From: Lunularia cruciata
Taxonomy: Eukaryota; Streptophyta; Marchantiopsida; Lunulariales; Lunulariaceae
DNA length: 64,000 nt
NCBI GenBank assembly: GCA_948567375.1
Contig: OX419755.1
Span: 77,646,931 to 77,710,930, forward strand
Direction: 5' to 3'
Shown: piece after piece, positions 1 to 64,000 of the stretch
How positions within the stretch are numbered: the stretch's first letter is position 1
How the letters are laid out: every line of letters starts with the position of its first letter
Program-made: the position numbers and the translations under genes
The notes under the pieces: generated by a model
Database searches by the model: none
Told to the model about the DNA's origin: nothing
Seen by the model: the letters and a program-made list of their open reading frames with translations, nothing else

Positions 1-2401
1 TGATGCACGCGTCACTGTTGAGCATCTCTGGTCAGTTGTTTCCTCCACACCTGGCTTCCGGATCGTGGGTCGTGGACAAACAAGACTTCAAAGCTTCACA
101 AGACTGATGACTTCTCTTTAAGGCTCTTTCCCCGAATCGTTGCTTGGAGGCTCAGAAGGGTGGTCTACGCACGGGACGAGTTCAAACGCGTGGTCTGGAA
201 CTAAGCGGGGCTGGCTTACGTGGCGTGGTTGCCATTGTCAGCACACGGGTGGTATTCAATCCAACAATGATGATGTGGATGTGAGCAGAGCAACACTCGG
301 CATGGCTCTATTCCCTCCCATTCCATGGATGATGTGCCATGTCTAGTAGCTTGGCAGGTACTGTAGCGTACGTACTGGACTGGCGGTCGCTCATCGGATG
401 AGCGACCTTGCTTGAGAACAACGCAGTGACTGAGTAACCGGCTGGACTACTGCTTGAGCACGAGAGAGAGAGAGAAAGAGAAAGATTACGAGCCACAAAC
501 AGAGATACTGAAAGTTTCAGAAATTTGCGAGCACTTGAGTTTAGCTCAGCTTGCAACTAGTTTTGCTCAAAAGAAAGGAAAGGAAGGGTGAGTGGGAGCC
601 GGAGAGAGTGAGAGAGTACTGTATCAAGAAAATCTGTATTCTCAGGTGGGATGCATCTCCATCTTGTGACAAGGTGTTCGCGTTTTAGAATTACGGGAAC
701 ATACGATGACAAAAACATTGACAAAACAGTTGAGAAGAAGTTTAATATGTGCGTAGTTTATGCAGTACGTTGTATGAATGAATGATATATTTGTCTAAGT
801 ACTAAGTCTCGTCAGTAACTAACTTAACAAGAGCGCCTGAGTTGTCTGGTTACTCTAAGCGCTAAGAATTTTCTGCAAGTCCTGGGCCTGTGTTCCCGGA
901 GGTGCAAGATCTGGATAGTATACACGATCTGTTGTGGCGACCAGGAGATTTACGAGCTCAGAAACTACTTGTAATCGACCCTTCGCTGCCATATCTTTCA
1001 GAATAGTAGATTGACATCGGAAACGTTTCTGTGAACGCAGCGAACAGATACTCTACCACTGGACAATAATCTTGGAGAGAAGCTGGACTATGACAGAAGG
1101 ATAAACTTGGTTCGCTCCTTGTCGAAGGAGACAGGATTTACAGGGCCTTGGGACGATTTCTTACAGTGACGTAGATGCAAGCGAATGCGAGGACGTGGGA
1201 ACGACTGATGCTGCGGAAAGAGTGAAATGTTCTAGACCTTGCTTTCACTTGATTGGACATGTACGGAGGAACGATCGGAGATCATGTAGGCATAACGGGG
1301 ATGTTACTATGGGCCGAAACTGGGATTTGTTTTCGTCTATATGGTGTTGAGCGCCAGGTTATCCCTTTCTTTGAAACTTGCAAGGAGACGAAATCCTTCA
1401 TCAAGCTTTTACAGTTTTTTGTTCACGACGCGTCGATCGAAGCCTTAAGGAGTCCATAGCACCGCAAAACAATCGGTTGATGATGGGGGTAAATAGGCGC
1501 ACATCTATTTATTGCTGGCCTTCGCCACTGGTTCACACAAGGAAGGCGGTGGGTTACACATGGACATAGGTTTACAGATTTTCTGCTTAGATCTTTGAGA
1601 AGTAAGTTCCTCCCGGCAATCGCTTGAGAAGATATCCGTGAGAAGCCAGCTGGATAAACGTAGGCTTGATAGAATCAGGTGATTTACTGCCGTTGCTATC
1701 TCGCGTGGGCCAAAGCCAAGAGTAAAGCGCCAGTGGAGCGCTGCTTCCAAAACCAATATCAACGAAGTATGTCATTATGGGGTTTTCAGGGTGGGGAGAA
1801 CACACTTTCTACCTGGTCTTCCCTGAGTCAGGTGATTGTTGAATCCGTTACGCCCTCTCTCTTCTCGAACTATTTACTCATACTAGCATCAATCACTCTC
1901 ATTCTTGCCTATTATGGCATCTGCTAGGTCATCAGCTGTTTGAAAATGGGGTGGATCGGCCTTTCTACTTTTTTCGTCACTTGTAACTTCTTCCAAGGCA
2001 TGTTCAGTGGTCACTTAAAACATATGCTGTCACAAGTTGCCGCACATATCTCTAAATAAATACATGCCGATTAAACTGGTTCCAACAAATTTATAATTGT
2101 AGGCGGAGTACACGTTATCTTTCTTTGAGAACGTAATTGCCATCATGAGTTCGTAAGAGTCTTAGCCTCAGCAGTCCTCTGAAGGAGTAAAAAGCTTGGA
2201 CTTACTCGTTCATCAAGAGATTTGACCCAGTCTGCATCTTATACGCCGATGCAGATTGTAGAGCTACCGTGGTTTTGGAAGTCTGAACGCCCTGCTCTCT
2301 CACTGTCAGTGTTAGTATGCCAGATATCTTTCCAGTCTGGAGACGAAGGAGAAATGAGTGTTCTGATTTGACTACTAATTGTCGAAACTCATGTTCTGCA
2401 G
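1..2401. other. Upstream and probable 5' leader region of the LNK-like gene
   Basis: I see no convincing coding exon here. A GA-rich run lies at 462-484. The stretch ends in a good splice acceptor (TTCTGCAG at 2394-2401) placed directly before the first recognisable LNK codons. An in-frame TGA at 2369-2371 shows that the frame does not simply extend upstream, so at least one upstream exon (untranslated or carrying a few N-terminal residues) probably lies in this stretch. I looked for an exact evening element (AAATATCT) and did not find one. Promoter and transcript start cannot be placed from sequence alone. Confidence 0.4.
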
Positions 2402-2410
2402 TTCGATGAC

Positions 2411-5400
2411 ATGGTATGGAACGAATTTGGAGAGAATGGAGGTCATGTTGTGCCAGATCCAAACGCGAGCCAAACGAACTGGATGGCGAATGGAGATCGT
2501 TGCAGGAGAATGAGTCGAGAAGGCAGCTTCAATGGCTTAACGAACAGGGATTCGTCGACTTCAAGGGGGGGGTCAGATAGTTGCACAGAGACGTCCGAAT
2601 CGGAGCAACTTGATGAAGACAAAAACGAGTCGAAAGAGGAAGTTCCGCTTCAAGACATGCTTTCGAGGGGCTCGTGGACCGATCTTGGGAGTGTGGTCGA
2701 TCTTCCCCTCGAATCGCAACCATTCGTATCCGATCCCTTGACTGTACCGCAAGAAACAGAAGATATATCCTGTAGCGAAGACATGAAGGAGCAAAGCGTT
2801 AGTATGCTCAGTGAAGATGTTCAGCTTTATATTGGAGAAGAGGACGGAAGTATGGTGACCGACCCATTTTCTCTGACTGATGTCGATTCTCAGTCTGGGG
2901 GCTTAGACCTTTTCGTAAATGTAAACACTGCTAGCAAGGCGGAAAGTTTACTTGACTTAGGCTGGGCGAACATCGGTAACCTAGACGACATGGACAAGCT
3001 TTTCAGGTAAGGCGCTTGGATTATTCTTCTTAGACCTGTTTGATTTGAGCGTAGTTAGTGCTTTGCAAGTTTCCTCGATACCAGCAGGTACACGGATTAA
3101 TCACGTCGTTGTGTGTACAGAAATAACGATGCCTCGTTTGAGCCAGTGATTGCTGGTAGCACAGATGGACTGGAATGGCCATCGTCATCTCCGCATCCGG
3201 TCAGTGACGCTGCCACAGGAATGGATTTCGAGAAGCCTATCTCCGCATCCCAAGGGAAACCCGCAGCGATAAAGGTCGAAGGTGATACGGTGGAGCATAA
3301 ATCCGGACCTGTATCGTGCGATGAATCTGTGGGCGTGCGCTCTTCGGAGAAGCCTCAAGCCTTAGGTGCATTTGAGGACATTCGTTCTGACGTTCCCAGC
3401 ACAAAGGTGTCCAGCCTTCAGACCAGTAGACCTGGGCAGCAACCACCACCACGTCGATTGGAGAAAACCGATGTAGTGCACGAAGCCAAGGTGTGTAGTT
3501 TTGATCCAAGTATGTCCTACTTATCTGCATGAGCACAAGAAGGTCTGCATCTTACACGCCGATGATACTGAGCTGCCACAACTCTCAACTTCCAACGTTT
3601 CTTTGGGTACTAGAGAGGACCCGTAGAATAGGTTGACACTACGAATAGGTGGGGACGACGAGTTGTATTGGCCTCCCTCACTAGTTATTTTCTTCTAGCT
3701 AGCCACGTTTTCTTCTTGCTTATGATGTTCTGTCCATGCAACTGAACGAATGTCCTGTTCCGGTCTTTTGTTTACTTTCCTCTTGACTATTGATGTTTAA
3801 CTTGAAACGGTTACGAGTTGTCGACTATCCGATGATTGGTAGATACCCGGACTCACCTGGTTACTTCCAACAATTAATTTTAGAGTACGTGCTTTTATCT
3901 TAAATTTAATGTTTATCTCTTCTGGTAGTCATCCCAAGCTACCAGAGCAAGGTTGGTGACCCAAGAGGAAGATGGTGGACAGTCCCCTCTGTCTTCACCT
4001 GATAGTGAGAAGGTCAGTCTTGGGCAGGTACGTTTTAAGGCAGCACTTGTAGGCGAAGAGTCCTCGAGTTCGAAGGTCGATCATGATTTGAGTAGAGCGT
4101 GCAGTAGTTAGATAGTTGGACGATTGCCCATTCGAGCCTTCTTAATAATGCTACCTGCATAATCTCATGCACCAACAGAACTTTTGAGCAAGTGTGTGCG
4201 TCTTCGCAAATATGGCTTGTGGGACTAATTTTTATCCCGTCCTGCCATAAAGAGGAGTTTTCCACCTTAGTAGGATTCGTACCTGGAATTCATGTGAACA
4301 TACCTCTGCAGACGTACCTCTGAAGACGTCCAGCCGTGGATTTCGTAGGCAGTTGGAGGGGGCAGACTCACCTGTTCCAGGTTAACTTCAGTAGATCATC
4401 ACTTTAGACTTCATAGACCGAAAGAGACACAGGAGACATCTATTCAGGACATTCAATGCCCGCTGAAAGTCGTTCGTGACTCTACATAAGGATTATACGT
4501 CTGTCAATTTGTGTTTGTTTTCTCTATTTCCTCTGAGTTGATCCTTGCAATGCCAACAGGGGTCACCTGGCTTCGGTAGTGTCAATGTCTTGCAAGGTTA
4601 TCTTCTTTAGATCCACAAATTGCACAACTGTTTACAGTTTCTCTATTACGTATCGTCGTTTGTCTTCAAACTTCGTATGACACACGTCTTCGTCTGTGCC
4701 AGCACTCACGCTTAAGTTGCGTCTTTGAAGTTCCTGAGTCGATGACTACTTTGTGTTTATTTTGAAGTCTGTTTAGCAATCGGGTTAGACGAGATAGAAA
4801 GCATGGGCGATATTTATTCTATGAACCGAGTCCGTTCTCTTTTGCTCATCGTCTTGGTTTTTTCTTCAAATCAACTGCCCTGTTTGTAGACATAGGTAGT
4901 GTAATCGCTTGCGAAGGCTTGGATACCTCCTTGTGGGATTGGAATTTATACCTTGTTGCGCTTTTGCCAGGCACATCGAGCAAGAAGACATGCAGTTAAC
5001 CGAAAACGAAACGAAGAGAGGTTCAGGAGAGGGGCATCATACAGGAAGCTGACCCCTGGACCTCCTTATCCTGCCCCTCATGGTGATATGATGCAACTTC
5101 AAACTCTTCCTCTCCTTATGCCTGGCCAGCAACCACACTTATCAGCTGGCCCTCCACCACCTGGTTTGCAAGTTTTCCCTCCTGCCCCTGCTGCAGGACT
5201 CATGGGGGTACCGCCTCATCCGTTCCAAATGCCGCAATGTGTCCCTTACGTTGAGGTAGGGTATCCACTTCCCCACATGCCAATGATGCAATCCTGCCCC
5301 ACCAAGCCTATGTCACACGTGCAGTATCCCCAACCTATGTTCGTCGACATGCAAAGGCCTCGTATACAATTACAGAAACCTCCTCATAAGCACGGGCACC

Positions 5401-7782
5401 CTGTGCCTAGCCCACTCGCTCCCAAAGTACCTCTTCAACCACTTTCAGTAGAGCAGCAACAACAGCACCCAAATCGGCCCAGTTTTGATGCTTCTTGTCC
5501 TCCGCCAACCTCCAGTCCTAGCATGACACCTCAAGAGAAAATGGAGAAATTGCGGTGGCGTCAACAGATGCAAGCGCGGATCGCGGTTGAGCAGCAGCAG
5601 CAGCAGCTTTTAGCTTCTCAGCATGTCGATGGGATTGAACCTCTGATGTTCCAACCACAGCAGCAGCAGACATCGGCACAAGTAGCACCTCAGCCAGGAA
5701 GTTTTCTTACAGAGTCTCCAGAGGGGCGAAGGAAATCTTTAATCGAAGCAGAACCAAGGCGTGCTGTATCAAGTAGGGGTGCTTTTCCAGCAACAGTAAG
5801 TATTGAGGACGAAGAGGGATCTTCACTGGAAGGATCTGTGCTCTGTCAGCTGGAGATGACCATTTCACAGGTAAGCTGTTTCCTGTTTGTATGTCTTGCA
5901 TTTGCCTTTATGCCTAAGTATGGGGTACCTCATCTCTCATATCTGATATTACTCTACGATTTTAGCTACCATCTGGGTAGCTCAATGCATTGCTTCCCAG
6001 GGCGAACATGAGCGTTATAGTTTGATACTAACCACGACATATAGGTCCTTTATCCTTTCTAGCCAAACCTCCCACCGTCAGCAGCTTTAGTTGTTCTCGA
6101 ACAGCTTCGGTTGATCATGTGCGTACTTGCATTGCACTCTGGAACTGAAATAGCTAAAGAAGAGTGAAGATTTAGACGGCTGCCAGTACTTAATATTCTA
6201 TCCAAAACCCCCACCGTCAGGAGCTTTAGTTGGTCTCGAACAGCTTCGATTGACCATGCGCATACTATTTCTGCAGTCTGAAAGTGACGAGGTTAGATTG
6301 AAGAGACATTTAGACGGTTACCAATGCTGATATTCTACTGGCGTTTTGTAATTGCAGCTAGACATTAGTACAAGGGTGCACATACGGAACGCTTTGTTTC
6401 GTCTAGCCAGGAGCGCCCAAAAACGACGAGCGGCAGGTGGAGAAAACGGGAGCAGCAGTCAAAGCTCAGGTGAACGTAACAGCGGAAGTAACGCCATGGA
6501 ATCTTCAACTGCAGGCGATTCCCCATCTTGCAGAGGATCCAGGTGCAGATTTTGAGTTTCTCTTAGTTGTGCCTCATCGCTTCTCAGTGCTTTTGAGATT
6601 GAATTTGCCCAGTCATTCAAACCATTTCGTTCTGTTTCCCATTACCTTTTCCGTATCGTCAGTTTCAATCCAACACTAATCTCTCTTCTTGTTCGTATTC
6701 TTGGTTAAGTTGGGATTTGAGAGTCTTTGTGTGGGGCCCACTTTGCAGTATTGGGTAACCACGCGTGCTTAGGGTTTTGTATGCTTATGAAATGATTTCT
6801 CCGGCATGGTCTGGTTGATTTATCGAGTATTCATTCATGTGCCAGAGCAACAAGCATGAGCGAGGTGGAGCCAGAGACAAATCGGATCGATCGATCAATA
6901 GCGAAACTTCTGTTCAATAAACCTGAACCTCAATATCTACCGGGAGCCATGTATATTCCGGAAAGTCCGTCGTATCCTGGTTTCCCGCAATTACCTGGAG
7001 GTCCTGTAAATACACCTTGGGGATGGTCTTCCGCAGCTGTCCCCGTCAACAATTGTGTGGGTCCCCCAGGTGCGGTGCATATGCCAACTTCTCTTCCTTC
7101 GGGATGCAAGGCTGAGGAGATATCACCTCTCACTCCTTGGTCTCCTCCTCGGTTGATTAATGATTACAGAGCACCTACTGTACCTCCGGGCCAAATGGAT
7201 CCACGATTTGGGAACAGGATCCCAATGTCCAAGTCGAGAGACAATCTAGGAGGATTGACCTATGTACCTGCTAAAAATTCTGAACGAAAGCAGGAGACGA
7301 GCATGTCACCTGCCCCGTCATTGCAAACTGAAAGCTGTTCACCTCCAGGGCACGCTGTACGAACTACCTATGGGAGCAATTCCACCGCGTCCGCCGCTGC
7401 CTGTCATGTGATGGCCAAGGCGCAAGACCTGGAGTACAAGGGTGATGGACGTAGTGGAACGATGGGGATGGTAGGAGACCAACCTTCATTGAATACTTCC
7501 CCTCCATTCGTGCCCGACAGAGTTTCCTGCCGCTCAAACGGCAACCCTGGAGTGGAGGAAGGAGCACATGGAGGCGAATTCAAGTCGAGTAATGGTAGTG
7601 ATCAAACTTTTGTTGAAGGGGAAGAAACGGCGTGCATTACAAAGGAATGTGTACAGCATTTAGCGTCGGATCAGGACGAAGCTAAAAAACTTAACCAATT
7701 GCCCGTCCTTGAAACTCTTAGTTTCCCTCCAGCCAGGTTAGAGAGGGCATCACATCCTAAGGAGGGATTCTGGAAGTCTTGA
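2411..7782 (+). CDS. LNK: LNK1/LNK2-like circadian clock co-activator, six coding exons
   Basis: In flowering plants LNK1/LNK2 are nuclear co-activators that bind REVEILLE/CCA1-type MYB factors and drive evening-phased clock genes. Exons by GT-AG junctions and frame: 2411-3006, 3121-3490, 3929-4027, 4971-5870, 6358-6542, 6846-7782. They sum to 3087 nt, an open frame of 1028 codons plus stop. Family blocks seen: N-terminal GENGGHVVPDPN (family: ESDDHIVPYP); GWANIGNLDDMDKLFR running across intron 1 (about residues 185-200); QEKMEKLRWRQQMQA in exon 4 near Gln-rich runs; LDISTRVHIRNALFRLAR at about 656-673, starting exactly at exon 5; ETNRIDRSIAKLLF at 727-740 in exon 6. It is longer than the roughly 600-700 residues usual in flowering plants, mainly through Pro/Gln-rich exon 4. 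The ATG at 2411 is the first in its exon, but codons 2402-2410 (F-D-D) are also open behind a splice acceptor, so the true start may be in an upstream exon. Confidence 0.86.
6063..6339 (+). repeat. Imperfect tandem duplication inside intron 4 of the LNK-like gene
   Basis: Two units with a period of about 139 bp, starting at 6063 and 6202. Both carry CACCGTCAG(C/G)AGCTTTAGTT followed by a TCTCGAACAGCTTCG block, and both end in a TTTAGACGG...ATATTCTA segment. The second unit runs almost to the acceptor of exon 5. It is non-coding; any effect on splicing is unknown. Confidence 0.75.
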
Positions 7783-10700
7783 AGCGATTCATTAATTTGG
7801 CGATGGTCGGGTCAATTTGTAATCTCGTACCAATATGGTGGGGCCTTCTTCCCACTGCAGATAATTCTGAATGTGGCCATCACCTTCGTCCCGGGTTTCG
7901 TTAGCCAGGCCTTATTCATCCTCTGGAAGACGCCCATTAAGGTGAGGCATTCTGCTTCTTTCTGTGTCCCTTGATGTCTGCACTACTTGCAATGACTGAA
8001 CTATACCAACAAGGCTTATGAATTGCAGTGATGCTCGGGCTTATATTTAGTCTGGTACTACATATAACCATCTATTCGTAATCAAATTACTCGATGGTGA
8101 GACTCCCAGGGCATTGTCTCGAAAGCTCGCTAGGCTTTGTCAATTATCTGTAAACCAGGGCTGTTGACTTTTCCTGTCTGTTGGCAATTGAATGAGTGTA
8201 ATGTCCAAATTCCAATCATGTTGGATTCTACAGGAAAGTATTCGCGGCGTTAGGTTCATGGGTAAATCATCTTTGATCCCTAGGGAGTCAGGCCAATTCA
8301 CATCTAATTTCTAATATCTGTCTACTTCCGCACGTTGTTGTCCGAATGTTAACAGAAGGAACTTTGTTTCTATATCAGTCGTAGAGGATGATTTTGATAT
8401 GCGTAAGTGTGGATCTTCCGTTCTTCGAACAACTTCTTGATATATCCTTGATGTGTACGCTGGTATGCAACCTGTTCTAACGAACGGGTCCCTTATACAT
8501 GCACTCCTTCATATATACACCACACGAAATAGATAACCCCTTCACTACATTAAAATGCCTTGGTGATCAACTGCTGAGATTGAAACTGACGTCGAATTTC
8601 TTGATTTGCTTTCAGGTTCACCTTGGTACCGACAGTTGCAAAGCTTTCTCTCTTTTTGAAGGTGTCATCATTTTCACTCTGACATGAATCGGGAAAAGGT
8701 GACGATAAAAGGTAGAAGGTACATTTGTTTCAAAAATACCCCGCGGCTTGCAAGAGTAGCGACTAAGTCCGATTCTTGTCCCGGAGTACCTCTGCTACTG
8801 AAGTGTAAGATCATTGTACCATAGACTCGGATGATCATTTAGTATGGCGAATTCTTTTGACCAGTTGAAGCAACTGATTATGAAGTTGTGTGAGTGGGGT
8901 TGAGAGATGATATCTGCGATAGTTACTTGTAAGATAATTACAGTGAAGGTTTGGTTGAGGAGGCGGACTGGACAAATGTCGATTCTAATGGACTTTTGCC
9001 GTGGCAGGTGAAATTCTGGTGTTTTCTGAGGGTCTGTATGCTAGGTGCTCCTGGTCATGTTGGGTTTTTCAGATAAATTTTGCTCACTGATTAGGAATTA
9101 AAGATACTCGGGTGAAGAAGTCCATAGCTCGGTCATAGAGGCAGCCTTTTCAGGATACACATCGACAAGCCAACATAAGCTGGTGAGTGTCAGTTTGTGA
9201 CTACAGCTTCCCTTGGCCTTGAAACAATTTACTCCATGTCTGATATTTCTCCTGTATATCCTTTGAGTTAGCTTAGGAAGTGCGCTGCAATTTTGTTATC
9301 AGGCTCCACGTTATATAAAGAGACGGGATGACAGGCTTAGACGCTACCAACACGTGATAAATTATTTCACTAAGCTTCAATTTTCCTGCAATATCCATTG
9401 TCTAAATTTGTGGAGATTCATCTGGAGGGCGTGTACTGGTTTCCAATATACTCATGAGGCGCTGGGAGTGACAAGAGATGTCTCAAGTCTGACGATCACT
9501 CTCAACTGTCTTATCGAGGTATGATATCTTCACATTGGACTCGACTGGAGATACTGAGTGTGGTGTCACTATGGGCAGTCCAAGTACACCCTTCTCTCTG
9601 GCAACTATTGCATGTTACGAACCTTTTGCATACCTCCCGATTATATAGAAAGGCTTCATAAACTGTATTCTGGGAAGTCAGCAACTAGGCGAGTCCTTGT
9701 CCTGTGGGATAGTCAGTTTTATCTGTCATACCAGCATCTTTGTTCGATCTCACTTTTTGCAGCCTTCTTCCGGAGTAATCAATTTAGTTTCTATCATGTT
9801 AACTAGGATGTAGAAGGAGACCAGTCTCTGCTGCTGTATTTATGAACCGTCTCAGATGGAGGCGGTGACAGCGTCAGCCTCTTAGAGTTGTCACTCGGGG
9901 GGTTCGTAACTTGGCATGGTCTATCATAATAGAGTAAGTCAACTCATGAGGAAGCGAACTTGCTACTAAGGCTTTGGTGAAGGACATACGTCACGACTTT
10001 TTGTTCTCTAGTCCCAATTGCCCCTGTAGTGTCTGCAATTTTAAGTAACTTACAGAGCAGTTGCAATTGCTGAGGCGGTGCAAACAAGCACTGAACGTGC
10101 TCGGGTAGTATGAAAATTGGATTCAATCTTCCCAAATACTAGGATGCGATTGAATTTAGCGTGCATATCCCATCGCAAGTCGTGTGATATCACGGTCCTG
10201 ATGGGATGGAAGTAATCACAACATGGAAATCACCCTGTCGAATCGGTGTGAAGTTACAACTGTTCGATACAGCTCGAAGTAAGAATTCACAGCAAAACAC
10301 AGAAGACGGTATATCGCTTGAGTATCCAATACTCCGTAGTTGAGTAGTCCACAGTGTGCAGGTGGTATACTTTGGTAACAAAGGAAGAAAGTTGTTGACC
10401 ACCTGTCACGATGTGTAGATCTTTTAGTACGTCTGTAGTACACTATCCAATGTACCAACGTCTTTGCTGGTTAGTTTGGTGGCCACAGTCTGCTGCTAAG
10501 TGGCTGTAGCTTTCTTCATTGGAAGTTATGCGTACTTCAGTCCGAAATTCACTCTTCATTCAAGGACCCGTTTCATCTTTTGCATAAAGGCCCACTTCCA
10601 TTAGCTGAAGTAGTGCATAAGCTGAAATCTGAGATTAGAGTATCTATAGCATGAATCTGTAGGAATAAAATATGCTAAGAGATGGAATTGTCTCAATTTG

Positions 10701-13080
10701 TATCCCAATTCTTCTCCTAGCCGTTTCTTGTCATGGAGAGAAATTTAAAAGCGCTGTATTCCACACAAAATATGGCATGTAGAGAATGGATCCCGCGCTT
10801 TCCGAACGGATTCTGCTCCCATGGCTCGAATATGTCATGGAAAGGAATATGGAATCTAGGCGTAAGGAAACAAATCGGGTAGCATAGCTTCCGTTCACAA
10901 GTAAATCGTCTGAACGGCATTTTATGTGTTAACAACGTTCTCGTGAGCATTGATGCTGGCAGGGGCTCAAAATGTTCATCGTTTTTGATCATCCCCGGTA
11001 GGTTGTAGGCAGCTCATTCGGGTTAAGCTATTTTGTTTCGATTATGATTTTGAAAAGTTGACTCCTGATTCAAATCTAGTATTCTGGTTGCTTGAATTTG
11101 TCAGTTTCAGCTGAAAGCGCGGATGGTATTGGTTGTCTCCATTTTTTCTTCGTGCAGTTCCTTAAGTTGTAAGTATTATCGTCGCCGCAAGTGCTCAGCC
11201 CTTTCCACGCCACCAGCACATTCTATATGTTCAGTGTTTTACCCAAATGTTGCCATGAGAGGTTTGGAGCTCATTGTATCTTCTGGATTCACCTTTGGAT
11301 TCCTTGTAACCCATACGTCTTAGCATGTACACGGTTTCCCAGGCCTGTTTGTTTTAATGACTTTTGGATGGTGGTGTGAAATAGTTTATCTGCTGAGTTG
11401 AAGATTCTAAGCGATGTGCATTCCCGTCGCATTTGCATGTCATAGAAGTTGGGAGCGCCATGAAACGAGGTTATCCGTTGTCTTAACTGAACAGCAGTAG
11501 GCGCTGTATGTCACAGCCTGCCAGAGACATCCTTACGAGCACTTTCAGAACAGGAGGCTTTGATGTGCAGATATTCCTGTGTTACATTAGGAGCAATTTC
11601 AAGTTGTTGAAAAATGTTTCATATTCGACAAGACCACCGAATATCATGCAACCTCTCTAGCGACGCCTGAGGTAGTGTACAAGTGTGTTTTGCATTACCT
11701 CGCGGTAAGAGCTGTACTCTAGAACACCGTTTTCTTGCGGATGATGAAGCTTTCATATCCCTCGGTTTCAAATTCCGTGAAGAGTTCAAAAGCAGCTGTT
11801 AATCAATAATCCATTCAATTCCTGGCCGTGGTTGCATTCGTGAATAAAGCGTGGATCATAATGGGCTGTAAAGTCCGCTGCCTACGTATGCATTTGATCT
11901 GAATTTGTGCGTAGGCTGAAAGGTCATCTTTTCTACTAAACAGTTTCTACTGAATAGTTGCTATCTTTGTCCTGGTTAGACTGTACTAAACTTCAGCAAA
12001 GATTATCATTCGTTCTTACGTCTATTTTGCGACTTCTTTCGTCAGTCTGGTTGGTCGCTTTCTTTCAGTGTGACTTTAGTCAACGGAGAAGGTGTTTCGA
12101 AGGCCTGCTCCCTGAGCGCATGGAAGAGAAAAGTTGGTAGAGCAATAGAGCTTTCTTTTTACACTACTTCATACAGGTTTTACCGTCTGGTTCATCTGTT
12201 TGCTTCCTTGTGTCGTAGGATGTGAATAGCATCCGTAGAAACTTGAAAAACTTGGAATCGTTACTTTGCGCGGAATTCCGTTCGAGCAGGAAAGAGGAAT
12301 AGCATCACTACTCTTTCAGGTTGTGAAAATGAACTGGAATAGGAGTAGAGAGCGTGGCGATCTGTCACGTGTCAGAAGCTTGTGTATGAAATGAACAAAG
12401 GAGTGGGTAAGAAGTTGCAAGTGGGAAGTAAAGAAGGCACTCCGGGTCCGGAAGCAAAGGAGGCACCTTCGAGTTATATTGGTTGGAATCTCCGTTTCGC
12501 CGGCTTTCGTCTACTTGACGAGGATTATAAGATTTAGCTATGAGATTTAGCGAGTACAGTGACGGACAGGCTACATGTCCTGCAGTGTCGATCAGCGAAC
12601 GATGTGGGTGGAAGCAAAAGATGTAAAGAAAAAGGACCATCATACTGTACCACAGATTTATACAAGCGTCAAATATGATAGTTTGTGAAGTCAATAACTG
12701 CGTATATCTTTTGAGCTTTTTGCCCTATCCTATTGCTACGCACCGTAAGCTTAGCCCGCCAGAGTGTAGCAAATGATTTTTTTCTAACATTGTTCACATG
12801 TCCAAATGATATGGTGGACAGTCTGTAATCTCTTTGAGAAAATGCCAAGCAAAATGGAGATGAGTTGTGTACGCATGGACTCCCATCCAACATAGCAGGC
12901 AGTGCAGACATCTGAGGTTTACTGTATCTCGTGTACTACAAACTTCTGGTGACTAACGCATCACATTATTTTCTACAAGCTGCTGTCCTTGGTCTCCAAA
13001 TAAGGAAAAGACGTTTAACGTAAGCCGTTTCATACACATGATCTTCATGAAAAATAACTGTCACACCGTTTCAGAGCATT
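7783..13080. other. 3' flank of the LNK-like gene; no further gene seen
   Basis: Base composition resembles the gene rather than the AT-rich tract further on. Open frames are short, unrelated to any family I recognise, and have no neighbouring exons to join. AATAAA occurs inside 'gaataaaat' near 10664 and 'gaataaagc' near 11841, but I cannot say which, if any, serves the gene. Part of this stretch should be its 3' untranslated region. Confidence 0.35.
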
Positions 13081-16000
13081 TTCCGCGTGAGCTCTATCAC
13101 CATTGGTATCTTAGACCCTCCTTTCACAACCTTATTAAAATTTATGCATTTTGATAACTGAGAAAGAGAAGTCCAGACACCAAGTATCGCTCATCTAGAA
13201 TCTTCACTGTCAAAATTAAAATCCCCTTCCAGATGTTGAATGCTCAATGGACTTGAGGGAGAATTGTTGAGTTCTCCATTAGAAATTGGGGTTCCATGGA
13301 CTCTCTAGATGTTCTGCATCTATTTCCTTTAAGCATGTAATCATTAGCTCCAGATATGATATCCAAGCAATCACTTGAGGACTTCAATTTGGACATGTGG
13401 TTGTACTACCTCCATAAGAGTATGTATATCCTAGATCAAAGTGTCTAGATTTGTGCATGACTCTGTAAGTTGTTATAGTAAATCCTGAGGGTGTCATCGT
13501 ACGGGCACCCTTGTGCCGAAGTATGGTTAAGTATAATTTTTGTCATGACCTCTCTCTTCAACTTATTGCATTAGGATTTTATAGGTTATACACTATGATT
13601 TTTCTTCAACTTAAATCCCATGCTCTTGTTCTTCAAAACTTAAACCAACAAGTGTGCAACTTGCAAACAACCGCTAACAGGCTAGAGAGTCAATTATATG
13701 GCATAATGCCAGCCGAATATAGCCAAAAATTGATTAGGCTATCAGGCTATAAATGGATTGGAGGCAAATTATGCTATCATAATATCAAGGTGGTATGCTT
13801 TACCTTCATTTGGGTTGTGTGAAGTCATCTTCACATCATTAAGTACGGATATTTCACACCCCTTCCCAGTCTTGCGACTTGTAAGCTTTGAATCATGTAA
13901 CATTTTTGCTTTGAATATGAGATGTGTTGCAAAGGAGAACTATGTATATATTGGCATGCAAGCATGAATTTGCTATTAAAATATCCGATCAAAGGAATTC
14001 ATGTTCCAAATAATATACTTAGAAACCTTTCTAGTTAGTGAAAGTTGGTCCAACCATTGATTAGTAGGCATATCAATAATAATGACAAGATTTGGAGGAC
14101 ATTCTGCACTTTATTATTAGCTGTGTTGTAACTATGGACTTTGTGGAATGCCTTAAAACTCTTTTGGATAAGTAGAAGGAATTTCCTTTTTGTCCAAAAG
14201 AAGGAAACGTTGGAGAATTTGTATCTATAATCACGTTCCATAAAGACTGACGTAATGTCCTCCTCAACAAAACTATATCAAACATAAATTTTTTTTTGGT
14301 ATAGGTTCTCTACTATAGTACAAGCATTTATTTATTGTGTTTGGTATAGGTTCTCCACCTTTGCTAGTTTGAGTTTACTTTTCTTTATTATCATACACAT
14401 ATTTGGATCTATTAAAGATATTAATGATACATTTATAACAATTCCTTCTCTTTTATTCTTTTATTCTTCTCCTTCCTTGTCTTCTTAAAGTGCATTTTGT
14501 GAAAAGCTAGATTAAGTTGCTTTACTAGATAGAATGTCTAAGTGATCCCTTCTGCATATATTCTTTGGGCCCCAATAGTTTGGTACAACCTTTAGATGTA
14601 CTAAGACCCTCGTTTTTTTCCCCTAACTCAACATGTGAATAAGTAGAGTGTTATTTGGACAATATCAATCCAATCCAAGCAATTATGTATCTTCTCCATC
14701 ATTGGAGTACTAATATATATTTTTCAACATATAGTCATGCTTTGTGCATTATCATACAATTTTGTAACCTAACTTTAAAACCACCATGACAAAAAAAATG
14801 ACCTTTCCTTGAGGGTGAATCAAAATACAATTCTCCTTCATATCTTTGGTGCCTACAACATACGTACATAAAGGAAGGAACACTAATTCAAAACCTTTAT
14901 ACTCCTTTCTACTATGATAAGTGTATAGTAATCTAGGAGAGCAATGTTTTAGCCTCATCTTGGAATCATGGCAAAAAATTATTGCAAATTTTAAATAGAA
15001 GGTTCTAAGGCCTCAAACACCAATTTAATTTACCCAATTTAATTGATTTTCAATTTATCCTACCATGCATACTTAACAAGTGATCTATCTATGAGATCAT
15101 TTGCAATAGTCCTTAAATTTTACATATTCTTAATTTTCCCTCAAGAGTACCAAGAAAACTTAGCATGATAAGTTGTACATATCTTTCATTTGAATAAAAA
15201 TTATACCTACAATCATGTAAAGCAATGTGTTTCATTTCTTTCCCATTTTCCTTGTATACATGCTATCCATAAATATACCTTCTTGACTTTGTCAAAATTA
15301 TTTCAAAGTCTTCAATCTATTATATGTAACCACCTTGAAATTTAGTTTCCTAGATGTGAGATTATCACCTTCATAGTCTCCACTTCCACTAATTCTTGTT
15401 AATTCTTGCTTCTATATATATTGTACCAAATCTTTTATTAATCCTATACTAATGCATATTTGATCATAGGGAAATTTTAGAAATACACTGTAATTTGGCA
15501 AAATTACAAAGATACCCCTATACTTTTCAAAATTGAAAAAATGACCCTCATAGAGGTTCCATAAAGTCAATGTCAAGCACAAGCATCATGACTAATAAGA
15601 CATTATTTTCAAGTCTAAATCTAATATTCATTGTTTTGTATGACATACATTGGTATAATTTCAATGTAGAACTAGTTTTTCCTTGAAGAATAAATGATAT
15701 TTAAGCGCTAGATGCAACTTGCCTAGCAGCAAGCCATTGTGAATTATTTTGAGTCAATATTATTATTTTGAGCAAATATTTGAGTTTCAAAACTATTACA
15801 GACAACAAATTCCTTCATGTGATGGCAAAGTTACTCCATCAATGCAAAGATCAATCCAATGTGTGATTCCATTTGTGTTGACATGATGAGAAGTTGAAGG
15901 TTTCTAGTATGGCTTTTTTTCTCTTTGAAATGGTATCTTACTACTCACAATGCTTGCACCTAATGCAAACTTTGTGTACCTCTGCAAAAATACTCCTATG

Positions 16001-17417
16001 CGGGGGTACTTTTGCAAATTTCAAAATTCTAGGGGTATTTTTGTAATTTTGGCAAATTAGAAAGATATTTCTGAAACTTTCCCTTGACCATAATATACAA
16101 TTTAAGTAAGGGTGGAATTTATGAAAGTTTTATTCTCCAATTTTTGACTTAATATTTTTGTTTTCCTCAATCCATGCTCCAACCATCTCCTTACCAAACT
16201 TTTGGTTTAGCTTTTTACAAGTTTCATAACACAATTAACATCTCAAACATAAGAGATAAGAAGAGCAAACATAAATGATAACCTACAAGCAAGAATCCAC
16301 TCAAACAAGTGCTAGTAAGACATGATGTCAACTATATTGTAAAATTTTTCTTAACCTATCCAAGTGGATTAAAATGTTAAGAAGAGGTCAAAATTCCACA
16401 CTACTAGCAAACTATATATAAGATCTTTTCAAGTCTCATGGACTCAAGAAAAATTATTTAGAAATCTAAATTGATCAAAAGATAAAAATCAGATTAAAAA
16501 ATAGGTAATAATGGAGGTACAAAAGTTAAACATATTAAAAACAATGTCTACTAAAGTTACATCATGGATAAATTGGACTTTTTAGTAAACCAAATATTAA
16601 AAACTAAATACAACATATATTAAGAACCACCAAAAAGATTTAATACTTCAAATCTACTAACATAATAAATAATGTAGATCTAAAAAAATGTACATTAAGA
16701 ATCACCAAAAGGATTTAGACTTTGATTTTTTAAGTCATATGATGCACTGCACAAGTGTTACATATACCTGCAAGCCAAATGAAGCTAATCTATTGGGGCT
16801 CTTGCTTTCTTTTGATTGTATCAAGAGGACACAAGCATAACTCAAGAAGGATTTGACAAGCATACTTTGACTGCTTTCAACTTCTTGAGCACTAAAAAAT
16901 GATTCATGGGAAGGAAGAATAGCAATAGCAGTAACATTGGTAGTGATGTGCAAGGTAGGAGCAATGACAACTTATGTTTACAACAAGGTGAGCTTAGGTT
17001 TAAGCTTTGCTGACATTAACTGCTCTAATAATCAATATGTGAGCATGCTTAATCTACATAACATTGTATGTGAGTATCCATCTATATTTTTTCAATTGCA
17101 AATTTGAAACAAATAAATATAGCTTGCAATTGCAAGTTGTATCTATTTAGGTTTTCATATATTTGTGGAGCAAGATTCATCTCTTCTCTTCCTTCACAAT
17201 TTAAGCTGGATGCAAACCTCAAATTATTAACTTAAGATTTCCTTATGTTCAATGATTTGTTATGAATTGTGAGTGACCATAACATGGACATCTAGATGCA
17301 AGTAATTGGTCTAGTAGAGAAAGTAAGATAAGAATCAAGATAAGTGTACCTTCATAGCTGTAAAAGGGAAGAGCATAAAGTCTATGGAAGGATTTCCCAG
17401 CTCAACAACTTTATACT
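13081..17417. other. AT-rich gene-free tract
   Basis: From about 13.1 kb the sequence becomes clearly AT-rich and stays so to the first LTR. It holds one miniature transposon (15469-16083) and a small direct repeat (TTTGGTATAGGTTCTC near 14296 and 14339). An open frame at 13511-13822 has a heptad-like middle (L-Q-N-L-N-Q-Q-V-C-N-L-Q) but no recognisable family, and I do not call it a gene. I see no tRNA or rRNA gene. Confidence 0.4.
15469..16083. mobile_element. Miniature Mutator-like DNA transposon (non-autonomous)
   Basis: A 615-bp element with long terminal inverted repeats. The left end 15469-15553 (starting GGGAAATTTTAGAAATAC) matches the reverse complement of 15996-16083 with scattered differences over about 85 bp. 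The flanks carry a near-perfect 9-bp target duplication, TTGATCATA at 15460-15468 and TTGACCATA at 16084-16092. Long inverted repeats with a 9-bp duplication are the hallmark of Mutator-like elements. The 440-bp interior has no coding frame, so it would depend on a transposase elsewhere. The divergence of the ends and of the duplication suggests an old insertion. Confidence 0.8.
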
Positions 17418-17422
17418 ATCTT

Positions 17423-17969
17423 TGTTGTGCGTATATACATTGCTACACAACATACATTGCTGTCAACATCACAAACTATAGAAGCACAACTCACACATAA
17501 GTCATATATGGACTCTAAAGTGCCACAATTAATCAGTTTGGCTACACAACTCGAATCACACTTAATCAGATCAGTACTTGATCTGTCACTCAATAATCTA
17601 CCAACAACTAGGCCTTGATTATTGTCAAGCCACATGGACTCTAGCTAAGAGACTCCAGGTGATGCTCTCCGGCTTTCTATCCACTCTAGCCAAGAATTCA
17701 AAAGGCTCAACAATATAGATGTGAGCTCTCTGGAGCTGCACTCCTTGGGTATACTCTTGATTTTGACCTAGGTCTAACACTAATGGTCCCACTGACGGCA
17801 TACTCGATGGTGCGAATGGTGCAAGTGATGGTGGGCCCCATCATGTAGTCAATCCCTAGAAAACAAAATCTATAGTAGTCTATGAGTAATTGCCAAAATA
17901 CCTCTAACTACTATCACTACAACTCCAGTGTCCGAGCAATCTAGATGCAAAGCTACAAATGGCATGACA
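17423..17969 (-). mobile_element. Solo LTR of retrotransposon family B
   Basis: A 547-bp sequence beginning TGTTGTGCGTATATAC and ending GGCATGACA on the plus strand. It is the same sequence as the left LTR of B1 (22490-23050), in the same order: a unit of about 107 bp, then a unit of about 440 bp. The flanks show a 5-bp duplication ATCTT (17418-17422, and again from the terminal A at 17969 through 17973). No internal region is attached, so this is an LTR left after LTR-LTR recombination. It gives an independent definition of the family B LTR ends. Confidence 0.78.
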
Positions 17970-18003
17970 TCTTAGCATTGCTGTTAGCTTGTGAATCTTA
18001 GTT

Positions 18004-19946
18004 AAGTAACTCTCTCAACCTCTCTTCTTCTCTATACCGCACTGTCAACTCTTGTTGCCACAGCTGCTTCTTCTCCTCTACACTCTCCATCACCCTATCA
18101 AGCTCTTGTTCTTTCTCTGCTACTCTTGCCATAACATGGATAATTTCTAGTCTTGAATAAGCAAACTGTTGCTTCAAGATTTCATATTTAGCAATTTGTC
18201 TTTCCCTTGCTATGACACTCTACTCTATCATCTCCTCCTGATTCCTTGCTTCTCTCCTCAAATTCTCAATTATTTGATTTTGTACTACTGCATCTACTTG
18301 TAGTACTTCCCTTTCCTCCTCACCTCAGAGTTTACTCTTCTTCAATTCCAAGTTCTCTTCTTCTAATCGTGCTAACACCTGCAATACAGTCTTCACTTTC
18401 GGACACTTTGACTGCATTTCCTTCTTCTTGTGTTCTAACTTCACTAATAAGGGGCACACAACCTCTTGCAGGTACTCCACTCCTTCACTCGGAGTTACCT
18501 CAACTTGCGGAGTGATCTCCTTCTTCACCTCTTCTTCTCTTGATACTCGCCTTCTGAGTCGTAGCCGCCGTATAGGAATGGATGCTTCACTCCCCAAACT
18601 TGCATTCTCCTCTTCTCTTACCTTACTTGGCCCCACTTCACACTTTGCCTTTTGCTTGGAACAAACTCCTCGTTGATTGGTAACTTTCCTTTCTTCATGC
18701 TTTGGCACTTCATCTTCTAACTTCAAGTTACCTTTCTCCTCTATCTCCATCGTGGCTTCTTCTTCCTTGGGTACCAATGTCATCTCTCCTCCATTGTCAT
18801 TGTCACTACTCATGTCTCCACTCTGCAGTGTGAGCTTGGGTTCTTCTTCTCTTTTTGAGTCTTTGGACTTGCACTCGACTTTGCTCTTTGATTCTTCCTC
18901 CGATGATGCGATTACCACCATACCTTTCCTCAGGTTTACTCTTCTAGTCTTCCGAGGTCTTATTTTCTCGGCATCTTCTCCTTCTCCTTGTCGACTCTTC
19001 TTCTTCAACTTTGGAGTACTCAGGTCCAACTACACACTCTTCCCGGTATGCGCGTAGTACTCATCACTACTCTTGATCTAAAGAATGTACTGCTGTTCCT
19101 CCGTGTCAACATCCTTTCTTAAGTTGGGATGGAAATGCGACACCATTCTGTTGCGCTCCGCCGCATTGAGCAAGTTCAGCCCTAGATAAAAATGTGCTGC
19201 AAATGGCACAATGTAATGCGGAGGCATTTTATCCCACAAATTCCACACCATCTGTCTTGTTTGCCCATGAAAACACTTTGCCCAATTAATCGGCTCCCCT
19301 GCAAACATCTTATGGAAGAACACCGCTTGGTGTTTCATCACATAAGTCGTTTGCTCTGGCTTCAAGATTGCCATTAGAGCACTCACGATCCCTCGCTTGA
19401 CAAGATCCTTGTAACTCTCTACTTTGTATCCATTCTTCGTGTGCTTTGACAAGAAGGCATCTCTCACCTCCTGGGTTTCTTTTGCTACTTCTCCATTCCC
19501 CAAGAACATGGCAGCATGCTCCATGCATGCTTCTCTTCTGAGTACTAACCTCCAATCTGACTCCGTCCAACAAGCCAGATTACCTCTCTTCCCCTCTTCC
19601 TTGGGGCCATCAAGACATCTACTATTGATTATCTCAGTCATGAATCCTGGAAAACTCACATTCCATTTCCACGCCAAGAATGTGATCCGAAGTTTGCTCA
19701 AGACTTCAATTCTTGCGATCACATCTAACCTCTGAATCGCATGATTTCTCACTACAAATTTAGAGTTCTTCTTCCTTCCTCCCATCTTTCTCTCTTCCTC
19801 TTTGGGTTGGGGACTATTCTTCCTACTGATTCTCGGATTAGCTCTCTTGAATTCTCCTCTACACACCACGCGTCTTTGACTCTACTTCCTTTCCCATGAT
19901 CTCTTGCAAGATAACTTCTTAACGGTGAGGGAAAATTGCTTGTCAC
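18004..19946 (-). pseudogene. Family C protein, broken copy (C0)
   Basis: Read on the minus strand the product starts at 19946 (MTSNFPSPL). A one-base deletion near 19869 relative to C1 shifts the frame, after which a long clean stretch follows: a basic segment, the conserved block LDVIARIEVLSKLRITFLAW, then WTESDWRLVLRREA, INWAKCFHGQ, HYIVPFAAHFYLGLNLLN, then an acidic/Lys-rich linker and the start of a Glu/Lys coiled coil. Where other copies have stops, C0 often keeps the sense codon (Trp in INWAK, Gln in EEQQYIL, Arg in SIPIRRL), which makes it a useful reference. I do not recognise the family. The N-terminal part faintly recalls the 'putative plant transposon protein' domain of some plant gypsy elements; that is an inference. 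Confidence 0.65.
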
Positions 19947-20136
19947 TGCTTTGTCTTTAGCTTGATCTTTATAGAATCGTGCCTTCTTTGTCTCTCTTCA
20001 ATTCAAGTTTCTACCGAGAAATGACACCTCTTGCATGCTCTTGTCACTGTCAAGTGTCCTTCACGTGTATGCCTGTTGTTTTTGAACGGTCCCTTCTTGA
20101 ATCTCTCTTCCCAAAGGAAAGTTGTAACATTATCCT
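18004..20136 (-). mobile_element. Family C element C0, truncated at both ends
   Basis: Alignment by eye to C1 shows C0 starting on its 3' side at 18004, inside the coiled-coil coding part, where identity stops abruptly after the GAGAGAGTTACTT block. On its 5' side it ends at 20136 in the leader, where a family A LTR begins. Both C termini are missing, so no target duplication can be read. It belongs to the same subfamily (alpha) as C1 and C3. Confidence 0.75.
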
Positions 20137-20818
20137 ATAACACCCATTTGTGCATGCGTGTGGTATTTAGCTTGGTATTACAAGTACTTGAGAGATATTA
20201 TTTATATAGAGATAAAGGATGGTTCTACATTAGTCATGATTAGCTAAAGTTAGTCATAGCTAAGATAGAGGGAACCTTAGTTTAGAGGAAGTAGAAAAGA
20301 TGAGCACCACTAGTTTGGATTTTAGTGTGTTGACTTGATATTATTCCTAGGTGTTTGGCTTTGAGGAAAGAGTTGAGAACTCTTGGACCCGCAAGCCTTT
20401 TTGTTTTGGATTCTTCTTTAGTCCAAGGATAGCCCATGTGAAGGAATCTTTGACTTAGTAGTTGGGTCAAGATAAGACCACATGCTTAGGGGATTATGCC
20501 CATGTGAATGGATATTCCTTTCTACCTTTTGACTTTACTTGACTTTTAGTCTAGTAACTTGAGTCTTGTGGTAATTAGTAACTTTGGTACGTAACTATTT
20601 CACAAGTATATAAACAAGGAGTGAGGAGGTACTTAGCATCCTTTCATTTGTAACTATCTCTCTCTCATTGAGTTCTCTAGTGAACAATGTCTTGAGTCTT
20701 GGAGTGCTAGCCTTGGAGGAGTATGATGGAGTTGGGGTTCCTTGCCTTCTTAGTCCATGGTGCGTTACCATAATAGCCATCAGAGGTTCATCTTGAGTGA
20801 GAGACAGGCCGGCTCACA
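20137..20818 (+). mobile_element. Solo LTR of retrotransposon family A with mismatched flanks
   Basis: A 682-bp sequence running TATAACACCC (family start TGTAACACCC, one change) to GGCCGGCTCACA. It is clearly homologous to the four LTRs of A1 and A2 but in the opposite orientation. The flanks (TATCC before, GGACA after) are not a duplication, and they belong to different elements: family C on the left, family B gag on the right. A simple insertion followed by LTR-LTR recombination would leave matching flanks, so a deletion or ectopic exchange joined two places here. Confidence 0.75.
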
Positions 20819-22489
20819 GGACAAATACCAAGAGTTCAAGAGAGCTCATTTGGAGGAGATTGAGTTATGGAGACAATATTGGTCTCCAAACTAGGTCTCT
20901 ATCACTTCAAGCTTGGTTGCCAGGAGTAGATTGGCTGGACCCACGAGTTCTAGCTTGAGTAGTGTTGGTGGAGCTAGTGGAGGTGCATTAGTTGGAGATA
21001 GTGCTACAACGAGTAGAGGTACCACTACAGGAGGTGGTGTGGTACTCGGGTTTAACCTTGTGGTGGAGTTCTTCCAATGTTTGAGGCAGAACTACCAAGG
21101 AATGTGGACTGACAAGCTAAGGAGCTTGCAAGAGTTTCAACTGAAGGCTAGAGAGAGCCTACACGAGGCATACACTCGCATGAGGTGGTTGATCAATTTT
21201 ACTTAGGGAGTTATTGAGGCCTAGGTAGTCCAGTTTTGGTATGTGATATTGGACAGGGAGTTGCGACATAGAGTTTGTGATGCTATGTTGTTACAAGCTA
21301 CTTCACCTACTTTGGCAATGGTCTTTGGTTTGGTTGAGCATATTGAGATTAACATGGTGGAGGAGAGGGTGGTGATATCTAGATTTGGTAGGGAGACCTC
21401 ATCCACAACTGTTACTTCTTCTAGAGTGCAGTAGAGTGCACCACGCCCATTTGGTTTTTGAGGACAAGGTGGACAGCCAGATCCTATAGAGCAAGTGGAG
21501 GGCCTATTGTAGTTAGATCCCTTCTTCCCTTTTCAAGTCAGCAATAGCCAATGAGTGGTAGTGTTGCTTGTTGCACTTGTAGTGGTCATCACCATAGGAG
21601 AGAATATACTCAAGGTAGCAGACCTGATACCTCTGGTGCATCACAACCAGCATAGAGGCAGTGTGAGCATTGCCATAGATTTGGTCACATTAGTGATTGG
21701 TGCTTTGACCTACACCCGGAGTTATGGAGTGGTAGAGTTGCTATGGCAAGAAGTAGAGGAGCTCTAGTTCATGGAGGATGAGGTGGTGGTAGAGGATCTA
21801 CACCTAGTAGGGGTGCAGTACTTGCCCTTACTTCTGATATAGCTGTGGCTACTTGGATTGAGCAATTGGAGTAGAGATTAGCTAGTATGGCCATTGCTTA
21901 GAGGAGATCAGATTTGGGTGCTGAGGCTTCCACCTTATATGTTGGTGAGAGAGATGCTTTGGACTTCATGTGCAGAGCAGCATAGGTGGATGCATCTATA
22001 GTAGTGACTAGGAGTGTAGTACGTGCTCCAGAGTCTAGAGGAGCATCAATGGAGTTGGATTCACAAAGAGGAGAGGTTGGGAGACAAGTCAGACTTCCCT
22101 AGTCTTTCATGCTATCTGAGGCATTGCAAATGACATCCATGGCTCCTAGACGTCCTAGTGCAAGTGTGGTAGGTGGTGATGGAGTGCATGATGGACTACC
22201 TACTAGTCACCTACCTGCTACTGCATAGACTAAGTCTAGCATGATGTTGGGGGTGGCTCAACTGATTATGCGGTGCCCTTTGTTTTCAACCAATGACATG
22301 TTTACATTGGGAGTTGACCCAGCCCCAATGTTTTGGTTGGCTACCACCCTTTGTGAGAGTAGGGATGATATGGTTCCTACTACTAGAGCAGAGGTGGTTG
22401 GTAGTGGAGCTAACTTGGTTGAGGAGTATGGGATCTGTTCAATGACCAGTGGTTTATGGCAAGCAGTAGCGGCTAGACTAGAGGAGTTA
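20819..22489 (+). pseudogene. Outer family B element, 5' part: gag and zinc-knuckle region
   Basis: The frame reads through the Gag core of family B (AHLEEIELWRQYWSPN, then RSLQEFQLKARESLHEAY, then DRELRHRV) into the zinc-knuckle zone. The second knuckle, CEHCHRFGHISDWC (CX2CX4HX4C), is kept; the first is damaged. It then continues through the Ala/Arg-rich linker to the segment just before the protease. Many in-frame stops, mostly TAG, make it non-functional. The N-terminal Gag segment present in B1 is missing, cut off by the family A LTR. The reading stops at 22489 inside the codons for LEEL and resumes in the same frame context at 54793, on the far side of B1, with a duplicated (A)GTTG-type target site. 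Confidence 0.78.
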
Positions 22490-23159
22490 TGTTGTACTTA
22501 TATACATTGCTACACAACATACATTGCTGTCAACATCATACACAATAGAAACACAACTCACACATAAGTCATACATAGACTCTAAAGTGCCACAATAATA
22601 AGATTGTTTACCACTCTCAACTCAACTCAACTCAACTCAACTCAGATTAGTACTTGATCTGTCACTCTATAAATTGCCAACAATTGGGCACTGATTATAG
22701 TCAAGCCACACCCACTCAAGCATAGAGAATCCAGGTGATGCTCACCGGCCTCTGTCCACCATAGCCAGGAACTCAAAGGCTCAACATCAAAGAAGTGAGC
22801 TCTCTAGAGCTGCACTCCTAGGGTATACCCTTGATTTCAACCTAGGTCTCCTCCAACGGTCCTACTGACGGTACACCCGACAGTGCGTACGGTGCAAGTG
22901 ACAGTGGGGCCCGCCATGAAGTCAGTACCCTAAACCTGAAATCTGACCATTGGAAAGTAGTCTATGAGGAATTGCCAAAATGCCTCTAACTACTATCATT
23001 GGAACTCCAATGTCGGAGCATCTAGATGCAACACTACAAATGACATGATAGCTGTCGAGCGTATATACATTGCTACACAACATACATCATTGTAAACATC
23101 ATACACAATAGAAACACAACTCACACATAAGTCATACATAGACTCTAAAGTGCCACAAT
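22490..23159 (-). repeat. B1 3' end: LTR plus an extra copy of a 107-bp LTR segment
   Basis: Plus-strand order: unit a (22490-22596, starting TGTTGTACTTATATAC and ending GTGCCACAAT), unit L (22597-23050, ending ACATGATA), two bases GC, then unit a again (23053-23159, starting TGTCGAGCGTATATAC and ending GTGCCACAAT). The two a units have equal length and are nearly identical. Internal B1 sequence follows, with a purine-rich stretch on the minus strand (CTAGGGGGCGA) right next to the inner a unit, as a polypurine tract would be. L contains a (CTCAA)n run around 22616-22645. Confidence 0.75.
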
Positions 23160-23963
23160 CGCCCCCTAGCTAGCGGTTAGGTCCCTCTAACTCCAGATAG
23201 CCATCTACTCTAAGTATATGGTATACCTTATAATGGGCAAAGATCAGGAGGTCAGGTGCTATGGAGCCCCATTGTTAGTCGCATGTCTCTTGGATGAAAT
23301 TGAGAGATCAAGGGTCTATAATCTCCTCCTCAAATGGTAGCAGAGCGTAAAGTATCTCTATGCCGAGCAATTGCCAAGTTCTCAAAGGCCATCGGCATCA
23401 CTCCCCAAAAGATCTCTGCCCGTTGAGAACATGCGCTCATCCATACATCTGGGTCATCCAAGTCCAAAACTACAGTAGCATCTTGACAAATGGTTGTAGG
23501 TTAATCTGGATCTCATCCATAGAGTAGAAAGTATAGAGAGAAGGATGCTAAGGAGGCTTGCCGGCTGAACCAATAGCCCATGGCCAACCAAGGTAATTGG
23601 AGATCCCAATCTTCCAAGTGGCCTCTTTGCAAACCATACTTTTGCAATCTTCTCTTCACTGTCTGAACAACTCTCTCTGCTAAGCCATCTGCCTCAGGGT
23701 GATCTTGGGAGGTAGTATGGTGATCAATCAAAGCCTTGTCACACAAGACCTGAAACTCCCCCAAGAACTCTATACCCTGATCAGTCAAAACCTCAACTGG
23801 TGCACCAAAATGACTAAGAACTCGATCCAGGAACAAGAAAGTTGTCCCTTCACTAGACTTGTCAGGAAGTGCCACCAACTGAATCCACTTAGAGAAGTGC
23901 TCCATCATTACCAAAACATACCAATGATGTCTCACAGTCAGCAATAAAGGTCCAGCAAAGTCC
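23160..23963 (-). pseudogene. B1 integrase core and C-terminus
   Basis: The minus-strand frame of 170 codons (24025-23513, its first codons lying in the A1 LTR) carries the integrase core: DFAGPLLLT with the first catalytic Asp, HFSKWIQLVALPDKSSEG, EVLTDQGIEFLG with the second Asp, and HPEADGLAERVV with the catalytic Glu. The triad is intact, but the N-terminal half of integrase is on the other side of A1, from 31764. The part from 23512 to 23160 is the decayed C-terminal tail and non-coding 3' region. In the intact element this enzyme would insert cDNA and make the 5-bp duplications. Confidence 0.75.
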
Positions 23964-24642
23964 TGTGAGCCGGCCTGTCTTACACTCAGGATGAACCTCT
24001 GATGGCTATTATGGTAGCGCACCATGGACTAAGAAGGCAAGGAACCCCAACTCCATCATACTCCTCCAAGGCTAACACTCCAAGACTCAAGACATTGCTC
24101 ACTAGAGAACTCAATGAGAGAGAGATAGTTGCAAATGAAAGGATGATGAGTACCTCCTCACTCCTTGTTTATATACTTGTGAAATAGTTACGTACCAAAG
24201 TTACTAATTACCGTAGTAACTCAAGTTACTAGACTAAAAGTCAAGTAAAGTCAAAAAGTAGAAAGGAATATCCATTCACATGGGCATATTCCCCTTATCT
24301 TGACCCAACCACTAAAGCAAGGATTCCTTCACATGGGCTATCCTTGGACTAAAGAAGAATCCAAAACAAAAAGGCTTGCGGGCCCAAGAGTTCTCAACTC
24401 TTTCCCCAAAGCCAAACACCTAGGAATAATACCAAGTCAACACACTAAAATCCAAAATAGTGGTGCTCATCTTTTCTACTTCCTTTAAAGTAAGGTCCCA
24501 TCTATCTTAGCTATGACTAACTTTAGCTAACCATGACTAACATAGAACCATCCTTTATCTCTATATAAATAATATCTCTTAAGTACTTGTAATACCAAGC
24601 TAAATATCACAATACCACACACATGCACAAATGGGTGTTACA
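23964..24642 (-). repeat. A1 3' LTR
   Basis: 679 bp, TGTGAGCCGGCC...GGGTGTTACA on the plus strand, i.e. TGTAACACCC...GGCCGGCTCACA in the element's sense. A TATA box (TATATAAA on the minus strand) lies at 24168-24175. The short open frames inside it recur in every LTR copy and are not genes. Confidence 0.9.
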
Positions 24643-24660
24643 TTTACCCCCGGACTAAGT
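24643..24660 (-). other. Polypurine-tract-like sequence of A1
   Basis: Directly inside the 3' LTR the minus strand reads a G-run (CCGGGGGTAAA), the expected place and composition for the plus-strand primer of reverse transcription. A2 has the equivalent (CAGGGGTAAA) at 39881 onward. Confidence 0.6.
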
Positions 24661-24690
24661 TTTCACTTTGTCCTCAAAGTGAAGGTCTCT

Positions 24691-26784
24691 CTACCTTCTA
24701 TGGTACATCTTCAACTTATCATGGTTAATCCTATCAAAGTGTCTTCCTCCCAACTCCTTGAGATCATAGGTGTAATTGCCCCACACCTTCTCTACTATGA
24801 AAGGTCCAAAGTACTTAGGCAAAAACTTCTTTTGCACTCTCTTGAATCGAATGGAATCAAACAACATTACCCAATCACCTTCTTTGAAAGGCTCCACCTT
24901 CTTCTTGCCTTGCCTCTTGTCAAAGCTCTCCTTTTGTTTCCTTTGGGCTTGCTCCACTCGAACCATAGCAATTGCTCTTGCCTCTTCCAACTCCATGAGT
25001 TGATCCTTCCTTGACTTCCCTGCATCACTTCCTTGTGCTTTCTTCAATCTCCTATGAATGCTTTGGAAGGTAGGAAGATCAAAGTGAATAGGTAAGGTAG
25101 ACTCAATACCATACACCAATTGGAATGGAGAATATCCAGTGGAAGTCTTCATGGTTGTCCTATACTCCCACAAAACTGCATGAATCCTCTTGTCCCAATG
25201 ATGTTTAGCCCCCTCCATTTCTGCATCTTTGGCCAACATCATGCACAAGGTCTGATTGGTTCTCTCTGCCAAGCCATTGGAATTTGGCTTATAGGATGTA
25301 GTTACTCTATGTGTGATAGAGAAATGTCGTAGCATGGCTGTAGTAATGCTTCCTGTAAACTCTCCTCCTCTATCAGAAACCAACTCCAAAGGGCATCCAA
25401 ACCTAGTGATAATGCGTTCATAAAGAAATCTACCCACTTCATCTTCATTCTTGTCCCTCAATGGTCTAGCCTCAACCCACTTGGTAAGGTAATCAGTAAC
25501 TACCACAATGTACCGATTGTTCCTTGGGGTTCTATTGAGAGGTCCTACAAAATCAATTCCCCACTTCTCAAAAGGTCCTAGCAATGGAATTGATCTAAGT
25601 GGTGGAGTGGATGTAGACTTTCTAGCAAAAGCTTGACAAACATGACAAGTTTTGCAATAATCAAGACAATCCTTGAAAATCCCTCTCCAATGGTAACCTG
25701 CATCTAGAATCTTGAAAGCAGTCACCTTTCCTGCAAAGTGTCCTCCACATACTAAACCTTCATGAAACTCCTTTATGAGTAGGATAGACTCTTCCTTACC
25801 CACTGCTCTTCGAAGTAGACCATCTGCTCCTTGGTGAAAAAGAATATCCTCCACCATTGTGTAAGGTCTAGATCTTGCTGCAAGGGCCTTCCTCTCCCTA
25901 GCATGCATCCCTTCTGGATAGTTACCTCTTGTCACAAAATCCACAATCTCCTTGTACTCCATTGGAATCTCTTGAGTGACTGTGATTGTCATGAGCTCCT
26001 CATCCGGGAAGGAATCATCTACTGGCTCATCTCCATCATGATCATAGGCTCTAGATAACAAATCAGCATTTGCATGTTTCTTTCCTAGCCTATCCTCAAT
26101 TGTGTAGTCATACTCAGACAAGAGTATCATCCACCTTGCTAGTCTCCCTTCAACATTAGGCTTGTTGAAGATGTACTTCAAAGCCTTGTGATCCGTGACA
26201 ATTGTGGCTTTCCCTCCAATCAAGTAGTGTCTAAACTTCTTGAGACCAAAGATCACTGCCAACCCTTCTCTCTCTGTGACAGAGTAGTTCTTCTCTGCTG
26301 AAACCATCTGCCTACTAGCATAAGCTATTGGATGATCATGCCCATCTTGGTCTAATTGACTAAGAGTGCATCCTATAGCTATATTAGAAGCATCAGTGTA
26401 GAGGATGAAAGGCTTACTCCAATCAGGTTTAGCAAGAATTGGAGCTACAACAAGGGATTGCTTGAGCTCCTCAAAAGCTTTGAGAGCCTCCTTGTCTTCC
26501 AAAATCACCATGTAATCTACACCCTTCTTCATGTAGATGGTCAATGCATAAGCCTTGTTGGAAAATGAGAAGATGAACCTCCTATAGTACCCAACCATTC
26601 CCAAGAATTGGCGTAACTTTGTCAAGCTTGAAGGGAATGGAAGGTCTGAGATTTTCCTCACCTTCTCAGGATCAACTGCTATTCCATCCTTGGAGATGAT
26701 GTGCCCCAAAAGTAGACCTTCTTCACATCCAAAAATGCACTTCTCTGGGTTGAGTGATGCATTTGCCTCATCCAAGCGTTGCAA
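24691..26784 (-). CDS. A1 pol, 3' part: end of RT, RNase H, integrase
   Basis: 697 codons without a stop. About 1-80: RT connection (CIFGCEEGLLLGHIISKDG, LRQFLGMVGYYRRF). About 125-245: RNase H, with ILYTDAS, VTDHKALKYIF and the closing HANADLLSR. About 330-390: integrase zinc finger (H-x-H side EFHEGLVCGGHF, C-x2-C side CKTCHVC). Then the DDE core with Asp in GIDFVGPL, Asp in LVSDRGGEF and Glu in NGLAERTNQTL. The C-terminal GPF-type module reads KYFGPFIVEKV and the frame ends INHDKLKMYHRR, with no chromodomain. It is separated from the upstream frame only by a one-base deletion near 26786-26796 (A2 has one more base there), so the original product was one gag-pol polyprotein of about 1608 residues. 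Confidence 0.9.
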   Translation of the reverse strand: MQRLDEANASLNPEKCIFGCEEGLLLGHIISKDGIAVDPEKVRKISDLPFPSSLTKLRQFLGMVGYYRRFIFSFSNKAYALTIYMKKGVDYMVILEDKEALKAFEELKQSLVVAPILAKPDWSKPFILYTDASNIAIGCTLSQLDQDGHDHPIAYASRQMVSAEKNYSVTEREGLAVIFGLKKFRHYLIGGKATIVTDHKALKYIFNKPNVEGRLARWMILLSEYDYTIEDRLGKKHANADLLSRAYDHDGDEPVDDSFPDEELMTITVTQEIPMEYKEIVDFVTRGNYPEGMHARERKALAARSRPYTMVEDILFHQGADGLLRRAVGKEESILLIKEFHEGLVCGGHFAGKVTAFKILDAGYHWRGIFKDCLDYCKTCHVCQAFARKSTSTPPLRSIPLLGPFEKWGIDFVGPLNRTPRNNRYIVVVTDYLTKWVEARPLRDKNEDEVGRFLYERIITRFGCPLELVSDRGGEFTGSITTAMLRHFSITHRVTTSYKPNSNGLAERTNQTLCMMLAKDAEMEGAKHHWDKRIHAVLWEYRTTMKTSTGYSPFQLVYGIESTLPIHFDLPTFQSIHRRLKKAQGSDAGKSRKDQLMELEEARAIAMVRVEQAQRKQKESFDKRQGKKKVEPFKEGDWVMLFDSIRFKRVQKKFLPKYFGPFIVEKVWGNYTYDLKELGGRHFDRINHDKLKMYHRR

Positions 26785-29516
26785 GACTTGATTAGGTGCT
26801 CAAAGTGCTCCTCCTTGCTCCCATAGACACAAAAGTCATCAATGAAATCTCTCACAAATTTCCCAATGAAAGGTTCAAATACCTTGTTCATGAACCGTTG
26901 GAATGTGGCTGGAGCATTGCAAAGCCCAAAAGGCATGACCTTGAAAGCGTAAGTTCCCCAAGGTGTGGTGAATGTGGTGAGTTGTTGATGCTCTGGTGCA
27001 ATCTTTATTTGGTTATATCCACTATAACCATCTCCAAAACTGTACCTCTCATGACCTGCAACCTCCTCCAAGATCTCATCAATGAATGGCAATGGGTAGT
27101 AGTCCTTCTTGGTAACAGCATTAAGCTTCTTGTAATCCACACATACCCGAAGCTTGCCATTCTTTTTCTTCACAATGACAATTGGAGACACCCATTCTGA
27201 ATTCTCCACCTCAAAGATAAATCCAGCCTCCTTGAGCTTATCAATCTCCTCCTTCACAACCAAAGATATTGGTGGGCTAATGCGACGTTGCTTTTGGCGG
27301 ATTGGTCTTGCATGGGACTCCACCTCTATCTTGTGCTCCTCCAAGGTGACTTCCTTCAAATCCTTGTAACTAAAAGCAAACACATGGATGAACTTGCGGA
27401 AAATCTCCTCAAATCTCACCTTCTCCTCCTTGGTAACATTTGGGCCATACTTGAGGGTAGATAACCTTCTCTCTACCTCCTCAAGTGTCAATGGTGATTT
27501 ATCGGGGTCCTTCAAAACCTCTGGCTTAGGTGCAAAATCCATAGCACACAAGGGATACACATCTGAATCAGATTCAGATTCATCTTCCTCCGTGGAAGTC
27601 TCCTCTTCCATGCTTGTGTCCACACCTGAAGCTCCTTCTTCAGAATCTGATTCCCAATAATTAGAAGATGGGGTATCTGAATGTGAAGTGTTGGTGGTGT
27701 TAGTCACAGGAACAGTGACTCTATGGTTTGATGGCCCAATCCTCAAGTACCCTTTGTGCCATCGATCAGTTGTGCGTGCTGCTCTCAACCATGGCCTCCC
27801 AAGAAGTAAATCATAGCTTGAATCCTTCAAGACTTGGAAAGTCATGAGATTTTGAACTCCCATAACTGAAACTACCACCTTATCCATCACCCCTACTGGT
27901 CGAACTTGTTGCTTGTTTGCCATGCTCACCACAAATGTTGAAGGTCTTGAGGGTATCATACCCAACTTCTTCATCAACCTTTCTGACATGGCATTCACTG
28001 CTGATCCTCCATCAACCAATGCATTCTTGATGTTGTGACCATTCACTCTCACATCAATCTTGGAGGCATATTCACAAGCCTCCCATGGTGCTGGCTTGGC
28101 ATCCACCACCCCCATTGATACTGGAACTTTTTCCTTCTTCTTCTTTTTGCTCCTTGTAGAACTCAAACCACCTCTAAGCTCCTTTCTCAAGGTAGGGTTC
28201 AAAGCAATTAATTGGCCCACAGTGATGTTAGCCTTGTGACTGCCAACATCCTCCAACACATTGTAGTTCCATTGTTGCTTTGAGATCAAGAAGTCCTCCA
28301 TCCCCAACTTCTTCCTTGGAGTCTTTGTTGTTGATGGTGTTGAGGTGCGAGTGCTCCTAGTAGACATAGGAGTATCCTTGCTTGAAGTAAATCCTTGAGA
28401 AGAGTGAACATCCTCTGCAAAACGAGCTCTCTTCTTCTCTTGTGCCAAAAGCTCCAAATTAAGACCCTTGGAGTTTGAGCACTCTCCCTTCTCATACTTG
28501 CTCTCAACCACATCTATGGATGCTATTCCCTTACCTTTGTTGGGATTAGGAGCCACTTGGGTTTCACTACCTCCCTCTTTCCCTCTATTGGCTCCCTCAT
28601 AACCCCTTCCTCCATGGTAAGTGGAATTTGGGCAATTCCTTTGGATATGGCCTCTTCCTCCACAACCAAAACAATTTCTATCATTGAAATTGTTGGCTGG
28701 TTGGCCTCCTCTATATGGATAGTTTCCATAACTCCTAGGTCCTCTCCCTACATTCTGATCCACCTCTCTCTTCTCCCATAGTTGCACCACATTGATCTTG
28801 AGATCCGCAAGTTGTTCTGTGATGGTTTGGAGTGGATCTTTTGGTGGAGGTGCAAGAATTGGAGCAACTACTACTTGTGGTGCAACCCTTGTCACCAAAG
28901 TATCAGAAGTTCCACCATACTTGTAGCCTTGAGGAGGATGCACAACCTCCTTCACCACCAAATCACTCTCATCCCCTTCCAAACTCTCCTCCATACGAAT
29001 TGCGATCTTGATAGCTTCAACCTTGGAAGAAGGTTTCTCATATCTCACCTTTCTTCTAATTTGTGGTCTCAATCCTCCCACAAAATTCTTGGTGAGCATG
29101 GCCCCTATGCCAATCATTGTAGTCTCCACATCATCCCCACCCTTCCTCAACACTATGCGAAATCTGGACTCCAACTTTTCCACTCTTTCCACATAGACCC
29201 TCACTTTCTCTCCATCTCCTTGCTTGAGAAATGTAACCTCACTCATCAATCTCTCATAACTCTCATCAGGAAGAAAGTTCTCAATGAGTGCTGAAGTCAA
29301 AGTCTCCCAAGACTCCTCTTCCCCCTCTCTCCTCTCTCTCTTTTGGTATTCTGACTCATACCATGTAAGTGCTGCATCCTCAAAGAAATCTGGTAATAAT
29401 GAGGCCCACTCATTCTTCCTCCTCTCATTGTTTCCTATGCAAGCTCTCTTGAAGTCTCTCACAAAGGCCTCCACATCTTCTCCATCCTTGCCAAAGAAAA
29501 CCGGAAGTTTCCCCAT
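26679..29516 (-). CDS. A1 gag-protease-RT, 5' part of the gag-pol polyprotein
   Basis: 945 codons; the last 30 or so are out of frame after the one-base deletion near 26790. About 1-180: Gag capsid-type domain (WYESEYQKRERREGEEESW, then ENFLPDESYERLM). 282-295: zinc knuckle CFGCGGRGHIQRNC (CX2CX4HX4C). 501-577: aspartic protease, with VDGGSAVNAM at the active site (DGG instead of the usual DSG/DTG) and LLGRPWL. From about 770: RT, with WVSPIVIVKKKNGKLRVCVDY, YSFGDGYSGYNQIKIAP, MPFGLCNAPATFQ and the active site FIDD at 891-894. No stop codon interrupts it. Apart from the frameshift this copy looks recently active. Confidence 0.92.
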   Translation of the reverse strand: MGKLPVFFGKDGEDVEAFVRDFKRACIGNNERRKNEWASLLPDFFEDAALTWYESEYQKRERREGEEESWETLTSALIENFLPDESYERLMSEVTFLKQGDGEKVRVYVERVEKLESRFRIVLRKGGDDVETTMIGIGAMLTKNFVGGLRPQIRRKVRYEKPSSKVEAIKIAIRMEESLEGDESDLVVKEVVHPPQGYKYGGTSDTLVTRVAPQVVVAPILAPPPKDPLQTITEQLADLKINVVQLWEKREVDQNVGRGPRSYGNYPYRGGQPANNFNDRNCFGCGGRGHIQRNCPNSTYHGGRGYEGANRGKEGGSETQVAPNPNKGKGIASIDVVESKYEKGECSNSKGLNLELLAQEKKRARFAEDVHSSQGFTSSKDTPMSTRSTRTSTPSTTKTPRKKLGMEDFLISKQQWNYNVLEDVGSHKANITVGQLIALNPTLRKELRGGLSSTRSKKKKKEKVPVSMGVVDAKPAPWEACEYASKIDVRVNGHNIKNALVDGGSAVNAMSERLMKKLGMIPSRPSTFVVSMANKQQVRPVGVMDKVVVSVMGVQNLMTFQVLKDSSYDLLLGRPWLRAARTTDRWHKGYLRIGPSNHRVTVPVTNTTNTSHSDTPSSNYWESDSEEGASGVDTSMEEETSTEEDESESDSDVYPLCAMDFAPKPEVLKDPDKSPLTLEEVERRLSTLKYGPNVTKEEKVRFEEIFRKFIHVFAFSYKDLKEVTLEEHKIEVESHARPIRQKQRRISPPISLVVKEEIDKLKEAGFIFEVENSEWVSPIVIVKKKNGKLRVCVDYKKLNAVTKKDYYPLPFIDEILEEVAGHERYSFGDGYSGYNQIKIAPEHQQLTTFTTPWGTYAFKVMPFGLCNAPATFQRFMNKVFEPFIGKFVRDFIDDFCVYGSKEEHFEHLIKSCNAWMRQMHHSTQRSAFLDVKKVYFWGTSSPRME

Positions 29517-29750
29517 CTTAACCCCTCACTATCTTTTTTTTCTCTTAATTTTTTTTTCTCTTTTCTTTTCTCTCACTCTATTACTAATAGAGTATATACA
29601 TGACTAACACCATCTGAGAATAATCCACTCTAGGGAACACAAAAGGTTCAGGTTGCTCCAAGATTTCTATAGCAACATCAAATCCTAGAGTGCATATTAA
29701 TCTAACTCTCATAGATAGTTTATCCATAAGTTGAAAGATTATTTCCATCA

Positions 29751-30224
29751 CTAATCTTGAGAACTAGCTGATGAAGGTGGTAGTATTTCTGTAGCTGTAC
29801 TAAGACTCTCTCCAAGATCCTTCACCAAAGTTTCCAAAAGTGCTTTTACTCCACTACACTCATGTCCTTTTGGAAGTCATTCAACTCCACAAACCTCACA
29901 CAACTCCTTGGTCTTAGATCTTCTCCCTCCCAATCTTGGTGAAGAAGGTCCAACATGCAAACCCAAGTCAAGTAAGCCTCTCCTTTCCCTCAATCTCTTG
30001 CTCTCAAAGGTTAATGGACATGAACTTGCCTTATGTCCCTTCTCTCCACATAGAAAGCACTTAGACTCACTCTTTCCTCCAAGTGGTGTAGGTTTTTGGA
30101 TCCTCTCAACACTCTCTTCAAATTCTATTGTAAACTCTCTTTTCCTCAAATCCACCCCTACAATCACCTCAAACCCTTGGAGAACCTTGCATAATCTCAA
30201 TTTCCACTCTTGATGACCCTCCAT
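29751..30224 (-). pseudogene. A1 leader ORF: two-zinc-finger protein upstream of gag
   Basis: A 157-codon frame between the primer-binding site and gag, on the same strand. The ATG at 30224 begins MEGHQEWKLRL. Residues 56-69 form a zinc knuckle, CFLCGEKGHKASSC (CX2CX4HX4C); a second Cys/His cluster starts at about 109 (CEVC, and in A2 GLPKGHEC). A VDLRKREFTIEFEESV segment lies before the knuckle. One stop (GGA to TGA, after residue 115) truncates it in A1; A2 keeps the frame open to the same end. The layout resembles the DUF4283/zinc-knuckle proteins of plant non-LTR elements, but that is only an impression. Function unknown; nucleic-acid binding is likely. Confidence 0.6.
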
Positions 30225-31061
30225 GTTCCCAAAGATGAATCTAAACACTCAAACATGCTTTTTGTTGATCTCAAACTTCTCATGCATGAGATCTCCACTC
30301 TGCAGAATTGACCCTTCCTCACAATGTCACTCAAATCTCCCAACGAATATGTCACAGTCCTCTGAAATTTTCCACACTTGATCACAACTCTAGGGCGTCC
30401 CTCCCTGCAAAATTTTAGATCTTTTCATTGAGCCATTTGGCCTAGACACCTTTCTATTCAGCACCCATATTTCAGATTTGGTCTGAAAACCACCCCCCTC
30501 ACTTCAAAAACTGATAACGCACTGCGCAAAAATGATCTCTCTCTAATTTTTGTGGCACCAGGTAGGATACAATGCACTGAATTTTCTTGGAAATTTTCAG
30601 GACAATTCACTAAAAATTGAAGAAATGTCAGACTCTGTACAATTTTCCAGAGAGCATGCAGTTGCGGGAGCACTTTACCCTATCAACTTTCAAAAATTCT
30701 AGCCCAGTGCGCATAGAAGCTCTCTCAATAATTTCAAGTGTGCTAACTGAAAGATAACCCAAGCTATCATGTGTAGAAATCTCAAGTCCAGATCTCAAAC
30801 TTGAGATTTTGCCCAAAATCACCTTAATCCCCAAAATCTGCAATCCACCTCACACAATCTCTCCAATTCCTCTCATGTGTACAAGATGTACAAAATCACC
30901 TCAAAGACATCATAATGAACTACAGGGTATACAAATGGATCTTGGTTCTCTAACATAAGTTCAGCCCTCTCCTCTCCTAATGTTCTCTCCAAGTGAGCTC
31001 TCATAGCCTCCTTCTGCCTAATGTAGAATTGGACGCGGAACATTATCTTGCCTTCTAGAGA

Positions 31062-31080
31062 GGTCCCGGCAACGGAACCA
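31062..31080 (-). other. A1 primer-binding site
   Basis: Five bases inside the 5' LTR the minus strand reads TGGTTCCGTTGCCGGGACC, i.e. TGG followed by a sequence that could pair with the 3' end of a tRNA ending in GGAACCA. A2 has the same site with two changes at 46313-46331. The donor tRNA is not certain; the TGGNNCCGTTGCCGGG core resembles the Asp-type sites of Athila-like plant elements. Confidence 0.65.
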
Positions 31081-31085
31081 AAAAC

Positions 31086-31763
31086 TTGAGCCGGCCTGTC
31101 TCTCACTCAGGATGAACCTCTGATGGCTATTATGGTAGCGCACCATGGACTAAGAAGGCAAGGAACCCCAACTCCATCATACTCCTCCAAGGCTAACACT
31201 CCAAGACTCAAGACATTGCTCACTAGAGAACTCAATGAGAGAGAGATAGTTGCAAATGAAAGGATGATGAGTACCTCCTCACTCCTTGTTTATATACTTG
31301 TGAAATAGTTACGTACCAAAGTTACTAATTACCGTAGTAACTCAAGTTACTAGACTAAAAGTCAAGTAAAGTCAAAAAGTAGAAAGGAATATCCATTCAC
31401 ATGGGCATATTCCCCTTATCTTGACCCAACCACTAAAGCAAGGATTCCTTCACATGGGCTATCCTTGGACTAAAGAAGAATCCAAAACAAAAAGGCTTGC
31501 GGGCCCAAGAGTTCTCAACTCTTTCCCCAAAGCCAAACACCTAGGAATAATACCAAGTCAACACACTAAAATCCAAAATAGTGGTGCTCATCTTTTCTAC
31601 TTCCTCTAAAGTAAGGTCCCATCTATCTTAGCTATGACTAACTTTAGCTAACCATGACTAACATAGAACCATCCTTTATCTCTATATAAATAATATATCT
31701 TAAGTACTTGTAATACCAAGCTAAATATCACAATACCACACACATGCACAAATGGGTGTTACA
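31086..31763 (-). repeat. A1 5' LTR
   Basis: 678 bp, nearly identical to the 3' LTR; the inner end has TTGAG where others have TGTGAG. A TATA box in the element's sense lies at 31289-31296 (TATATAAA on the minus strand), with downstream sequence suitable for the transcript start. It ends ...GGGTGTTACA at 31763. Confidence 0.9.
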
Positions 31764-33929
31764 GTCCAAACTCCAACGGTAACCCAATCCCATGATATGT
31801 AATGGGTGTAATTGTGACGTATGAGCATTGAATGATGCTTTAACTTGGTCACAAACCACACATTTGGCAACAAATTGCTGTACCTTGGTCTACATCCCGT
31901 GCCACCAATAATGACTCTAGAGTAAGCTATATGTACGCCTAACTCCAAAATGTCCTAGCTCCTCATGAGCATGACGGACCAATTGTGGTCTCTGAGATGG
32001 AAGTGGTACTACTTGCACTCTACCATCCTCCCATACATGCAAAAGGTGTCTGCCTTCCAATCTAAACCGTTTGGCTTGCTGAAGGACACAATCTCTCTCC
32101 TTGGCCCCAACTGTGCCACCCACAACACTAGTGCAAAGATAGTCCATCACTAAGACATCATCATGAATGTCTCGCTGAACTATACCAATATCTTCACTCT
32201 TTGGATCTTTGACCTCAATAACTCCTCCTGTATGCACTGAGAGAGATACCACCAAAGCCTCTGCAAATATATATAGAAAGGCCAATGCATGCCAACCTGG
32301 CACCATCTCCTCATCTGTCTCACCATGCCAACGTGCTCCAGTTTGATCCTGCTAGTTGGGACATGGGTTTCTACTCAACCCATCTACATCACGGTTCACC
32401 ACTCCAAGTCTATGAACAACCATGAAATCATACTCTTGTAAAATTAGAGCCCATTGTGCAAGCTTCCTTAAAAGCTTGTCAGACTCCATCAACCACTTCA
32501 GCGGCTAATGATCAGTGATTAGAGTGAATGGGTTACCAAATAGGTAACATCAGAAATGTGCTCCTGCCCAAACTGCTGCCAAGCACTCTCCCTCATAAGA
32601 ACTATACTTAGCCTCCGCTAAATTGTTGGAGTGACTAGCATAGGCCACCATAAACTCCTTCCCCTCATAATCATGATGGGTGAGCACCGCTCCAAGCCCT
32701 TACATACTCCAATCAGTATGAACCTAAAATGGTCGTCCTCTGATTGGTCTCCTCAAAATAGGAGCAGATGTCAACCTCTCCTTGAGCTCTACAAAGCTCT
32801 CTCCTGCTCATCTCCCCAACACTACTCATGTGTAAGCTTGGTATGCTTTGTCAAGGCCTTGGCAATGGCACTAAATCCTCTAACATAGCGGCAATAGAAG
32901 TTCGCCAACCCAAGGAATGCTTGCACTCTGCTCACATCTGTAGGCCACGGAATACATTCAATAGCCTCCACCTTGGTCTACTAAACACCAAGTCCTCCGG
33001 GGTAGATAGTGTGGCCCAAATACTCAACCTGCTCATGGAAGAACCTACACCTCCAAAGATGTAATTTGAGTCCATGAGATCTCAACCTCTCAAACACCTC
33101 CAACAACTGTCTCTCATGCTCCTCCACAATAATGCTATAGACCAAAATGTCATCAATATAGCACCAAGCAAAATCCAATCCAGCTAGGGTCTTATCCATG
33201 ACCCTCTAGAACTCAATAGGAGTGTTCTTCAACCCAAATGGTAAGAACCTCCACTGATATAACACATCCTTGCCGTGAGGATCAATAGCCTAAAATGTTG
33301 TCTTGGACTTATTCTCCTCCCTGATCGGCAACTGATGATATCTTGCTCAAGGATCCAAAGTACTGAAGACCTTTGCATGCCCAATCTCATCAATAATCTC
33401 CTCCGGTGTAGGCATGGCATACCGATCAGCACTAGTCTATCGGTTGATAGGACGGTAATCTCCACACATCCGCCTATCTATGTAGTTGCCATGCATATCC
33501 TTCTTGGCTGGCATCACTATCGCTGATGCATACTCTCCATGTGAAATCTCCACCAAACTAGCCTCAAAAAGGTCACTACTCCGGCTTTGAATCAATGTCC
33601 TCTCCATCTCACTATATTGATAAGGACGTCAGAAAACTGGTGTATCGCTAGTCAGCTCAATCGGCATACCAGGTCCTTTCAAAACAACTTGTGTGACTCC
33701 TCAAGAACCTTCAAACCCTCCATCTTTCCTCTCTTGTAAGCTTGGGTCCAAGATCTGGCTCGCAAGTATCCTCTATAATTGTCGTAAGAGTGGAAGACAT
33801 ACTGACTAGCTGCTACATTAGGCCCTTGGGAGCAATAGTATCATGCTCCTAACCTCTAGAAGTCCCAACCTTTGTGTGAAAAACTCCCTCCACTCTGGCT
33901 ACAAGCTCTACACATCCTCTAGCTACATC
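31764..33929 (-). pseudogene. B1 RT, RNase H and integrase zinc finger
   Basis: Read on the minus strand from about 33.9 kb down. The RT region includes a palm motif in which the active site YIDDILVYS is intact (frame 33199-32981), followed by SHGLKLHLWRCRF and FFHEQVEYLGHTI. The RNase H region follows. Then, from 32306 to 31917, comes the link to integrase and the zinc finger (LVRHAHEELGHFGVRRTYSL). Several stops (mostly TAG) and frame changes break it. The outer B copy has the same order at 60421-62801. The frame runs up to 31764, where A1 interrupts it; the integrase core resumes at 23963. Confidence 0.75.
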
Positions 33930-34608
33930 CTATGTGGACCAAGAGTGTAATCCAAGTAGCCCACGGTCACCTGGATGGACTCCAAGTAGACCACTCTCCC
34001 TAGTAGCTAATGGCTGTGTCCCAAGAAAACCATGTCCACTTGGTCCATCGCCCCCAGCATGTACCTGAATCATCTCGATAAGCACAGGGCTCACAAGTGT
34101 CCGAGTGGTGATGCCTATCAAGCGCATACTATGTTGCTCTACCAAGCCAAGGCTCACAATCCAGGTCAAACAATTTAGGTCCATAGCCTGACCTAACACC
34201 TGGATGCCTTTGACACTGCTGGAACAGCGGTAATACCGGTGCAAAAACCCATTGTCCACTCTCTCTCATCAGCATTGGGCTCCACCAACTGCTGTAACTG
34301 TGAGTCCCAAAAAAAGTCTAGGTCCTCCCTCTTGAAAAGCATGAGAGCTTGGGAAACTCATGAGTGTGGGAAATGCAGCTCTAGGATGTCCAACTAGGTT
34401 CACCACTGCCATAGGTGACCTATCAGCCCCTACCACTGTCGAAGACTGACGCCCAACATCCAAGATATCATCAACAAGGATGTGGTCAAGTCGCTGAATC
34501 CCATCATAAGCACGCTGTAAAACCTCTCTGGGTAAGAGGTTCATCTACCAAAGACAAAGATCATAAGCCCGTGATCCCACTCTGGCTGCATCTAACAATA
34601 CAGTAGGT
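33930..34608 (-). pseudogene. B1 cytosine methyltransferase, C-terminal half
   Basis: On the minus strand the sequence continues from the ENV-containing half (38502-39187) across the C1 insertion. It reads VLLDAARVGSRAYDLCLW, a stop, then MNLLPREVLQRAY (outer copy WWTNLLPREV), LVDDILDVG, MAVVNLVGHPRAAFPTLMSF, and finally VLGQAMDLNCLTWIVSLG at about 34200-34150. The RAY/WW-TN block and the closing LGQAM block sit where C5-methyltransferase motifs VIII and X are expected. A linker then leads to RT. Stops and a frameshift inactivate it. Assigned by motif order, not by a database search. Confidence 0.68.
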
Positions 34609-34613
34609 CCCAT

Positions 34614-37600
34614 TGTGGTACCCACATTTTTTTGGTTTTTTTTGAAATGGAGAAGAAGAAGTGTATAGAGAAGTCGGATTGCGTCTATATGGCCAAAGAA
34701 GGCAAAGAAAAGAGTCTTCAAGATGAAACCCAAGGTAACATGGCTTTGGGTCATAAGGCAAAGTACTCGGAATTGCCTTGTCAGCATACAACCCAAAGTA
34801 AGGAGTCTTTGTATCGGGGGTGTTCAACCCAAGGCAAGGACATTGTAACAACTTTCCTTTGGGGTGAGAGATTCAAGAAGGGACCGTTCAAAAATGGCAG
34901 CTATATGCATGAAGGACACTTGACAATGGCAGGAGCATGCAAGAGGTGTGATTTCTTGGTAGAAACTTGAATTGAAGAGAGACAATAAAGGTGCAACTCT
35001 ATAAAAATCGGGCTAAAGATGAAGCAATGACAAGCAATTTTCCTTTGCCGTTAATAAGTCATCCTGCAGGAGATCATGGGAATGGAAGTAGAGTCAAAGA
35101 TGCGTTGGTGTGTAGAGGAGAATTTGAGAGAGCTAATCTGGGAGTCTATAGGAAGAATAGTCCCCAGCCCAATGAAGAAGAAAGAAAGATGGGAGGAGGG
35201 AAGAAGAACTCCGAATTCATAGTGAGAAATCATTCAATTCGGAGGTTAGATGTGATCGCAAGAATTGAAGTCTTGAGCAGACTTTGGATCACATTCTTGG
35301 CGTGGAACTGGAATGTGAGCTTTCCAAGGTTCATGACTGAGATAATCAAGAGTAGATGTCTTGATGGCCCCAAGGAAGAGGGGAAGAGAGGTAATCAAGC
35401 TTGATGGATGGAGTTGGATTGGAGATTAGTACTCGGAAGAGAAGTAGGTGTGGAGCATGGTGCTATGTTCTTGGGGAAGGGAGAGGTAGCAGAAGAAACC
35501 CAAGAGGTGAGAGATGCTTTCTCTTTGAATCACATGAAGAATGGATACAAAGTAGAGAGTTACAAGGATCCTGTCAAGCAAGGGATCATGAGTGCTCTAA
35601 TGGTGATCTTGAAGCTGGAGAGAATGACTTATGTGATGAAGCACCAAGCGGTGTTCTTCCATAAGATGTTTGCAGGAGACCCGATTAACTAGGCAAAGTG
35701 CTTTCATGGGCAAACACAAAAGATGGTGTGGAATTTGTGGGATAAATTGCCTCCGCATTACATTGTGCCGTTTGCATCGCATTTTTATCTGGAGCTGAAC
35801 TTGCTCAATGCGGTGGAGCGCAACAGAATGGTGTTGCATTTCCATCCCAATTTAAGGAAGGAGGTTGACGTGGAGGAACAGTAGTACATTCTTCAGATCA
35901 GGAGCAGCGATGAGTACTATGCGCAGACGGGGAAGAGTGTGCAGTTGGACGTGAGTACTCCAAAGTCAAAGAAGAGGAGTCAACAAGGAGAGGGAGAAGA
36001 TGTTGAGAAAATAGGACCTCGGAAGACCAGAAGGGTAAACCCGAGGAAAGGTATGATGGTAATCGCATCATTGGAGGAAGGATTGGAGGGCAAAGCCAAG
36101 TGCAAGTCCGAAGACTCGGAAAGAGAAGAAAAATCCGATCTCACATTGCAGAGTGGAGACATGAGTAGTGATAACGATGATGGAGGAGAGATGATATTGG
36201 TACCCAAAGAAGAAGAAGCCAGGATGGAGATAGAGGAGGAAAGTAATGCGAAGTTAGAAGATGAAGTGCCAAAGCAGGAAGAGAGACAAGTTACCATTCA
36301 AAAAGAAGTTTGTTCTAGGGAAAAGGCAAAGTGTGAAGCAGGGCCAAGCAAGGTAAGAGAAGAGCAGAATGCAAGTTCAGGAAGTGAAGCATCTATTCCA
36401 ATATGACAGTTGCAGCTAAGAAGGCGAGTATCAAGAGAAGAAGAGGTGAAGGAGGAGATCACTCCGCAAGTCAAAGTAGCCACGAGTGAAGGAGTGGAGT
36501 ACTTGCGGGAGGTTCTGTGTCCCTTATTGGTGAAGTTAGAACACATGAAGAAGGAGATCCAGTCAAAGTGTCCGGAGGTGAAGATTGTGTTGCAGGTGTT
36601 GGGCCGATTAGAAAAAGAGAACTCGGAATTGAAGAAGAGTATAATCCAAGGTGAGGAGGAAAAGGAAGTACTATAAGTAGATGCAATGATACAGAATCAA
36701 GTGATTGAGAATTTGAAGAGAGAAGCAAGGAATCGAGAGGAACTCATAGAGCAAAGTGACATAGCAAGGGATAGACAAGTAGTTGAGTATGAAATCCTGA
36801 AGCAACAGTTTGCTGACTCAAGATTAGAGATTATCCATGCTTTGGCAAGAGTAGCCAAGAAGGAACAAGAGCTCGATAGGGTGATGGAGAGTGTAGAAGA
36901 GAAGAAGCAGTTGTGGCAACAAGAGTTGACAGTGCGGTATAGAGAAGAAGAGAGGTTGAGAGAGTTACTTCACAATCAGGAGGAGAAGATTGTACAAAAG
37001 GAGAAGGAGAAGGAGGCTATGAAAGCCGAGTTTGAAGCAAAATTGGCAATGTACCAAGAAGATTGGCTTGCAAATCAAGAACAGGAGAGGAAAATGAAGG
37101 AGATCATAATCAGGATGAATGCAATGTTGAGTATAGAGGCCAGTGTGCATATCAAAGAGACAAGGCTACATGAGTTGAAGTTGTTGGTGTAGGAGACGAA
37201 GAGGAGACATGCAAAGGACAGAGACTTGAATGCTTTGTTGATCAGTCTAAGAACTTGTGTAGATAGGAAGATATTGGAAGTAAAAGACAATATCACAATT
37301 AGATTAGACTTAGTAAAATTAGAGATAGATAAACTTCGGAAGGATGTTAGAGCAAAAACCAAAGTAGATGAAGTAGGAGTGCAGATGTCTTCAGAGTTAC
37401 CATTGGAGACATTAGAGAAGAGTGAGTCAAGAGATAAGGAGTTAGATAGATTACCTACTAGTGAAATTATAGGATAGGGCAAAAAGCTCAAAAATTATTA
37501 TTTTTTTCCCGGCTGTCGTGATATGCTGAATTGTCCCTGCATCCGCAGACAAAAAAAAAGGTAAAAGAAAATCAGGAAAAAGAACTGTTAGATTTGGTAG

Positions 37601-38496
37601 AGGATGTAGGAGTTATGAAACCCAAGGATAGAGTAGTAGGAAGTAAAGTTACTTCAGGTTCGGGTTTGAAAGGCGAGGAAGAAGTAGACATTGGATCGGA
37701 TTAGTAACAGATTTGAGATTTGAAGAGGCAAATATGAAGAGGTGCATTGTCATTTTGGATCTACAGGTTTGTAGAGTTGTTAGGAAATAGAATAGTTGTT
37801 AGAACTATCGTTTGCTTCACTATTTAAGATTGGCATTTGCAGGAAATTTTTGTTCAGTGCTCATAATTTCTGAGAATAGATAAAGCAAAGTGTTGTGAAG
37901 CAGTGCTTGTCACTTGAGCTTGATTCCAAGTATCAACTTTGTGTTTGTGTTTGTGAGTGTTGGGAGAATTTCAAAGTGCAAGTCAATGTGCTTGTTGGAT
38001 GTTGGATTCCATAGCCTTGATCTTCATTGTGTGTTTGATCCTGATTGAAGTGCAATCAAAGCAATGCCTTGACAGATTTGAGAGGAATTGTAGTGTTGGT
38101 AGTATTCTGCATTTGTAAGTGCAACACAAAGTTGATGTGAAGCAATTTTGATCAAGGAAGTTGTGCCTTCAGTGAAGGGGTGGAACACAATTCTGAGGCA
38201 AAGTCATTTTGCAGTGAAGTGTCATTTTTGGGAGAGCCTAAATCATCACAATCAAGATTGTTTGGAAAGATTTGATGGAATTGTGATTAAGGAGTGTTCC
38301 TTCATGACAAGATTGCAAATCATTGCTTGTTACTCTACTCTGGGTGTACTTTCTACCTGAGAGATTAAAAATGCAACCAAGAAAAAGTACATTGTGACAT
38401 TTGACTTTGTATTAGGACATTTCTGACTTGTATCTCTACGGGAACAAACTTCACTTTCCTGATTACTGCAAAAGTGATATTTTTTGGGTTGTCACA
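34614..38496 (+). mobile_element. Family C element C1, complete, with 5-bp target duplication
   Basis: 3883 bp. Starts TGTGGTACCCACATTTTT, ends GATATTTTTTGGGTTGTCACA. Flanked by a perfect duplication CCCAT (34609-34613 and 38497-38501). The uninterrupted outer B copy shows the empty site (at about 59634-59641), so the borders are exact. The first 400 bp and last 1000 bp share no repeat, so there are no LTRs. The only terminal similarity is inverted and short: TGTGGTACCCA versus TGTGACAACCCA. It contains one long frame, a TATA-like TATAAAAAT at 35000-35008 just before it, and about 0.8 kb of 3' non-coding sequence with a TATTTAAG motif near 37823. Confidence 0.85.
35027..37704 (+). pseudogene. 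Family C protein (C1), one frame with nonsense codons only
   Basis: From ATG 35027 the frame is continuous to 37477 (817 codons) without a frameshift. In-frame stops are at 35402 (TGA), 35690 (TAG, Trp in C0), 35882 (TAG, Gln in C0), 36404 (TGA, Arg in C0), 36674 (TAA, Gln in C0) and 37190 (TAG). About 1-60: basic N-terminus. About 60-300: conserved core (FIVRNHSIRRLDVIARIEVL, WRLVLGRE, PPHYIVPFASHFYL). About 300-460: acidic, Ser/Glu/Lys-rich linker. From about 460: long Glu/Lys/Gln coiled coil. After 37477 an 80-bp insertion relative to C2 precedes a tail ending EEEVDIGSD at 37704. No catalytic motif seen; family unknown. A structural or nucleic-acid-packaging (Gag-like) role is possible but unproven. 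Confidence 0.7.
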
Positions 38497-38501
38497 CCCA
38501 T

Positions 38502-39187
38502 CCAAGAATGGACCTGAGGTGTACTTGCCACCACTCTGGTGCAAGAATCACCCATCAAAGGAACATTCTCCAAAAGGTAAGCTAGAGAAACGGATTGATG
38601 AACTTAGAGATGTCGTAGTATTCGTAACATCTCCCAAAACACACCAAAATGAGGATTCTAAAGACCCAAACCACGGCCCACAGGTGTATGTCCCTAACAT
38701 GGCCATCTAGAAATCACCAAGTGAATAGGCCCATGTCTCTCTAGGTCATGCGCTCCCAATAAGGAAATATCTACTGGTATGGCCTTCTAGTAACCTCTAA
38801 CTACTGACATCGGTAATAACTCCGGATACCGATGGGCCAAGTGTGCCACATGATGTAGAAAGACTTGCCTAGTAGTCTCATCTCTCTCTACATACAAGTA
38901 CCTTTGTACTTGTATACCCGCCTGTAATACCGTAGCTAGTCCGATGCTAATCCCACCAAACAACTCCAATAGACATATCTCCTCTACTGGATACTGCCAA
39001 GCAATGAGTGAGGTATCCAGAGGTATCAAAGCAATCGCCTTTGGAGACTCATCCTCACACTCATCTCTTGATGGTACAAAGGCTCCACTCCAAGCCTGTT
39101 GCACCAGCTGATGTGCATGCTGTTGCAACACCTCCTTGGAACTCCACAATGGAACATCCAAGGTGGATGGAACAATCCCACTTGTAT
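38502..39187 (-). pseudogene. B1 cytosine methyltransferase, N-terminal catalytic half
   Basis: The minus-strand frame from 39187 gives TLDVPLWSSKEVLQQHAHQL, then at about 38973-38935 LLELFGGISIGLA (motif I, AdoMet binding), then RYLYVERDETTRQV (motif II-like acidic residue), LERHGPIHLVI, and at 38702-38694 P-C-stop (motif IV PCQ with CAG changed to TAG). It continues to LLENVPLMGDS with ENV (motif VI) at 38570-38562, and ends at the C1 target site. The order I-IV-VI matches C5-cytosine methyltransferases, in which the PCQ Cys is the nucleophile and ENV binds the target base. Further stops (TAG, TAA) are present. A2 interrupts the upstream side at 39188. Confidence 0.78.
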
Positions 39188-39880
39188 TGTGAGCCAACCT
39201 GTCTCTCACTCAAGATGAACCTTTGATGGCTATTATGGTAGCGCACCATGGACTAAGAAGGCAAGGAACTCCAACTCCATCATACTCCTCCAAGGCTAAC
39301 ACTCCAAGACTCAAGACATTGCTCACTAGAGAACTCAATGAGAGAGAGATAGTTGCAAATGAAAGGATGATGAGTACCTCCTCACCCCTTGTTTATATAC
39401 TTGTGAAATAGTTACGCACCAAAGTTACTAATTACTAGAGTAACTCAAGTTACTAGACTAAAAGTCAAGTAAAGTCAAAAAGTAGAAAGGAATATCCATT
39501 CACATGGGCATATTCTCTTAAGCATGTGGTCTTATCTTGACCCAACCACTAAGTCAAGGATTCCTTCACATGGGCTATTCTTGGACTAAAGAAGAATCCA
39601 AGACAAAAAGGCTTGCCGGCCCAAGAGTTCTCAACTCTTTCCTCAAAGCCAAACACCTAGGAATAATACCAAGTCAACACACTAAAATCCAAAATAGTAG
39701 TGCTCATCTTTTCTACTTCCTCTAAAGTAAGGTCCCCCTCTATCTTAGCTATGACTAACTTTAGCTAACCATGACTAATATAGAACCATCCTTTATCTCT
39801 ATATAAATAATATCTCTTAAGTACTTGTAATACCAAGCTAAATATCACAATACCACACACATGCACAAATGGGTGTTACA
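39188..39880 (-). repeat. A2 3' LTR
   Basis: 693 bp, TGTGAGCCAACC...GGGTGTTACA. Carries a short segment (GCATGTGGTCTTATC near 39522) also present in the A2 5' LTR and the solo LTR but deleted in both A1 LTRs. Confidence 0.88.
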
Positions 39881-39928
39881 TTTACCCCTGGACTAAGTTT
39901 TCACTTTGTCTTCAAAGTGAAGGTCTCT

Positions 39929-42900
39929 CTACCTTCTATGGTACATCTTCAACTTATCATGGTTAATCCTATCAAAGTGTCTTCCTCCCAACTCCTTGAG
40001 ATCATAGGTGTAATTGCCCCACACCTTCTCCACTATGAAAGGTCTAAAGTACTTAGGCAAAAACTTCTTTTGCACTCTCTTGAATCAAATAGAATCAAAC
40101 AACATTACCCAATCACCTTCCTTGAAAGGCTCCACCTTCTTCTTGCCTTGCCTCTTGTCATAGCTCTCCTTTTGTTTCCTTTGGGCTTGGTCCACTCAAA
40201 CCATAGCAACTGCTCTTGCCTCTTCCAACTCCATGAGTTGTTCCTTCCTTGACTTCTTTGCATCACCTCCTTGTGCTTTCTTCAATCTCCTATGAATGCT
40301 TTGGAAGGTAGGAAGATCAAAGTAAATAGGTAGGGTAGACTCAATACCATATACAATTGAAATGGAGAATATATGGTGGAGGTCTTCATGGTTGTCCTAT
40401 ACTCCCACAATACTGCATGAATCCTCTTGTCCCAATGATGTTTAGCCCACTCTATTTCTACATCTTTGGCCAACATCATGCACAAGGTCTGATTGGTTCT
40501 CTCTGCCAAGCCATTGGAATTTGGCTTATAGGATGTAGTTACTCTATGTGTGATAGAGAAATGTTGTAGCATGGCTATAGTAATGCTTCTTGTAAACTCT
40601 CATCCTCTATCAAAAACCAACTCTAAAGGGCATCCAAACCTAGTGATAATGCATTCATAAAGAAATCTACCCACTTCATCTTCATTCTTGTCCCTCAATG
40701 GTCTAGCCTCAACCCACTTGGTAAGGTAATCAGTAACTACCACAATGTACCAATTGTTCCTTGGGGTTTTAATGAGAGGACCTACAAAATCAATTCCCCA
40801 CTTTTCAAAAGGTCCTAGCAATGGAATTGATCTAAGTGGTGGAGTGGATGTAGACTTTCTAGCAAAAGCTTGACAAACATGACAAGTTTTGTAATACTCA
40901 AGACAATCCTTGAAAATCCTTCTCCAATGGTAACCTGCATCTAGAATCTTGAAAGCAGTCACCTTTCCTGCAAAGTGTCCTCCACATACTAAACCTCCAT
41001 GAAACTCCTTTATGAGTAGGATAGACTCTTCCTTACCCACTGCTCTTTGAAGTAGACCATCTACTCCTTGGTGAGAAAGAATATCCTCCACCATTGTCTG
41101 GGCCTAGATCTAGGTCTAGATCTTGCTGCAAGGGCCTTCCTCTCCCTAGCATGCATCCCTTTTGGATAGTTACCTCTTGCACAAAATCCACAATCTCCTT
41201 GTACTCCATTGGAACCTCTTGAGTGACTGACATTGTCATGAGCTCCTCATCTGGGAAGGAATCATCCCCTTGCTCTTTTCCATCATGATCATAGGCTCTA
41301 GATGACAAATAAACATTTGCATGTTTCTTTCTTGGCCTATCCTCAATGGTGTAGTCACACTCAGACAAGAGTATCATCCACCTTGCAAGTCTCCCTTCAA
41401 CATTAGGCTTGTTGAAGATGTACTTCAAAGCCTTGTGATCTGTGACAATGGTGGCTTTCCCTCCAATCAAGTAGTGTCTAAACTTCTTGAGACCAAAGAT
41501 CACTACCAACCCTTCTCTCTCTGTGACTAAGTAGTTCTTCTCTGCTGAAACCATCTGCCTACTAGCATAAGCTATTGGATGATCATGCCCATCTTGGTCT
41601 AATTGACTAAGAGTGCATCCTATAGCTACATTAGAAGCATTAGTGTAGAGGATGAAAGGCTTACTCCAATCAGGTTTAGCAAGAATTGGACCTACAACTA
41701 GGGATTGCTTGAGCTCCTCAAAAGCTTTGAGAGCCTCCTTGTCCTCCAAAATCACCATGTAATCTACACCCTTCTTCATGTAGATGGTCAATGCATAAGC
41801 CTTGTTGGAAAATGAGAGATGAATCTCTTATAGTATCCAACCATCCCCAAGAATTGGCATAACTTTGTCAAGCTTGAAAGGAATGGAAGGTCTGAGATTT
41901 TCCTCACCTTCTCAAGATCAACTGCTATTCCATCCTTGGAGATGATGTGCCTCAAAAGTAGACCTTCTTCACATCCAAAAATGCACTTCTTTGGGTTGAG
42001 TGATGCATTTGCCTCATCCAAGCATTGCAAGACCTTAATAAGGTGCTCAAAGTGCTCCTCCTTGCTCCCATAGACACAAAAGTCATCAATGAAGTCTCTC
42101 ACAAATTTCCCAATGAAAGGTTCAAATACCTTGTTCATGAACCGTTGGAATGTGGCTGGAGCATTGCAAAGCCCAAAAGGCATGACCTTGAAAGTGTAAG
42201 TTCCCCAAGGTGTGGTGAATGTGGTGAGTTGTTGATGCTCTGGTGCAATCTTGATTTGGTTATATCCACTATAACCATCTCCAAAACTATACCTCTCATG
42301 ACTTACAACCTCCTCCAAGATCTCATCAATGAATGGCAATGGGTAGTAGTCCTTCTTGGTAACAACATTGAGCTTCTTGTAATCCATACATACCCGAAGC
42401 TTGCCATTCTTTTTCTTCATAATGACAATTGAAGACACCCATTTTGAATTCTCTACCTCAAAGATAAATCCAACCTCCTTGAACTTATCAATCTCCTCCT
42501 TCACAACCAAAGATATTGGTTGGCTAATGCAACATTGTTTTTGGCGGGTTGGTCTTGCATGTGACTCCACCTCTATCTTGTGCTCCTCCATGGTGACTTC
42601 CTTCAAATCCTTGTAACCAAAAGCAAAAACATGAATGAACTTGTGGAAAATCTCCAAAAATCTCACCTTTTCCTCCTTGGTAACATTTGGGCCATACTTG
42701 AGGGTAGCTAACCTTCTCTCTACCTCCTCAAGTGTCAATGGTGATTTATCTGGGTCCTTCAAAACCTCTGGCTTAGGTGCAAAATCCATAGCACACAAAG
42801 GATAAACATCTAAATCAGATTCAGATTCATCCTCCTCCGTGAAAGTCTCCTCTTCCATGCTTGTGTCCACACTTGAAGCTCCTTCTTCAAAATCTGATTC

Positions 42901-44767
42901 CCAATAATCAGAAGATGGTGTATCTGAATGTGAAGTGTTGGTGGTGTTAGTCACAAGAACTGTGACTCTATGGTTTGATGGCCCAATCCTCAAGTACCCT
43001 TTGTGCCATCGATCAGTTGTGCATGCTGCTCTCAACCATGGCCTCCCAAGAAGTAAGTCATAGCTTGAATCCTTCAAGACTTGGAAAGTCATGAGATTTT
43101 GAACTCCCATAATTGAAACTATCACTTTATCCATCACCCCTACTGGTCAAACTTGTTGCTTGTTTGCCATGCTCACCACAAATGTTGAAGGTCTTGAGGG
43201 TATCATACCCAACTTCTTCATCAACCTTTCTGACATGGCATTTACTGCTGATCCTCCATCAACCAATGCATTCTTGATGGTGTGACCATTCACTCTCACA
43301 TCAATCTTGGAAGCATATTCACAAGCCTCCCATGGTGATGGCTTGGCATCCACCACCCCCATTAGTACTGGAGCTTTTGCCTTCTTCTTCCTCTTGCTCC
43401 GTGTAAAACTCAAACCACCTCTAAGCTCCTTTCTCAAGGTAGGGTTCAAAGCAATCAATTGGCCCACTATGATGTTAGCCTTGTGACTACCAACATCCTC
43501 CAACACATTGTAGTTCCATTGTTGCTTTGAAATCAAGAAATCCTCCATCCCCAACTTATTCCTTGGAGTCTTTGTTGTTGATGATGTTGGTTGAGGTGCG
43601 AGTGCTCCTTGTAGACATAGGAGTATCCTTACTTGGAGTAAATCCTTAAGAAGAGTGAACATCCTCTGCAAAACAAGCTCTCTTCTTCTCTTGTGCCAAA
43701 AGCTCCAAATTAAGACTCTTGGAGTTTGAGCACTCTCCCTTCTCATACTTACTCTCCACCACATCTATGGATGCTATCCCCTTACCTTTGTTTGGATAAG
43801 GAGCCACTTGGGTTTCACTACCACCCTCTTTCTCTCTATTGGCTCCCTCATAACCCCTTCCTCCATGGTAAGTGGAATTTGTGCAATTCCTTTGGATATA
43901 GCTTCTTCCTCCACAACCAAAACAATTTCTATCATTGAAATTGTTGGTTGGTTGACCTCCTCTATATGGATAGTTTCCATAAATCCTAGGCACTCTCCCT
44001 ACATTTTGATCTACCTCTCTCTTCTCCCATAGTTGCACCACATTGATCTTGAGATCCGCAAGTTGTTCTGTGATGGTTTGAAGTGGATCCTTTGGTGGAG
44101 GTGCAAGAATTGGAGCAACTACTACTTGTGGTGAAACCCTTGTCACCAAAGTATCAGAATTTCCACCATACTTGTATCCTTGAGGAGGATGCACAACCTC
44201 TTTCACCACCAAATCACTCTCATCCCCTTCCAAACTCTCCTCCATACGAATTGCAATCTTGATAGCTTCAACCTTGGAAGAAGGTTTCTCATATCTCACC
44301 TTTCTTCTAATTTGTGGTCTCAACCCTCCTACAAAATTCTTGGTGAGCATGGCCCCTATGCCAATCATTGTAGTCTCCACATCATCCCCACCCTTCCTCA
44401 ACACTATGTGAAATCTAGACTCTAACTTTTCCACTCTTTCCACAAAGACTCTCACTTTCTCTCCATCTCCTTGCTTGAGAAATGAAACCTTGTGCATCAA
44501 TCTCTCATAACTCTCATCAGGAAGAAAGTTCTCAATGAGTGCTGAAGTCAAAGTCTCCCAAGACTCCTCTTCCCCATCTCTCCTCTCTCTCTTTTGGTAT
44601 TCTAGCTCATACCATGTAAGTGCTGCATCCTCAAAGAAATTTGGTAATAATGAGGCCCACTCATTCTTCCTCCTCTCATTGTTTCCTATGCAAGCTCTCT
44701 TGAAGTCCTTAAAAAAAGCCTCTACATCTTCTCCATCCTTGCCAAAGAAAACCGGAAGTTTCCCCAT
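39929..44767 (-). pseudogene. A2 gag-pol, broken by several frameshifts and stops
   Basis: Starts MGKLPVFFGKDGEDVEAF at 44767, like A1. Gag with a damaged zinc knuckle (CFGCGGRSYIQRNC: the His is Tyr) lies in 44767-43646. A frame change near 43.7 kb leads to the protease region (VDGGSAVNAM) to 43147. RT with FIDD intact lies in 43137-41788, RNase H in 41791-41033 (ILYTNAS, with Asp changed to Asn), and integrase in 41094-40282. Each border is an indel or stop relative to A1. The loss of catalytic residues shows it no longer encodes a working polyprotein. Confidence 0.85.
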
Positions 44768-45002
44768 CTTAACCCCTCATTATCTTTCTTTTCTCTCAAT
44801 TTCTTTTCTCTTTTCTTTTCTCTCACTCTATATAACTAATAGAGTATATACATGACTAACACCATCTGAGAATAAACCACTCTAGGGAACACAAAAGGTT
44901 CAGTTGGCTCCAAGATTTCTATAGCAACATCAAATCCTAGAGTGCATCTTAATCTAACTCTCATGGATAGTTTATCCATAAGTTGAAAGATTATCTCCAT
45001 CA

Positions 45003-45476
45003 CTAATCTTGAGAACTAGCTAATGAAGGTGGTAGTATTTCTATAGCTGTACTAAGACTCTCTCCAAGATCCTTCACCAAAGTCTCCAAAATTGCTTTTA
45101 CTCCACTACACTCATGTCCTTTTGGAAGTCCTTCCACTCCACAAACCTCACACAACTCCTTGGTCTTAAATCTTCTCCCTCCTAATCTTGGTGAAGAAGG
45201 TCCAACATGCAAACCCAAGTCAAGTAAGCCTCTCCTTTCCCTCAATCTCTTTCTCTCAAAGGTCAATGGACATGAACTTGCCTTATGTCCTTTCTCTTCA
45301 CATAGAAAGCACTTAGACTCACTCTTTCCTCCAAGTGGTGTAAGTTTTTGGATCCCCTCAACACTCTCTTCAAATTCTATTGTAAACTCTCTTTTCCTCA
45401 AATCCACCCCTTCAATCACCTCAAACCCTTGGGGAACCTTGCATAGTCTCAATTTCCACTCTTGGTGACCCTCGAT
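45003..45476 (-). pseudogene. A2 leader ORF: two-zinc-finger protein, start codon lost
   Basis: Same 158-codon length (stop included) as in A1 and open throughout, but the start position reads ATC (IEGHQEWKLRL) instead of ATG. Zinc knuckle CFLCEEKGHKASSC, second cluster CEVCGVEGLPKGHEC, ending PPSLASSQD. An open frame of equal length in an older, otherwise frameshifted copy suggests the ORF was under selection in the source elements. Confidence 0.6.
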
Positions 45477-46312
45477 ATTCCTAAGATGAATCTAAACACT
45501 CAAATATGCTTTTTGTTGCTCTCAAAACTCCTCATGCATGAGATCTCCACTCTGAAGAATTGACCCTTCCTCACAATTTCACTCAGATTTCTCAACTAGT
45601 ATGTGACAGTCCTCTGAAATTTTTCACACTTGATCAAAACTCCATGGTGTCCTTTCTTACAAAATTTCAAATCTTTTCATTGAGCCATTTAGCCTATACA
45701 CCTTTCTATTCAGCACACATATTTCAGATTTGGTCTGAAAACCACTCCCTTCACTTCAAGAACTCATACCTCCCTGCCTAAAAATAATCTCTCTCTAATT
45801 TGTGTGGCAGAAAGTAGGATACAATGCGCTGAATTTTTTTGGAAATTTTCAAGAAAATTCATTGAAAATTGAAGAAATGGCAGACTTTGTACAATTTTCC
45901 AGAGAGCATGCAATTGCGGGAGCAATTTACCTTATCAACTTTCAAAAATTCTAACCAGTGTGCATAATAGCTCTCACAATAATTTCAAGTGTGAAAACTG
46001 AAAGATAACCCAAGCTATTATGTGTAGAAATTTCAAGTCCAGATCTCAAACTTGAGATTTTGCCCAAAATCACCTTAATCCCCAAAATCTATAATCCACC
46101 TCACACAATCTCTCCAATTCCTCTCATGTGTACAAGATGTACAAAATCACCTCAAAGACATCATAATGAACTATAGGGTATACAAATGGATCTTGGTCCT
46201 CTAACATAAGTTCAGCCCTCTCCTATCTTAATGTTCTCTCCAAGTGAGCTCTCATAGCCTCCTTTTGCCTAATGTAGAATTGAATGCAGAACATTATCTT
46301 GCCTTCTAGAGA

Positions 46313-46331
46313 GGTCTTGGCAACGGAACCA
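46313..46331 (-). other. A2 primer-binding site
   Basis: Minus strand TGGTTCCGTTGCCAAGACC, four bases inside the 5' LTR; differs from the A1 site at two positions, both consistent with G-to-A change. Confidence 0.6.
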
Positions 46332-46335
46332 AAAA

Positions 46336-47027
46336 TGTGAGCCGGCCTATCTCTCACTCAAGATGAACCTCTGATGGCTATTATGGTAGTGCACCATGGA
46401 CTAAGAAGGCAAGGAACCCCAACTCCATCATACTCCTCCAAGGCTAACACTCCAAGACTCAAGACATTGCTCACTAGAGAACTCAATGAGAGAGAGATAG
46501 TTGCAAATGAAAGGATGATGAGTACCTCCTCACCCTTTGTTTATATACTTGTGAAATAGTTACGCACCAAAGTTACTAATTACTGGAGTAACTCAAGTTA
46601 CTAGACTAAAAGTCAAGTAAAGTCAAAAAGTAGAAAGGAATATCCATTCACATGGGTATATTCCCTTAAGCATGTGGTCTTATCTTGACCCAACCACTAA
46701 GTCAAGGATTCCTTCACATGGGCTATTCTTGGACTAAAGAAGAATCCAAAACAAAAAGGCTTGCGGGACCAAGAGTTCTCAACTCTTTCCTCAAAGCTAA
46801 ACACCTAGGAATAATACCAAGTCAACATCCTAAAATCCAAAATAGTGGTGCTCATCTTTTCTACTTCCTCTAAATTAAGGTCTCCTCTATCTTAGCTATG
46901 ATTAACTTTATCGAACCATGACTAATGTAGAACCATCCTTTATCTCTATATAAATAATATCTCTTAAGTACTTGTAATACCAAGCTAAATATCACAATAC
47001 CACACACATGCACAAATGGGTGTTATA
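46336..47027 (-). repeat. A2 5' LTR
   Basis: 692 bp, TGTGAGCCGGCC...GGGTGTTATA; terminal CA mutated to TA. TATA box (TATATAAA on the minus strand) at about 46541-46548. Confidence 0.88.
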
Positions 47028-48585
47028 TTAGTCCAAAGCCAAGTGATCTCCTCTAGTACTAGAGTATCCTCTGCATGGGCGTTCCCCTTCAACAAGTCAC
47101 CAAGCCAAGTGATTGCACCACTGAAAGCTAAAACTGATGTTGCCATGGTCCCGGACTGTAGTGAGCCAAGACTGCAACTACTGAAGCGTATTGGTAGGCG
47201 ACATACCTGTCCCTCACCAGACTGCCAACCAGGTCTATAGGAGGTTGTCTCCTCCCAATAATCAATACTAAAACCTATGGAGTATAACATTGCTCCTCCA
47301 ACTAGCATATCATATGACTCAGCTATTGTTGCATTAGCCTAAGCTCTCACCACCGAGCTATCAGTCGGATAACCAGGCTGAACCTGGACAACAAGCTCCC
47401 CATGTGTGATGTATTGTGTCGAACAACCACCTAGAGATGTCTGGATCTGAAATGGACACCTCTCCACATTGGTCTTCCGTAACTCCATACCGACAACTAC
47501 AGCCTTCCCCAACATAAGGGGTTGTGCACCATAGTCTAACAAGACTCTCTATGGTGTATAGACCTTCCTTGAAGGTTGCACGAAATGGAAAATCCCCCTC
47601 TAGTTATCCAATAGGACAACACCAGGCATAAACTGCGCTCTCTCAATGGCCAGTCTAGCTGGCAATTCCTCCAATCTAGCCGTTGCTGCTTGCCATAAAC
47701 TAGTGGTTGCTGAACGGATCCCATGCTACTCAACCAAGTCAGCTCCACTACCAACCACCTCTGCTTTAGTAGTAGGAACCGCATCATTCCTACTCTCACA
47801 ATGCATGGTAGCCAACCTAAGTATTGGGGCTGGGTCAACTCCCAATGTAAACATATCATTGGCCGAAAACAAAGGATACCGCATAATCAGCTGAGCCGCT
47901 CCTAACATCATGCTAGACTCAGTCTGCATAGTAACAAGTGGCTGACTAGCAGGTAATCCATCATGCACTCCATCACCACCTACACTAGGATGTCTAGGAA
48001 CCATGGATGTCGTCTGCAATGCCTCATATAGCATGAAAGACTGGGGATGTCTGACCTATCTCCCAACCTCTCCTCTTTGTGGGTCCAACTCCACTGATGC
48101 TCCTCTAGGCTCTAGAGCACGTACTGCACTCCTAGTCACTACTGTAGATGCATCCACCTGTGCTGCTCTGCACATGAAATCCAAAGCATCTCTGTCACCA
48201 GTATATGAGGTGGAAGCCTCAACACTTGAATCTGATCTCCTCTGAGCAATAGCCATACTAGCCAATCTTTGCTCCAACTGCTCAATCCGAGTAGCCATAG
48301 TTGTATCAAAAGTAAGGGCAGGTACTGCACCCCTACTAGGTGTAGATCCTCTACCACCACCTCTACCACCTCATCCTCCATGAAATGGAGCTCCTCTACT
48401 ATCTACCATAGTAGCCCTACCACTCCGTAACCCCGGGTGTAGGTCAAAACACCGGTCACTAGTGTGACCAAATCTGTGGCAATGCTCACACTGCCTCTGT
48501 GCTGGCTGTGACGCACCCAAGGTATTAGGTCCACTGCCCTAAGTACACTCTCTCCGATGGTGAGGTCCACCACAAGTCCAACAAG
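47028..48585 (-). pseudogene. B1 zinc knuckles, linker, protease and protease-methyltransferase link
   Basis: Minus strand from 48585. Two knuckles in tandem, CWTCGGPHHRREC (irregular spacing) and CEHCHRFGHTSDRC (CX2CX4HX4C); the Ala-rich linker MATRIEQLEQRLASMAIAQR; the segment FTLGVDPAPILRLATMHCES; the aspartic protease around LLDYGAQPLMLGKA near 47540-47500 (DYG where DSG is expected); then DYWEETTSYRPGWQSGEG and the stretch leading to the A2 target site. Stops, mostly TAG, break it. The C4 element interrupts it at 48586-48590, just before the first knuckle. Confidence 0.78.
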
Positions 48586-48590
48586 CAACA

Positions 48591-51500
48591 TGTAACAACC
48601 CGGCAAATATCACTTTTGCGGTAATCGGGTAAGTAAAGTTTGTTCCCATAGAGATACGATTCAAAATTGGTCAAATATGAAGCAAAGTAACAATTTAGTT
48701 CTTCTTGGTTGTGTCTTTAGTCTCTTAGGTAGAAACTACATCTAGAAGAGAGTAACAAGCTCACAATCTTGACAACTTGTCATGAATACACACACACATA
48801 ATCACAACATAGCAAATTTTGTCCAAACAACTCTTGATTGTGATGATTCAAATTCTCCCAAAGACGGCACTTCATTGCAAAGAACAATTTTGCCTCAGAA
48901 TTTTGTTCTACTCCTCCACTGAAGGAACAACTTCCTCAATCAAAATTGCTTCACATCAACTTTGTGCTGCACTCACAAATGCAAAATACTACCAACACTA
49001 CAATTCCTCTCAAATTTGTCAAGGCATTACTCCGATGCACTTCACTCAGGATCAAACACACAAAATGAAGATCAAGGCTATAGAATCCAACATCCACAGA
49101 CACATTGACTTGCACTTTGAAATTCTCTACCCACTCACAAACACAAACACAGAATTGACAATCGGAATTAAGCTCAAGCAACGAGCATTGAAAACCATCA
49201 CTTCACTTTATCTATCTTTAGAAATATGAATATAGAATAACATAGTACTACAAATGCTCCCCTTAAATACTGAAGCAAATGGCAGTTCTTCCTACTTATG
49301 CACCACTTCCTAACATCTCTTCCTACTTACAGATCCAAACTGACAATCCATCTCTTCATATCTGCCTCTTCCTATCTCAAAACTGTACTACCCCGATCCG
49401 ATGTCTAGCTCATCATCGTCTTTCAAACCCAATGATCTTCCTATCACTTCTCTTTGGGTATATCTAATTCTACCAATTCCTTCACTACTTCTACTACTTC
49501 TTCACTAGGAACTACAATTGCACTTAGGAGTGACTTATCTAACTCTTTATCTCCTGACCCACTCCTCTCTAATGTCTCTAATAATAAGTCTGATGACACC
49601 TATATTCCAATGTGTGCAACATTGGACTTCCTCTCCCCTATCACACTACTCCTAATTCTTTCTAACTTTGAATTGACTAAATCTAATCTAAGACTGATGT
49701 TGTCCTCTACTTCTAACATCTTTTGATCTACTCTCTCCCTCAATCGGATCAGCAAAGTATTCATATCTACATCTTTAACTCTCCTCTTCCAAGTTTCCTA
49801 TACAAGCAACTTTAGCTCATGTAAACGTGTTTCTTCCAATCTCCCTTCAGCCTCAGTGCACAGCACAGCTCTCAATTTTCCTACTACGTCTCCCACCAAT
49901 TCCGACTCATACCCTCACGATCGCTCTGCCTTCAGCTCTTCACGATACATCCTCAGCTTGTCTTCATACTCAGCAGTGAGCATCTTCTTCTCCTCCGCAT
50001 ACTGTGAACTTCGTAGCTCCACACTTTGTACCAGCTCACGCAATCTTTCTTCTTCTTCATGCCTGACTGCTAACTCTCTCTGCCATGCTTGATCCTTCCC
50101 GGCTGCACTCTTCTTCAAGTTGTCCAACTCTTGCTCCATTATCACTGCCATCGCCTTCAAATTAATATTCTCGATGCGCACAACATTCACTTCCTCCTTC
50201 ATTTTGCTCAGCAACATCGTTTGCTCCTTCAATTCCCCTACTTGCTTCTATAGTTCTTTCCCTCTTGAATCACAACTCTCTTGTAACATCTCAAAAGTCT
50301 TTTTCTTCAAGGCTTCATCCCCCCAAAGTTCTTCAATTTCTTCATTTCTTCGGACTTCTTGCTCCTACAACCCCTTCACTTCACTCAACAGATGCTTCAC
50401 TACCTGCAACTCATTTGCCACTTTTCTACAATCTTGGGGAATTACTTTCTGATGCTCCTTCAATAGTTCTAGCAATGGTGTGACAACCTTTGTTAGATAC
50501 GGTATCCCACCAAAGTTCTCTTCGTCTTTGTCTCTGTCTTTAAAACTTCCGCTCCTCCATCGGCTCCTTCTACCAAAGTTGCAATCTTTGTATCTTTAGA
50601 GATACCACTTCTGAGCTCTCTTCTTCTTTACCGATTGAACTCGGTTCCGCAGGATATTCCTTCTATGTCTCTAGTCTCTGTTTGTCTACCACCAAGGCTA
50701 TGCAATGATTTGTTGTTCCAAGTACTCTATCAATCATCACATGACAAGCTTCATTGACTCCAACCGCTTGCTGAACCTCAGGTTCCCCCTCACTCTCACT
50801 TCCAGACTCCTCACTTTGTAAGGTGAGTTCATCCTCTTGTGATTCCTCTCCTTGCGACTCTATTTCTTCTTTAGACTCTGATTCTGATGATGCTTCTCTC
50901 ACCATCTTCTTACTCTACACAACCAATCTTTGAGTCTTCCTTTGAGTTGGAGGCAACTTTGCTTCTTCGGGTTTACTGTACTTCTTCTTCTTTGGACTTG
51001 TGACTTCTTCCATCTTCCATTGTCCTGTCTTCAAGAAGTGATCATCATTGGCTTGCAAGTGTGTTATATATTGTCGCTCTTCTTAATCCGCTTCCCGTCT
51101 TAAATTAGGATGGAAATGCGACACCATGCGATGCCTCTCCTCCATTGTTAGCAAATTCAACCCAAAGTAGAAATGTGTTGCAAATGGTGCAAAATAATGT
51201 GGAGGTGAACCTATCCTCCAATTGATCACCATCTACCTTGTTTGGTGGTGAAAACACTTTGCCTAATTCACCTTCACCCTTGCAAACATCTAGAGGAAGA
51301 AGATTGCTTGTTGCATATTCACGTAAGTTGTCCGTTTTGTTTTGAACATGGCCATAATCGTCCCCACGATACTTCTTCTAATTGGGTCCCGATAGGACTC
51401 CACCTTGTAACCATTTGTTGTTCTCAGAGCAAAGAAAGAATTTTGGATTTCCGCCATTTCTTCTGCAGCATCACACTTTCGATAGCAGGTGATCCCCGTC

Positions 51501-52331
51501 AGTTCTCATGCTTCCTTCCCCAACACTTACCTCCAATCCAACTCAGTCCATCAAGCCGGATTTCCTCTCTTCCCTTCAACTTTGGGGCCCTCCTCACAAT
51601 TACTGGCAGCTATCTCTGCCATCACTCCTGGGAAACTGGAATTCCAATTCCATGCTAAAAACGTAATACAAAGTCTATTCAAGACTTTGATTCTGGCTAC
51701 CACATCTAACCTACAAATTGTGAAACTTTGCACCGCCATAGCATTTGTGACCTTCTTTGCCATGATTTTTCCTCTCGGTCTTTGGCACTAAAAGACTATG
51801 CCTTCTCTTGGATGAGACACTCTAACCCTATCTGGATTTTGGAAAATTGCACTCCCAATTGGCTTCCTGACATGCATTATTGCAAGATGACTACTCAGAG
51901 GAATTGGAAATTTACTTGGCATATTCAACTTGTCCTTACACAATCGCATTTTACATTACCCCAAATTGCAGTCATTCTTCAGTCCATTTCAAATTTGACT
52001 TCCCCTCTTCTGCATGTTGTTGTCTTGTCACTGTCAAGATATGCTTCTTCTGCCTCCGCCATTTCTTGAAGTGTACTTTCTTGCCACATACCAAGGTTGT
52101 TAGACTGTCTTTGTATTACCTGCGCTTTCCGACCCAAAGATGATGCCCTTCGGAATTTTTCTGTTGTACCCCTCTTCTACATACCTCCATCATCGGATCC
52201 AATCTTGCCTTCTTCATATTTCCTCCAAAGTCACTTCCATCCATTCCTTCTTTTGCAATTTGGCATTTTGTGCTTACTTCTTCCCTCAAATGCTCATAAA
52301 TAGAAAATAAACAAAAAATGTGAGCACCACA
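48591..52331 (-). mobile_element. Family C element C4, complete, with 5-bp target duplication
   Basis: 3741 bp on the minus strand, inserted in the B1 gag region. Plus-strand ends are TGTAACAACCCGGCAAATATCAC (48591) and AAATGTGAGCACCACA (52331). The flanks carry a perfect duplication CAACA (48586-48590 and 52332-52336). No LTRs. Subfamily beta together with C2, judged by the protein. Confidence 0.85.
49388..51922 (-). pseudogene. Family C protein (C4)
   Basis: From ATG 51922 (MPSKFPIPLSS) to TAG 49388, 2535 nt (845 codons), net frame preserved but with internal frame changes and stops. It has the same plan as C1: conserved core, then an acidic linker with a Glu/Ser repeat (ESESKEEIESQGEESQEDE around 50890-50830), then coiled coil (frame 50232-49915, KEQTMLLSKMKEEVNVVRIE). 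An in-frame TAG at 49800-49798 falls at the same place (LLV-stop-ET) as in C1 and C2, and the frame stays conserved after it (MNTLLIRLRERVDQKMLE). Confidence 0.65.
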
Positions 52332-52336
52332 CAACA

Positions 52337-53458
52337 CCACCACTCATTGGCTACTATTGACCTGCAAATGAAGGTAAGGGTCTAACTCCACTAGGCTCTC
52401 CACTTGCTCTATAGGATCTGGGCAGTCCACCCTATCCTTGAAAACCAATTGGGTGTGGTGCACTCTATTACACTCTAGAAGAAGTCACAACAGTGGATGA
52501 GGTCTCCCTACCAAATCTAGATATCACCACTCTCTCCTCCACCATGTTGAGCTCAATATGCTTAGCCAAACCAAAGACCATTGCCAAAGTAGGCAAAGTA
52601 GCCTATAACAATGTAGCATCACAAACTCTATGTCGCAACTCCCTATCCAGTATCCCATACCAAAACTGGACTACCTGGGCCTCAATAACTCCCTGAGTGA
52701 AACTGATCAGCCGCCTCATGCAAGTGTGCCTTGCGTAGGCTCTCTCCAACCTTCCGCTGGAACTCCTGCAAGCTCCTTAGCTTGTCAGTCCGCACTCCCT
52801 GGTAGTTCTACCTCAAACACAAGAAGAACTCCACCATGGGGTTAAACCCCGGTACCACACCACCTCCTGCAGCGGTACCTCCACTCGTAGTAGCACTATC
52901 TCTAGCTAGTGCACCTCCACTAGCTCCACCAACACTACTTGAGCTGGAACTTGTAGGTACAACCAATCTACTCTTGGCCACCAAACTTGAAGTGATAGAG
53001 ACATAGTTTGGAGACCAATATTGTCTCCATAACTCAATCTCCTCCAAATGAGCTCTCCTGAACTCATGGTAGTCATCCATTGGCGGACCCTCCAAGTGCT
53101 GAAACAACTCCTTCCATGCCATGAAGGGTGTGAACAAAGTCGGGTTCCGCATCTGCTGCAGATCACACCAACTATCAAACTCCTAGATGAAGTCATCCAA
53201 CTCAATGGTACCCACTGTGCCAGAGTAACGCCTAGGGTCTTTGGAGGCCCCATAAATCTCATCCATGTCCCACAACAATGGTGCAGACATACCAAGTGCA
53301 CTCTCAATTGAATTAGTTCTTGTGTCGAACTTCAACTCAGAGTCAATCTCCTCCCTCACTGGGACCTGAGATACAAGCTGATACCAAGCACCACTCCAAG
53401 TAAACCCATTGTGTACTGCAGGGCTAACTCCTCTGGATTCTCCAACAAACTCCATCAT
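52337..53458 (-). pseudogene. B1 gag, N-terminal and core part
   Basis: Minus strand from a probable start at 53458 (MMEFVGESRG). Conserved text: SAPLLWDMDEIYGASKDPRR, LDDFI-stop-EFDSWCDLQQ, MRNPTLFTPFMAWKELFQHL, HLEEIELWRQYWSPNYVSIT, a Gly/Ser/Thr linker, then the core NYQGVRTDKLRSLQEFQ and HGGGE. The outer copy at 20819-22489 gives the same order. Many stops and frame changes. Gag would form the particle core. At 52337 C4 interrupts it; the zinc knuckles continue from 48585. Confidence 0.75.
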
Positions 53459-54357
53459 GACAAAGTAACCACAACTACTATCGCAAACCGGAACCACAAG
53501 TTGTAATTGCAAGTACCCCACCAAGTGCCAACATTAACCAAGTGCCACCGCTTGCCAAAACTAACAAAACAATGTCCACTAATGTAACTCTAACCGAGAC
53601 AACTATACTAGGGGCAAAGGTGACCTATAACCTGCCATCACAACATGCATTCTCAAGGTCTATAGGTCATCACTTCCTACCTAATTGGAGAGAGACAAAG
53701 ATAGTCTGACGGGTCATCACTCCAGCTTCACTATCGAGCGCACACCAGAGCACCAACGCTCAAAAGTCAGGGCACCTCACACAAACGTGGTGCACAAATA
53801 GGAAGCAGAGAATGGAGGAGGTCCAATCACAAGAATGTTAAACAAAAACCCTCCATCTCATAAATCAACAAAGGACCGACTCTGCAACCATTTGACATTT
53901 GACATCATTGGAGTACCTGTCTACTTCATGAGCATCAAGGATCATCGAGGATCAATTTTAAGTTCTTTTCGCCAAAATCTGACATAACTCCTTCACAAAA
54001 TCTGACATAAATCCCTAAAAATGGCTGACCACTAAATCCTCAGCTAACTCTTCACTCAAGCCAAATTAGAAAAGTTGGTTTCATCCAATCTTCAATTTGT
54101 GAGAATCTGCTCCCAACTCCACCTTCAATTTCAGTTTTTGAGCTCAACTTGTAACAAATTGGTCCTAAGCTCAAAATCACAACTACCGCTTGAAAATTAC
54201 TTCTTCCCTAGCTCCAAATTTTACCAACGCTTCTGCACATACACTCTCTTAGGGAAATATGAACTACTTGATTGAGACACCACGATCCACCGAGCTTGGA
54301 GATACCACCAACACTTGTAGTTCCTGTACCCAATTTCCCTCTAACTCACTTCTCTGA
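53459..54357 (-). other. B1 leader between 5' LTR and gag
   Basis: About 0.9 kb without a credible frame. I could not find a convincing tRNA-type primer-binding site directly inside the LTR (the expected TGG is missing next to 54358), consistent with the 5' LTR border being altered. Confidence 0.5.
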
Positions 54358-54792
54358 TGTAATCAGATTGTTTACTACTCTCAACTCAACTCAACTCAGA
54401 TCAGTACTTGATCTGTCACTCTATAAACTACCAACAATTGGGCACTGATTACAGTCAAGCCACACCCACTCAAGCATAGAGAATCCACGTGATGCTCGTC
54501 GGGCTCTATCCACCATAGCCAAGAACTCGAAAGCTCAACATCAGAGAAGTAAGCTCTCTAGAGCTGCACTCTTAGGGTATACTCCTGATTTTGACCTAGG
54601 TCTCCTCCGAATGGTCCCATTGATGGCACGATGGTGCAAGTGACAATGGGCCCCGCCATGAAGTCAGTACCCTAAACTTGAAATCTGACCATCGGAAAGT
54701 AATTTATGAGTAACTACCAAAATGCCTCTAACTACTATCATTGGAACTCTAGTGTCCAAGCATCTAGATGTGACACTACAAATGGCATGACA
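54358..54792 (-). repeat. B1 5' LTR, lacking the 107-bp unit a
   Basis: 435 bp, TGTAATCAGATTG...GGCATGACA on the plus strand. It matches unit L of the 3' end (22597-23050) and of the solo LTR (17423-17969). Homology begins at AATCAG (54361). The 107-bp unit a, which precedes L in those two copies, is absent here. It contains a shorter (CTCAA)n run (about 54383-54400). It borders the outer B copy at 54793. Confidence 0.78.
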
Positions 54793-55928
54793 GTTGCCAG
54801 CTAGACCGGCCTTTGAGAGAGCATGGTTCACACCTAGTGTTGTCCTATTGGATAACCAGAAGGAGATTTTCCATTTAGTGGGACCTTTAGTGAAGGTCTA
54901 TACACCATAGAGAGTCTTGTTAGACTCTAGTGCACAACCACTTATGTTGGGGAAGGCTAAAGTTGTTGGTTTGGAGTTATGGAAGACCGATGTGGGGAGG
55001 TGTCCATTTCAGATCCAGACATCTCTAGGTGGTGGTTTGACACAATAAATCACAGTTGGAGAGCTTGTTGTCTAGGTTCAACTTGGTCATCCGACTGATA
55101 GCTCGGTTGTGAGAGCAACAATAGCTAAGTCATATGATGTACTAGTTGGGGGAGAAGTGTTGTATCTCACGGGTTTCAGTATTGACTATTGGGAGGAGAT
55201 AGCCTCCTATAGACCAAGTTGGCAGTCTGGTGAGGGACGGGTATGTTGCCTACCATTATGCTTTAGTAGTGGTAGTCTTGGCTCACTAAAGTCTAGGACC
55301 ATGGTAGCATCAGTTTCAGCTTTTAGTGGTGCAGTTACTTGGCTTTGTGACTTGCTGGAGAGGAATGCCCATACAGAGGATACTCTAGTACCAAAGGAGA
55401 TAACTTGGATTTGGAGTACAAATAGGATTGTTCTATCCACCTTGGATGTTCCATTGTGGAGTTCAGAGGAGGCATTACAGCAACATGCAGATCAGTTGGT
55501 GCAACAGGCTTGGAGTGGAACCTTTGTACCATCAAGAAATGAGTGTGAGGATGAGCCTCCAAAGTTTCTTACTTTAACACCTTTGGGTACCACATTCATT
55601 GCTTGGCAGTATCTAGTACAAGGGATATGTCTATTGGAGTTATTTGGTGGGACTAGCATCGGACTAGTTACGGTCCTACGGGCGGGTATACAAGTACAGA
55701 TGTACTTGTATGTGGAGAGAGATGAGACTACTAGAAGAGTCTCTCTACATCATGTGGCACACTTGGCCCTTTAGGTATCCTAAGTTATTACCAATGTCAA
55801 TAGTCAAAGGTTACCAAAAGGCCCTACCAACCAACATTTCTTTACTGGGAGCGCATGATCTGGAGAGACATGGGCCTATTTATTTGGTGATTTTGGGATA
55901 GCCATGTCAGGGACATACACTTGTTGGC
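54793..55928 (+). pseudogene. Outer B element: protease and N-terminal methyltransferase half
   Basis: Continues the frame left at 22489. Protease RVLLDSSAQPLMLGKA near 54912-54960 (DSS for DSG), QIQTSLGG, then DYWEEIASYRPSWQSGEG, TLDVPLWSSEEALQQH, methyltransferase motif I LLELFGGTSIGL at 55631-55666, YLYVERDETTRRV, LERHGPIYLVILG, a stop at 55899 (Trp TGG to TAG), then PCQ (motif IV) intact at 55902-55910 and GHTLVGCG. C2 interrupts just after motif IV. The clean 221-codon stretch 55109-55774 is the best preserved part of the module in the window. Confidence 0.78.
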
Positions 55929-58900
55929 TGTGGTGCCCACATTTTTGTTTTTTTTTTGTTTTGTTAGCATTTGGAGAAGAAAAAAGCAAGAAAGCCAAAT
56001 TACAAAGAAAAGAATGGATTGGAGTGTCTTTGGATGGAATCCAAAGAAGTTGACTTTGGGTCAAAGGACAAAAGTACTCAAAAGGAGAGTATGAAGGAAC
56101 AAGTCCAAAGAACATTGTCTTTGGATTGGGCAACATAGGCCAATAAAAAGACCGTCTAACAACCTTTCTATGTGGCAAGAAAGTACACCTCAAGAAATAG
56201 TAGAGGCAGAAGAATCATGTCTTGACAGTGATGGGACATCAACACGGAGGAGAAGGGGGAGTCAATTTTGAAATTGACTGAAGAATAACTACAATTTGGG
56301 GTAATATAAAATTGCAATTGTGCAAGGGAAAGTTGAATATGTCAAGTAGATTTCCTGTTCCTTTGAGTAGTCATCATGTAGTAATGTGTGTCAAGAAGCC
56401 TAATGAGAGTGAAATTTTCCAAAATCCAAAAGGGGTTAGAATGTCTCATCCAAGAGAAGGAATAGTCTTCCAATGCCAAAGAATGAGAGAGCAGATCATG
56501 GCAAAGAAGGTCAAGAACACCCTTGCAATACAAAGTTTTGCAATTCAAAGGTTGGATGTTGTAGCAAGGATCAAGGTCTTGAATAGACTCCATATTACTT
56601 TTTTAGCGTGGAATTGGAATTTGAGTTTCCTAGGAGTTATGGTAGAGATAGCTGCCAATAATTGTGAGGAAGGTACTGAAGTCAAAGGGAAGAGAGGAAA
56701 TCCGACTCAATGGACTGAGTCAGATTGGAGGTTAGTGTTGGGGAAGGAAGCAAGAGAACCAACGGGGATCACCTTCTATCGGAAGTGTGATGGTGAAGAG
56801 GAGACTACGGACATACAAAATTCATTCTTTTCTTTGTGTACAATGAATGGTTACAAGGTGGAGTCTTATTGGGACCCAATTAAACAAAGCATCATGGGGA
56901 TGATAATGGCAATGTTCAAACTAGAACAAATAAATTATATGAACATCCAGTAGGCGGTCTTGCACCAGATGTTTGCAAGAGTGAAGGTGAATTGGGCAAA
57001 GTGTTTTCACCAACAAACAAGGCAGATGGTTGTCTATTGGAGGACAAACTCACCTCCACATTATTTCACACCATTTGCAGCACATTTCTACTTGGGTTGA
57101 ATCTGCTGACAGCGGAGGAGAGGTGTCGCATGGTGTCACATTTTCATCTTGATTTGAGACAGGAAGCGGATGAAGAAAAATAACAATACATGGCACACCT
57201 ACAAGCCAGTGATGATCACTTCTTGAGAATAGCACAACAGGAGATGGAAGAAGTCATAAGCCCAAAGACAAAGAAGCGGAATAAACCCAAAGAAGTAGAG
57301 TTGCCTCTAGCACAAAGAAAGACCCAAAGACTCGTTCTACGGAGTAAGAAGGCGGTGACAGAAGAACCTTCGGAAACCGAGTCTGAAGGAGAGACAAAGT
57401 CTAGAGGAGAAGACTCAAAAGAAGTGGAACTCATATTACAGAGTAGGGAATCCGGAAGTGATAGTGAGGGTGAAGACAAAGTTCAGCAATCGGTTGAAGT
57501 AGAAGAAGATGAAGCATTTCATGCGATGATTGATAGTATACATGGAAATGCAAATCACTGTGTAGCCCTGGTCATGGAAGAGAAGAGGGCTAAGCAAAAG
57601 AAGGTGTACCATGCAGGCCCAAGTTCAGCAAGTAAGGAAGAAGGAAGCTCAAAAGTATTGCTGAAAGTAAGAAGATCGAGACTTTGGAAGAAGGAGCCGG
57701 CGGAAAAGGCAAAGTACAAAGAGAGGGCTGAAGATAAAGAGAACTTTGGACGAATATAGTACATATTGCATGTTGTAACTCCATTGTTGGAACTGCTCAA
57801 AGAGCACTAGAAGGTAATCCCACAGGATTGTATGAAGGTGACGAATGAGTTGCAGGTGGTGAAGTATCTGCTGGCTGAAGTGAAGGGATTGTAAGAGCAT
57901 GTAACCCAAAGAGACAATGAAGTTGAAGAGCTTTGGGTGGATACAGTCTTGAAGAAGAAGACTTTCAAGAAGTTGCAAGAGAGTTTTGAGTCAAGGAGGA
58001 GAGAAATGCAATGGCAGGCCAAAGAGTGGAAGGAGCAAACGATGTTGCTGACCAAGATGAAAGAGGAGGTCAGTGAAATGCGCATCGAGAGTATTCATGT
58101 AAAAGCGATGGAAATTATGATAGAGCAAGAGTTAGAAAGCTTGAGGAAGAGTGCAGCTGGGAAGGATCATGCATGGTAGAGAGAGTCGGCGGTCAGACAT
58201 CAAGAAGAAGAAAGATTGAGAGAGTTGGTACGAAGTGCTGAGTTACAGAGTTCTCAGTATGTGGAGTAGAAGAAGATGCTCGCTACTGAGTATGAAGATG
58301 AGTTGAAGATGTATCGGAGGAGTTGAAGTCAGAGCAATCTTGATGGTATGAATCAGAATCAATAGGAGAAGTTGTGGGAAAATTGAGAGCTATGCTGTGC
58401 ACTGAGGCTGAAGGAAGATTCAAAGAAGCAAGACTACACAAGTTAAAGTTGCTTGTGTAGGAAACTTGGAAGAGGAGAGCCAAAGATGTCAACATGAACA
58501 CTCTACTAATTTGATTGAGGGAGAGAGTAGATAGGAAGATGTTAGAAGTAGGAGACAATATCAGTCTCAAATTAGATTAAGTAAATTTAGAGTTAGAGAG
58601 AATTAGGAGTAGTGTGATAGGAGAAAAAGTCCGATGTTGTAGAAGTAGGAATTCAAGTGTCTTTGGACTTTTTCTTTGAGACATTAAAGAAGAGTGGATC
58701 AGGAGATAAAGAGTTAGAAAGATTACACATGACCTCAATTATAGTTCCTAGTGAAGAAGTAGTAGAAATAGTGAAGGATTCAATAGACTCAGATATACCC
58801 AAAGAAGGAGAAGTAGTAGGAAGATCATTGGGTTTGAAAGCCAATAAGGAGATTGACATCAGATCAGAGTAGAAACAGTTTTGAGATAGGAAGAGGCATA

Positions 58901-59459
58901 TATGAAGAGGTGGTTTGTCATTTTGGATCTACAGGTAGGAAGAGTTGTTATAGAACGGTATAGTTGTTAGCAACTATTGATTGCTCTACTATTTAAGGGG
59001 AGCATTTGTAGTCTTATGTTGTTTAGTATTCACAATTTTTGAAGATAGATAAAGCAAAGTGTTGATTTCAGTGCTTGTTGCTTGAGCTTAATTCCGAGTA
59101 TCAACTCTGCATGTGGGTTTGTGAGTGTGTGGAGAAATTCAAAGTGCAAATGAGAATGTTTGTTGGATGTTGGATTCCTTAGCCTTGATCTTCATTCTGT
59201 GTGTTTGATCTTGAGTGAAGTGCAATCGGAGCAATGCCTTGACAGATCTAAGAGGAATTGTAGTGTTGGTAGTATTCTAGATAGTAAGCTTGTTACTCTC
59301 TTCTAGGTGTAGTTTCTACTTGAGAAATTAAAGATGCAACCAAGAAGAACTACATGTTATTGTTTGACTTTGTATTTGACCAATTCTAAATTGTATCTTT
59401 GTGGGAACTAACTTTACTTACCTAATTATCGCAAAAGTGATATTTTTTGGGTTGTCCCA
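55929..59459 (+). mobile_element. Family C element C2, complete, with 5-bp target duplication
   Basis: 3531 bp. Starts TGTGGTGCCCACATTTTT, ends TATTTTTTGGGTTGTCCCA (terminal ACA changed). Perfect duplication TTGGC at 55924-55928 and 59460-59464. Inserted in the outer B methyltransferase immediately after motif IV. No LTRs. Subfamily beta. Confidence 0.85.
56339..58872 (+). pseudogene. Family C protein (C2)
   Basis: From ATG 56339 (MSSRFPVPLSS) to 58872 (EIDIRSE, then TAG), about 844 codons, with stops and at least one frame change. Core: FAIQRLDVVARIKVLNRL, WTESDWRLVLGKEA, VNWAKCFHQQTRQMV, HYFTPFAAHFYLGLNLL. Linker: acidic, SETESEGETKSRGEDSKE. Coiled coil from about 57.9 kb. Stops where C4 keeps Gln include KEH-stop-KVIP and HAW-stop-RE (both CAG to TAG). 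The TAG at 58458-58460 (LLV-stop-ET) is shared with C1 and C4. Confidence 0.68.
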
Positions 59460-59464
59460 TTGGC

Positions 59465-60420
59465 TAAGGTTTGGGTCTTTAAGATCCTTGTTCTAGTGTG
59501 TTTTGGGAGATGTTATGGATACTATAACATCTCTAAGTTCTATTTCTCCAACTTACCTTTTGGAGAACATTCCTTTGATGGGTGATTCTTGCACCAGAGT
59601 GGTGGTGAGTACACATTAGGTCCATTCTTGGATGGGACCTGCTGTATTGTTAGATGTAGCCAAAGTGGGATCATGGGCTCACCATCTTCATCTTTGGTGG
59701 ACAAACCTCTTACCTAGAGAGGTTCTACAGCGTGCATATGATGGGATTCAATGACTAGACCACATCCTTGTTGATGACATCTTGGATGTTTGGCGTCAGT
59801 CTCAGACAATGGTAGTGGCTGATTGGTCACCTATGGCAGTGGTGAACCTAGTTGGACAGCCTAGAGCCGCATTTCCCACGCTCATGAGTTTCCCAAGCTC
59901 TCATACTTTTTGAGAGGGAGGACTTGGACTTGTTTGGGACTCATAGTTACAGTAGTTGGTGGAGCCCAACACCGATGAGAAAGAGCATGCATGGGTTTTT
60001 GCACCGGTATTACCGCTATTCCAATAGTGTCAGAGGTATCCAAGTGTCAGGTGTTAGGTCAAGCTATGGACCTGAACTATTTGTGAGCCTTGGCTTGGCA
60101 AAGCAACATAGGATACACTTGATAGGCATTACCACTCGAGCACTTGTGAGCCCTGTGCCTATCAAGATGATTAAGGCACATGCTGGGGGTGATGGACTGA
60201 GTGGACATGATATTCTTAGGACACAACAAGTAGCTACGAGAGAGAGTGGTCTACTTGGAGTCCATCTAGGTGAGCATGGGCTACTTGGATTACACCTTTG
60301 GTCCACTTGGAATGCAGCTAGAAGACGTGTGGAGCTTACAGCCAGAGTGGAGGGAGTTTTTCATACAGAGGTTGGGACCTCTAGTGGTTGGGGCATGACA
60401 TAATTGCTCCAAAGAGCCAA
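59465..60420 (+). pseudogene. Outer B element: C-terminal methyltransferase half and linker to RT
   Basis: Resumes after C2. LLENIPLMGDS with ENI (motif VI, usually ENV) at 59573-59581, then VHSWMGPAVLLDVAKVGS, LWWTNLLPREVLQRAYDG, ILVDDILDV, MAVVNLVGQPRAAFPTLMSF. A frameshift near 59.91 kb and further changes damage the motif X end (the region after RYYRYSNSVRGIQ). This copy shows the uninterrupted sequence at the C1 target site of B1 (MGPAVLL), which proves the C1 borders. Confidence 0.7.
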
Positions 60421-61960
60421 GTGTAGCAGCCAGTCAATATGTCTTCCACTCCTACTATAGTTACTAATGATACTTGGGAACCAGATCTTGGACCCAAGCT
60501 TATTGGAGAGGAAAGACGTAGAGTTTGGAGGTTCTTGAGGAGCTACACAAGTTGTTTTGCCTTCAATATGAAGGATTTGGGTGCTTTTAAGGGACCTAGT
60601 ATACGGATTGAGCTGACTAACAATACACCAATTTTTTGACATCCTTATCACTATAGTGACATGGAGAGGACATTGATTCAAAGTTGGAGTAGAGACCTTT
60701 TTGAAGCTGGTTTGGTGGAAATCTCACATGGAGAGTATGAATCAGCTACAGTGATGCCAACCAAGAAGGATATGCATGGCAACTACACAAATAGGCGGAT
60801 GTGTGTAGATTACCGTCATGTCAACCGATAGACTAGGGCTATTGGTATGCCATGCCTACACCGGAGGAGATTTTTGATATGACTGGGCATGCAAAGGTCT
60901 TCAGTACTTTGGATCTTTGAGCGGGATATCATCAATTGCCGATCAGGGAGGAAGATTAGTCCAAGACAACATTTTAGGCTATTGATCCTCACGGCAAGGA
61001 TGTGTTATATCAGTGGAGTTTCTTACCATTTGGGTTAAAGAATGCTCTTGTTGAGTTTTAGAGGGTCATGGATAAGATCCTGGTTGGATTGGATTTTACT
61101 TGGTGCTATATTGATGGCATTTTAGTCTATAGTACTACTATGGAGGAGCATGAGAGATAGTTGTTAGAGGTGTTTGAGAGGTTGAGATCTCATGGACTCA
61201 AATTACATCTTGGGAAGTGTAGGTTCTTCCACGAGCAGGTTGAGTATTTGGGTCACACTATCTATCTTGGAGGACTTGGTGTTTAGCAGACCAAGGTGGA
61301 GGCTATTGCATGTATTCCTTGGCCTACGGATGTGAGTAGAGTATGAGCATTCCTTGGGTTGGCAAACTTCTATCACCGTTATGGTAGAGAGTTTAGTGCC
61401 ATTACCAAGGCCTTGACAAAGCTGACCAAGCTTACACATGAGTGGTGTTGGGGAGATGAGCAGGAGAGCTTTTGTAGAGCTCAAGGAGAGGTTGACATCT
61501 TCTCCTATTTTGAGGAGACCAATCAGAGGATGACCATTTCAAGTTCATATTGATTGGAGTATGTTGGGGCTTGGAGCAATGCTCACCCAACATGATGATG
61601 AGGGGAAGGAGTTTATGGTGGCCTATGCTAGTTGCTCCAACAATTCAGTAGAGGTGAAGTATAGTTCATATAAGGGAGAGTGCTTGGTAGTAGTTTGGGC
61701 AATAGCACATTTCCAATGTTACCTATTTGGCAATCCCTTCCTTCTCATCACTGATCATCAGCCGCTAAAGTGGTTGATAAAGTCTGACAAGCTTTCAAGG
61801 AAGCTTGCAAGATGGGCTCTGATTTTATAGGAGTATGATTTCATGGTTGTTCACAGACCTAGAGTGGTGAACCATGATGCAGATGGGTTGAGTAGAAACC
61901 CATGTCCCAACCAACAAGATAAGACTAGAGCATGTTGGCATGGTGAGACAGATGAGGAGA
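60421..61960 (+). pseudogene. Outer B element: RT and RNase H
   Basis: RT begins near MSSTPTIVTNDTWEPDLGPK (60439) and runs through MCVDYRHVNR, LPFGLKNAL and the active-site region, where YIDG replaces YIDD, then SHGLKLHLGKCRFFHEQVEY and FLGLANFYHRYGREFSAITK. RNase H: LITDHQPLKWLIKS, closing with NHDADGLSRNP near 61870-61900. In-frame stops and at least two frame changes; not functional. Confidence 0.75.
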
Positions 61961-62801
61961 TGGTGCCAGGTTGGCATGCATCGGCCTTTCTATGTATATT
62001 TTTGAGGCTTAGGTGGTATCTCTCTCAACACATACATGAGGAGTTATTGAGGCCACAAATCTAGAGAGTGAAGATATTGGTACAGTTCAATAAGACATTC
62101 ATGATCATGTCTTAGTGATGGACTATCTTTGTACCGATGTTGTGGGTGGCACAGTTGGGGCCAAGGAGAGAGACCGTGTTCTTCAATGAGCTAGACGGTT
62201 CAGATTGGATGACAAATGCCTTTTGCATGTATGGGAAGATGGTAGAGTGAGAGTTGTACCACTTCCATCTTAGAGATTACAATTGGTCCGTCATGCTCAT
62301 GAAGAGCTAGGATATTTTAGAGTAAAGCATACATATAGCTTACTCTAGAGTCACTATTGGTGGCACGGTATGCAGATCAAGGTATAGCAATTTGTTGCTA
62401 GATGTGTGGTTTGTGACCAAGTTAGAGCATCATTCAATGCTCATACACTACAATTACACCCATTACCTATCATAGGATTGGGTTATTGTTGGACCTTTAC
62501 TGTTGATTGTGAGACAACATCAGTATGTTTTGGTGATGGTGAAGCACTTCTCCAAGTGGATTGAGTTGATGGCACTTCTTGACAAGTCGAGTGAAGAGAT
62601 AGCTTACTCATTCCTGGATCGATTCTTAATCAGTTCTTAATCGAGTTCACTTTGGTGCGCCAATTGAGGTTTTGACTGATCAGGGTACAAAGTTCTTGGG
62701 GGAGTTTTAGGTCTTGTGTGATAAGGCTTTGATTGATCATTGTACTACATCTCAAGATCACCCTAAGGCAGATGGCTTAGCAGAGAGAGTGGTTCAGATG
62801 G
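61961..62801 (+). pseudogene. Outer B element: integrase, cut by C3
   Basis: After the link (EEMVPGWHASAFL), the zinc-finger region near 62285 (QLVRHAHEELGYFRVKHTYS), then the core with several stops (VLTDQGTKFLG, HPKADGLAERVVQ). C3 begins at 62802, a few codons after the catalytic-Glu motif. The rest of the outer B copy lies beyond the window. Confidence 0.7.
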
Positions 62802-63612
62802 TGTGGTACCCACATTTTTGTTTTTTTCTTATTTATGAGGAAGAAGTGTACAAATGAAGTCATATTGCACCTATATGACATCAAAAGGCAAAGAATGGAG
62901 TCTTTGGGTTGTAATCCAAAGTAAAGTGACTTTGTGTCAGAAGATGAAGTACTCAAAGGGGTCTTGTCAGCGTTCCACCTGAAGTAAGAAGACTTTGGCT
63001 TGGGAGTGCTCAACCTGAGGCGAGGATAGTGTAATAACTTTCCTTTGGGGTTGAACATTCAAGAAGGTACCGCACAAAAAATGGCTGGCCTATGAGCAGG
63101 AGAAAATTGATAGTGATAGGAGCATGCAAGAGGTGTGATTTCTTGATAGAAACTTGAAGTGAAGAAAGACAGAGGAAGCGCATCATTATAAGATTTGGGA
63201 TAGAGACAAAGAGATGACAAGTAATTTTCCATCGCCATTAAGGAGTCGTCTTGAGGGAGATCGTGGAAAAGGGAGTGTAGTAAGAGACGCACTAGTGCAT
63301 TGAGAGGAAATCATGAGAGTTAGTCTAAGAATCAGTTGGAAAAGTAGTCACCAACCCAAAGTGGAGGAGAGTAAGATGGGAGATGGGAAGAACTCAAAAT
63401 TCATAGTGAGAAATCATGCAATTCGAAGATTAGATGCAATCGCAAGAACCAAAATCTTAAGTAGACTTTGGATCACACTTTTGGCATGGAATTGGAACCT
63501 TAGCTTTCAAGTTTCATGACTGAGATTATCAAGAGTAAATGTCTCAATGGACCCGAGGTAGAGGGTAAGAGAGGAAATCCGGCTCGTTGGACAGAGTTAG
63601 ATTGGAGGTTAG
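62802..63612 (+). mobile_element. Family C element C3, 5' part, cut by C5
   Basis: Starts TGTGGTACCCACATTTTTG like C1. Its protein begins at ATG 63214 (MTSNFPSPLRSR), with an early TGA, then FIVRNHAIRRLDAIARTKIL (alpha subfamily) up to LDWRLV. Another C element is inserted there in opposite orientation. The left flank GATGG (62797-62801) should recur at the far end, outside the window. Confidence 0.75.
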
Positions 63613-64000
63613 TGTGACAACCCGGCAAATATCACTTTTGCGGTAATCGTGTAAGTAAAGTTTGTTCCCGTAGAGATATTGGTCAAAAATTTCCAAATAC
63701 AAAGCAAATAGTAACAATGTAGTTCTTCTTGGTTGCATCTTTAATCTCTCAGGTAGAAACTACACCCAGAAGAGAGTAACAAGCATTGATTCGTAATCTT
63801 GTCACGACAATTGGTCACACTTAATCACAACTCCATCAAATCTTTCCAAACAATCTTGATTGTGATGATTCAAGCTCTCCCAAAAATGGCACTTCACTGC
63901 AAAACAACTTTGCCTCAAAATTGTGTTCTACCCCTCCACTAAAGGCACAACTTCCTCAATCAAAATTGCTTCATATTAACTTTGCATTGCACTCACAAAT
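63613..64000 (-). mobile_element. Family C element C5, 3' end only, nested in C3
   Basis: Begins TGTGACAACCCGGCAAATATCAC at 63613, the same end as C4 at 48591, and follows C4 to the window edge. Left flank GTTAG (63608-63612). Only the 3' non-coding part is inside the window. Confidence 0.75.

Follow-up and report, generated by a model that had tools for sequence, protein, structure and literature searches.

The LTR of MMTV, an animal retrovirus, encodes the superantigen Sag, and the LTRs of plant retrotransposons are usually treated as non-coding control regions. According to a survey of fifteen plant species, the median LTR length is 552 bp, and LTR length has been linked to the ratio of solo to complete elements (Du et al. 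2012, cited in PMC7251063). Additional ORFs of plant retrotransposons are placed between pol and the 3' LTR in a review on these elements (PMC7264820), in whose text the wordings “within the LTR” and “in the LTR” are absent. For Diaspora, the published description gives a tRNA-Asp PBS 5 bp after the LTR, as in Calypso, no env-like ORF and a pol ending 128 bp before the PPT (PMC1142308). The matches listed for LTR-encoded proteins in our literature search, which covered titles and abstract openings with most subscription journals outside its range, include papers on a mussel element and on MMTV; no plant LTR encoding a conserved protein was among the matches listed, by which we do not claim its absence from print.

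The 64-kb window, meaning the whole stretch of Lunularia cruciata DNA analysed, contains several copies of a repeat, termed C, which the original prediction described as a mobile element without LTRs. This description fits each window copy taken for itself and fails for the family, since what each copy represents is a single LTR. That C would turn out to be the LTR of a larger retrotransposon had been named in the prediction as a refuting finding, and for its title claim this finding has been made. We are highly confident in the joint reading that C is the 3.5–3.9 kb LTR of a locally very abundant 13–14 kb Ty3/gypsy element, probably Athila-like, that the copies C1, C2 and C4 are solo LTRs, and that an ORF located in U3 has been under selection. 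Being a Ty3/gypsy LTR, the mobile element does not represent a new class; a protein-coding plant LTR is new as far as the literature searched extends.

The complete copies comprise C1 (34614..38496, plus strand, 3883 bp, TGTGG...GTCACA), C2 (55929..59459, plus strand, 3531 bp) and C4 (48591..52331, minus strand, 3741 bp). C1 lies between two CCCAT duplications at 34609..34613 and 38497..38501 (no strand assigned), while C2 and C4 are flanked by TTGGC and CAACA, respectively, so that a 5-bp TSD accompanies 3/3 complete copies. Their ends are of the TG...CA type, the C2 terminus reading TGTCCCA versus TGTCACA in C1. When one duplication was removed and the flanks were joined, gap-free empty sites of 156–160 bp were found in other copies of host repeat D within the window, at 59711–59552 for C1 (88.8 %), 38755–38600 for C2 (84.6 %) and 21639–21482 for C4 (81.0 %). 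The three insertions are therefore real, which confirms the exact borders and perfect duplications claimed for them. The previously named partial copies C0 and C5 likewise stand: C0 (18001..20136, minus strand) is an LTR fragment covering C1 positions 224–2360, and C5 (62802..63612, plus strand) is the 5' part of an LTR within the integrase region of host repeat D. C5 is broken up by a sixth copy, C6 (63613..64000, minus strand), which has one border inside the window and represents the 3' terminus of a different LTR that apparently inserted into C5.

The TG..CA-type termini of C, its short TSD and the enclosed ORF would also suit a cut-and-paste DNA transposon of the Ginger-like kind, one of three origins offered in the original prediction. 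However, terminal direct or inverted repeats of C were not above shuffles in six tests, with 16 to 84 of 200 shuffles scoring as high. Neither did 8 and 33 protein pieces searched against Pfam match any transposase or DDE family, and gag-pol is flanked by C copies, as described in the following, which leaves a DNA transposon with practically no probability.

The longer RT-containing relative next to C, whose search had been proposed as a check, was found in a 200-kb sample of the same genome (contig labelled C1, loci L002–L021). This sample holds 41 C termini, comprising 24 3' ends and 17 5' ends. A PBS-like sequence, TG(A/C)TTTTTGGYRYYRCTGCY, directly follows 5/24 of the 3' ends and a PPT, CA(A/C)ATTTGAGGGAGGRYGTA, directly precedes 2/17 of the 5' ends; 19 3' ends lack the PBS and 15 5' ends the PPT, five of each belonging to TSD-bounded solo copies. 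Two internal regions extending from PBS to PPT measure 6157 and 6132 bp and are 81.7 % alike. Ten pieces of them were scanned against Pfam, yielding matches to gag, RT, RNase H and the integrase zinc-binding domain and none to a second RNase H. By eye only, the core of the integrase and a protease-like DLGSG motif were recognized, in pieces without such a Pfam match. A LARD or TRIM, whose internal region is devoid of gag-pol, had been considered as well and was ruled out by the four matched domains.

One of these elements, E2, carries mutually best-matching C copies on both sides: the best match longer than 1500 bp of its 5' LTR (187036–183286 of the 200-kb stretch) is its own 3' LTR with 92.1 % over 3074 bp, and the next-best match in the 200 kb reaches 88.9 % over 1808. 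The 3' LTR of E2 is cut at its 3' end, and the LTRs of a further element, E3, are truncated and 80 % alike. In element E1 (129956–141032 of the 200-kb stretch, L014–L016), the 5' LTR is nearest to the C4 subfamily, whereas its 3' counterpart is nearest to that of C1, and the two are 76 % alike; judging from these affinities, E1 is probably a recombinant between elements. None of the elements found in the 200-kb sample combines full length, two complete LTRs and a TSD, E1, E2 and E3 each being imperfect. Ten end pairings were tried in the 200 kb, five of which, one nested inside another, have identical 5-bp flanks and represent further solo LTRs like the window copies; the flanks are not identical in the remaining five, of which two are mispairings and three include an end next to a PBS or PPT. 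The LTRs cover 36 % of the 200 kb and the internals 15 %. The density of C along the genome is highly variable, with C matches spanning about 87 % of 10 kb at 60.0 Mb of the contig labelled C1 and neither a C nor an internal match in 40 kb at 20.0 Mb of the contig labelled C2, which served as control.

These data also bear on the second of the proposed origins, a self-contained non-autonomous element mobilized in trans by a gypsy integrase and lying next to gag-pol by chance. All three TSD-bounded window copies are free of internal sequence, and the share of the 200 kb taken up by C is more than double that of the internal region, both of which such an element would explain. This explanation is already contradicted by the recurrence of the same PBS-like sequence and the same PPT at the C ends, as well as by the matching C copies on both sides of E2, and the C family has an integrase region of its own. 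Furthermore, the duplications of G, the other gypsy family of the window, look 4 bp instead of 5 bp in length, with GTCC at G1 and a G2 site that is gap-free at 4 bp; this is weak evidence as the G2 flanks are not identical and the G1 empty site has a deletion. Mobilization in trans is thus very unlikely, and from the three options only the solo copies of a giant coding LTR withstood the comparison, as PBS, PPT and gag-pol lie between C copies.

The LTR contains an ORF of about 850 codons, located in the presumed U3 of C1 (35027..37704, plus strand) and running from an ATG at C1 position 414 to a TAG at 3089–3091. In the window, the start codon is ATG in C1, C5, C2 and C4 and GTG in C0, and the TAG stop is shared by C1, C2 and C4; across 8 sequences compared, the start is ATG in 6/8, GTG in C0 and AAG in the E2 5' LTR; all 6 sequences that extend to the stop have TAG there. 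In C1 versus C4, codon position 3 differs by 0.55 versus 0.31 and 0.31 at the other two over approximately the first third of the protein (p 1.6e-9), while codon periodicity is absent from the 3' 770 bp (p 0.97), where the subfamilies are still about 80 % identical. The Nei-Gojobori omega for C2 and C4 over the ORF is 0.29, and two shifted control frames gave 0.87 and 1.02. Omega lies at 0.14–0.25 in 24/28 pairs of the 8 sequences, and the four pairs with higher values are the closest ones, namely C1–C0 (0.33), the LTR pair of E2 (0.37) and fragment S115 against each LTR of that pair (0.31 and 0.40). The one frame of about 845 codons that the original prediction saw conserved in two subfamilies is hence borne out by both the codon and the dN/dS tests.

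Because transitions dominate, neutral simulations were run with the observed substitution spectrum for four pairs with 60 runs each, and their mean omega amounts to 0.54–0.64. Between elements, the observed omega of 0.15 (C1 versus E2 or S44) faces neutral means of 0.62–0.64 and was reached in 0/60 runs in either case; likewise, the 0.33 of C1–C0 was reached in 0/60 runs. The approximately 850-codon frame is under purifying selection between elements. The LTR pair of E2, with its omega compared to a neutral mean of 0.54 and 2/60 simulations as low, lies at the low edge of neutrality and is not a clean neutral result, roughly fitting selection between insertions and little afterwards.

None of the copies examined has an intact ORF. 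Between C1 positions 463 and 2860, C1 has 6, C0 4, C2 12 and C4 13 in-frame stops, and the longest open piece in the window is found in C0 with 267 codons (19081–19881). In-frame stops in every copy counted, together with the lack of a relative in the databases searched, would be in line with C being an LTR and the ORF a mere passenger, that is a captured host or element gene without a role for the element. Against this, the ORF occurs in both subfamilies and in all 8 compared sequences, and its high synonymous and low non-synonymous divergence speaks for long-term selection across many rounds of transposition, so that we consider a passenger improbable, though less so than the two origins discussed above. 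Following the preferred reading of a selected ORF, such selection means that the spread of the element benefits from the protein. The C1 ORF additionally has an insertion of ~95 bp near C1 position 2862 (window 37475–37570) with an A-rich run at its end, and the 25 bp spanning the start of this insertion are identical to window positions 12709–12733.

Downstream of the ORF, the 3' part of the LTR (37705..38496, plus strand) is conserved at ~80 % between the subfamilies and non-coding, and presumably contains promoter, R and U5. A TATA-like box, TATTTAA, is located at 37821..37827 on the plus strand, 117 bp past the C1 ORF stop and 676 bp before the LTR end. It is the only TATA-like motif, of those scanned, at the same aligned position in C1, C2 and C4, and occurs 5 times in the window on both strands together. 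In the 200-kb sample, it is exact in 19/28 copies versus a mean of 35 % for surrounding 7-mers, and ranks 22nd, not first, of 197 windows by conservation, which is supportive of a promoter and not decisive. The LTR may accordingly be laid out as the ORF in U3, followed by the TATA-like box and about 650 bp of R-U5, where the borders and the promoter use are predicted from these motifs. Within C positions 3100–3883, C1, C2 and C4 are about equally similar, though their ORFs represent two distant subfamilies, and this equal similarity suggests either that 3' modules have been exchanged or that constraint is strong.

In E1 and E2, the last sense frame on the integrase side terminates at a TGA inside ATTTGAGGGAGG, a dozen bases from the LTR. 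As the pol stop falls inside the PPT, no gene fits between pol and the LTR, an env-like ORF is not present there in either element, and the extra ORF starts at C1 LTR position 414. The extra gene, which relatives keep between pol and the 3' LTR, would in this way have ended up inside the LTR. On balance, we lean towards the view that the placement of the PPT moved this gene into U3, giving a conserved protein of ~850 residues encoded in both LTRs and left behind in solo LTRs, a layout like that of MMTV. The element is arranged as LTR–PBS–gag–(protease)–RT–RNase H–integrase–PPT–LTR, and in the proposed mechanism its genomic RNA would start past the TATA-like box and run through gag-pol into the 3' LTR. 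The ORF could then be translated from an RNA covering the 3' LTR, either the genomic RNA or a shorter one, and reverse transcription would copy U3 including the ORF into both LTRs in each round. Recombination between the two long LTRs of one element would finally generate solo LTRs such as C1, C2 and C4.

The C element resembles MMTV in having a sense ORF in the presumed U3 that is present in both LTRs, and differs from it as a plant retrotransposon with a larger ORF whose predicted fold matched no viral model. With the plant retrotransposons carrying additional ORFs, as described in the review (PMC7264820), it shares an extra sense ORF downstream of pol, but the ORF of C lies in the LTR. If the proposed layout is true, the many solo LTRs would constitute a dispersed family of the ORF gene that could act in trans, either on the element itself or on its host. 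Coding sequence can also reside in solo LTRs, and a 3.7-kb LTR with a selected gene changes repeat annotation, as it could be misread by gene finders and by repeat finders alike. A coding LTR moreover offers a way, open to testing, for retroelements to bring an extra gene into U3.

The lineage of the C element is probably Athila-like, based on the order of gag-pol, the lack of a Pfam second RNase H in the ten pieces and the tRNA-Asp type of the PBS, features in which it resembles Athila, Calypso and Diaspora. Its PBS begins 7 bases after the LTR and was assigned by eye at 5 junctions, using the published Diaspora description and the tRNA end. Relatives of this group other than Diaspora differ in having an env-like ORF beyond pol, whereas the pol of the C element ends inside the PPT and its extra ORF is within the LTR.

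Pieces of the ORF protein (4 C pieces, 8 pieces and 33 pieces) gave no match above chance in Pfam, and an 8-row profile matched no PDB sequence. Searches of its N-terminal part in 5.8 billion proteins, whose word-based first step has limited sensitivity, let none of 135 and none of 478 candidates pass, the second length range admitting full-size proteins. This miss is informative, since G retrieves plant retroelement proteins from the same database. AlphaFold2 gave a useless model from 8 rows (mean pLDDT 39.1) and a modest, mostly helical one from 33 rows (mean pLDDT 60.5), for which Foldseek found no match with E below 2 among PDB entries or viral models; the profile and structure comparison suggested for this protein hence returned no relative. 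The coiled coil of the original prediction is at most faintly indicated, with a lag-7 correlation of no more than 0.13 in a crude heptad test of 7 segments. Since no transmembrane-like stretch occurs in the 7 ORF segments tested, an env-like role is not favoured, and our best guess for the product is an accessory protein, or a protein of the particle, expressed from the 3' LTR. A suspected likeness of the N-terminus to the Pfam “plant transposon protein” domain was dropped for lack of Pfam support.

Host repeat D, into which C1, C2 and C4 inserted, is an old, decayed Ty3/gypsy element whose pieces match RNase H and integrase in Pfam, and carries two inserted, nearly complete copies of gypsy G, G1 and G2 (23964–31763 and 39188–47027). 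A solo LTR of G without matching duplication (20136–20818) lies beside another D copy. The G LTR has its TATA box at 468 of 677 bp, and the named relatives of G pol in the protein database include yew, liverworts, apple, grape and PITA labels read as pine. No tRNA genes are present in the window, and Rfam gave one sub-threshold chance match in 31772–39190. Near 2.4–7.8 kb of the window lies what we take to be an LNK-like gene, with no Pfam match; together with the relatives of G, this gene content places the window in a land plant.

DNMT genes in retrotransposons have been described for charophytes and dinoflagellates (PMC5890265). Frames of host repeat D at 38790–39209 (minus strand) and 55076–55771 (plus strand) contain the motif LLELFGG(I/T)SIGL. 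By eye these frames presumably resemble the start of a cytosine-5 DNA methyltransferase, for which Pfam gave no match in them. A further repeat, E, of 0.4–0.6 kb is missing from one D copy, between 47664 and 47665, and is found in or next to three others at 17423–17969, 22490–23054 and 54360–54796.
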